Of a DNA stretch of 35,217 nucleotides, positions 1 through 35,217 are shown piece by piece (the stretch's first letter is position 1; each line of letters begins with the position of its first letter). The position numbers were made by a program, and so were the translations under genes. The stretch lies in contig JAQCLG010000018.1 in NCBI GenBank assembly GCA_027592745.1, positions 1-35,217 on the forward strand, given 5' to 3'. Source of the stretch: Pseudomonadota bacterium (GTDB lineage Bacteria; Pseudomonadota; Alphaproteobacteria; SP197). The notes under the pieces were generated by a model that saw only the letters and a list, made by a program, of their open reading frames with translations, made no database searches and had not been told where the DNA came from.

Positions 1-1
1 G

Positions 2-961
2 CTGACCGCGGCGCCGGGGCGCTTCGATGCCGCGGCGGTGGCCGGGCCGCCCGACACCCGCCTGCGCACCTGCCGTGCGCGCCTGGAGGATGCCGCCGAG
101 CAGTTGCGCCACATGATCGGCGCCGGCGTTCTCGATGCAAGCTGGGTCCGGGGGGCCGCGCTCTACGAGGCCGCCGCCGCCGAACTGGACCGTCGGGGTC
201 TCGACCCCGCCCTGCCCCATGTGCTCGACGGCGAGGCGGCACGGGCCATTGCCGGCATGCACGAACGCGCGGTGCGCTTTGCCGACGTCGACATCGCGCA
301 CGGTCCCGCGCTCGGCCGGGACAACGACTGGACCGCGATCGAGGCGAGCCATCTCGCCAGCCCGACCGCGATCACCACGATCGACGGATTCCTGACGCCC
401 GATGCCCATGCTGCGCTGCAGCGTTTCTGCGCCGAGTCCACGATCTTCTTCGGCCACAACGCGACCGGCTATGTCACCGCCTACATGGCCGACGGTTTTG
501 CCTGCAGCCTGCTATACCGCATCGCGGCCGAACTTCAGGAAAGGATGCCCAGCGTGCTGGGCGGGCGCCACCTGCACAACATGTGGGTCTATCGCTACGG
601 CGCCGAGGGCCAGGGCGTGGCGGCCCATACCGACGATGCCGCCGTCACCTTCAACTTCTGGATCGGGCCCGAGGGCGCCAGCCTCGATCCCGAACACGGC
701 GGCTTGGTGCTCTACGCCAGGGAACAGCCGCTCGACTGGGACTGGACCGACCTCAACCTGCGCAAGAACACACCGGACGTGAAAGCCAGGATCGGCGCCT
801 TCCTGGACGGTGCCGAGCAGGTCCGCGTCGCCTACCGGCCCAACCGCGCCGTGCTGTTCGGCTCCAACATGTTCCACCGTTCCGACCGCTTCCGCTTCGC
901 CGAGGGGTTCGCCAACCGGCGCACCAACGTCACCCTGCTGTTTGGCGAACGCGGCGCCTGA
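2..961 (+). CDS. 2-oxoglutarate/Fe(II)-dependent oxygenase, 5'-truncated by the window
   Basis: The reading frame is open from the first bases of the window; a GTG at 38 could be a start, but coding-like sequence continues upstream, so the gene is probably cut at its 5' end. The C-terminal ~200 residues form a prolyl-hydroxylase-like double-stranded beta-helix domain. The iron site is the HTD motif in AAHTDDAAVTFNFW plus the distal His of MFHRSDRF, and the Arg of NRRTNV is the likely 2-oxoglutarate ligand. The first ~95 residues are Ala/Arg-rich and helical, and could be the end of a TPR or similar domain. Such domains usually hydroxylate a peptide or small molecule; the substrate is unknown. 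The gene is monocistronic as far as visible and is followed by a terminator at 1146. Confidence 0.75.
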   Translation: MTAAPGRFDAAAVAGPPDTRLRTCRARLEDAAEQLRHMIGAGVLDASWVRGAALYEAAAAELDRRGLDPALPHVLDGEAARAIAGMHERAVRFADVDIAHGPALGRDNDWTAIEASHLASPTAITTIDGFLTPDAHAALQRFCAESTIFFGHNATGYVTAYMADGFACSLLYRIAAELQERMPSVLGGRHLHNMWVYRYGAEGQGVAAHTDDAAVTFNFWIGPEGASLDPEHGGLVLYAREQPLDWDWTDLNLRKNTPDVKARIGAFLDGAEQVRVAYRPNRAVLFGSNMFHRSDRFRFAEGFANRRTNVTLLFGERGA

Positions 962-1145
962 AGTTCTCCACAACGGCCGAGAAAACGTCACGACGGCGAC
1001 ATGCTGCTGTCACCGCCATGGGCCAGGGTTGCCCCCGACGGTGCCACAGCCCATCGCTCATGACCCAGAGCCGCGCCGTCCAGTGGATCGCCGCCCACGC
1101 GATCCCGGATCGCGTCCCTGCGATCCGACCCCGCCTGCCTTGCTC
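962..1145. other. Intergenic stretch, no gene seen
   Basis: This 184-bp gap between the oxygenase stop and the terminator stem has no convincing ORF and no tRNA-like cloverleaf. It contains GATCCCGGATCGC and a nearby CGATCC, which look like a degenerate local repeat. It is most likely 3' untranslated sequence. Confidence 0.4.
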
Positions 1146-1175
1146 GAGGGACCGGCTTGCCGGTCCCTCTCTTTT
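1146..1175 (+). terminator. Strong intrinsic terminator
   Basis: A perfect 10-bp stem, GAGGGACCGG / CCGGTCCCTC, has a CTTG loop (1156-1159) and is followed at once by TCTTTT. This is the clearest rho-independent terminator in the window. Its orientation fits termination of the upstream oxygenase transcript, and it insulates the CocE/ABC genes. Confidence 0.85.
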
Positions 1176-1188
1176 CGCCCGGCGCGGT

Positions 1189-1226
1189 GCTAGCCGTTTG
1201 ACCCTTCCGCCGATCGGGCGCTAGCG
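1189..1226 (+). promoter_or_regulatory. Candidate promoter/operator ahead of the CocE-type hydrolase gene
   Basis: TTGACC at 1198-1203 resembles a -35 box, with a weak -10 (CTAGCG) 17 bp downstream. Two copies of the palindrome GCTAGC lie at 1189-1194 and 1220-1225, 31 bp apart (about three helical turns), flanking the -35 element. This arrangement suits a dimeric regulator, but the sites are short and could be chance. Confidence 0.3.
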
Positions 1227-1254
1227 TCGCGCCGCACATGACAGGGAAACGAAC

Positions 1255-3297
1255 ATGGCCGTCGACGACATCGAGGTGGTGACCCAGTACCCGCGCAAGG
1301 TGCGCGAGATCGAGAACGCCTGGATCACGCTGTCGGACGGGGTCAGGGTCGCCGCCCGCATCTGGCTGCCCGAGGATGCCGAACAGGACCCGGTGCCGGC
1401 GATCTTCGAGTTCCTGCCCTACCGCAAGCGCGACGGCACGGCCGACCGCGACGAACTGACCCATCCCTACTACGCCGGCCACGGTTATGCCTGCGTGCGC
1501 GTCGACATCCGCGGCTCGGGGGAATCCGACGGCATCCTGGAGGACGAGTACCTCAGGCAGGAACAGGACGACGCCCTGGAGATCCTGGCGTGGATCGCCG
1601 CCCAGCCCTGGTGCACCGGCAAGTGCGGCATGATCGGCATCTCCTGGGGCGGCTTCAACGGGTTGCAGGTCGCCGCGCGCCGGCCGCCCGAACTCAAGGC
1701 CATCGTCACCATCGCCTCGACCGACGACCGCTACAGCGACGACATCCACTACATGGGCGGCGTGCTGATCAACGACACGATGTCGTGGGGCGCCACGATG
1801 CTGGGTCTCAACACGCGCCCGCCCGATCCCAAGCTGGTCGGCGAGAACTGGCGCAAGCTGTGGATGGACCGCCTGGAGGCGAACGATCCCTGGGTGCTGC
1901 AGTGGCTGCCCCACCAGCGGCGCGACGCCATGTGGCAGCACGGCTCGGTGATCGAGAACCACGCCGACATCGAGGCCGCGGTCTATGCCGTGGGCGGCTG
2001 GGCCGACGGTTATTCCAACACCGTGCCGCGCCTGCTGGCGGGACTGAAGGGTCCCAGGAAGGGCCTGGTCGGCCCCTGGGCGCACAAGTACCCGCATTTT
2101 GCCGTGCCCGGCCCGCGCATCGGCTTCCTGCAGGACACGCTGCGCTGGTGGGACCACTGGCTGAAGGGGATCGACACCGGCATCATAGACGAGCCGGAAT
2201 ACCGGGTGTGGATGCAGGACCATGTCGCGCCGGCCACCTGGTACGCCGAGCGGCCGGGCCGCTGGGTCGCCGAGGCAAGCTGGCCCTCGCCCAACATCGA
2301 ACCCCGCACCCTGCACCTCAACGGCGACGGCCGCTTGGGCGAACAGGCCACCGACGGCGCACCGGCGACCATCCACACGCCGATGACCATGGGCCTGCGC
2401 CAGGGCGAGTGGTGCGGCTACGGCCTGGTGCCCGACAGCCCGGCCGACCAGCGCGAGGACGACGGCTGTTCGGTGGTCTTCGAGACCGCGCCGCTGGAGG
2501 CGCCCCTGGAGATCATGGGCGCGCCGGTGCTGGAACTCGACGTCAGCGCCGACAAGCCCAATGCCTTTGTCGTCGCCCGCCTTTCGAGCGTCGCACCCGA
2601 CGGCGCCTCGACGCGGGTGACCTACGGCGTGCTCAACCTCACCCACCGCGACAGCCACGAGAACCCGCAGCCTCTGGTGCCGGGCAAGAGCTACCGCGTG
2701 CGCATCCAGCTCAACGACATCGCCCAGCAGTTCCCGGCCGGCAACCGCATCCGCGTGGCGCTCTCCAACAGCCTGTGGCCGCTGTTCTGGCCCTCGCCCG
2801 AGCCGGTCACCGTGACCATGGCGACGGGATCGAGCACGCTCACCCTGCCGACGCGGGCACCGCGCGACGAGGACGCCGGCCTGCGCCCGTTCGGCCCGCC
2901 CGAAAGCGCCCGCCCGGTCGATGTCACCACCCTGACGCCGGGCGGCTACACGCGCCGCGTCGAACGCGACGACACCACGGGCGAAGCCTGCCTCGTCGTC
3001 ATCAGCGGTGGCGGCATGACGCGCTTCAACAAGCTGGACGGCTGGGAGGTCGGCTCGCGGGTCGAGCAGCGTTTCTCGATCACCGAGGGCGACCCGACCT
3101 CGGCCCGCATCGCCATCCACATCACCTGGCACTTCCGCCGCCCCGCAGACGGCTTCGACGTGCGGAGCGAAACCCGCTCGACGCTGGCCTGCTCGAAGGA
3201 CGACTGGCTGTTCTGGGCCGATTGCGAAGCCTTCGAGAACGAACGGCGGGTCTTTGCCAGGAGCTGGAACGAGGCGATCCCGCGAGATCTCAACTAA
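1255..3297 (+). CDS. CocE/NonD (X-Pro dipeptidyl-peptidase S15-like) family hydrolase
   Basis: 680 aa; the start is supported by an AGGGAA-like ribosome site just upstream. The N-terminal alpha/beta-hydrolase domain has the nucleophile motif GISWGG (Ser130), the oxyanion Tyr of LPYRKRD (Tyr56), a likely catalytic Asp in GWADGYSN and the His of GPWAHKYPH. From about residue 350 there is the jelly-roll typical of the X-Pro dipeptidyl-peptidase C-terminal domain (LEIMGAP and GNRIRVALSNS are characteristic). A further ~110 residues follow. The family includes cocaine esterase, glutaryl-7-ACA acylase and X-Pro peptidases, so amide or ester hydrolysis is expected with unknown substrate. No signal peptide is visible, so it is probably cytoplasmic. 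It precedes a peptide-type ABC importer by 116 bp, suggesting hydrolysis of the imported compound. Confidence 0.88.
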   Translation: MAVDDIEVVTQYPRKVREIENAWITLSDGVRVAARIWLPEDAEQDPVPAIFEFLPYRKRDGTADRDELTHPYYAGHGYACVRVDIRGSGESDGILEDEYLRQEQDDALEILAWIAAQPWCTGKCGMIGISWGGFNGLQVAARRPPELKAIVTIASTDDRYSDDIHYMGGVLINDTMSWGATMLGLNTRPPDPKLVGENWRKLWMDRLEANDPWVLQWLPHQRRDAMWQHGSVIENHADIEAAVYAVGGWADGYSNTVPRLLAGLKGPRKGLVGPWAHKYPHFAVPGPRIGFLQDTLRWWDHWLKGIDTGIIDEPEYRVWMQDHVAPATWYAERPGRWVAEASWPSPNIEPRTLHLNGDGRLGEQATDGAPATIHTPMTMGLRQGEWCGYGLVPDSPADQREDDGCSVVFETAPLEAPLEIMGAPVLELDVSADKPNAFVVARLSSVAPDGASTRVTYGVLNLTHRDSHENPQPLVPGKSYRVRIQLNDIAQQFPAGNRIRVALSNSLWPLFWPSPEPVTVTMATGSSTLTLPTRAPRDEDAGLRPFGPPESARPVDVTTLTPGGYTRRVERDDTTGEACLVVISGGGMTRFNKLDGWEVGSRVEQRFSITEGDPTSARIAIHITWHFRRPADGFDVRSETRSTLACSKDDWLFWADCEAFENERRVFARSWNEAIPRDLN

Positions 3298-3353
3298 AAC
3301 GCGAGCTTGGCTGCCGCCCCGACACGCGAGGCGTCAGCCATCCACGTCTACTT

Positions 3354-3404
3354 GGACACCTGTCCGACAGAAGGGTTGACATACCTGTCGATCCATCGCC
3401 CGAT
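3354..3404 (+). promoter_or_regulatory. Candidate promoter with overlapping inverted repeats before the Dpp-like operon
   Basis: TTGACA (3376-3381) is a consensus -35 with only a poor -10 around 3399. Upstream, GGACA-CC-TGTCC (3354-3365) overlaps the palindrome CTGTC-C-GACAG (3360-3370), and ACCTGTC recurs at 3358 and 3383, 25 bp apart. These could be operator half-sites for a repressor controlling the ABC genes. The gap 3298-3413 holds no gene. Confidence 0.35.
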
Positions 3405-3413
3405 GGAATCATC

Positions 3414-4358
3414 ATGCTGCTGTACACGTTCCGACGCCTGGGGCTGGCGGTTCTAATCGTGTGTCTCGCGATGCTTCTGTTGCTCGCGGCGATTCACATG
3501 GTTCCCGGAGATCCCGCAGGCATTGCCCTTGGACCCCGCGCGACGCCGGAGATGCGCGAAGCGTTCAAGGTCAAGATGGGCCTCGACCAGCCGTTTTTCG
3601 TACAGTACTTCAACTTCCTGACCAATGTCGTGACCGGCGACCTGGGGACCGACGTCTGGTCGAACCGCCCGGTCGCCACGATGATCGGCGAACAGCTTCC
3701 CCACACCATCGCGCTAGCCATCGTCGGGCTGAGCTGGTCGATCCTGATCGGCATTCCCCTGGGCTGCTTCTCGGCGGTGCACCGCAACAGCCTGCTCGAC
3801 AAGTTCACCGGGGTGCTGTCGGTCGCCTGCATCGCGATCCCCTCGTTCATCGTCGGGCTCTACGCCCTGCTGCTGTTTGCCGTGGAGCTGAAATGGTTCC
3901 CCGCCATCGGGGCGGGCGACAGCGGCGACCTCGGCGACCAGGCCATGCACCTGGTGCTGCCGGGGCTGGCGGTCGGCCTGGGCTGGGTCGGCTACCTCGC
4001 GCGTTTCGTGCGCACCTCGATGCTGGAGGTTCTGGGCGAGAACCACATCCGCATGGCGCGGGCCTACGGCCTGCCGACGCGGCGCATCACCTATGTCTAT
4101 GCCCTCAAGCTGGCGATCCTGCCAACCGTCGCCCTGCTCGGCGTCGGCGTCGGCAGCCTGATCTCCGGCGCGGTCTTTGCCGAGATCATCTTTGCCCGGC
4201 CGGGCGTGGGCAAGATGGTGGTCGACGCGGTGAACACCCGCAACTATCCCATCGTGATGGGCGGCGTGCTGGTCACCACCATGCTGTTTGCCCTCTCGAC
4301 TCTGATCTCCGACCTGATCGCGGCCTGGCTCGACCCGCGCGTGCGGCAGGGGCTGTGA
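3414..4358 (+). CDS. Dipeptide/oligopeptide-type ABC transporter permease (DppB-like)
   Basis: 314 aa. The start at 3414 begins MLLYTFRRLG, the classical N-terminus of DppB/OppB permeases, directly followed by the first membrane segment. About six transmembrane helices are visible. The coupling loop ARAYGLPTRRITYVYALK matches the EAA-type motif that contacts the ATPase, and the C-terminus AWLDPRVR is family-typical. It lies in the inner membrane and pairs with the next permease, whose ATG follows one base after its stop. The ribosome site is weak (GGAA). No binding protein gene accompanies the operon, so specificity (peptide, nickel, glutathione, opine, pyrimidine precursor) cannot be assigned. 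Confidence 0.93.
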   Translation: MLLYTFRRLGLAVLIVCLAMLLLLAAIHMVPGDPAGIALGPRATPEMREAFKVKMGLDQPFFVQYFNFLTNVVTGDLGTDVWSNRPVATMIGEQLPHTIALAIVGLSWSILIGIPLGCFSAVHRNSLLDKFTGVLSVACIAIPSFIVGLYALLLFAVELKWFPAIGAGDSGDLGDQAMHLVLPGLAVGLGWVGYLARFVRTSMLEVLGENHIRMARAYGLPTRRITYVYALKLAILPTVALLGVGVGSLISGAVFAEIIFARPGVGKMVVDAVNTRNYPIVMGGVLVTTMLFALSTLISDLIAAWLDPRVRQGL

Positions 4359-4359
4359 C

Positions 4360-5250
4360 ATGACGACCGCGATCGAAGCCACCGAAGCCGGCGCGCCGAT
4401 CCGCCGCGAACCCCGCTTTTCCTGGCTGTGGCAGTTGCTGCGCGATCCGCTGGGCTGTTTCGGCCTGATCCTGGTCCTGCTGATCGTGTTCGCCGCCCTG
4501 GGCGCCGACGTCCTCTCGCCCTACGACTACAAGGCGCTCGACATCAAGGCGCGCCTGGCCTCGCCTTCCGTCGAGCATCTGCTGGGTACCGACAACCTGG
4601 GGCGCGACACCTTCAGCCGCATCCTGCACGGCGGCCGCATCGCGCTCTACGTCGCGCTGGTCTCGGTCGGCAGTTCCCTGGTGCTGGGGCTGTTCCTGGG
4701 CATGCTGGCGGGCTACGGCCCGCGCTGGCTCGACAACGCCCTGATGCTGCTGTTCGACGCGGTGCGCGCCTTCCCGGTCATCATGTTCGCCCTGGCGGTG
4801 ATCACCGTGGTCGGGCCGAGCCTCGAGACCATCATCTTCGTGGTCGTCGTCACGACCGTGCCGGGTTATGCCCGAATCACGCGTTCGGCGACGCTGTCGC
4901 TGAAGAACACCGAGTTCATCCTGGCCGAACGCTCCCTGGGCGCCGGCACGATCCGCGTCATGGCCTCGCACCTGCTGCCCAACCTGATCGCGCCGCTGCT
5001 GATCCTGGCCAGCATGGACATCCCGGTCGTCATCACCATCGAAGCGGGCCTCTCCTTCCTGGGCCTGGGCGTCAAGCCGCCGACGCCGTCCTGGGGCTCG
5101 ATCCTCAACGACGGCTATTCCTTCATCCGGAACACGCCCTGGCTGGTCATCGCCGGCGGCATTCCGCTGATCATCACGACGCTGGGCTTCACCTTCCTCG
5201 GCGAGGCGATGCGCGATGTGTTCGATCCCAAGCTGAAGAAGGATCGATGA
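4360..5250 (+). CDS. Dipeptide/oligopeptide-type ABC transporter permease (DppC-like)
   Basis: 296 aa. After an N-terminal cytoplasmic stretch it has the DppC/OppC layout: first helix at ~30-50, the periplasmic motif HLLGTDNLGRDTFSRILHG, then five more helices. Near the C-terminus is the family hallmark GLSFLGLGVKPPTPSWGSIL, and the ending FDPKLKK is also typical. It is the second inner-membrane subunit of the importer. It starts one base after the DppB-like stop and its own stop overlaps the next ATG (ATGA), indicating translational coupling. Confidence 0.95.
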   Translation: MTTAIEATEAGAPIRREPRFSWLWQLLRDPLGCFGLILVLLIVFAALGADVLSPYDYKALDIKARLASPSVEHLLGTDNLGRDTFSRILHGGRIALYVALVSVGSSLVLGLFLGMLAGYGPRWLDNALMLLFDAVRAFPVIMFALAVITVVGPSLETIIFVVVVTTVPGYARITRSATLSLKNTEFILAERSLGAGTIRVMASHLLPNLIAPLLILASMDIPVVITIEAGLSFLGLGVKPPTPSWGSILNDGYSFIRNTPWLVIAGGIPLIITTLGFTFLGEAMRDVFDPKLKKDR

Positions 5251-6230
5251 GCCAGAACGACCTCGTCCTCGACGTCCGCGACCTCTCGGTGAGCTTCCGC
5301 ACCGGGCGGGGCAAGGTGCGCGCCCTGCGCCACGTCGATATCACGGTCCCGAAGAACAAGATCGTCGGCATCGTCGGTGAATCGGGCTGCGGCAAGTCGA
5401 CGCTGATCAACTCGGTGCTGCGCCTGCTGGCGCCCAACGCGATCATCGAGCCGGGCTCGCAGGTCGATTTCCTGGGCGACGACGTCATCAAGATGAGCAA
5501 TTCCCAGCTCACCGACCTGCGCGGCCAGCGCATCTCCATGGTCTTCCAGGACCCGATGACGGCGCTCAACCCGGTGATCTCGGTCGGCACCCAGATGACC
5601 GACATCCTCTACCGGCTGAAGATCCCGATGGCCGAAAAGAGGAAGCGGGCGGCCGACATGCTGGCCCAGGTCGGCATTCCCGATGCGCAGCGCCGCTTGG
5701 AGGACTTCCCGCACCAGTTCTCCGGCGGCATGCGCCAGCGCATCTGCATCGCCATGGCGCTGATGATGAACCCGGCCCTGCTGATCGCCGACGAGCCGAC
5801 CACCGCGCTCGACGTGACGCTGGAAGCCCAGATCATCCACCTGATGAAGGAGCTGCGGGAGAAGTTCGAGTGCTCCATGCTCTTCGTCAGCCACAACCTT
5901 GGCCTGATCGCCGAGCTGTGCGACGAGGTGATCGTGATGTACGCCGGCGAGGTCGTCGAACAGGGCGAGGTCCACGACCTGTTCCACCGCGCCGCGCACC
6001 CCTACACGCGCATGCTGCTGGAATGCGATCCCGCACGCATCGCAGAGGCGCGCCAGGAACTGCCGACGATCACGGGCAGCGTGCCCGACATGATCGACCT
6101 GCCGCCCGGCTGCATCTTTGCGCCGCGCTGTCCGCGCCGCTACGAACCCTGCGATGCCTCGCCGCCCGAACCCTATGCGGTGAGCGACCAGCATTCCGCC
6201 CGCTGCTTCCTGGTGCGCGATGGCCGATAA
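5247..6230 (+). CDS. Oligopeptide/dipeptide ABC transporter ATP-binding protein (DppD-like)
   Basis: 327 aa; the start overlaps the DppC-like stop. Walker A is GESGCGKST, the Q-loop lies in MVFQDPMTALNP, the ABC signature is FSGGMRQR, Walker B is LLIADEPTTALD and the switch His is in FVSHNLG. The last ~75 residues form the oligopeptide-transporter C-terminal domain with the cysteine cluster CIFAPRCPRRYEPC; in DppD homologues such cysteines can bind an iron-sulfur cluster. It energises the importer from the cytoplasmic side together with the next gene, which it overlaps by 11 bases. Confidence 0.95.
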   Translation: MSQNDLVLDVRDLSVSFRTGRGKVRALRHVDITVPKNKIVGIVGESGCGKSTLINSVLRLLAPNAIIEPGSQVDFLGDDVIKMSNSQLTDLRGQRISMVFQDPMTALNPVISVGTQMTDILYRLKIPMAEKRKRAADMLAQVGIPDAQRRLEDFPHQFSGGMRQRICIAMALMMNPALLIADEPTTALDVTLEAQIIHLMKELREKFECSMLFVSHNLGLIAELCDEVIVMYAGEVVEQGEVHDLFHRAAHPYTRMLLECDPARIAEARQELPTITGSVPDMIDLPPGCIFAPRCPRRYEPCDASPPEPYAVSDQHSARCFLVRDGR

Positions 6231-7350
6231 CATCCTCACCGTGAAGGACCTGCGCGTCCGCTTCCGCACCGCCGGCCTCGTCAAGGCCCTGGTCAACCGC
6301 ATCGAGGACCCCTTCATCGACGCCGTAATGAAGGTCTCCTTCAGCCTGGGGCGCGGTGAGACCTTCGGCCTGGTCGGCGAGTCCGGCTCGGGCAAGACGA
6401 CCCTGGGGCGGGCCATCATCGGCCTGGTGCGCGCCCAGGAAGGCAGCATCAACTACGATGGCAGCGAACTGATCGGGCTCGGCGACAAGCAGTACCGCAG
6501 CATCCGGCGCAACATCGCCATGATGTTCCAGGACCCGGTGGCCAGCCTCTCGCCGCGCAAGACCGTGCGCGCGAGCATCACCGAGCCGTTCCGCATCCAC
6601 AAGATGGGCGTTGCCAACCTGGGCGAGGAGGCGCGCCGCCTGCTCGACCTGGTCGGCCTGCACCAGGGCTTCATGGGCGCCTACCCGCACCAGCTCTCGG
6701 GCGGCCAGGCGCGCCGCGTCGGTGTCGCCCGCGCCCTGGCGCTGGAGCCCAAGGTGATCATCGCCGACGAGCCGACCGCCGGCCTCGACGTCTCGGTCCA
6801 GGGCGAGATCCTCAACCTGATGAACCGGCTGCAGCGCGAACTGGGGCTGTCCTACCTCATCATCACGCACAACCTGCCGGTGGTGCGCCACGTCTCCGAC
6901 AAGCTGGCGATCATGTACCTGGGCCGCTTCGTTGAGCAGGGCACGACCAAGGAGATCTTCGAGCGGCCCGCCCATCCCTACACGCTGGGCCTGCTCGCCG
7001 CCGTGCCCGAACCCGACCCCGACAAGCGGCGCGACAAGCTGGAGCTGCAGGGCGAGATCCCCTCGCTGATGCGCCGCCCGAGCGGCTGCGAGTTCCACAC
7101 CCGCTGCCCCTTCGTGCAGAAGAAATGCCTGGAGGTCGCGCCGAAGTACGAGGAAGTCGCCCCCGGCCACTGGGCAAGCTGCCACTTCCCCTTCCCCGAT
7201 CCCGCCGACGCCAAGGCGGTGGGACCGGGCGCCATGCCCGGCATGGGCAATGTGCCCTATGCGCCGGGAGCCGCCGGCGAGGAACGGCTGGCAGCCGGGG
7301 CGGCGATGGGCGATTCCATGAAGAAGGACATCTTCCGGGGCAGCCGGTAG
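6220..7350 (+). CDS. Oligopeptide/dipeptide ABC transporter ATP-binding protein (DppF-like)
   Basis: 376 aa; its ATG lies inside the 3' end of the DppD-like gene. Walker A is GESGSGKTT, the Q-loop is MMFQDPVASLSPRKTV, the signature is LSGGQARR, Walker B is VIIADEPTAGLD and the switch His is in IITHNLPV. The OppD/DppF-type C-terminal domain with HTRCPFVQKKC is present, followed by an unusual ~60-residue Gly/Ala/Pro-rich tail (GPGAMPGMGNVPYAPG) that looks disordered. Together with the three preceding genes it makes a complete inner-membrane importer lacking a binding protein. TenA follows after 35 bp. Confidence 0.94.
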   Translation: MADNILTVKDLRVRFRTAGLVKALVNRIEDPFIDAVMKVSFSLGRGETFGLVGESGSGKTTLGRAIIGLVRAQEGSINYDGSELIGLGDKQYRSIRRNIAMMFQDPVASLSPRKTVRASITEPFRIHKMGVANLGEEARRLLDLVGLHQGFMGAYPHQLSGGQARRVGVARALALEPKVIIADEPTAGLDVSVQGEILNLMNRLQRELGLSYLIITHNLPVVRHVSDKLAIMYLGRFVEQGTTKEIFERPAHPYTLGLLAAVPEPDPDKRRDKLELQGEIPSLMRRPSGCEFHTRCPFVQKKCLEVAPKYEEVAPGHWASCHFPFPDPADAKAVGPGAMPGMGNVPYAPGAAGEERLAAGAAMGDSMKKDIFRGSR

Positions 7351-7385
7351 CCGCGAGCGACGCGCCGGTGGGAGCCAAGCAGGCC

Positions 7386-8051
7386 ATGACCTTCAGCCGT
7401 GACGCATGGGATGCCAACCGGGCGCTCTACGACACCATCCTGGCGATGCCGTTCAACAGCGAGCTTGCCGCCGGCACGCTGAGCGACGCGCGCTTCCGCC
7501 ACTACATCGTGCAGGACGCCCACTACCTGAAGGCCTATGCGCGGGTCTACGCCATGGCCTCGGTGCGGGCCGACACCGAGGACCTGTTGGTGACCATGGC
7601 CGACTGGGCCGCGGGCACCATGCGGGCCGAGCGCAGCCTGCACGAGCGTTACTTCGAGGCGTTCGGCCTTTCGGCCGATGAGGTCGCCGCCATCGAGCCG
7701 ACGCCGACCTGCCTGGCCTACACCGGCTTCCTGACCGAATGCGGCGCCGTCGCCCCGCTGGAGGTCACCCTGGCGGCGATGCTGCCCTGCCAGTGGGTCT
7801 ACTGGGAAGTCGGCCAGGCGATCGCCGCCCGCGCCGCACCGGACAACCCCTTCGCCGCCTGGATCGCGACCTACTCGGCGCCGGGTTTCGGCGAAGCCTG
7901 CGCCCAGGGCCGGGCCGAGGCCGACCGCCTGGCCGAAGCCGCCACCCCGGCGGTGCGCGCCCGCATGCACCATGCCTTCCGCAAGGCGATGCAGCTCGAA
8001 TACCTGTTCTGGGACAGCTCCTGGCGGCTCGAGGCCTGGCCTGCCGGGTAG
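7386..8051 (+). CDS. tenA: Thiaminase II / aminopyrimidine aminohydrolase, TenA family
   Basis: 221 aa, the usual size. With the start at 7386 the active-site residues fall at the same numbers as in Bacillus subtilis TenA: Asp44 (VQDAHYLKAY), Tyr47, Tyr112, nucleophile Cys135 (LPCQWVYWEVG), Tyr163 and Glu205 (LEYLFWD). This confirms both start and function. TenA hydrolyses thiamine or, in salvage, the aminomethyl pyrimidine from degraded thiamine, giving HMP for the thiamine pathway in the cytoplasm. A GGGAG ribosome site lies ~11 bases upstream. It ends the CocE/ABC run, suggesting that the importer may carry a thiamine breakdown product, though classical salvage uses ThiXYZ rather than a Dpp-type importer. 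Confidence 0.92.
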   Translation: MTFSRDAWDANRALYDTILAMPFNSELAAGTLSDARFRHYIVQDAHYLKAYARVYAMASVRADTEDLLVTMADWAAGTMRAERSLHERYFEAFGLSADEVAAIEPTPTCLAYTGFLTECGAVAPLEVTLAAMLPCQWVYWEVGQAIAARAAPDNPFAAWIATYSAPGFGEACAQGRAEADRLAEAATPAVRARMHHAFRKAMQLEYLFWDSSWRLEAWPAG

Positions 8052-8229
8052 CTCCGGACCGGGTTAAAGCGATGGATTCGGAGAATCGGATTCGCCGTTC
8101 TGCGACAGGGCTTTAGGCTGAATTGAGTTCGGTCAGCCAAAAACGTGTCTCGGCGGAAATTTCGCTCATTCCTAGGATGAGAAATTTTCCGTAAAGCCTT
8201 GTGATATAACATCAATCTTCTCAACCATA
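8052..8229. other. AT-richer intergenic segment, no gene
   Basis: This is the most AT-rich stretch in the window (for example GAGAAATTTTCCG near 8180 and TGATATAACATCAATC near 8202). It lies between two operons that converge (tenA on plus, dgcA on minus). No ORF of coding character and no terminator with a T-tract is evident. Its base composition differs from the surroundings, which would fit an old insertion or spacer sequence. Confidence 0.4.
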
Positions 8230-8256
8230 TCATCCTCCGGCTTGACCGGAGAATGA
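8230..8256. repeat. Short REP-like hairpin (copy 1)
   Basis: TCATCCTCCGG-CTTGA-CCGGAGAATGA is an almost perfect inverted repeat. It shares its CTTGACCGG core and the TCAT/ATGA ends with the elements at 8300, 9586 and 25467, so it belongs to one dispersed intergenic family. Confidence 0.55.
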
Positions 8257-8299
8257 CAGAGTGCGGTTGGCAAGGGCCGCCCCCATTCCCTTCTTCCAT

Positions 8300-8342
8300 G
8301 TCTTCCCGGCTCGGCGCGCCTGCGGCGCTTGACCGGGATGAC
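8300..8342. repeat. Short REP-like element (copy 2)
   Basis: Its right end, CTTGACCGGGATGAC (8328-8342), differs by one base from CTTGTCCGGGATGAC in the copies at 9718 and 25493. The left end, GTCTTCCCGGCTCGG, is the degenerate inverted partner. It does not code for anything visible. Confidence 0.55.
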
Positions 8343-8375
8343 GACCGGGAGATGGGCGGGGTCGTGGGCGCTGGT

Positions 8376-8510
8376 CACGCGGAGACGCGGAGATCGCGGA
8401 GGGAGGCAGGCGCCGCCTGGGGCCGGGGTCACGGGAAGAAGGGGTCGCGGATCGGGTTGGGTCGCGCGGACGGCCGGATGGCTTCTCCGCGAACTCCGCG
8501 GCTCCGCGTG
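8376..8510. repeat. Large inverted repeat made of GCGGAG units
   Basis: The left arm (8376-8401) contains three phased CGCGGAG units. The right arm (8485-8510) is its reverse complement at 24 of 26 positions. The arms flank an 83-base GC-rich interior without a coding signal. The element lies downstream of both tenA and dgcA and could fold into a long stem in RNA or DNA. Similar TCTCCGCGT/ACGCGGAG tandem patterns are widely seen as intergenic repeats; I infer a non-autonomous repeat rather than a gene. Confidence 0.65.
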
Positions 8511-8553
8511 CGACTTGCTTCGCCGCCCGGCCGGGATCACCGGAACGTGCCTC

Positions 8554-9537
8554 TCAGCCCCAGAGGTCGCGGGGGGCGGGGTGCATGATGTTGCCGTCGA
8601 AGGCGATGCCGGGGACGCGGTCCTGTTTCATCAGGAGGGGGCCGTCGAGGTCGACGACGCGGGCGCCCTGGGCGACCAGCATGGCCGGCGCCATGGCGAG
8701 CGAGGTGCCGACCATGCAGCCGACCATGATCTCCCGGCCCGCGGCGAGCGCGGCATCGCGCAGGGCGAGCGCCTCGGTCAGGCCGCCGGTCTTGTCGAGC
8801 TTGATGTTGACCATGCCGTAGCGGTCGGCCAGCGATGCGACGGTATCGCTGCCGTGGCAGCTTTCGTCGGCGCAGAGGATGACGGGACAGTCGATGCCGG
8901 CAAGACCGGCGTCGTCGCCGGCCGGCAGCGGCTGTTCGATCATCTCGACGCCCAGGGCGGCAAGGTCCTGGCCGATAGCCCTGAGCAACTCGACGCTCCA
9001 TGCCTCGTTGGCATCGACCACGAGGCGGGCGCCGGGGGCGCCTGTGCGGACAGCGGCGAGGCGTTCGAGCACCAGTTCGCCGTCGAGCTTGATCTTGAGC
9101 AGGGCACGGTCGGCGTTCTTCGCCGCGGCCGCCCCCATGGCTTCCGGGCTGTCGAGCGAAAGCGTGTAGGCCGTGACGAGATCGGCCGGTGCGTCCAGAC
9201 CGGCAAGCTGCCAGACCGGGGTGCCGGTCATGCGGGATTCGAGATCCCACAGGGCGCAGTCCAGCGCGTTGCGCGCGGCACCCGGCGCCATCAGGGCGAT
9301 GAGTTCGTGGCGGCTGGCGCCCTCCTCCACCGCGCGGTGTACCGCGGCGATCTCGGCGAGGCTCGATTCGATGGTCTGGTTGTAGCGCGGATAGGGCACG
9401 GCCTCGCCGCGGCCCTCGACGCCATCCTCGCCGATGGTCACGACGATGACGTCGGCGGCGGTCTTGGAACCGCGCGAGATGCGGAAGACCTGGGCGAGCG
9501 GCCAGGTTTCGTGAACGGCGGCGACGGTGCGGCTCAT
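8554..9537 (-). CDS. dgcA: N-acetyl-D-glutamate racemase DgcA (enolase-superfamily dipeptide epimerase-like)
   Basis: 327 aa of the mandelate racemase / muconate-lactonizing enzyme superfamily. The acid-base Lys pair is KIK (148/150), the metal ligands are Asp175 (VVDANEAW), Glu201 (IEQPLP) and Asp224 (CADES), and the opposite-face Lys lies in NIKLDKTGG (~246). The pattern is that of L-Ala-D/L-Glu epimerases, but its position downstream of a DgcN homologue supports DgcA. DgcA interconverts N-acetyl-D- and N-acetyl-L-glutamate after DgcN acetylates D-glutamate. It is cytoplasmic and Mg-dependent. The start at 9537 (MSRTVAAV) is preferred; the open frame upstream is repeat sequence. It is separated from dgcN by a 228-bp gap filled by the 9586 repeat. 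Confidence 0.85.
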   Translation of the reverse strand: MSRTVAAVHETWPLAQVFRISRGSKTAADVIVVTIGEDGVEGRGEAVPYPRYNQTIESSLAEIAAVHRAVEEGASRHELIALMAPGAARNALDCALWDLESRMTGTPVWQLAGLDAPADLVTAYTLSLDSPEAMGAAAAKNADRALLKIKLDGELVLERLAAVRTGAPGARLVVDANEAWSVELLRAIGQDLAALGVEMIEQPLPAGDDAGLAGIDCPVILCADESCHGSDTVASLADRYGMVNIKLDKTGGLTEALALRDAALAAGREIMVGCMVGTSLAMAPAMLVAQGARVVDLDGPLLMKQDRVPGIAFDGNIMHPAPRDLWG

Positions 9538-9585
9538 GACTCTCTCAATGCACTGGGGCAGTTGCCCGGTTTGCCGGTTCCCCGG

Positions 9586-9732
9586 GTCATCCCGGCCAAG
9601 CGACCCGGGCTTGCCCGAGGCGCGCAGAGCCGGGACCCATGCCGGAACGCCTGCACCTGCGCCGGCTCGCGTGGCAAGGTTCCGGCCTGGGTCCCGGCTC
9701 TGCGGGGGCAAAGCCCCCTTGTCCGGGATGAC
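9586..9732. repeat. Long imperfect inverted repeat (REP-like, full-length copy) between dgcN and dgcA
   Basis: The left arm 9586-9648 and right arm 9679-9732 pair over GTCATCCCGG, CAAG, GCAGAGCCGGGACCCA and GCCGGAAC, with a ~30-base loop. The right end CTTGTCCGGGATGAC recurs exactly at 25493-25507 and with one mismatch at 8328-8342. It sits inside the dgcN-dgcA operon and could act as an mRNA stem that lowers or stabilises downstream expression. GTCATCCCGG...CCGGGATGAC ends are common in alphaproteobacterial intergenic repeats. Confidence 0.75.
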
Positions 9733-9765
9733 GGACAAAGGAACGTGTGCGGGCGTTCACCACGC

Positions 9766-10773
9766 CTACATCTTGGCCAGGACGTCGACGATGGGGCCGA
9801 CGCCGCCGCGCAGGGGGTCGCAGCAAGGCATGCCGAAGCGGCGCTGGGTGTCTTCCATCCAGGCTTTGGCATCGTCCTGGCTCATCGCCGAGGTGTTGAT
9901 GCTGAAGCCGATCACCCGGGCCTTCGGGTTGGTCAGGTGCGCGGCGCGTTCGTTGATCTCGATGCATTCCTCCAGGGAGGGCAGCGCACGGCCCGGCACG
10001 CCGCGCATGTGCGGGCGGGTCGGCTCGTGGCACATCACCAGGGCATCGGCCTGCGCGCCATGGAGCAGGCCCAGGCTGACGCCGGCAAAGGAGGGGTGGA
10101 AGAGCGAACCCTGGCCCTCGACGACATCCCAGTGGTCGGGCGTGTTCTCCGGGGTCAGCCATTCGGTGGCGCCGGCGATGAAATCGGCGATGACGCCGTC
10201 GATCGCCACGCCCTCGCCGGCGATGAAGATGCCGGACTGGCCGGTGGCGCGGAAGGTGGCGTTGAGGCCCCAGGCCTTCATCTCCTTCTCGATGGCGAGC
10301 GAGGTGAACATCTTGCCCAGCGAGCAGTCGGTGCCGACGGTCAGCACACGCTTGCCGGCGCGCTCGTAACCCTTGCCGACCTTGAAGTCCTGGCTGGGCT
10401 GGCGCACGTCGAACAGGGTGCGGCCATGCTTGCGGGCGGCCTCGGCCAGCACCGGGATGTCGGCCATGCGCTTGTGCATGCCGGCCATGACGTCCATGCC
10501 CGCCTCCAGGGCGGCAAGGATCGTGGGCACCCAGTTGTCGGGGATGAAGCCGCCGGCGTTGGCGACACCCAGCAGCATGGTCTTGCAGCCGGCGGCCGCG
10601 GCTTCGGCCGGCGTCATGTCGGGCAGCTTGAGATCCTGGGTACAGCCTTCCAGGCGGATCTGCGCCCTGGCCTTCTCGGGACGCCAGATCTTGACGCCGG
10701 TGCAGCCCTTGATCGAAAGCTCGTCCTGGGCGTCGCCCAAGAACAGCAGATAGGGCGAACCCGCCTTTTCCAT
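9766..10773 (-). CDS. dgcN: D-glutamate N-acetyltransferase DgcN (DUF1611 family)
   Basis: 335 aa. The start at 10773 is preceded by AAGGA. The N-terminal half resembles a Rossmann-like DUF1611 domain, and the C-terminal half carries a P-loop-like GTDCSLGK (Lys154) as in DUF1611 proteins. Other typical segments are GQGSLFHPSFAGVSLGLLHGAQ and MCHEPTRPHMRG. DgcN acetylates D-glutamate in the cytoplasm and DgcA then racemises the product to N-acetyl-L-glutamate. The dgcN-dgcA order and strand match that known pair. The 101-bp gap to the upstream peptidase gene shows no obvious terminator, so it may belong to the longer minus-strand operon or have its own promoter. Confidence 0.85.
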   Translation of the reverse strand: MEKAGSPYLLFLGDAQDELSIKGCTGVKIWRPEKARAQIRLEGCTQDLKLPDMTPAEAAAAGCKTMLLGVANAGGFIPDNWVPTILAALEAGMDVMAGMHKRMADIPVLAEAARKHGRTLFDVRQPSQDFKVGKGYERAGKRVLTVGTDCSLGKMFTSLAIEKEMKAWGLNATFRATGQSGIFIAGEGVAIDGVIADFIAGATEWLTPENTPDHWDVVEGQGSLFHPSFAGVSLGLLHGAQADALVMCHEPTRPHMRGVPGRALPSLEECIEINERAAHLTNPKARVIGFSINTSAMSQDDAKAWMEDTQRRFGMPCCDPLRGGVGPIVDVLAKM

Positions 10774-10874
10774 GATCCCGTTCCTTTGCCGTTGTCGCCG
10801 CGCGGCACGATCCGCTCCAGCCCGTTTCGGCGCGATTTTACCGATTTGGCCCGCCGATGAAAGCCGTGCGGGCC

Positions 10875-11771
10875 TCAGCGGTGACGTTCGAGGAAATCGC
10901 CCAGCGTGGCGTGATAGGCCTGCGGTTCGTCGGCCGCGGGCTTGTGGCCGCTGTCGGCGAAGACGACCATTTCCGAGCCAGCGACCGCCTGGTGGATCAG
11001 GGCGCCTTCCTTGATCGTGATGTAGTCGTGCGCCCCGTTGAAGACGAGGCACGGGCGGTCGAAGCGCCGCAGGTCCTCGAGGCGCGACCAGTCGGCAAGG
11101 TCGCCGACGCAGGTGAACTGCGCCGGCCCCCAGAGGCCGTCCTGGATGGCGAGGTTGAGTTCGCCGCGGGCCTGCACGCGCCGCCCGCCGGTCGGCCGGC
11201 GGTCCTGGTGGCGCGTGTAGAAGAGCGTGCAGAAGGCCAGATATTCGGGATCGTCGAGGCTGCCTTCGGCCTCGTGGCGCTCGACCATGGCGAGGGTCTG
11301 CTCGCCGAAGGCGGCGATCAGGCGGCGCAATTCGGCCATGTGGAAGGGCATGTCGGCGCAGGTGTTGGCCGCAATGAAACTCTTCACCGCGCCGGGATAA
11401 CGGCAGACATAGTCGCAGCCCAGCCAGCCGCCCCAGGAATTGCCGAGCAGGTGGACGGGGCCGAGGTCGAGCGCCTGACGCACCGCCTCGACCTCCGCGG
11501 CGTAGCGCGCGACGGTCCAGAGCGTTCGGTCCTCGGGCCGGTCCGATGCCCCGGTGCCAAGCTGGTCGTGGGCGACGACGCGCCAGCCGCGATCGGCATA
11601 GGCGGCGTGGACCCCGCGGATGCCCTCCGAGGCGATGCCCGGCCCGCCGTTGACGAGGAACAGAACGTGCGGCCCGCTGCCGTAGCTGTAGACCGCGACC
11701 TCGCCGCCGGGTACCGCGACACGGCAGGTCGCATCGGGCCGGCGAGGCTCAGCCGGTGCGGCCGGCGTCAT
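10875..11771 (-). CDS. Alpha/beta hydrolase, proline iminopeptidase-like (S33)
   Basis: 298 aa. The S33 signature HGGPG appears as NGGPG (Asn41 for His). The nucleophile is Ser112 in GNSWGG, followed by the acid Asp in NGAHDY and the base His in DSGHKP, so the triad is complete. Proline iminopeptidase-type enzymes release N-terminal residues from short peptides or hydrolyse amino-acid amides. No signal peptide is evident. It begins one base after the TAXI gene stop (TGACATG), so the two are surely co-transcribed. With dgcN/dgcA downstream, a role in trimming a D-Glu- or peptide-derived substrate is possible but inferred. Confidence 0.82.
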   Translation of the reverse strand: MTPAAPAEPRRPDATCRVAVPGGEVAVYSYGSGPHVLFLVNGGPGIASEGIRGVHAAYADRGWRVVAHDQLGTGASDRPEDRTLWTVARYAAEVEAVRQALDLGPVHLLGNSWGGWLGCDYVCRYPGAVKSFIAANTCADMPFHMAELRRLIAAFGEQTLAMVERHEAEGSLDDPEYLAFCTLFYTRHQDRRPTGGRRVQARGELNLAIQDGLWGPAQFTCVGDLADWSRLEDLRRFDRPCLVFNGAHDYITIKEGALIHQAVAGSEMVVFADSGHKPAADEPQAYHATLGDFLERHR

Positions 11772-11772
11772 G

Positions 11773-12735
11773 TCAGAGCAGGCCCTGCCGGGTGAACCAG
11801 GCTTCGGCGGCGGGATGGAGCGGCGCCGAAAGCCCCTCCATCATCGTGGCGGGGTCGAGGGTCTCGAACACCGGATAACTCGTGCGCAGTTCGTCGAGGT
11901 TCTCGAAGATCATGGAGACGAAGTCGGAGACGACCTCGTCGGGCATTTCCGCACGGGTGACTACCGTGGCGTTGACGCCGTAGGTGACGACCCCCTGGTC
12001 GACGCCGCGGTAGAGCCCGCCGGGCACCTCGGTCATAACGTAGTAGGGCCGTTCGGCCACGAAGGCCTGCACCGCCGGCGAATCGATCGGGACGATGCGG
12101 ATCTCGACCGCGTCGGCGATGTCCTCGATGGCGATGGCGGGATTGCCGACGGTGTAGAAAAAGGCGTCGATCTTGCCCTCGATCAGGGCCTGGTTGGCCT
12201 CGTTCTGCTGCAGGCCCTCGGCCCGGATGTCGTTCTCGATGTCGATGCCATAGAGTTCCAGGATCTGTTCGGCGTTGACCCGGGCACCCGAGCCGGGATT
12301 GCCGAGGTTGACGCTCTGGCCGCGCAGGTCCTCGACGGTGCGGATCGGGGTCGCCGCGCGGGTCACCAGCAGCACGGTCTCGGTGTGCAGGCTGAACAGG
12401 CTGCGCAGATTCTCCAGCGGTTTCCTTTCCCACTCGTCCTCGCCGTTGAAGGCCTGGTACTGCACATCCGACTGGACGAAGCCGAAATCGAGCAGGCCGC
12501 GGCTGACCGCATTGACGTTGAAGACCGAACCCAGGCCCGGCCGGCCGATGCAGTTGTAGGTGCCGTCGGAATACCTGTTGATGATGTTGCAGGCGTAGAG
12601 CACGGCCTTGAAGTAGACGCCGGTGACCGCACCGCCGCCGAACAGCAGGTCCTGGGCCGCACGGGCGGGCGCGCCTGGGGCGAGCAGGCCGACGGCGACC
12701 AGAAGGGCGAGAACAACAAGGCGCAATCGACGCAT
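11773..12735 (-). CDS. TAXI-family TRAP transporter solute-binding protein
   Basis: 320 aa with a clear signal peptide (hydrophobic LVVLALLVAVGLLAPG, likely cleavage after ARA before AQD). The mature part has TAXI-type features: GGAVTGVYFKAV near the start, then GSVFNVNAVSRGLLDFGFVQSDVQY, RTVEDLRGQSVNLGNPGSGARVNAEQIL and EGKIDAFFYTVGNP. It is periplasmic. Characterised TAXI proteins bind glutamate, glutamine or 2-oxoglutarate, which would suit the dgcN/dgcA genes downstream. The fused TRAP membrane subunit is not in the window, so the protein is an orphan here. A GGGGG ribosome site lies ~9 bases upstream. Confidence 0.9.
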   Translation of the reverse strand: MRRLRLVVLALLVAVGLLAPGAPARAAQDLLFGGGAVTGVYFKAVLYACNIINRYSDGTYNCIGRPGLGSVFNVNAVSRGLLDFGFVQSDVQYQAFNGEDEWERKPLENLRSLFSLHTETVLLVTRAATPIRTVEDLRGQSVNLGNPGSGARVNAEQILELYGIDIENDIRAEGLQQNEANQALIEGKIDAFFYTVGNPAIAIEDIADAVEIRIVPIDSPAVQAFVAERPYYVMTEVPGGLYRGVDQGVVTYGVNATVVTRAEMPDEVVSDFVSMIFENLDELRTSYPVFETLDPATMMEGLSAPLHPAAEAWFTRQGLL

Positions 12736-12810
12736 CGGACGACCCCCTGAGCGAGAACGAGGCAGAGTAGCGCGAGACGGGCCAGCGGCACAGCCGCGGA
12801 TGCGACCCGG

Positions 12811-13599
12811 TCAGCCGCCGGCCGCGGCCCTGCCGGCCAGCCAGTCGGCGACCAGGGCCGCGATGGCCTCCGGGCGTTCGGGCAGCATGGCATGGCCCAC
12901 ACCCGGCAGATCGACCAGAGCGACACGCGCGCCCAGGGCCTGGCGCAGCAGGTGGCCGTTGCCCGGCGGGGCGACGATGTCGTCACTGCCCTGGATCACC
13001 AGCATGGGCGCGGTGCCGCCCTCCCACCAGTCCTCCAGGGGGGTGGCGGCATTGGCCGCGTCCTGGATCGAACGCGCCGCCTGCCACCAGCCGTCGAGCC
13101 AGACCGAGGCATCGGCTCCGGGGGCAAAGAACAACCGTGCCAGCACCTCCAGGCGGCGTCCCTCCGGCAGGGCGGTGTCGTAGAGCCGGGGATAGAGCTC
13201 CCACTCGGGCGGCAGGGGCAGCTTGCCGCCACAGGCCAGCAGGACGAGGCGGTCGACCAGATCGGGGCGGTCCGCGGCCAGGCAGCGGGCGATGCGCTGG
13301 CCGTTGGCATGGCCCAGGACATGGACCGGGCCGCTGCAGAGCCGTTCGACGACCAGGGCGGCATCGCCCGCCAGGTCGTGCAGGGTGACGCCTTCGACCG
13401 GGCCCGAACTCTGCCCGACGCCGCGCGGATCGAGCGCGATGGTGCGGTAACCCTGCGGCACCAGCCGGGCGCAGAGATCGTCGAAATCGGCCGCGCCGCG
13501 GCCGTGGGAGGGGATCATCACGATGTCGCGCCCCTGGCCGGAGACCCTGGCGGCCAGCCGCAGGGCGCCCTGCTCGACGATGACGGCCGCGGGTTCCAT
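12811..13599 (-). CDS. Alpha/beta-hydrolase-fold protein lacking the serine nucleophile
   Basis: 262 aa with the normal fold order: HGRGAADF oxyanion region, ALDPRGVGQSSGP, elbow, cap, VIQGSDDIVAPP (acid) and PGVGHAMLPE (His). The nucleophile elbow, normally GxSxG, reads GHANG, so Ala98 replaces the catalytic Ser while Asp and His remain. This suggests a non-hydrolytic activity (lyase, decarboxylase-like or binding), a water-activating mechanism, or a pseudoenzyme. It starts four bases after the CMD-family gene and is probably in the same operon as that gene and the SDR. Confidence 0.8.
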   Translation of the reverse strand: MEPAAVIVEQGALRLAARVSGQGRDIVMIPSHGRGAADFDDLCARLVPQGYRTIALDPRGVGQSSGPVEGVTLHDLAGDAALVVERLCSGPVHVLGHANGQRIARCLAADRPDLVDRLVLLACGGKLPLPPEWELYPRLYDTALPEGRRLEVLARLFFAPGADASVWLDGWWQAARSIQDAANAATPLEDWWEGGTAPMLVIQGSDDIVAPPGNGHLLRQALGARVALVDLPGVGHAMLPERPEAIAALVADWLAGRAAAGG

Positions 13600-13603
13600 G
13601 ATC

Positions 13604-14137
13604 CTAGTGGTCGTCCTCGTCGGGCACCTGCGAGGTCTTCAGGATCGTCGCCATGATGAAATAGACGCCGACGGTGAAGACGATGTCGAGCAGTTGCTGG
13701 TCGCTGAAGGCGGCGCACATGGCCGACCAGGTCGGGCGGGCGATCTCCTTGGCGGCGAACATGTCGTCGGCGGCGGTGAGCAGCAGGGCGTCCTCGTCGC
13801 TCCAGCCCGCGGCGGCGGCACCCAGGCGGACGCGGTCGATCTCCGCGTCGGCCATGCCGATGGCGCGCGAGCGCACAACGTGGTGGTCCCACTCGTAGGC
13901 CGAACCGGTGTTGTGCGCCGTGCGCAGGACGAGCAGCTCGCGCTGGCGCCCGCTCAGGCTGCTGGTCCGCACGATGTGGTTACGGAAGTCGACGTAGCTC
14001 AGCATCAGCGCCGGGTGGCGCGCGATGACGTTATGGATGTTGAGCGGCGTGCCGAGATCATCGAGCACGGGCCTGAGCGAGGCATCCCACTGCTCGGGCG
14101 GCAGGGGCGAGAGGCGGCCTGAAGCGGCATCGGTCAT
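13604..14137 (-). CDS. Carboxymuconolactone decarboxylase (CMD/AhpD-fold) family protein
   Basis: 177 aa. The central helix contains RELLVLRTAHNTGSAYEW followed by HHVVRSRAIG, the CMD-fold signature region. The CxxC of AhpD-like peroxidase partners is absent and replaced by SAYEW; the Glu and following His remain, as in the cysteine-less CMD subgroup. Those proteins are usually annotated as decarboxylases or left unassigned. The ribosome site AAGGA lies between the SDR stop and this start (11-bp gap), and the next gene follows after four bases. It probably acts with those enzymes on one small molecule. Confidence 0.82.
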   Translation of the reverse strand: MTDAASGRLSPLPPEQWDASLRPVLDDLGTPLNIHNVIARHPALMLSYVDFRNHIVRTSSLSGRQRELLVLRTAHNTGSAYEWDHHVVRSRAIGMADAEIDRVRLGAAAAGWSDEDALLLTAADDMFAAKEIARPTWSAMCAAFSDQQLLDIVFTVGVYFIMATILKTSQVPDEDDH

Positions 14138-14148
14138 GGCTGGTTCCT

Positions 14149-14949
14149 TCAGTTGCACTTGGCGGTGATGCCGCCATCGACCAGGAGCTGGGCGCCGGTG
14201 ACATATTTTGCCTCGTCGCTGGCCAGGAAAAGTGCGGCGTGGGCGACGTCCCAGGCATCGCCCATGTGGCCCATAGGTACCATGGCGTTGCGCTCGGCGA
14301 TCAGCTTGTCGCGGTCGCCGTCGCCGTACTGGCCGAGCAGGCGGGCCTCCACGAGCGGGGTGTGCATGAGGCCCGCGATCACGGTGTTGGCGCGGATCCT
14401 CTCGGGCGCATAACGCACGGCGACCTGCTCGGTGAACTTGTGCAGGCCGGCCTTGGCGGCGGTGTAGGCAATGTTGTCGCGGCCGAAGTAACGCACCCCG
14501 GCAAGCGAACTGACGTTGACGATGGCGCCGCCGCCCTGGGCCGACATCACGGGAATGGCGTGCTTGCAGGTCAGGAAGACGCTGGTCAGGTTGAGCGCGA
14601 TCTGAGCCTCCCAGACCGCCTCGTCCATGGTCACCGGATTGCCCGGCGCCGAACCCCCGGCGTTGTTGTGCAGCACGTCGAGCCGGCCGAAACGGGCAAG
14701 GCAGGCATCGACCGCGGCCTTGACCTGACCGCCGTCGGTGACGTCGGCCTGGAAGGTGGCGCACACGCCGCCCTCGTCGGCGATCAGCGCGGCGGTCACC
14801 TCGGCGGCGGCGAGATCGCGGTCGAGCGCGAAGACACGGGCGCCCTCGCGGGCAAACAGCACGCTGGCCGCCTTGCCGTTGCCCCAGCCCGGCCCGACCG
14901 ATCCGGCGCCGGTCACCAGCACCACCTTGTCCTGCAGACGCCCTGCCAT
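14149..14949 (-). CDS. Short-chain dehydrogenase/reductase
   Basis: 266 aa, started at 14949 because GGAGGGGG lies just upstream. The nucleotide-binding motif is TGAGSVGPGWGNGKA, a known SDR variant of TGxxxGxG. NNAG, the catalytic Ser of NVSSLAG and YTAAK follow, and the C-terminus YVTGAQLLVDGG is classical. It is an NAD(P)-dependent oxidoreductase of the cytoplasm with unknown substrate. It is the first gene of the minus-strand run SDR - CMD - alpha/beta hydrolase, and is transcribed divergently from the 2OG oxygenase operon across a 135-bp intergenic region. Confidence 0.88.
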   Translation of the reverse strand: MAGRLQDKVVLVTGAGSVGPGWGNGKAASVLFAREGARVFALDRDLAAAEVTAALIADEGGVCATFQADVTDGGQVKAAVDACLARFGRLDVLHNNAGGSAPGNPVTMDEAVWEAQIALNLTSVFLTCKHAIPVMSAQGGGAIVNVSSLAGVRYFGRDNIAYTAAKAGLHKFTEQVAVRYAPERIRANTVIAGLMHTPLVEARLLGQYGDGDRDKLIAERNAMVPMGHMGDAWDVAHAALFLASDEAKYVTGAQLLVDGGITAKCN

Positions 14950-15026
14950 GATCCCCCTCCGCGACGGCGGCGGACCTTGGCACAGCGCGGGGGCCACGCC
15001 AACGCCGGCAAATCGCGGCCGCGCCA

Positions 15027-15064
15027 TTGACGGCATGACGTTTTGCGCCTTGATTTGTCAAAAC
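15027..15064 (+). promoter_or_regulatory. Candidate promoter/operator for the 2OG oxygenase operon
   Basis: In the divergent gap 14950-15084, TTGACG (15027-15032) has a weak -10 (TTGATT) 17 bp downstream. It overlaps two inverted repeats: GTTTTG-N13-CAAAAC (15040-15064) and TTGA-TTTG-TCAA (15050-15061). The AT-rich character stands out from the neighbouring GC-rich DNA. A regulator binding here could control both this operon and the SDR operon. Confidence 0.4.
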
Positions 15065-15084
15065 ACCTGCCAACGGAGCGCGTG

Positions 15085-15930
15085 ATGAAGCCGTCTGCAG
15101 CGATCGAAGACCTGATCGACCTGGAGCGTTATCCGCTGGACCGGATCGGCTCGCCGGGCTGGCAGGCGCTGGTCGACGACTGCAAGCGACAGTATGTCCG
15201 CCAGGGTGCGGCCAACCTGCACGGCTTCGTGCGCGCCGATGCGCTGCCGCTGCTGGCGGCCGAGGCCAAGGCGATGCTGCCCAACGGCATCAAGAAGAAG
15301 CGCGTGCGCACCGCCTTCTTCCACGAGGACGAGCCGCAGTACCCGGAGGGCCATCCGCGGCGCCGGCAATGGCCCGACGACCTGCGCCAGCTCGCCTACG
15401 ACCAGATCGCGCCGGACGCCATGATCCGCACGATCTACGAATGGGGCCCGCTGACCGAGTTCATCCGCGTCGTCGAGGAACGCCCCACCCTCTACCGCAT
15501 GGCCGACGAGTTCCAGGCGCTGAACCTGACGGCCCTGGCCGACGGCGAGATGCAGCCCTGGCACTTCGACGCCAACGACTTCACCATCACCCTGCTGCTG
15601 CAGGCCAGCGAGGAAGGCGGCGCCTTCAACTACGCTACCGAACTGCGCGAGGACGGCAAACCCGACTACGACGCCATCGCCCACATCTTCGACGGCGACA
15701 TGAGCCTGGTGCGCACGCTGGAACGTTCGGCCGGCACGCTGACCCTGTTCCGCGGGCGCAACGCCTTCCATGTCGTGACGCCGGTCAAGGGCAGGGCCGA
15801 GCGCATCACCGCGATCATGACCTACGACGAGAAACCCGACTGCATCGCCAGCGAACGCGGCAACACCTTCATCTACGGCCCGCGCGTCGCCGAGATCTAC
15901 CGCGCCCGCAGGGAGGCCGCAGCACGATGA
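15085..15930 (+). CDS. 2OG/Fe(II) oxygenase, BesD-like amino-acid hydroxylase family (paralogue 1)
   Basis: 281 aa, start with GGAG 7 bases upstream. The iron facial triad is His160-Phe-Asp162 (PWHFDANDF) and His229 (NAFHVV); Arg240 (AERITAIM) probably binds 2-oxoglutarate. The pattern WHxDxxxFxxxLLLQ...GGxFxY...GTLTLFRGRNxxH is that of the radical amino-acid halogenase/hydroxylase group typified by BesD. The halogenases have Gly in place of Asp, so HxD here predicts hydroxylation. The substrate would be a free amino acid by family analogy. The next gene overlaps by four bases (ATGA) and is a paralogue of identical length. Confidence 0.8.
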   Translation: MKPSAAIEDLIDLERYPLDRIGSPGWQALVDDCKRQYVRQGAANLHGFVRADALPLLAAEAKAMLPNGIKKKRVRTAFFHEDEPQYPEGHPRRRQWPDDLRQLAYDQIAPDAMIRTIYEWGPLTEFIRVVEERPTLYRMADEFQALNLTALADGEMQPWHFDANDFTITLLLQASEEGGAFNYATELREDGKPDYDAIAHIFDGDMSLVRTLERSAGTLTLFRGRNAFHVVTPVKGRAERITAIMTYDEKPDCIASERGNTFIYGPRVAEIYRARREAAAR

Positions 15931-16772
15931 ATGCCACAGACCTGGCCGCAGACCGGGTGGATCTTGCGCGTTACCCCATCGACCGGCCCGACAGCCCGGA
16001 GGGGCGCGCCCTGGTCGATACCTGCCGCGCGCAGCTTGCCGAGAACAGCTGCGCCAACCTGACCGGTTTCCTGCGCCCGGAGGCGCTGGCGGCGATGAAG
16101 GAGGAGGCGCTCGCCCTGGAGGGCATGGCCTATCGCCAGGACGGCCGGCGCAACGCTTACTTCACGCTCGACGATCCGGCCCTGGCGCAGGACGACCCGC
16201 GGCGGCGCTACTGGCACTACCGCATGAACCAGCTGGCGGGCGACGCCATCCCCGCGGGGACCGGCTGCCGGGCGCTCTTCGAGTGGGCGGCGCTGACCGA
16301 GTTCTTCCGGCGCATCCTGGGTTACGCGGCGCTCTACCCCATGGCCGACGAGTTCCAGAACCTGAACCTCATCTACCTGCATGCCGGTCACCACCAGCCC
16401 TGGCACTACGACCAGGGCGAGTTCGCCGTGACCCTGCTGCTGCAGGCCGCACAGGAGGGCGGCGACTTCGAGTTCGTGACGGCGATCCGCAGCGAGGAGG
16501 ACGAAAACCTGGAAGGCGTGGCCGCGGCGATCGACGGGCGCCATCCCGGCCTGGTGCGCCCGGCACGCGATGCCGGGACGCTGACCGTGTTCCGGGGGAT
16601 GTACGCCCTGCACCGGGTGAGCGAGGTCGCCGGCGAGCGGCCGCGCATCACCGCCGTTCTGAGCTACGACGGCCGCCCGGACCGCATCGCCACCGACCGC
16701 GAGAACATCCACATCTACGGCCCGCGGGTGGCGGCTGTGCTGGAAGCCCGGCGGGCACAACAAAGGCTTTGA
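15927..16772 (+). CDS. 2OG/Fe(II) oxygenase, BesD-like amino-acid hydroxylase family (paralogue 2)
   Basis: 281 aa, and collinear with the preceding gene at the key residues: His160-Tyr-Asp162 (PWHYDQGEF), His229 (YALHRV) and Arg240 (RPRITAV) fall at the same numbers. Shared blocks include LxRYPxDR near the N-terminus, PMADEFQNLNL versus RMADEFQALNL, LLLQA and IYGPRVA at the end. It arose by tandem duplication and then diverged substantially, so the two probably act on different positions, substrates or successive steps. HxD again predicts hydroxylation, not halogenation. Confidence 0.8.
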   Translation: MNATDLAADRVDLARYPIDRPDSPEGRALVDTCRAQLAENSCANLTGFLRPEALAAMKEEALALEGMAYRQDGRRNAYFTLDDPALAQDDPRRRYWHYRMNQLAGDAIPAGTGCRALFEWAALTEFFRRILGYAALYPMADEFQNLNLIYLHAGHHQPWHYDQGEFAVTLLLQAAQEGGDFEFVTAIRSEEDENLEGVAAAIDGRHPGLVRPARDAGTLTVFRGMYALHRVSEVAGERPRITAVLSYDGRPDRIATDRENIHIYGPRVAAVLEARRAQQRL

Positions 16773-16804
16773 AACCTGCCGCGGGGTGCGCTACCTCCGC
16801 GGCC

Positions 16805-18241
16805 ATGGACAAGGACAATCCGCGACTCGACGTCGACCCCGAAACCATGCGCGCCATGGGCCATGCCATGGTCGACATGGTGGTCGACCACTGGAGCCAC
16901 ATGCACCGCCGGCCCGCCGCCGTGACACGCGATGCCGCGAGCCTGCGCGCCATCCTGCGCGAGCCCCTGCCCGAGGCGCCCGGCGACTGGCAGGAGACGC
17001 TGGCCATGGCTCGCGAGCACATCTTCGAGAGCATGGGCCAGATCGCCCATCCCCGTTTCCTGGCCTTCGTGCCCGGGCCGTCGAACGCCGTGGCCGCGCT
17101 GGGCGACATCCTGACCACCGGCTACAACACCGCCGCCAGCCTGTGGCGCGAGACCCCCGGCCCCGTGGAGATGGAACTGGCGGTGCTGGAATGGCTGCGC
17201 GAACTGGTCGGCCTCGACCCGGCCTGCGAGGGCATCTTCACCTCCGGTGGCTCGGTCGCCAACCTGACCGGGATCGCGGCGGGGCGCACGGCGATCCTGG
17301 GCGAGGACATGGCCGGGGCCGTCGCCTATTGCGCCAGCCAGACCCACAGCTCGGTCGCGCGGGGCTTCCGCATCCTGGGCTTTGCCCGCAGCCAGCTTCG
17401 CGCCATCGCGGTCGACGCGGCCTTCCGCATCGACCTTGCCGCGCTGGAGGCCGCCATCGCCGCCGACCGCGCCGCCGGGCTGCGGCCGTTCTGCATCGTC
17501 GCCAATGCCGGCACGACCAACACCGGCGCGGTCGATCCCATGGACGCCCTTGCCGACATCGCCGCGCGCGAGGGCATGTGGCTGCATGTCGACGGCGCCT
17601 ATGGCGGCGCCGCCGCGCTGGTCCCTGCCGGGCGCGCCCTGCTCGGCGGCATGGCGCGGGCCGACAGCGTGACGATCGACCCGCACAAGTGGCTGTTCCA
17701 GCCCTACGAGGCCGGGGTCAGCTTCGTGCGCCACCCCGGCCTGCTGGAGCGCACCTTCGCGAGCAATCCGGAATACCTGCAGGACGTCGCGGGCAGCATG
17801 CTGGAGGTCAACCCGGCCGACCGCGGCATCCAGCTGTCGCGCGGCGCGCGGGCCTTCAAGATGTGGCTGTCGCTGAAGCTGCTCGGCGCGCGGGCCTTCC
17901 GGGCCGCCGTGCAGCAGGGCATCGACAACGGCGAGATGGCCGAGGACCTGCTGCGCCGGAGCGGGCGCTTCGAGATCGTCACGCCCGCGACCCTGGCTGT
18001 GATCACCTTCCGCTTCGTGCGCCCCGGTTTCGATGGCGCCGCCGCGGACCGGCTGCACCGGCGCATCGTCGATGCCCTGCTCGCCGACGGCTATGCCTTC
18101 GTCACCTCGACGGAACTGGGCGGGCGCACCTGCCTGCGCTTCTGCACGATCAATCCCAGGACGACGCAGGAGGATCTGGCCGGCACCATCGACCGCATCA
18201 CCGCCTTCGGCGACGCGGTTCCGGCAGGAGACGCACCGTGA
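16805..18241 (+). CDS. PLP-dependent group II (aromatic-L-amino-acid-type) decarboxylase
   Basis: 478 aa, typical length. PLP Schiff-base Lys295 is in IDPHKWLFQPYEAG, the ring-stacking His181 in SQTHSSVAR and the Asp of HVDGAYGG (Asp263) pairs with the pyridine nitrogen. The N-terminal segment HPRFLAFVPGPSN and TSGGSVANLTG are characteristic of the family. Family members decarboxylate Tyr, Trp, DOPA, Phe, Asp/Glu or related acids; some plant and insect members are aldehyde synthases. It starts 32 bp after the second oxygenase gene, so a hydroxylated amino acid is a plausible substrate. It overlaps the following gene by four bases. Confidence 0.9.
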   Translation: MDKDNPRLDVDPETMRAMGHAMVDMVVDHWSHMHRRPAAVTRDAASLRAILREPLPEAPGDWQETLAMAREHIFESMGQIAHPRFLAFVPGPSNAVAALGDILTTGYNTAASLWRETPGPVEMELAVLEWLRELVGLDPACEGIFTSGGSVANLTGIAAGRTAILGEDMAGAVAYCASQTHSSVARGFRILGFARSQLRAIAVDAAFRIDLAALEAAIAADRAAGLRPFCIVANAGTTNTGAVDPMDALADIAAREGMWLHVDGAYGGAAALVPAGRALLGGMARADSVTIDPHKWLFQPYEAGVSFVRHPGLLERTFASNPEYLQDVAGSMLEVNPADRGIQLSRGARAFKMWLSLKLLGARAFRAAVQQGIDNGEMAEDLLRRSGRFEIVTPATLAVITFRFVRPGFDGAAADRLHRRIVDALLADGYAFVTSTELGGRTCLRFCTINPRTTQEDLAGTIDRITAFGDAVPAGDAP

Positions 18242-19395
18242 GCGGGCCGTCGCCGCGCTGGCTGCCCGTCCTTGCCCTGCTGCTTGCCGGCGCCTGCCAG
18301 CACGGCGATTTCGCGACCGCCCAGGGCGGCAGCGCGGGCGGAGTGGAGCAGCCGCTGATCGTCACCCTGGACGACGACGGGGGCGCCCGCGACATCGCGG
18401 TCGCGGCGGCCATGGAGGAACTGCAGGTTCCCTCGGTCAGCCTGGCGGTGATCGAGGGCGGACGCATCGCCTGGACCCGGGCCTGGGGCGAGGGCATCAC
18501 CCCGGCCACGCCCTTCCAGGCCGGCGCCATGGCCCAGCCGGTCGCCGCGACGGCGGCCATGACGCTGGTCGAGGAAGGTTACCTGACGCTCGACGACGAC
18601 GTCGGCGTCTGGGTCGAGGGCTGGCGCCTGGCGGTGCCCGGCCATCCCGTGACCCTGCGCAACCTGATGAGCATGACCGCGGGTTTCACCGATCCGGCCT
18701 TCGAGGGTTACCCGCAGGGCGCACCCCTGCCCACCCTGAGCCAGATCCTGGGCGGCGATGCCCCGGCAAATTCGCCGCCGCTGGCGGTCGCGACACCGCC
18801 GGGTTCGGCCTTTGCCGTCTCCGACAGCGGTTATGTCGTGTTGGAGGTGACCATGCAGGGCGCGACCGGCATCGACTTCGCCGAGCTCGCGCGCGCCCGC
18901 GTGCTGGTGCCGGCCGGCATGAACGCCAGCAGCTTCGAACAACCCGCGGGCGACACCCTGGCGGTGATCGCGGCCAGCGGCCACGACCGCAACGGCCGCC
19001 CGATCGCCGGTGGCTGGATGAACAGCCCGGCGCGCGCGGCCGGAGGCCTGTGGTCGACGCCGAGCGACCTTGCCGCCTTCCTGATCGCCCTGGGCGAGGC
19101 GCAGGGCGGCAAGGGCGAGCTGCTGGGCGCAACCGGCGTGGCGCAGATGCTGGAGCGCCAGAACGGGGGGCCCTGGGGCTTCGGTTTCGCCCTGGCCGGC
19201 GACGAGCGGACCCTCGCCCTGCACAAGAGCGGCGCGAGCCCCGGCTACAGCGGCTACATGATCTTTTTCCCGGCGACCGGCCAGGGCGGCGTGGTGATGA
19301 CCGGCGGCGACAACGGCAGGGCCATCGCCGCGGCGATCCTGGCAGGCCTGGGCGAAACCTACGGCTGGCCCTGGGACGGCGTCCTGGTCGATTGA
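18238..19395 (+). CDS. Beta-lactamase/serine-hydrolase-fold lipoprotein without catalytic residues
   Basis: 385 aa with a GTG start overlapping the decarboxylase stop. The N-terminus has a hydrophobic segment and lipobox LAGAC (Cys20), so it is probably a lipoprotein. The body follows the class C beta-lactamase/PBP-like family (LVEEGYLTLDDDVG, LMSMTAGF, GYSGYMIFFP). However, the SxxK motif reads AMAQ (Ala97, Gln100), and the YxN box is VSD (194-196); only His of HKSG is left. The protein therefore cannot be a normal serine hydrolase and is probably a binding or structural pseudoenzyme in the cell envelope. Its place between biosynthetic-type enzymes is unusual. Confidence 0.8.
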   Translation: MSGPSPRWLPVLALLLAGACQHGDFATAQGGSAGGVEQPLIVTLDDDGGARDIAVAAAMEELQVPSVSLAVIEGGRIAWTRAWGEGITPATPFQAGAMAQPVAATAAMTLVEEGYLTLDDDVGVWVEGWRLAVPGHPVTLRNLMSMTAGFTDPAFEGYPQGAPLPTLSQILGGDAPANSPPLAVATPPGSAFAVSDSGYVVLEVTMQGATGIDFAELARARVLVPAGMNASSFEQPAGDTLAVIAASGHDRNGRPIAGGWMNSPARAAGGLWSTPSDLAAFLIALGEAQGGKGELLGATGVAQMLERQNGGPWGFGFALAGDERTLALHKSGASPGYSGYMIFFPATGQGGVVMTGGDNGRAIAAAILAGLGETYGWPWDGVLVD

Positions 19396-19442
19396 CGAGG
19401 CCTCCCGAGCCTCTACAAGGGGGGCGCAACCGGGAGACCACC

Positions 19443-20687
19443 ATGGCCGACAAGCCCCTCGACCTCGATTTCGTGCGTTCCTTCTTCCCCGCGCTTAACG
19501 ACAGCTGGGCGTTCATGGAAAACGCCGGCGGCAGCCTGGTGCCGCACACGGTGATCGACCGCGTGAAGGACTACATGAGCGAGTGCCAGGTGCAGCCCGG
19601 CGAGGGCTCGGCGATCGCGCGCGAGGCCGCCCGGCGCATGGCGCAGGGCCACCGCACCGTCGCCGCCATGCTCAACGCGGAACCCGAGGAGGTCGTCGTC
19701 GGCCCCTCGACGACGCGCAACGTCATCGCGCTGGCTGCCGGCATCCGCGGCTGGTTCAAGCCGGGCGACGAGCTGATCGTCACCAACCTCGACCACGAGG
19801 CCAACAACGGCCACTGGCGGCGCCTGGAGGAGTTCGGCATCACGGTGCGCGAATGGCAGGTCGACCCGCAAACCGCCGAGCTGGAGCTCGCAACGCTGAA
19901 GCCGATGCTCAGCGAGAAGACGCGGCTGGTGTGTTTCAGCCATTGCTCCAACGTCGTGGGCGGGCCCAATCCGGTCAAGGAGATCGCCGATGCGGTGCAT
20001 GCCGTGGGCGGCCTGGTCTGCGTCGACGGCGTCGCCTACGCGCCGCACGGCTGCGTCGACGTCAAGGCGCTCGACGTCGATTTCTACCTGTTCAGCCTCT
20101 ACAAGACCTTCGGCCCGCACCTGGGCGTGATGTACGGCAGGAAGGAACTGCTGCTGAAGGCCAGGGGGCAGTACTTCTACTTCCACGGCGAGGACAACGT
20201 GCCGCTGAAGATGAACCCCGGCGCGCCCAACCACGAACTGACCGCCGGCTGCGTCGGCATCGGCGAATACTTCGAGGCGCTGGCGGCCCATCACCTGGAG
20301 GAACCGGCCAACGACCTGCATGGCCGCATCCGCCAGATCTACAAGCTGATCGCGGCGCATGAGGAAAACCTTTCGCGCAGGTTCCTCGATCATGTCGCGG
20401 CCAATCCGCGCATCCGCCTGATCGGGCGCCACACCGCCGACCACGACCGCCGCGCGCCGACCTTCAGCTTCACCGTCGAGGGCATGGCCTCGCAGGACGT
20501 GATGGCCCATCTGGAACGCCACGGCATCGCCGCCAACGCCGGCGACTTCTACGCGCCGCGGGTGCTCGAGGCGATCGGCATCGATCCCCGGGACGGCGCC
20601 GTGCGCTGCTCCTTCGTGCACTACAACACGGCCGCCGAGGTCGACCGGCTGGTCAAGGCGCTGGAGTCGCTTCCCGCCGCAGCTTGA
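19443..20687 (+). CDS. Class V aminotransferase / cysteine-desulfurase-like PLP enzyme
   Basis: 414 aa, with GGGAG upstream. PLP Lys221 is in FSLYKTFGPHLG, the cofactor Asp in CVDGVAYAPH and His in FSHCSN. The start region WAFMENAGGSLVP resembles the VC1184-type cysteine-desulfurase-like subfamily more than true NifS/SufS, and the conserved active-site Cys loop of IscS is not evident. Family members include desulfurases, isopenicillin N epimerase-like enzymes and lyases. In this operon a transamination, epimerisation or beta-elimination of an amino acid is likely. It lies 47 bp after the lipoprotein gene. Confidence 0.82.
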   Translation: MADKPLDLDFVRSFFPALNDSWAFMENAGGSLVPHTVIDRVKDYMSECQVQPGEGSAIAREAARRMAQGHRTVAAMLNAEPEEVVVGPSTTRNVIALAAGIRGWFKPGDELIVTNLDHEANNGHWRRLEEFGITVREWQVDPQTAELELATLKPMLSEKTRLVCFSHCSNVVGGPNPVKEIADAVHAVGGLVCVDGVAYAPHGCVDVKALDVDFYLFSLYKTFGPHLGVMYGRKELLLKARGQYFYFHGEDNVPLKMNPGAPNHELTAGCVGIGEYFEALAAHHLEEPANDLHGRIRQIYKLIAAHEENLSRRFLDHVAANPRIRLIGRHTADHDRRAPTFSFTVEGMASQDVMAHLERHGIAANAGDFYAPRVLEAIGIDPRDGAVRCSFVHYNTAAEVDRLVKALESLPAAA

Positions 20688-20792
20688 ACGAGCGTTCAAC
20701 GACCGCATCGCAGGGTTTGCCAAGCGGCCCGGAAGCGGTTTCTATGGGGGTGGGCAAAGAGGGTTGCGCCAAGCGACCCCGGGGGAGCGCAG

Positions 20793-21590
20793 ATGGCTTT
20801 GGCCGCAGAGGCGGTGGCGCGGAATCCGGCGCTTGTGGCGAGGGACATCCACAAGGCGTTCGGATCCGTCGAGGTGTTGAAGGGCGTCTCGCTGACCGCA
20901 CAGGAAGGCGACGTGATCGCCATGCTGGGCGCCAGCGGCTCGGGCAAGAGCACCTTCCTGCGCTGCATCAACCTGCTCGAGATCCCCAATTCCGGCGAGG
21001 TCCTGGTCGGCGGCGAACTGATCGCCATGACGAAGAACCGGCGCGGCGAGACCGTGCCGGCCGACAGCAAGCAGGTCGACCGCATCCGCTCGCGCCTCGG
21101 CATGGTCTTCCAGTCGTTCAACCTGTGGTCCCACATGACGGTGTTGCAGAACGTCATCGAGGCGCCGATCCACGTGCTGAAGAAATCCCGCGCCGAGGTG
21201 CTGGAGGTCGCGCACGCCACGCTGGAGAAGGTCGGCCTGGCCGACCGCGCCGACTACTACCCCGCCCATCTCTCGGGCGGCCAGCAGCAGCGCGCGGCGA
21301 TCGCGCGGGCTCTGGCGATGGAGCCCGACGTGATGCTGTTCGACGAACCGACCAGCGCGCTCGATCCCGAACTGGTCGGCGAGGTGCTGCGCGTGATGCG
21401 CCAGCTTGCCGACGAGGGCCGCACCATGATCGTGGTGACCCACGAGATCGGCTTTGCGCGTGAGGTCTCCAGCGATGTCATCTTCCTGCACGAGGGCAGG
21501 ATCGAGGTTCAGGGGCCGCCGGACGCGATGTTCGGCAACCCCGATTCGGAGCGTTTCCGGCAGTTCCTGGCGAGCAATCTCACCACCTGA
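20793..21590 (+). CDS. Polar amino acid ABC transporter ATP-binding protein (HisP/GlnQ-like)
   Basis: 265 aa. Walker A is GASGSGKST, then [15 protein letters not shown], the Q-loop [18 protein letters not shown], signature LSGGQQQR, Walker [21 protein letters not shown] and the switch His in VVTHEIGFA. The ~20-residue insertion before the Q-loop ([19 protein letters not shown]) is typical of HisP/OccP-type ATPases for basic amino acids and opines. GGGGGAG precedes the ATG. The 105-bp gap upstream has no gene and could hold an internal promoter. It works with the binding protein and two permeases that follow. Confidence 0.95.
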
Positions 21591-21618
21591 ACGCCGGGCG
21601 CGCCCGAACGGACGAGGA

Positions 21619-21634
21619 GAGCCCTTCCGGGCTC
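21619..21634 (+). other. Small intercistronic hairpin before the binding protein gene
   Basis: GAGCCC-TTCC-GGGCTC forms a perfect 6-bp stem with a UUCC loop just upstream of the AGGGAG ribosome site of the binding protein gene. It lacks a T-tract, so it is more likely an mRNA-stability or processing stem than a terminator. Confidence 0.4.
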
Positions 21635-21653
21635 GCAACAAGGGAGTGGAACC

Positions 21654-22445
21654 ATGAAGAAACTGTTCGCTGCCGCATTCGCACTTGCCGTCACCGGTCT
21701 GTTCGCCCAGCAGGCGAGTGCCCAGGACGTCGTGCGCATCGGCACAGAGGGCGCCTATCCTCCGTTCAACTACATCGACGAGAACGGCGACCTGCAGGGC
21801 TTCGACGTCGACATCGCCAAGGCGCTGTGCGACGCCGCAGGCTTCACCTGCGAATTCGTCGTGCAGGACTGGGATGGCATCATCCCCGGCCTGCTGGCCG
21901 AGAAGTACGATGCGATCATCGCCTCGATGTCGATCACAGCCGAACGTGCCGAGGTCGTCGCCTTCACCGGGAAGTACTACAACACGCCGGCGAAGTTCAT
22001 CGCGTCCGCCGATTTCATGACCGAGATTCCGGTCGACACGGCCGCGGCCAACGCCGCGCTCAACGGCATGAAGGTCGGCGTGCAGCGCGCGACGATCCAC
22101 GAGAACTTCATCACGGACAACTTCCCCGACGTCGACCTGAAGAGCTACGCGACCCAGGACGAGGCCAATCTCGACCTCGCCAACGGCCGCGTCGATCTCG
22201 TGCTCGCCGATTCCGTGGCGCTCGACGAGGGTTTCCTGCAGACCGACATGGGCCAGGGCTTCAAGTTCGTGGGGCCGGACTATTCGGACCCGCGCTGGTT
22301 CGGCGACGGTGCCGGCATCGCCGTGCGCCAGGAGGACACGGACCTGAAGGATGCGCTCAATGCGGCGCTGGCGCAGATCCTGGCCGACGGCACCTACAAG
22401 ACGATCAACGACAAGTACTTCGACTTCAACGTCTACGGCGAGTGA
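21654..22445 (+). CDS. Lysine/arginine/ornithine-type periplasmic binding protein (family 3)
   Basis: 263 aa. It has a signal peptide MKKLFAAAFALAVTG with probable cleavage after ASA before QDV. The mature start RIGTEGAYPPFNYIDENG and the segments GFDVDIAKALC, DWDGIIPGLL, IIASMSITAERAEVVAFTGKYY and LADGTYKTINDKYF are hallmarks of the HisJ/ArgT/OccT family. Glu in TEGAYPPF and Asp in the binding region favour a cationic amino acid, but ligand identity is an inference. The preceding hairpin and the strong hairpin after it (22466) are the usual means of giving the binding protein more transcript than the membrane parts. Confidence 0.93.
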   Translation: MKKLFAAAFALAVTGLFAQQASAQDVVRIGTEGAYPPFNYIDENGDLQGFDVDIAKALCDAAGFTCEFVVQDWDGIIPGLLAEKYDAIIASMSITAERAEVVAFTGKYYNTPAKFIASADFMTEIPVDTAAANAALNGMKVGVQRATIHENFITDNFPDVDLKSYATQDEANLDLANGRVDLVLADSVALDEGFLQTDMGQGFKFVGPDYSDPRWFGDGAGIAVRQEDTDLKDALNAALAQILADGTYKTINDKYFDFNVYGE

Positions 22446-22465
22446 GCCTGACGTGACCTGAGAAC

Positions 22466-22513
22466 GGGGCGTCGCGCGCCGCCGGCAACGGCGGACGCGG
22501 CGCCCCTCTCGTT
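22466..22513 (+). terminator. Intercistronic hairpin/attenuator after the binding protein gene
   Basis: GGGGCG...CCGCCG (from 22466) pairs with CGGCGG...CGCCCC (to ~22505) around GCAA, followed by TCTCGTTT. The imperfect stem of roughly 18 bp plus T-rich tail lies between the binding protein and permease genes. It probably causes partial termination or protects the upstream mRNA. The rest of the 87-bp gap holds only the ribosome site CGGGAG. Confidence 0.6.
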
Positions 22514-22532
22514 TCCCGCCCGGGAGTTGCCG

Positions 22533-23222
22533 ATGTTCGACCTGAAGGGCTACGGCTGGATGCTCTGGGAAGGGCTCGCCATGACCCTGACCGTGGGTGC
22601 CTGCGCCCTGCTGCTGGCGGTCGTCATGGGCCTGCTGGGCGCCTGGGGCAAGCTGGCGCGCAATCCCGCCGCCAGGCTGGCGGCCAGCACCTACACCACC
22701 GTGATCCGCGGCATTCCCGAACTGCTGCTCCTGCTCATCGTCTTCTACGGCACCCCGACCCTGCTGCAGAAGCTGGCCGAAACCATGGGCCACGACATCC
22801 GGGTCGACTTCAACGCCTTCACCGCCGGCGTGATGACCCTGGGGTTCATCTACGGCGCCTTTGCCACGGAGGTCTTCCGCGGCGCCTTCCTGGCGGTACC
22901 GCGCGGCCAGGTCGAGGCGGCCTATGCCTGCGGCATGTCCAGGGCACTCGCCTTCCGCCGCGTCATGCTGCCCCAGATCTGGCGCTTCGCCCTGCCCGGC
23001 CTCGGCAACGTCTGGATGGTGCTGATCAAGGCGACGGCGCTGGTCTCGGTGATCCAGCTCGACGACCTGATGCGCAAGTCCTTCATCGCAATGGGCGTGA
23101 CCAAGCTTCCCTTCGACTTCTTCTTCGTCGCGGCGATGATGTACCTCGGCATCACGGCGGTCTCGATGATCGGCCAGCAGCAGATCGAACGCTGGGCCAA
23201 CCGCGGCGTCCAGAGGGCCTGA
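22533..23222 (+). CDS. Polar amino acid ABC transporter permease (HisQ-like)
   Basis: 229 aa. CGGGAG at 22521-22526 supports ATG 22533 over a TTG six bases upstream. It has about five membrane helices and the family signatures YTTVIRGIPELLLLLIVFYG near the N-terminus and EVFRGAFLAVPRGQVEAAYACGMS (the EAA coupling loop), then LPGLGNVWMVLIKATALVSVI. It forms the inner-membrane pore with the following gene, which starts three bases after its stop. Confidence 0.95.
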   Translation: MFDLKGYGWMLWEGLAMTLTVGACALLLAVVMGLLGAWGKLARNPAARLAASTYTTVIRGIPELLLLLIVFYGTPTLLQKLAETMGHDIRVDFNAFTAGVMTLGFIYGAFATEVFRGAFLAVPRGQVEAAYACGMSRALAFRRVMLPQIWRFALPGLGNVWMVLIKATALVSVIQLDDLMRKSFIAMGVTKLPFDFFFVAAMMYLGITAVSMIGQQQIERWANRGVQRA

Positions 23223-23225
23223 ACG

Positions 23226-23960
23226 ATGGACACCCAGGTCATCATCGACAGCTTCCCCGCCCTGCTCGACGGCCTCTGGCTGACCGTCGAGATCACGGTC
23301 TATGCCCTGCTGATCGGCTTCTGCCTTGCCACCGCGGTCGCCATGATGCGGGTCTCGCGCAACATCCTCCTGCGCGCGCCGGTGATCGCCTACATCTTCT
23401 TCTTCCGCGGCACGCCGCTGCTGGTGCAGATCTTCCTGATCTACTACGGCAGCGGCCAGTTCCGCGCGGAGCTGACGCAGATCGGCCTGTGGCACCTGTT
23501 CCGCGAGCCCTATTTCTGCGCCCTGCTGACGCTGGTGCTCAACACCGGGGCCTACAGCGCCGAGATCTTCCGCGGCGCCATCCAGGCCGTGCCCCACGGC
23601 GAGGTCGAGGCGGCGCGCGCCTGCGGCATGTCGGGCTGGCTGCTCTACCGCCGCATCATCCTGCCCAAGGCGATGCGCCTGGCCCTGCCGGCCTATTCCA
23701 ACGAGGTCATCCAGCTCTTCCAGTCGACCTCGCTGGTCTCGATCATCACGCTGATGGACCTGACGGGCGTGGCGCGCACCATCGTGGCGCGCACCTTCGA
23801 CGTCTACGAGATCTACATCACGGCGGGTCTGCTGTACCTGGCCGTGACCTATGGCGTGTTGTGGGTCTTCCGGCTGGTCGAGCATCGACTCTCGGGCCAC
23901 CTGCGCGAACGCGAGGATCCGGCTGCAGCCGTGCGCGACGCCCTGCGGGCCCGCGCCTGA
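23226..23960 (+). CDS. Polar amino acid ABC transporter permease (HisM-like)
   Basis: 244 aa. Signatures include FFFRGTPLLVQIFLIYYG, NTGAYSAEIFRGAIQAVPHGEVEAARACGMS (EAA loop) and LPAYSNEVIQLFQSTSLVSIITLMDLTGVAR. The phrase GSGQFRAELTQIGLW...FREPYFCA matches HisM/OccM-like permeases for basic amino acids and opines. It completes the ABC importer. The sulfatase gene follows after ten bases. Confidence 0.95.
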   Translation: MDTQVIIDSFPALLDGLWLTVEITVYALLIGFCLATAVAMMRVSRNILLRAPVIAYIFFFRGTPLLVQIFLIYYGSGQFRAELTQIGLWHLFREPYFCALLTLVLNTGAYSAEIFRGAIQAVPHGEVEAARACGMSGWLLYRRIILPKAMRLALPAYSNEVIQLFQSTSLVSIITLMDLTGVARTIVARTFDVYEIYITAGLLYLAVTYGVLWVFRLVEHRLSGHLREREDPAAAVRDALRARA

Positions 23961-23970
23961 GGAGAACGCC

Positions 23971-25404
23971 ATGGACGGATGCAACGTGCTGGTCATCGTC
24001 TCGGACGAACACGCCCGCGACATGGCCGGCTTCCACGGCAGCGACGTCGCGCTGACACCCAACCTCGACGTGCTGGCGGCGCGCGGCACGGTGTTCAACC
24101 GGGCCTACACGCCCTCGCCGATCTGCGTGCCCGCACGCGCCAGCCTGGCGACCGGGCGCTGGGTCCACGACACCGGCTTCTGGTCGAACGCGCAGCCCTA
24201 CGACGGCAGCGTGGAGGGCTGGGGCCACCGCCTGATCGAGAACGGCCGGCGGAGCGTCTCGATCGGCAAGCTGCACTACCGCTCGGCAGAGGACGACAAC
24301 GGCTTCGACGAGGAGATCGTGCCGCTGCACGTCAAGGGCGGCCTGGGCTGGACCCGCGGCCTGCTCGGGCGCGACGGCTCGCCCTGGGGAGCAGCGGCGC
24401 ATTTTGCCGAGGAGATCGGGCCGGGCCTGTGCGACTACAACCGCTACGACATGCGCGTGCAGCGCGAGACCGTCGACTGGCTGACCCGGGTGGCGCCCGG
24501 ACTCGACAGGCCGTGGACGCTCTACGCCTCGTTCGTCTCCCCGCATTACCCGCTGATCGTGCCGCAGGAATTCTACGATCTCTATCCGCTGGACCGGCTG
24601 GAGCCGCCGCGCCTCAACACACCCGGCGAGATGGCAAGGAACCCGGTGGTCGCGGCGATGCGCGCCTACATGAACTACGACGACTACTTCGACGATCACA
24701 CGCGGCTGGTCGCCAAGGCGAGTTACCTCGGGCTGGTCTCCTTCCTCGACCGCCAGATCGGCACCGTGCTGGCCGCACTGGAGGCGAGCGGCCAGCTGGA
24801 GAACACGCTGATCGTCTATACCAGCGACCACGGCGACTGCGTCGGCAACCACGGCATCTGGACCAAGTGCTGCATGTTCGAGGAATCGGCGGCGATCCCC
24901 ATGGTGGTCGCCGGTCCGGGCGTGCCGGCGGGCCAGGTCATCGACGACGAGCAGGTCTCGCTCGTCGACATCCACGCCACGGTGCTGGAAGCCTCCGGCC
25001 TGGGGCTGTCGCAGGCCGACCGCGCCCTGCCCAGCCGCGACCTCGTCGCCATCGCCAACGGAGCACGCCACGGGCGTTGCGTGCTCAGCGAATACCACGA
25101 CGGCGGTTCGATCACCGGCATGTTCATGGTCCGCGTCGGCGACTGGAAGTACAACGCCTACCCCGGCTATCCGCCCGAACTCTACGACCTGGCGAACGAC
25201 CCGCACGAGGCCCGTGACCTTGGCGAAAGCCCGGACCATGCCGGGGTGCGCGCGCTGTGCGCAGCGAAGCTGGCCGAGATCTGCGACGTCGAAGCGGTGA
25301 ATGCCCGGGCCTTCGCCAACCAGGAGGCCAAGATCGCGCAACTGGGCGGCCGCCAGGCGATCCTCGACAGCCCCAACTTCGACTTCACGCCGATCCCGGG
25401 CTGA
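23971..25404 (+). CDS. Type I sulfatase (choline-sulfatase / alkaline-phosphatase superfamily-like)
   Basis: 477 aa with GGAGAA upstream. It has the formylglycine motif C-V-P-A-R at Cys52-Arg56 (PICVPARASLATGR), so an FGE-type maturase is needed. Metal ligands lie in VSDEHARD (Asp12) near the N-terminus and in TSDHGD. IGKLHYRS carries the conserved Lys and His of sulfatases. No signal peptide is seen, which fits cytoplasmic choline-sulfatase or phosphonate monoester hydrolase relatives. It is the last gene of the oxygenase/decarboxylase/ABC operon and would remove a sulfate (or phosphonate) ester from an imported or produced compound. Confidence 0.88.
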   Translation: MDGCNVLVIVSDEHARDMAGFHGSDVALTPNLDVLAARGTVFNRAYTPSPICVPARASLATGRWVHDTGFWSNAQPYDGSVEGWGHRLIENGRRSVSIGKLHYRSAEDDNGFDEEIVPLHVKGGLGWTRGLLGRDGSPWGAAAHFAEEIGPGLCDYNRYDMRVQRETVDWLTRVAPGLDRPWTLYASFVSPHYPLIVPQEFYDLYPLDRLEPPRLNTPGEMARNPVVAAMRAYMNYDDYFDDHTRLVAKASYLGLVSFLDRQIGTVLAALEASGQLENTLIVYTSDHGDCVGNHGIWTKCCMFEESAAIPMVVAGPGVPAGQVIDDEQVSLVDIHATVLEASGLGLSQADRALPSRDLVAIANGARHGRCVLSEYHDGGSITGMFMVRVGDWKYNAYPGYPPELYDLANDPHEARDLGESPDHAGVRALCAAKLAEICDVEAVNARAFANQEAKIAQLGGRQAILDSPNFDFTPIPG

Positions 25405-25466
25405 ACGGGGACGAGGCAGGGACGCGCGACGCTGAGGGCGCCTGCCGGGGGCGGGGTCACAGCATG

Positions 25467-25507
25467 GATCCCGGATCGGCGGCGCTGCGCGCCTTGTCCG
25501 GGATGAC
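25467..25507. repeat. REP-like element (copy 4), partial
   Basis: CTTGTCCGGGATGAC at 25493-25507 is identical to 9718-9732, and ATCCCGG at 25468-25474 is its short inverted partner. The element lies in the 122-bp convergent gap between the sulfatase and SDR genes, which otherwise holds no gene. Its position fits the intergenic habit of the family. Confidence 0.6.
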
Positions 25508-25526
25508 ACCAGAGGGAGGCGTGCGG

Positions 25527-26273
25527 TCAGTAGGTCGCGCGGCCGCCGGAGATGTCGTAGACGCCGCCGGTGGAGAAGCTGCAGTCCTCGCTGGAGAGCC
25601 AGGCGACCAGGGCGGCGACCTCGTCGGGCTGGCCGAGGCGACCCATGGGAATCTTGGCCGTCATGTAGTCGAGCTGGGCGGGGGTGACCTGGTCGACCAT
25701 GGGCGTCTCGATGACCGCGGGGCAGACGCAGTTGGCGAGCACGCCGGTGCCAACCAGTTCCTTTCCGAGCGACTTGGTGAATCCGATCAGGCCGGCCTTC
25801 GAGGCGCTGTAGGCCGAGGCGTTGGGGTTGCCCTCCTTGCCTGCGACCGAGGCGATGTTGACGATGCGGCCCCAGCCCGAGGCGATCATGGCGGAGGCCA
25901 GGGCGCGGCAGACGAGGAACTGGCCGGTCAGGTTGATCTCGATCATGCGGCGCCAGGCCGCGACGTCGACCTGCCAGACCGGCTGGCCGCTGCCGCCGAT
26001 GCCGGCGCTGTTGACGAGGATCTGCACCGGGCCCGAGGCGGCTGCCAGGGAGGCGGCAGCGGCGATGGCGTTCTCGTCGGTGATGTCGAGGACCTGGGCG
26101 CTGGCCCCCTGCCCCAGCGTGGCGACCGCGGCGTCCAGCCCGGCGGCATCGCGGTCCCACAAGATGGTGCGGGCGCCGGCCTCAAGCAGGCGGCGGGCAC
26201 AGGCCAGGCCGATGCCGCTGGCGCCGCCGGTCACCACCGCCGTGCGTCCCGTGAAGTCGTAGACTGCCGCCAT
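25527..26273 (-). CDS. Short-chain dehydrogenase/reductase (FabG-like)
   Basis: 248 aa, with ATG 26273 preferred (GGGGG upstream). The cofactor motif is TGGASGIGLA, then NSAGIGG, the catalytic Ser of NIASVAG, and Tyr/Lys of YSASK. The C-terminus FSTGGVYDISGGRATY is a normal SDR ending, and an acidic WDRD after beta-2 suggests NAD preference. It probably oxidises or reduces a hydroxy/keto metabolite. It is monocistronic on the minus strand, convergent with the sulfatase and divergent from the binding protein at 26343. Confidence 0.88.
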   Translation of the reverse strand: MAAVYDFTGRTAVVTGGASGIGLACARRLLEAGARTILWDRDAAGLDAAVATLGQGASAQVLDITDENAIAAAASLAAASGPVQILVNSAGIGGSGQPVWQVDVAAWRRMIEINLTGQFLVCRALASAMIASGWGRIVNIASVAGKEGNPNASAYSASKAGLIGFTKSLGKELVGTGVLANCVCPAVIETPMVDQVTPAQLDYMTAKIPMGRLGQPDEVAALVAWLSSEDCSFSTGGVYDISGGRATY

Positions 26274-26342
26274 CGTGTCCCCCCGTTGCCATGCCTGCCA
26301 TCCCGGCGGTGCCATCATAGCCGCGCAGGGCTAGGATGGGCC

Positions 26343-27095
26343 ATGCGCCTCTACGCCACGATGCTGACGATCCTGCTGCTTGCGGCCCGCGGCGCCGCGG
26401 GCGAAGAAGCGCTTGTCGTCGCCGGCACCGGCGGCCAGGCGCCCCTGGCGGAACTTCAGGGCGACGGCACGATCGGCGGGCTGGAGGCCGACCTGATCGG
26501 CGCGCTGTGCGACCGGCTCGCCCGGACATGCACGATGACGGTGGCGCCGTCGTGGGGCGACCTCGTCTCCGGCCTGCGCGGGGGCCGTTATGCCATCGGC
26601 TACGGCGGGCTGTCGCAAGGCACGCTGGCGGGCCTGGGCATCGCGGCCAGCACAACCTACCTGCCGCTGCGCGCACAATGGGCGGTGATCGCGCACTTGG
26701 ACGGCGCCGCCGACCCGCTGGCGCAGGAGGACACGCGGATCGGCGTGATCCGCGGCACGCCCCATGCCCACTGGCTGGAGGCGCGCCTGCCGCAGGAACG
26801 CCTGCTGCGTTTTGCCGACGAGGAGGAGATGTTCCTGTCGCTCCACACCGGCACGGTCGATGCCGTGTTCGGCGACGGCCTGCTGCTCTGGCGCGACCTG
26901 CTGCAGGGTCCCCTGGGCAAAGGCGTGGTGCTGCGCGGCCCGGGCCAGGCGGTGGAGCAGGACGGCCTGGTGCTTGCCCTGCGCGACGATGCCGCATTCG
27001 GCGAGGTGGTCGACGGGGCCCTGGCGGCGATGGCATGGGACGGCACGCTGGCGGACCTGGTGGCGCGCCACCTGCCCGGCCTGCCGCTGCCCTGA
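26343..27095 (+). CDS. Orphan periplasmic binding protein, family 3-like
   Basis: 250 aa. It has a signal peptide (LYATMLTILLLAARGAAG, cleavage near GAAG/EE). The mature part follows the extracellular solute-binding protein family 3 pattern: GGLEADLIGALCDRL, DLVSGLRGGRYAIGYGGLS in place of the usual 'xSIT' segment, IGVIRGTPHAHWLE and DAVFGDGLLLWRDLL. Conservation to amino-acid binders is moderate and the ligand-contact motifs look altered. No permease or ATPase adjoins it; it could feed the importer at 20793-23960 or act as a sensor-type binder. Its end lies 10 bp from the convergent deacylase gene, with no terminator between them. Confidence 0.75.
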   Translation: MRLYATMLTILLLAARGAAGEEALVVAGTGGQAPLAELQGDGTIGGLEADLIGALCDRLARTCTMTVAPSWGDLVSGLRGGRYAIGYGGLSQGTLAGLGIAASTTYLPLRAQWAVIAHLDGAADPLAQEDTRIGVIRGTPHAHWLEARLPQERLLRFADEEEMFLSLHTGTVDAVFGDGLLLWRDLLQGPLGKGVVLRGPGQAVEQDGLVLALRDDAAFGEVVDGALAAMAWDGTLADLVARHLPGLPLP

Positions 27096-27105
27096 CACGG
27101 CCCGT

Positions 27106-28233
27106 TCAGTCGCCCAGCAGGTTGGCCCGCTGGTCCGCGACCGGCTCGCGGCCCGCGACATGGCAGACCGTATCGCCCTGCCAGAGGAAACGGCGGTCGG
27201 CCAGTTCGTGGACCAGGCCGGCGGTCGGGCTGAAGACCAGGGTGCGGGCGTCAGCGGCGGCGGGCGCGGCGGGATCGACGATCTCGGCAACGACATCGCC
27301 GCGCGCCACGACATCGCCCAGGGCGACGCGGAAGGTGACGATGCCGGTCGCCGGCGCCTCGATGAATCCCACCGCCTCCAGGGGCAGCGCCTCGCCCGCG
27401 TGCTGCGGCAGCGGGCCGGGGTCGCCGGCCACGACGCCGCGGCGGCGCAGGAAACGCATGATGGCGGCGGCGTCGGCAGCAGCGGCAGCATCGTCGACGT
27501 CGGCAAAACCCCGCAGCTCGACGGTGGCGGCCAGGCAGGCATCGGGGATTGCCTTGCCGGGATGGCGCTCCTGCAGCGTGCGCCAGACCACGGTGCAGGC
27601 ATGGTCGAAGGCAAGGCCGCTGCCGGTGCCGTTCTCGAGCAGCGTGAGGGCGCAGCCGAGATCGGCATGGAGATCGGCGGCCTGCGGCCACAGGGCGGCA
27701 TCGACAAAGAGATGCAGCAGGGCGCGCTGGGCACAGTGCAGGTCGAGCACGATGTCGGCATCACAGGCGAGGCCGAGCAGGGCGGCCTTGAGCAGCGAAC
27801 CCTCGCGCGCCATGCGCAGGCCGGCCAGGGCCTCGGCCATGGCCTCGCGCACGATCGCGACATTGGTGCGGGCGTCGCTGCCCAGCCCCTCGCCCACAGC
27901 CTCGTCGACCGCGTCGGAAAGATCGGGCATGGCGCGGTTGAAGTTGACGCCGCTGTCGAGGTCGTGGCGCCCCAGGTGATGGCCCTGGATACGCTGGGCA
28001 AGGCCCACCGGGTTGGCGAAGGGCACCAGCACGACCTCGCCGGGGATATCGGCATCCGAGAGCCGGGCGAGCAGGTGGTGGGCAACCAGCAGGGCCGGCG
28101 TCTCGCCGGCATGGATCGCGGCCTGGACATAGGCCTTCGGCCCCTCGCCCCGGCCGAAGCGGTGCACCAGCAGTTCGCGCTGCGTGCCCGGCAAGGGACA
28201 ATCCAGCGCGATGCGCTCGATGCGATGGCTCAT
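27106..28233 (-). CDS. Succinylglutamate desuccinylase/aspartoacylase-family deacylase (paralogue C)
   Basis: 375 aa. The zinc site is His41 and Glu44 (AAIHAGETPA) plus the His of DLHCAQRALLHL, and the catalytic Glu is in ATVELRG. NFNRAMPDL is another family block. The C-terminal ~90 residues are a beta-rich lipoyl/biotinyl-like domain (IEAPATGIVTFRVALGDVVARGDVVAEIVD), as in DoeB-type enzymes. Such enzymes hydrolyse N-acyl amino acids; DoeB removes acetyl from N-acetyl-2,4-diaminobutyrate in ectoine breakdown. It is last in a minus-strand operon of three paralogues, overlapping the previous gene by ATGA. Exact acyl substrate unknown. Confidence 0.85.
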   Translation of the reverse strand: MSHRIERIALDCPLPGTQRELLVHRFGRGEGPKAYVQAAIHAGETPALLVAHHLLARLSDADIPGEVVLVPFANPVGLAQRIQGHHLGRHDLDSGVNFNRAMPDLSDAVDEAVGEGLGSDARTNVAIVREAMAEALAGLRMAREGSLLKAALLGLACDADIVLDLHCAQRALLHLFVDAALWPQAADLHADLGCALTLLENGTGSGLAFDHACTVVWRTLQERHPGKAIPDACLAATVELRGFADVDDAAAAADAAAIMRFLRRRGVVAGDPGPLPQHAGEALPLEAVGFIEAPATGIVTFRVALGDVVARGDVVAEIVDPAAPAAADARTLVFSPTAGLVHELADRRFLWQGDTVCHVAGREPVADQRANLLGD

Positions 28234-29339
28234 GACCCGGACTCGTGGAACAGGTCGCCGGCGATGGCGCAGAAGTACTGGCCCTGGCGCGTGAAGCGGT
28301 GGCTGCGGCGGGCATAGAGCAGGCCGTCGACGGGCGCGACGACCGGCGTGCGCCGGCGGGTCTGCGGATCGACGATGTGGCAGAAGGTCTCGCCCTCGGC
28401 GACCCGGTCGCCCAGCTCGCGGTGATAGACCAGGATGCCGAAGGTCTCCCCGAACATGCGCCAGAGGCCCTTGCTGGAGCGCGCCCGGCAGCGCTCCGGC
28501 GGCAGGGCGCCGGGATGGCCGGCGACGACGCCGCGGCGCTGCAGGAAGTGGAACAGGGCATCGGCGTCGGGCCGCGTCAGGTGGTCGTCGACGTCGCGCT
28601 GGCCACGCAGTTCGACGACGGCCGCCATCGCCCCGGGCGGCACGGGCAGGTCGGGATGGGCCCGCGCCACCGCCTTCCAGACCAGGACATGGGCCGACTT
28701 GAAGGTCACCATGCGGTTGCCGCGGTCGACCAGCACGACCTCCGCGCCGATCTGGCGGGCGAGGTCCTGCGCATCGGGCCAGTTGTTGTCGCTGACCAGA
28801 AGGTGGAGCAGCGCCTCCCAGGCCGAATGCAGGTCGAGCACGATGTCGGCATCGAGCGAGAGGCCGAGCAGGGTCGCCTTGAGCACCTCGGGTTCGCGCG
28901 TGTCGTTGCGCGCCTCCAGGGCCTGCGCCATCGCCGTGCGCACGGCCGCAACATTGGCCGCGGCGTCTTGCCCCAGCCTGCCCGCGACGCGTTCGAGCAC
29001 ACCCTCGACCAGGTCGGGGAAGCCGCGGTTGTAGTTGCGGTTGGTATCGAGGTCGTAGCGCCCCTGGGCCTCCATCAGGACCTGCTGGGCAAGGCCGATG
29101 GGGTTGGCGAAGGGCACGACGACGATCTCGCCCGTCACCTGGCCGGCGGCATCGGCCTCGGCGAGGCGGTCGAGCAGGTGTTCGAGCACGACGATGCCGG
29201 GCAGTTCGGCGGCATGCAGCCCGGCGTGGAGATAGGCCTTGGGCCGGGCGCCCGGCGTGCCGAAGCGGTGGACGAGCAGGTGCCGGGCGGTGCCCAGGCT
29301 GGCGGCCGGCAGGTCGATGCGTTGCGTGACGTGGACCAC
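28230..29339 (-). CDS. Succinylglutamate desuccinylase/aspartoacylase-family deacylase (paralogue B)
   Basis: 369 aa, GTG start with GAGG five bases upstream. Zinc ligands are His42 and Glu45 (LHAAELPG) and the His of DLHSAWEALLHL, with catalytic Glu in VVELRG. NRNYNRGFPDL matches the family's arginine/asparagine substrate block. The C-terminal domain has the same lipoyl-like fold but differs from its neighbours (RMFGETFGILVYHRELGDRVAEGETF). Its zinc and catalytic residues are intact. It begins seven bases after paralogue A. The differing substrate-pocket segments (LLHLLVSDNNW versus LLHLFVDAALW) suggest distinct acyl groups or amines for each copy. Confidence 0.85.
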   Translation of the reverse strand: MVHVTQRIDLPAASLGTARHLLVHRFGTPGARPKAYLHAGLHAAELPGIVVLEHLLDRLAEADAAGQVTGEIVVVPFANPIGLAQQVLMEAQGRYDLDTNRNYNRGFPDLVEGVLERVAGRLGQDAAANVAAVRTAMAQALEARNDTREPEVLKATLLGLSLDADIVLDLHSAWEALLHLLVSDNNWPDAQDLARQIGAEVVLVDRGNRMVTFKSAHVLVWKAVARAHPDLPVPPGAMAAVVELRGQRDVDDHLTRPDADALFHFLQRRGVVAGHPGALPPERCRARSSKGLWRMFGETFGILVYHRELGDRVAEGETFCHIVDPQTRRRTPVVAPVDGLLYARRSHRFTRQGQYFCAIAGDLFHESGS

Positions 29340-29346
29340 GCTCGCC

Positions 29347-30486
29347 TCAGTGGTCGATCACGGGAAGGTCGGGCGGCGGCAGGGCATGGTCGCCCGCGAC
29401 CACCGCGAAACTCTGGCCGGGCCGGACCAGCAGCGAGAGGTTGCGGCCATAGACGATACCCTCGGTGCGGCTGGCGACCGGCGTGCGCGCCGCCGCGAAA
29501 TCAACGACCGCGGGGTCGACGATGTCGGCGACGACCTCGCCGGCCTTCACCCGCTCGCCCAGGGCGACGCGGTAGGAGATCACCCCGGCGCAGGGCGCGA
29601 CCATGGTGTCGGAACCTTCCAGCGGCGTCGGGCTGCACAGCGGTTCGGGCGGCGAGCCGGGATCGCCCGCGACAAAACCGTGGCGCTGCAGGAAACGCAG
29701 GATGGCGCGGGCATCGGGTTCGGCCATGGCATCGCTGCAGTCCTGCTGGCCGCGCAGCTCCAGGGTCGTGGTGAAGGGCGGTGGCGGCACGGGGCGGTCG
29801 GGGAAACGCGCGGCGAGGTCGTGCATCAGGACGGTCGCCACGGCATCGAAGGTCGAACCCTCGTCGGTAGGGAAGAACAGCACGACGCGGCAGCCCAGCT
29901 CGGCGGTGAGATCGCCATAGGCCTGCCAGTGGGCCTGCGGGAAATAGGCGTATTGCACCGCCGCACCGTGGCAGTGCAGGTCGAAGATCATGTCGGCGTC
30001 GATCGAGAGCGCCATCAGCGCCTTGCGCAGGACGTTGGCCTCGCCCTCGGCGTCCCAGTCGGCGACCGCCTCGCGCGCGGCTGCGCGGATCGTCGCCCGG
30101 TTCTCCTCGAGATCGTCGCCCAGGCGGTTGCCGACCTTCTCGGCGACCTTGTCGGCAAGGCGGGGATACCAGCGGTTGAAGTTGCCGTCGCCGTCGAGAT
30201 CGTAGCGGCCCAGGTGATAGCCGTGGATACGGTTGGCCAGGCCCACGGGATTGGCATAGGGCAGCACCGTGATGTCGGCCAGCACCTCGCCGCGCGCGTC
30301 GGCGGCCGCGAGCCAGCCGATCAGGTGGTTGAGCACCAGGGTGCCGGGCAGCTCGTCGGCATGGAGGGCGGCCTGGAAGTAAAGCTTGCGCCCGACGCCG
30401 CGCGTGCCGAAGCGGTGGACCGTCAGCGCCCGGCTGGTGCCCGGCCCCGGCGCCATCAGCGGTATCGTCTCGACCTCGTGCGGCAT
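29347..30486 (-). CDS. Succinylglutamate desuccinylase/aspartoacylase-family deacylase (paralogue A)
   Basis: 379 aa. ATG 30486 is chosen because GGAG lies five bases upstream; a GTG six bases earlier would leave no spacing. Zinc ligands are His42 and Glu45 (LHADELPG) and the His of DLHCHGAAVQY, with catalytic Glu in TLELRG. DGNFNRWYP matches the DoeB/AstE substrate-binding block. The C-terminal lipoyl-like domain reads VAPCAGVISYRVALGERVKAGEVVADIVD. It is the first and longest of three tandem copies and is preceded by the small cupin gene at 51 bp. Confidence 0.86.
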   Translation of the reverse strand: MPHEVETIPLMAPGPGTSRALTVHRFGTRGVGRKLYFQAALHADELPGTLVLNHLIGWLAAADARGEVLADITVLPYANPVGLANRIHGYHLGRYDLDGDGNFNRWYPRLADKVAEKVGNRLGDDLEENRATIRAAAREAVADWDAEGEANVLRKALMALSIDADMIFDLHCHGAAVQYAYFPQAHWQAYGDLTAELGCRVVLFFPTDEGSTFDAVATVLMHDLAARFPDRPVPPPPFTTTLELRGQQDCSDAMAEPDARAILRFLQRHGFVAGDPGSPPEPLCSPTPLEGSDTMVAPCAGVISYRVALGERVKAGEVVADIVDPAVVDFAAARTPVASRTEGIVYGRNLSLLVRPGQSFAVVAGDHALPPPDLPVIDH

Positions 30487-30537
30487 GGTCACTCCAACTG
30501 TCCCTGGGCCACCTTGTCGGAGGCGCAGGGAGGGGAG

Positions 30538-30885
30538 TCAAGCCGGGCCGCCCTGGCCTCCGACCGCGACGTAGTCGTAAACGCCGACCCCCTGGACGAT
30601 CAGGAAACGGCAGGCCGAGCCATCCAGGCCATGGACAAAGTGAGCGGTCATGGGCGCGACCGCGCAACGCCCTCCAGGCAGAAGCCTGTGCACGGCACGG
30701 GGAGCCCGTGTCTCGACCACCAGTTCGCCCTCCAGGCAGACAAAGCTGTCGGTGATCTCGCTGTGATAATGCCAGGGCACCGACTGGCCTGGCCCCAGGG
30801 TCAGGATAGAGACCATGAGGTCGGCGCCCTCGGCGACGGTCTCGGTTCCGTCGATCTCGTAGTCGCCCTGGTTCTTCAGCTCCAT
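30538..30885 (-). CDS. Small single-domain cupin
   Basis: 115 aa with AGGAG just upstream. Cupin motif 1 is PGQSVPWHYHSEITDSFVCLEGEL, with metal-type His39 and His41; motif 2 includes PMTAHFVHG with His82/His85. It is one beta-barrel and is not of the EctC type seen on the opposite strand. Such cupins can be metal-dependent dioxygenases, isomerases or ligand-binding proteins; nothing here decides. It leads the minus-strand deacylase operon and is divergent from the EctC-like operon, which points to a shared pathway. Confidence 0.78.
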   Translation of the reverse strand: MELKNQGDYEIDGTETVAEGADLMVSILTLGPGQSVPWHYHSEITDSFVCLEGELVVETRAPRAVHRLLPGGRCAVAPMTAHFVHGLDGSACRFLIVQGVGVYDYVAVGGQGGPA

Positions 30886-30993
30886 CGCAGGCTCCTCGCA
30901 AAAGGGGATCGATGCCGGGCACCATCTTGCGCCCCTTGCGGCGACCTGTAAGGTGCGCTGTCATGCGATGCACGCAAAAGGGAACCAGAACGC
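30886..30993. promoter_or_regulatory. Divergent intergenic region between the cupin/deacylase and EctC-like operons
   Basis: This 108-bp gap must hold promoters for both operons. It contains ribosome sites at each end (AGGAG for minus, AAAGGGAA for plus) and GTGCGCTGTCATGCGATGCAC near 30952-30972, an imperfect palindrome (GTGC...GCAC) that could be an operator. No convincing -35/-10 pair is visible. Confidence 0.4.
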
Positions 30994-31848
30994 ATGCTCG
31001 TGATCACCCCCCAGGATATCGCCGGAACCGGACGCGACCGCATGGTCGGCGACGGCAGCGCCCACGCCATGTGCTACCTGGCGGAGGAGGACGGCTGCGG
31101 CTTTTCCTTCTCGACGCTGGAGATTGCGGGCGGCAGCAAGGGTTTTCCCCTGCACTACCGCAACCACATCGAGGTCAACCTCGTGCTGGAGGGCAAGGGC
31201 GAGATTCACAACCTGGAGACCGACGAGCGCTGGCCGGCCTCCCCGGGCACGCTCTATGTCATCGGTCCGGCCGACCGCCACGAGGTGGCGCTGAAGGGCG
31301 ACGTCAAGGTCGTCTCGCTCTTCAACCCGCCGATCAAGGGCAACGAACACCACCAGGACTTCGGCGGCTATCCGCCTTCGGGCGAGATTCCCGCAGCCTG
31401 GGGTCCGGCCGGCGGCAGCCCGACCAGCCGGCGCATGTTCGTCAAGCAGCTTGCCGACATCCCGGTGGTAACGCTCGGCGGCGGCCGGGCCGAGGCGCGG
31501 CGCTACCTGACCAGGGCTGACGATGTCGGCATGACGCTCTCGGACCTGCGGGCCCAGCCCGGCGGCGAGGCGACGCTGTGGTACAAGAACCACGTCGAGG
31601 CCAACTTTGTCGTCTCGGGCAAGGGCGAAGTGACCGAATTGGCGACCGGCAAGACTTGGCCTCTGGTGCCGGGCACGCTCTATGTCGTCGGGCCCAAGGA
31701 CCGCCACCGCGTGACCAACACGGACGGCCTGCACATCCTGTCGATCTTCAACCCGCCCCTTGTCGGCGGCGAGACCCACGACGCCGACGGCGCGTACCCG
31801 CCGACGGGGGAGATTCCCGAGGCGTGGCGCCGAAGGACACGGACATGA
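30994..31848 (+). CDS. Tandem two-domain EctC-like (ectoine synthase-like) cupin 1
   Basis: 284 aa formed by two EctC-like domains (~1-130 and ~145-280). Each ends with the EctC-like FNPPxxGxExHxxxGxYPPxGEIP. In ectoine synthase iron is bound by Glu57, Tyr85 and His93; here domain 1 has Glu60, Tyr88, His96 and domain 2 has Glu202, Tyr230, His238, so the spacing 28/8 is exactly kept in both. LWYKNHVEANF and LHYRNHIEVNL match the EctC metal helix region. The conserved substrate Trp of EctC (GNWxSxR) is missing, so the substrate should differ from N-gamma-acetyl-diaminobutyrate. It overlaps the DmdA-like gene by ATGA. Confidence 0.85.
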   Translation: MLVITPQDIAGTGRDRMVGDGSAHAMCYLAEEDGCGFSFSTLEIAGGSKGFPLHYRNHIEVNLVLEGKGEIHNLETDERWPASPGTLYVIGPADRHEVALKGDVKVVSLFNPPIKGNEHHQDFGGYPPSGEIPAAWGPAGGSPTSRRMFVKQLADIPVVTLGGGRAEARRYLTRADDVGMTLSDLRAQPGGEATLWYKNHVEANFVVSGKGEVTELATGKTWPLVPGTLYVVGPKDRHRVTNTDGLHILSIFNPPLVGGETHDADGAYPPTGEIPEAWRRRTRT

Positions 31849-33029
31849 CCAGCCAAACCGCCGGACATCCCGCCCGCACCAGCCGGGGCCGCAGCCTGCC
31901 GGTGCGGCCCTGGCGGTTCGGGCGGCTGCGGGCCTCGCCCTTCATTCCGTTCTACGAGGAGCGGATCGGGCCCAACGCCTCGTTCTCGGTTTACAGCGGG
32001 CACATGGCGCCGGGCTATCTCGACGAGGACGTCGAGGCCGAATACGCCAACCTGCGTGCGGCGGCGACGCTGTTCGACGTGCCCGAACACGCCATCGAGT
32101 TCGTCGGCCCCGATGCCGCGCGTTTCCTCGACCACCTGATGACCCGGCGCATCGCGCGCATGAAGGTCGGGCGCTGCGGCTACGGGCTGATGTGCTACGA
32201 CGACGGCGGCGTGCTGATGGACGGCGTGCTGATCCGCCTGGCCGACGACCACTTCCGCTACGTGCTGGCCGACGGTGAAATCTTCGGCTGGCTGCGCGCA
32301 CACCAGAAGGGCTTCGACGTGCGCATCGTCGACACCGAGGACTGGGTGCTGCAGGTCCAGGGCCCCAGGGCGCTCGACGTGCTGGCCGACCTGTGCGACG
32401 GCGGCGCGCCCGAGCCCTTCCCCTATTTCTCCTCGGCGCGGGTCACCATGGCGCGCCAGCCGCTGCTGATCACGCGCACCGGCTGGACGGGCGAACTGGG
32501 ATTCGAGATCTACGTGCCCGAGAGCGCCGACCACGCCGCCCTGTGGCGCCACCTGATGGCCGCGGGCACGCCCCACGGCATGCGCTTTGCCGGCATGGCG
32601 TGCATGGACATCCGGCGCATCGAGGCGGGCATCCTCGACAACGGCACCGACATGGACCCGACGATGACCCCCTATGCCGCGGGCATCGGCGGTTTCGTCG
32701 ACCTGTCCAAGGAGGCGTTCATCGGCCGCGAGGCGCTGGAACAGGCCGACCGCCGTCCGCGGCTGGTGGGATTGAAGGCACAGGGCGCCATCAAGGCCGG
32801 CATGGCGCTGACGGTCGACGGGCAGGCAGTGGGGCGGCTCACGGCGGCGGCCCATTCGCCCTTCCTGGGCCACCACATCGCCTATGCCCGCTTCGAGGAA
32901 GCCGGCGACTGGATCGGCCGCCGGGTCGCCTGCGGGCCGGACGGCGTGTCGGGCGAGACGGTCGCCCTGCCCTTCCATGATCCCGACAAGCTGATCCCGC
33001 GCGGCAAGGCGCGCGCCGAGAGCTCGTGA
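31845..33029 (+). CDS. GcvT/DmdA-like tetrahydrofolate-dependent aminomethyl- or demethyl-transferase
   Basis: 394 aa, overlapping the preceding EctC-like stop. The first ~30 residues are basic and low in complexity, then a complete GcvT fold follows: VYSGHMAP, YANLRAAATLFDVPEHAIEFVGPDAARFL, GRCGYGLMCYDDGGVLMDGVLIRL (Asp126), VQGPRALDVL, RTGWTGELGFEIYVP, and a C-terminal barrel with GLKAQGAIKAGM and AAHSPFLGHHIAYA. The GRCGY block and layout are closer to DMSP demethylase DmdA and dimethylglycine/sarcosine-type folate domains than to glycine-cleavage GcvT. No other glycine-cleavage genes are near. It probably moves a methyl or methylene group to THF from a substrate handled by the EctC-like proteins. 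Confidence 0.85.
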   Translation: MTSQTAGHPARTSRGRSLPVRPWRFGRLRASPFIPFYEERIGPNASFSVYSGHMAPGYLDEDVEAEYANLRAAATLFDVPEHAIEFVGPDAARFLDHLMTRRIARMKVGRCGYGLMCYDDGGVLMDGVLIRLADDHFRYVLADGEIFGWLRAHQKGFDVRIVDTEDWVLQVQGPRALDVLADLCDGGAPEPFPYFSSARVTMARQPLLITRTGWTGELGFEIYVPESADHAALWRHLMAAGTPHGMRFAGMACMDIRRIEAGILDNGTDMDPTMTPYAAGIGGFVDLSKEAFIGREALEQADRRPRLVGLKAQGAIKAGMALTVDGQAVGRLTAAAHSPFLGHHIAYARFEEAGDWIGRRVACGPDGVSGETVALPFHDPDKLIPRGKARAESS

Positions 33030-33086
33030 CGCAGGGTGCCACGGCTCCTATCCTGCCTGCGGAATTGCAACGCACAAGGGGACGGC

Positions 33087-33899
33087 ATGTTCTATCGCAG
33101 GATCGGGGAGCAGAACGGGGTGTCGATCGCGCACGGCACCGCCTCGGCGGCGCGGCCGCTGACGCGGCGTGACGGGCTGGGCTTTTCGCTTTCGGTGGTG
33201 ACGGCCCCGGCGGGCGCAACGCACGAACTCTGGTACCAGAACCACTGGGAGGCCAACTACGTCATGGAGGGGCGCCTGCGCCTGGAGCAGGTCGCGACCG
33301 GGCGCAGCTGGGAGATCGAGGCCGGCGACCTCTACTGCGTCGGGCCGAAAGACCGGCACACGCTGACCTCCCACACGCCCTACCGGGTGATGAGCGCCTT
33401 CAACCCGCCGATCGAGGGCAACGAGACCCACGACGCCGAGGGCGGCTACCCGCCGACCGGGCCGCTGCCGGAAGGCCAGGCGGAGATGTTCGTGCGCCGG
33501 CCCGCGGACCTGGAAGCGATGGGGCGGGCCAAGGTGACCCCGAGCGGGGCGCGCCTGCGGCGCTACCTGCTGGCGCAGGACAGGCTGGGCGTCACATGGT
33601 CGGACGTGCACTTCGCCGACGGCTCGGCCTCGAAGCTCTGGTACAAGAACCACTGGGAAGCCAACTACGTCTTCGAGGGCGACGGCACGCTGGAACACCA
33701 CGGCACGGGCGAGGTGCTGCAGCTTGAGCCGGGCATGCTGTACTGCGTCGGCCCGGACGATCCGCATACGCTGACCGCCGGTACGGGGCTGCATATCGTC
33801 AGCCTCTTCAACCCGCCGCTCACCGGTACCGAGGTCCACGACGCCGACGGCGCCTATCCGCCGACCGGTCCGCTGCCTCCGGGTCCGGGCAAGGCCTGA
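33087..33899 (+). CDS. Tandem two-domain EctC-like cupin 2
   Basis: 270 aa; ATG 33087 is chosen for its AAGGGG ribosome site. Two EctC-like domains, both with the full iron triad at the right spacing: Glu55-Tyr83-His91 and Glu191-Tyr219-His227. Domain 2 carries the most EctC-like C-terminal block, LTGTEVHDADGAYPPTGP; Glu and His of EVH are substrate-site residues in EctC. DGLGFSLS in domain 1 matches the DGxGFSxH segment of EctC. It lies 57 bp after the DmdA-like gene on the same strand, and the next gene follows after three bases. Confidence 0.85.
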   Translation: MFYRRIGEQNGVSIAHGTASAARPLTRRDGLGFSLSVVTAPAGATHELWYQNHWEANYVMEGRLRLEQVATGRSWEIEAGDLYCVGPKDRHTLTSHTPYRVMSAFNPPIEGNETHDAEGGYPPTGPLPEGQAEMFVRRPADLEAMGRAKVTPSGARLRRYLLAQDRLGVTWSDVHFADGSASKLWYKNHWEANYVFEGDGTLEHHGTGEVLQLEPGMLYCVGPDDPHTLTAGTGLHIVSLFNPPLTGTEVHDADGAYPPTGPLPPGPGKA

Positions 33900-33902
33900 G
33901 CC

Positions 33903-34715
33903 ATGAAGGTCATCCGGTCCGCCGACCTGATCGGCACGGCGCGCGAGTCGACCTTTGGCGCGGGCGCCCGCGCGCTGATCTACCTGACGGAGCAGGACGG
34001 CACCGGCTTCAGCGTGGCGACCGTGCACTCGGGCGAGGCGCTCGAGAGCGGCCCGCTGCACTACCCGCACCACGTCAAGGCCAACTACGTGCTGGAGGGC
34101 GCAGGCGAGATCGCCGGCGAGGACGGGCGGGTCTGGCCGCTGGCGCCCGGCTCGTTCTACGTGGTGGGCCCCGATGATCGTTACCGCCTGCGGCTGGAGG
34201 GGCCGTGGACGACCTTCTCCATCTTCACGCCCGCGCTGACCCTGGAGCGGGGCGTCGACGGCGGTTTCGCCGCATCCGGCCCCCTGCCCGCGGGCTGGGG
34301 CAACGGCGGGCGGCGCATGTTCGTGCGCGGCATGGCCGACTACGAGCGCAAGCAGCTGAGCACCGGCCATTCCAGCGTCCACCGCCCCCTGCTGGCGGGC
34401 GACGGCATCGGCCTGTCGCTCTCGGACCTGACGACGCAGGCCGGCGCCAGCATCGACCTGTGGTACCGCCACCATGTCGAGGCCAACTATCTGGTCGAGG
34501 GATCGGCCGAAATCCTCGACAAGGCAAGCGGACAGAGCCACGCGCTGGTGCCTGGCGACATGTTCGTGATCGGGCCGAAGGACAAACACCGCGTCAGCAA
34601 CACCCATGGCGCCCGCTGGCTCAGCATCTTCAACCCGCCGATTACCGGCAGCGAACGTTACGACAACCTGGGCGGCTACCCGCCGACGGGCGACGTGCCG
34701 CCGGCCTGGCTCTGA
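33903..34715 (+). CDS. Tandem two-domain EctC-like cupin 3, with altered metal sites
   Basis: 270 aa, two EctC-like domains. Domain 1 keeps Tyr86 but has Lys59 where the iron-binding Glu should be (HHVKANY) and Tyr94 in place of His (DDRYRL). Domain 2 keeps Glu193 and His229 but has Phe221 for the ligand Tyr, and its terminal block is SERYDNLGGYPP, with His replaced by Tyr. Both domains are otherwise complete, so this is an intact gene, not a decayed one. It may act as a regulatory or binding partner of the active paralogues or have a different chemistry. It is preceded by cupin 2 (3 bp) and followed by cupin 4 (11 bp). Confidence 0.83.
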   Translation: MKVIRSADLIGTARESTFGAGARALIYLTEQDGTGFSVATVHSGEALESGPLHYPHHVKANYVLEGAGEIAGEDGRVWPLAPGSFYVVGPDDRYRLRLEGPWTTFSIFTPALTLERGVDGGFAASGPLPAGWGNGGRRMFVRGMADYERKQLSTGHSSVHRPLLAGDGIGLSLSDLTTQAGASIDLWYRHHVEANYLVEGSAEILDKASGQSHALVPGDMFVIGPKDKHRVSNTHGARWLSIFNPPITGSERYDNLGGYPPTGDVPPAWL

Positions 34716-34726
34716 AAGGATCATCG

Positions 34727-35143
34727 ATGTTCGCACGCACGCTGAAGGAACTGGCCGGTACACCGCGGCAGAAGGTGCTGTGCGAGGGCAAGACGGTCTC
34801 GACGCGGATGCTGGCAAAGGGCGACGGGCTGGGCTTTTCGCTTTCGGACGTGCGGCTGGCGCCGGGCATGGATTTCACGCTCTGGTACAAGCACCACTGG
34901 GAGGCCAACGTGGTGCTTGCGGGGCGCGGGCGCGTCGAGGACCTGACGACGGGGCAGAGCTGGGTCATGGAGCCGGTCATGATGTATTGCGTCGGCCCGA
35001 ACGATCGCCACGCCATGCATGCAGAGGAGGACCTGCACCTGCTCTCGGTCTTCAACCCGCCGCTGCGGGGCGACGAGATCCACGAAGGCGACGGCACGCT
35101 GGCGGCTTCCGGGCCGATCCCGCCGGGGCCGCAGGGAGGCTGA
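34727..35143 (+). CDS. Single-domain EctC-like cupin 4
   Basis: 138 aa, close to the length of true EctC (about 130 aa), with AAAGGA six bases upstream. The iron triad is Glu59 (HHWEANV), Tyr87 and His95 (NDRHAM), at the EctC spacing. The C-terminal block is LRGDEIHEGDGTLAASGP, keeping the Glu/His pair. The EctC substrate-contact Trp near the N-terminus is absent. It closes the plus-strand operon (30994-35143) and is the likely model for the ancestral single-domain unit that was duplicated and fused upstream. Confidence 0.85.
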   Translation: MFARTLKELAGTPRQKVLCEGKTVSTRMLAKGDGLGFSLSDVRLAPGMDFTLWYKHHWEANVVLAGRGRVEDLTTGQSWVMEPVMMYCVGPNDRHAMHAEEDLHLLSVFNPPLRGDEIHEGDGTLAASGPIPPGPQGG

Positions 35144-35146
35144 GGG

Positions 35147-35217
35147 TGTTGACCTGCCCCCGCTGACTGGTCCGGTTTCAATGTTAGTGCATGGTCGGCT
35201 TTGTCGCCAAGCTGGTT
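35147..35217. mobile_element. Probable end of an insertion sequence, cut by the window
   Basis: Immediately after the last stop, the sequence changes to lower GC (TGTTGACCTGCCCCC... GGTTTCAATGTTAGTGCATGG). The TGACCTGCCCCC plus CCGGTTTCAATGTTAG pattern resembles terminal inverted repeats of IS3-type elements as I remember them. No transposase is in the window, so the call rests on composition and the terminal motif only. Confidence 0.35.

Follow-up and report, generated by a model that had tools for sequence, protein, structure and literature searches.

Proteins in which two ectoine synthase (EctC)-like domains are fused form, as judged from sequence comparison, a family of their own, distinct both from ectoine synthases and from the orphan EctCs already known. 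We describe this family from a window of 35,217 nt, the whole stretch of DNA analysed here (GCA_027592745.1, contig JAQCLG010000018.1, positions 1–35,217; Alphaproteobacteria; SP197), in which four genes encode seven EctC-like domains. The cluster around them probably belongs to a pathway, not yet described, that handles some other molecule resembling an amino acid, since the residues that hold the ectoine precursor are lost and genes for transport, demethylation and deacylation adjoin.

Results

An earlier note on this DNA had read seven EctC-like domains in four consecutive plus-strand genes of one operon, three of the genes encoding two domains. Profile searches bore out the count: seven PF06339 domains lie on the plus strand at 30994–35104, distributed 2+2+2+1 over four genes, all seven above the family cut-off (per-domain E values of 9e-15 to 4e-34), and PF06339 domains in the 3.85-Mb genome are confined to these seven. 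The genes are not strictly consecutive, because a GcvT/DmdA-like gene (31845–33029) separates Ect1 from Ect2. With that gene included, the single operon stands at five tightly packed genes, joined by a 4-bp ATGA overlap and then by gaps of about 57, 3 and 11 bp (refined gene starts, 31845, 33087 and 34727).

30994–31848, plus strand: Ect1, two-domain EctC-like bicupin (PF06339, 2.7e-59; Glu, Tyr and His intact in both domains)
31845–33029, plus strand: GcvT/DmdA-like folate-dependent aminomethyltransferase/demethylase (PF01571, 5.4e-57; PF08669; ATGA overlap with Ect1)
33087–33899, plus strand: Ect2, two-domain EctC-like bicupin (PF06339, 1.8e-64; both iron triads intact)
33903–34715, plus strand: Ect3, two-domain EctC-like bicupin (PF06339, 1.4e-42)
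34727–35143, plus strand: Ect4, one EctC-like domain (PF06339, 1.2e-34; triad intact)
35148–35217, no strand assigned: contig-end sequence of about 70 bp, IS-like, with 14 copies elsewhere in the genome, often where contigs end

The array is not a chance arrangement, since it recurs in synteny in a sister species and across other genera. The sister species has six two-domain EctC-like genes (12 domains), with a two-domain protein at the Ect4 position, and in the window the array may continue past the contig end at 35217.

EctC was the top PDB relative by both sequence and fold. All of the top eight PDB matches of the Ect4 model were ectoine synthase (on 5BY5, TM 0.93, r.m.s.d. 1.5 Å and 39% identity), and we therefore rejected placement in an unrelated cupin family, the structural outcome that would have undone the earlier reading. 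The bicupin model matched generic bicupins best, owing to a ranking that rewards full-length matches. (S)-ureidoglycine aminohydrolase and other bicupins (for example, PDB 4E2Q and 1SFN) likewise carry two cupin barrels per chain, but 4E2Q matched the Ect2 AlphaFold2 model (pLDDT 92.7, pTM 0.90) with TM 0.68, r.m.s.d. 3.1 Å and 14% identity, and shows no family-level sequence kinship. AraC-binding and Cupin_2 models also match the EctC-like proteins, weakly.

The fused family shares with EctC (PF06339; PDB 5BXX/5BY5 and 5ONM/5ONN/5ONO) the fold, the Glu-Tyr-His iron ligands and Arg25, Tyr52 and Phe106. It differs in that two domains are usual, Trp21, Thr40 and Cys104 are replaced, Asn/His38 is mostly replaced, and several paralogues occur per operon. 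A residue table for the window agreed with the note on both the ligand spacing and the missing substrate Trp: the Glu-Tyr-His spacing of 28 and 8 residues is kept in five of the seven domains, the exceptions being both domains of Ect3, and Trp21, Asn/His38 and Thr40 are missing from all seven. Ect3 has K-Y-Y in its N domain (no triad) and E-F-H in its C domain, a pattern that recurs in orthologues from two other genomes; in the N domain of Ect1, Cys replaces the substrate Arg.

Listing genomes with two-domain fusions, we found such genes in 51 of the 78 loci examined (Alpha- and Gammaproteobacteria, Binatia and Chloroflexi). The iron triad (E57/Y84/H92) is intact in 124 of 142 fused domains (N, 65/71; C, 59/71), and Arg25, Tyr52 and Phe106 are mostly retained. 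Trp21 occurs in a single fused domain (N, 0/71; C, 1/71) and Thr40 in none of the 142. Both residues are kept in 5/5 ectoine-operon EctCs and in 4/4 plasmid EctCs, the latter taken as our orphan reference set, and Trp-21 is conserved across 437 operon EctCs and 145 orphans (PMC6344544). Operon and orphan EctCs form one clade in our tree (support 100/99), separated by a branch of 0.61 from all fused domains, among which N and C domains are mostly separate (7 changes versus 55 under shuffled labels). Orphan EctCs (PMC5924519, PMC6344544) are likewise EctC-type proteins without ectAB, but they are single-domain, retain the conserved Trp and fall in the canonical EctC clade here, whereas three of the four window genes are two-domain and the Trp is lost. 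Descent of the fused bicupins from an EctC-like ancestor, through domain fusion and tandem duplication, appears to be the best explanation of these patterns, within an overall reading that we hold only tentatively. A search of named plasmids gave 26 matches and no fusion; the apparent 80% coverage of the best nine arose because both query halves matched one gene. We found no paper on fused EctC in the literature searched.

The protein encoded between Ect1 and Ect2 has the aminomethyltransferase folate-binding fold and C-terminal barrel of DmdA, GcvT and TMAO demethylase. It is a distinct member of the GcvT/DmdA group, because it scores below the cut-offs of the TMAO demethylase, DMSP demethylase and GcvT models (DmdA model NF009133, 164 bits versus 410). 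We then compared genes within 5 kb of the 51 two-domain loci with those at 5–10 kb; the genomes are related and the counts are not independent, at 15 near versus 3 far for Rieske, 8 versus 1 for TauD, 7 versus 2 for GcvT, 5 versus 2 for FAD oxidase and 7 versus 0 for AstE. Rieske oxygenases, GcvT or FAD demethylases and 2-oxoglutarate dioxygenases recur as neighbours, joined within the window's taxonomic order by an AstE pair; about 20 of the 51 loci have no such neighbour. The Rieske proteins of relatives carry CxH...CxxH and score best with the model of glycine betaine monooxygenase GbcA, but at 129–139 bits against a cut-off of 670. No Rieske gene is present in the window or its sister, and what the cluster analysis had grouped as 'Rieske' in the window and L038 proved to be an ORF on the antisense strand. 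The demethylase and oxygenase context in relatives, which the earlier note had missed, favours a methylated substrate, and breakdown over synthesis.

A cupin and three deacylases are encoded divergently from the EctC operon.

30538–30885, minus strand: small Cupin_2 protein, kept in syntenic loci
29347–30492, minus strand: AstE1, AstE/AspA-family zinc deacylase (PF24827, 4e-15; PDB 8EIN, 8e-61; HADE...H, NFNRWYP)
28230–29339, minus strand: AstE2, AstE/AspA-family zinc deacylase (PF24827, 3.5e-19; 41% identical to AstE1)
27106–28233, minus strand: AstE3, AstE/AspA-family zinc deacylase (PF24827, 4.1e-15)

The cupin scores slightly under the Cupin_2 cut-off. HxxE...H and NxNRxxP are retained in all three deacylases, which share the PF24827 catalytic domain, the HxxE...H zinc motif and NxNR with DoeB/EutE and AstE/AspA (closest PDB entry by sequence, 8EIN, for which no paper was found in the literature searched). 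They differ from those families in occurring as tandem pairs or triplets within the window's taxonomic order and in falling far under the equivalog cut-off (35.2, 26.7 and 29.9 bits against 402.7 for DoeB model TIGR02994). The earlier description of a divergent cupin with three DoeB/AstE-like deacylases therefore stands for the cupin and the AstE/AspA family; the name DoeB is unsupported because of these scores and of a much closer doeA-doeB-like pair on contig C172 of the same genome. AstE3 is confined to the window's genus among the loci seen.

At lower coordinates, the cluster contains the following features.

15085–16772, plus strand: two HalD/BesD-like Fe/2-oxoglutarate proteins (PF23169), both with HxD (hydroxylase-type) ligands
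16805–18241, plus strand: PLP decarboxylase, nearest to the L-2,4-diaminobutyrate decarboxylase model (215 bits; cut-off 900)
19443–20687, plus strand: class V PLP enzyme, cysteine desulfurase-like (TIGR01976), conserved together with the decarboxylase
20793–23960, plus strand: amino-acid ABC importer comprising ATPase, binding protein (lysine/arginine/ornithine type, over cut-off) and two permeases
23971–25404, plus strand: sulfatase, nearest choline-sulfatase (260 bits; cut-off 433)
25527–26318, minus strand: short-chain dehydrogenase, conserved in the locus
26336–27095, plus strand: short protein weakly similar to an amino-acid solute-binding protein gene, no Pfam match

The 33-kb cluster is conserved entire in the sister species and includes DgcN/DgcA of D-glutamate catabolism. 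Two ORFs of 869 and 884 aa at 16786–20687 proved to be composites of wrong frames; frame analysis resolved a PLP decarboxylase, a beta-lactamase-like protein and the class V PLP enzyme. We rejected a halogenase reading of the HalD-like proteins, which are hydroxylase-type because both carry HxD. One relative has the AstE/decarboxylase/class V module without any EctC, so EctC is not essential to that module.

Discussion

That the product or substrate is not ectoine, as the earlier note proposed, is well supported by these comparisons. Neither ectA nor ectB passed its cut-off in 16 genomes (ectA had no match in the window's own genome), and we rejected canonical ectoine synthesis on that ground. 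With no ectAB found, the other outcome that would have undone the earlier reading did not arise either. Trp21 and Thr40 are replaced across the family, and the fused domains branch apart as a clade of their own. The same evidence makes ordinary ectoine metabolism, whether by spare ectoine synthases or by ectoine/hydroxyectoine salvage with a nearby DoeB, very improbable: the three two-domain proteins pass the NCBI ectoine synthase cut-off as whole proteins, but Ect4 does not (117.4 versus 128), and ectoine catabolism at this locus was rejected given the missed DoeB cut-off and the better doeA-doeB-like pair elsewhere. Our tentative preference is for an uptake-and-breakdown pathway whose EctC-derived iron bicupins work on an acylated or methylated amino acid or on a cyclic amidine other than ectoine. 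Biosynthesis seems unlikely; under that reading the product would be a compatible solute or specialised metabolite new to science, the decarboxylase, the hydroxylases and the class V PLP enzyme would supply diamino acids with different substituents, and each bicupin would cyclise one of them. The two HxD-type hydroxylases, the diaminobutyrate-like decarboxylase with its class V partner and the several EctC-like copies would suit it, and EctC is known in the closing direction, with glutamine cyclised as a side reaction; yet there is no EctA-like acyltransferase, DgcN/DgcA lie in the same cluster, and the importers, deacylases and demethylases that adjoin these genes in relatives suit breakdown better.

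It is also improbable that the cupins are DddK-like lyases that cleave a betaine or an onium compound, the GcvT-like protein providing an alternative demethylation route, as DmdA does for DMSP. Outside EctC, the DMSP lyase DddK is one of the structures nearest to the Ect4 model and is noted in the literature as a structural neighbour of EctC, and a DmdA/GcvT-like gene lies within the operon, but the metal set is the Glu-Tyr-His of EctC by sequence, and similarity is to EctC and not to DddK (about 20% identity in the structural match). We give equally little credence to some or all domains being non-enzymatic ligand sensors or scaffolds, kept in many copies for binding: the triad is lost from the Ect3 N domain in three orthologues, and the weak AraC-binding and Cupin_2 matches would fit, but the triad persists in 124/142 fused domains and no DNA-binding domain is attached.

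The pathway that we favour is undescribed in the literature searched. In it, import would come first, through the LAO-type ABC system or a ProP-like or TRAP carrier, and methyl groups would be removed by a Rieske oxygenase in relatives and by the GcvT-type demethylase. The bicupins, keeping the EctC fold and metal site without the grip on N-acetyl-diaminobutyrate, would catalyse metal-assisted ring closure or opening, with water lost or added at an amide or amidine; the substrate would be a different derivative of an amino acid, cyclic or N-acylated but similar to that compound. The AstE-like zinc enzymes would then remove the acyl group, and decarboxylation and a class V PLP step would follow. 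In a more specific form, which we regard as doubtful, the pathway would be catabolism of a methylated cyclic amidine or guanidino-type zwitterion, with several bicupins per operon, each tuned to a different intermediate, opening or forming a ring between oxidative demethylation and zinc-dependent deacylation. We infer catalysis, amidine or amide chemistry, step order and catabolic direction from this context, and the sequences are compatible with making as well as opening a cyclic amidine. Ring opening by the EctC fold would lack precedent in PMC6344544, because the EctC reaction is described there as practically irreversible towards ectoine.

The role of solitary EctC proteins is an open question (PMC5924519, PMC6344544), and the fused family poses a second, larger puzzle, distinct from the first, widespread and outside ectoine chemistry. 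If true, our proposal would give the EctC fold a new reaction and would show how marine and soil bacteria degrade a nitrogen compound that has been overlooked. The candidate partners Rieske, GcvT and AstE narrow the search for the substrate. The family occurs in the named isolates Taklimakanibacter lacteus and Dongia deserti; in the latter, the two-domain gene is flanked by two FAD-GcvT demethylase-type genes.

The EctC operon

The window, which is a complete contig of a 3.85-Mb draft genome, carries seven ectoine synthase (PF06339) domains on the plus strand at 30994-35104, each above the family cut-off, and a genome-wide search found no others. As the earlier note had read from the sequence, three of the four genes (Ect1 to Ect4) encode two domains each.

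30994-31848, + strand: Ect1, two PF06339 domains
31845-33029, + strand: GcvT/DmdA-like gene, overlapping Ect1 by ATGA
33087-33899, + strand: Ect2, two PF06339 domains
33903-34715, + strand: Ect3, two PF06339 domains
34727-35143, + strand: Ect4, one PF06339 domain

The note had described four consecutive EctC genes; their strand and number are correct, but the GcvT/DmdA-like gene separates the first two. Given the overlap and the short remaining gaps, these genes form a single operon. The divergent genes encode a small cupin and three proteins of AstE/AspA type whose zinc motifs are complete; they match the cupin and deacylase-type genes seen earlier. The Glu-Tyr-His spacing of the iron ligands is likewise exact in five window domains. 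Ect3 departs from the triad, with K-Y-Y in its N domain and E-F-H in its C domain; orthologues in two other genomes share the N-domain defect, which rules out a sequencing error.

The contig stops about 70 bp beyond the last stop codon and its end sequence recurs at 14 other sites in the genome, often contig ends, indicating that the assembly broke in an IS-like repeat, and the array may continue past this point. In the sister species (G001:C95; CALGGB010000095.1, from an uncultured Rhodospirillaceae MAG) the array consists of six two-domain EctC genes, or twelve domains, and here too the demethylase-like gene follows the first. At the position of Ect4, which has one domain, the sister species encodes two domains in one protein. 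The IS-like repeat begins immediately 3' of the Ect4 stop codon; a second domain may have been lost or may never have existed.

A fused family with altered substrate residues

Scanning one genome per species yielded 77 loci, 78 with the window. The earlier note had proposed listing fusion-bearing genomes and searching each domain against EctC and orphan EctC-like families (orphan EctCs lack ectA and ectB). At least one reading frame with two EctC domains was present in 51 of the 78 loci, from Alpha- and Gammaproteobacteria, Candidatus Binatia and Chloroflexota, with the isolates Dongia deserti and Taklimakanibacter lacteus among the carriers; some loci (L046, L057) have four such genes in succession. 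In a tree of 178 EctC domains, ectoine-operon and orphan EctCs formed a single clade (support 100/99, branch 0.61) and every fused domain fell outside it. N and C domains were mostly separate (7 changes each versus 55 expected with shuffled labels). A single fusion event is only suggested, since the 136 columns of the tree leave the deeper branching order unsettled. Full-text searches of open-licence papers returned no description of fused EctC, EctC arrays or this gene association, and the role of orphan EctC is a published question (PMC5924519, PMC6344544).

We numbered residues on the Paenibacillus lautus EctC structure (PMC6344544). The iron triad is retained in 124 of 142 fused domains, and Arg25, Tyr52 and Phe106 in most; position 38 is mostly Ser, and Cys104 is mostly replaced by Ser. 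Trp21, required for pushing the substrate into position, occurs in one of the 142 and Thr40, which holds the α-amino group, in none, whereas five EctCs from ectoine operons and four from plasmids that were treated as orphans, aligned by the same procedure, keep both. This loss is the clearest single evidence that the fused family would act on a different substrate.

Confident AlphaFold2 models of a two-domain protein (pLDDT 92.7, pTM 0.90) and a single-domain protein (pLDDT 91.1, pTM 0.84) were compared with the PDB. The best eight matches of the single-domain model were ectoine synthase structures without exception, with TM up to 0.93 and an rmsd of 1.5 Å, which places it in the EctC family rather than an unrelated cupin family. 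Generic bicupins, (S)-ureidoglycine aminohydrolase among them, ranked first for the two-domain model. As EctC is functional as a dimer (PMC6344544), the fusion plausibly builds that dimer into a single chain.

The conserved neighbourhood

Gene order in the window is kept in the sister species: CocE hydrolase, dipeptide-type ABC genes, TenA, DgcA, DgcN and hydrolase; TRAP-TAXI binding protein, hydrolase, SDR, two HalD-like proteins and beta-lactamase-like protein; class V PLP enzyme, amino-acid ABC importer, sulfatase and SDR; then the three deacylases, cupin and EctC array. The remaining genes thus belong to the same unit as the array. The binding protein of the importer scores above cut-off as a lysine/arginine/ornithine type, and relatives have a ProP-like symporter. 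For the PLP decarboxylase, the nearest model is L-2,4-diaminobutyrate decarboxylase, with a score far under its cut-off. Tandem HalD/BesD-like Fe/2-oxoglutarate proteins (15085-16772) both have HxD ligands and, judged by these motifs, are likely amino-acid hydroxylases, not halogenases.

The earlier note had described the window deacylases as DoeB/AstE-like; by the DoeB model, none of the three is DoeB. A closer, ectoine-catabolic doeA-doeB-like pair lies on another contig (G000:C172:16315-18670), slightly below curated cut-offs (521 of 613 and 377 of 403 bits), and is kept in four related genomes (G001, G006, G012 and G013). The reported lack of ectA and ectB extends to all 16 genomes of the order, none of which had either gene above cut-off. 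DgcA (N-acetyl-D-Glu racemase) and DgcN (N-acetyltransferase) of D-glutamate catabolism (8554-10860) both score above NCBIfam cut-offs and are kept in the sister species, and the AstE-like proteins could be the missing deacetylase of this route. In a further relative, G007, where no fused EctC was found at the threshold used, DgcN adjoins the deacylase/decarboxylase module, and the class V enzyme and TRAP carrier are also still grouped with the deacylase pair and the decarboxylase. Genes for EctC, Rieske and GcvT proteins therefore look like a peripheral layer added to a breakdown module.

A Rieske oxygenase gene lies between the deacylase and EctC genes in syntenic loci L039, L051, L063 and L074 (partly in L040), and in four further genomes (L048, L052, L058 and L083) one immediately precedes a two-domain EctC gene. 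Across the 51 two-domain loci, five kinds of gene were more frequent within 5 kb than at 5-10 kb; the respective counts, drawn from related genomes and not independent trials, were 15 and 3 for Rieske, 7 and 2 for GcvT, 5 and 2 for FAD oxidase, 8 and 1 for TauD, and 7 and 0 for AstE.

We infer a pathway in which a zwitterionic amino-acid derivative would be imported, undergo oxidative and folate-dependent demethylation, pass through an EctC-like step that makes or opens a cyclic amidine or amide, and then be deacylated by a zinc-dependent enzyme, decarboxylated and processed in a class V PLP step. The EctC reaction is reported as practically one-way, towards the ring (PMC6344544), which counts against simple ring opening. 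Weak hints of the substrate come from agmatinase-like and urease-like genes flanking L063 (the urease assigned by eye from sequence), agmatinase-like genes in L054, L082 and L114, a glutamine-synthetase-III gene adjoining L042, and the side reaction in which EctC cyclises glutamine (PMC6344544).

Orphan EctC genes

Single-domain orphan EctC genes at L102, L103, L106 and L112 retain Trp21, and in each case the gene just before it, at most about 90 bp away or overlapping, is M24-family peptidase-like; this family includes the ectoine hydrolase DoeA. On a Rhizobium gallicum plasmid (L121, 1849-6345), orphan ectC immediately follows genes for a phosphopantetheine-binding protein and an adenylate-forming enzyme, an order suggesting a specialised-metabolite context. 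An orphan ectoine synthase gene on a Shinella plasmid (L122, 5932-9411) adjoins formyltetrahydrofolate deformylase and a glycine betaine ABC importer, a further tie of EctC-like proteins to betaine and one-carbon metabolism.
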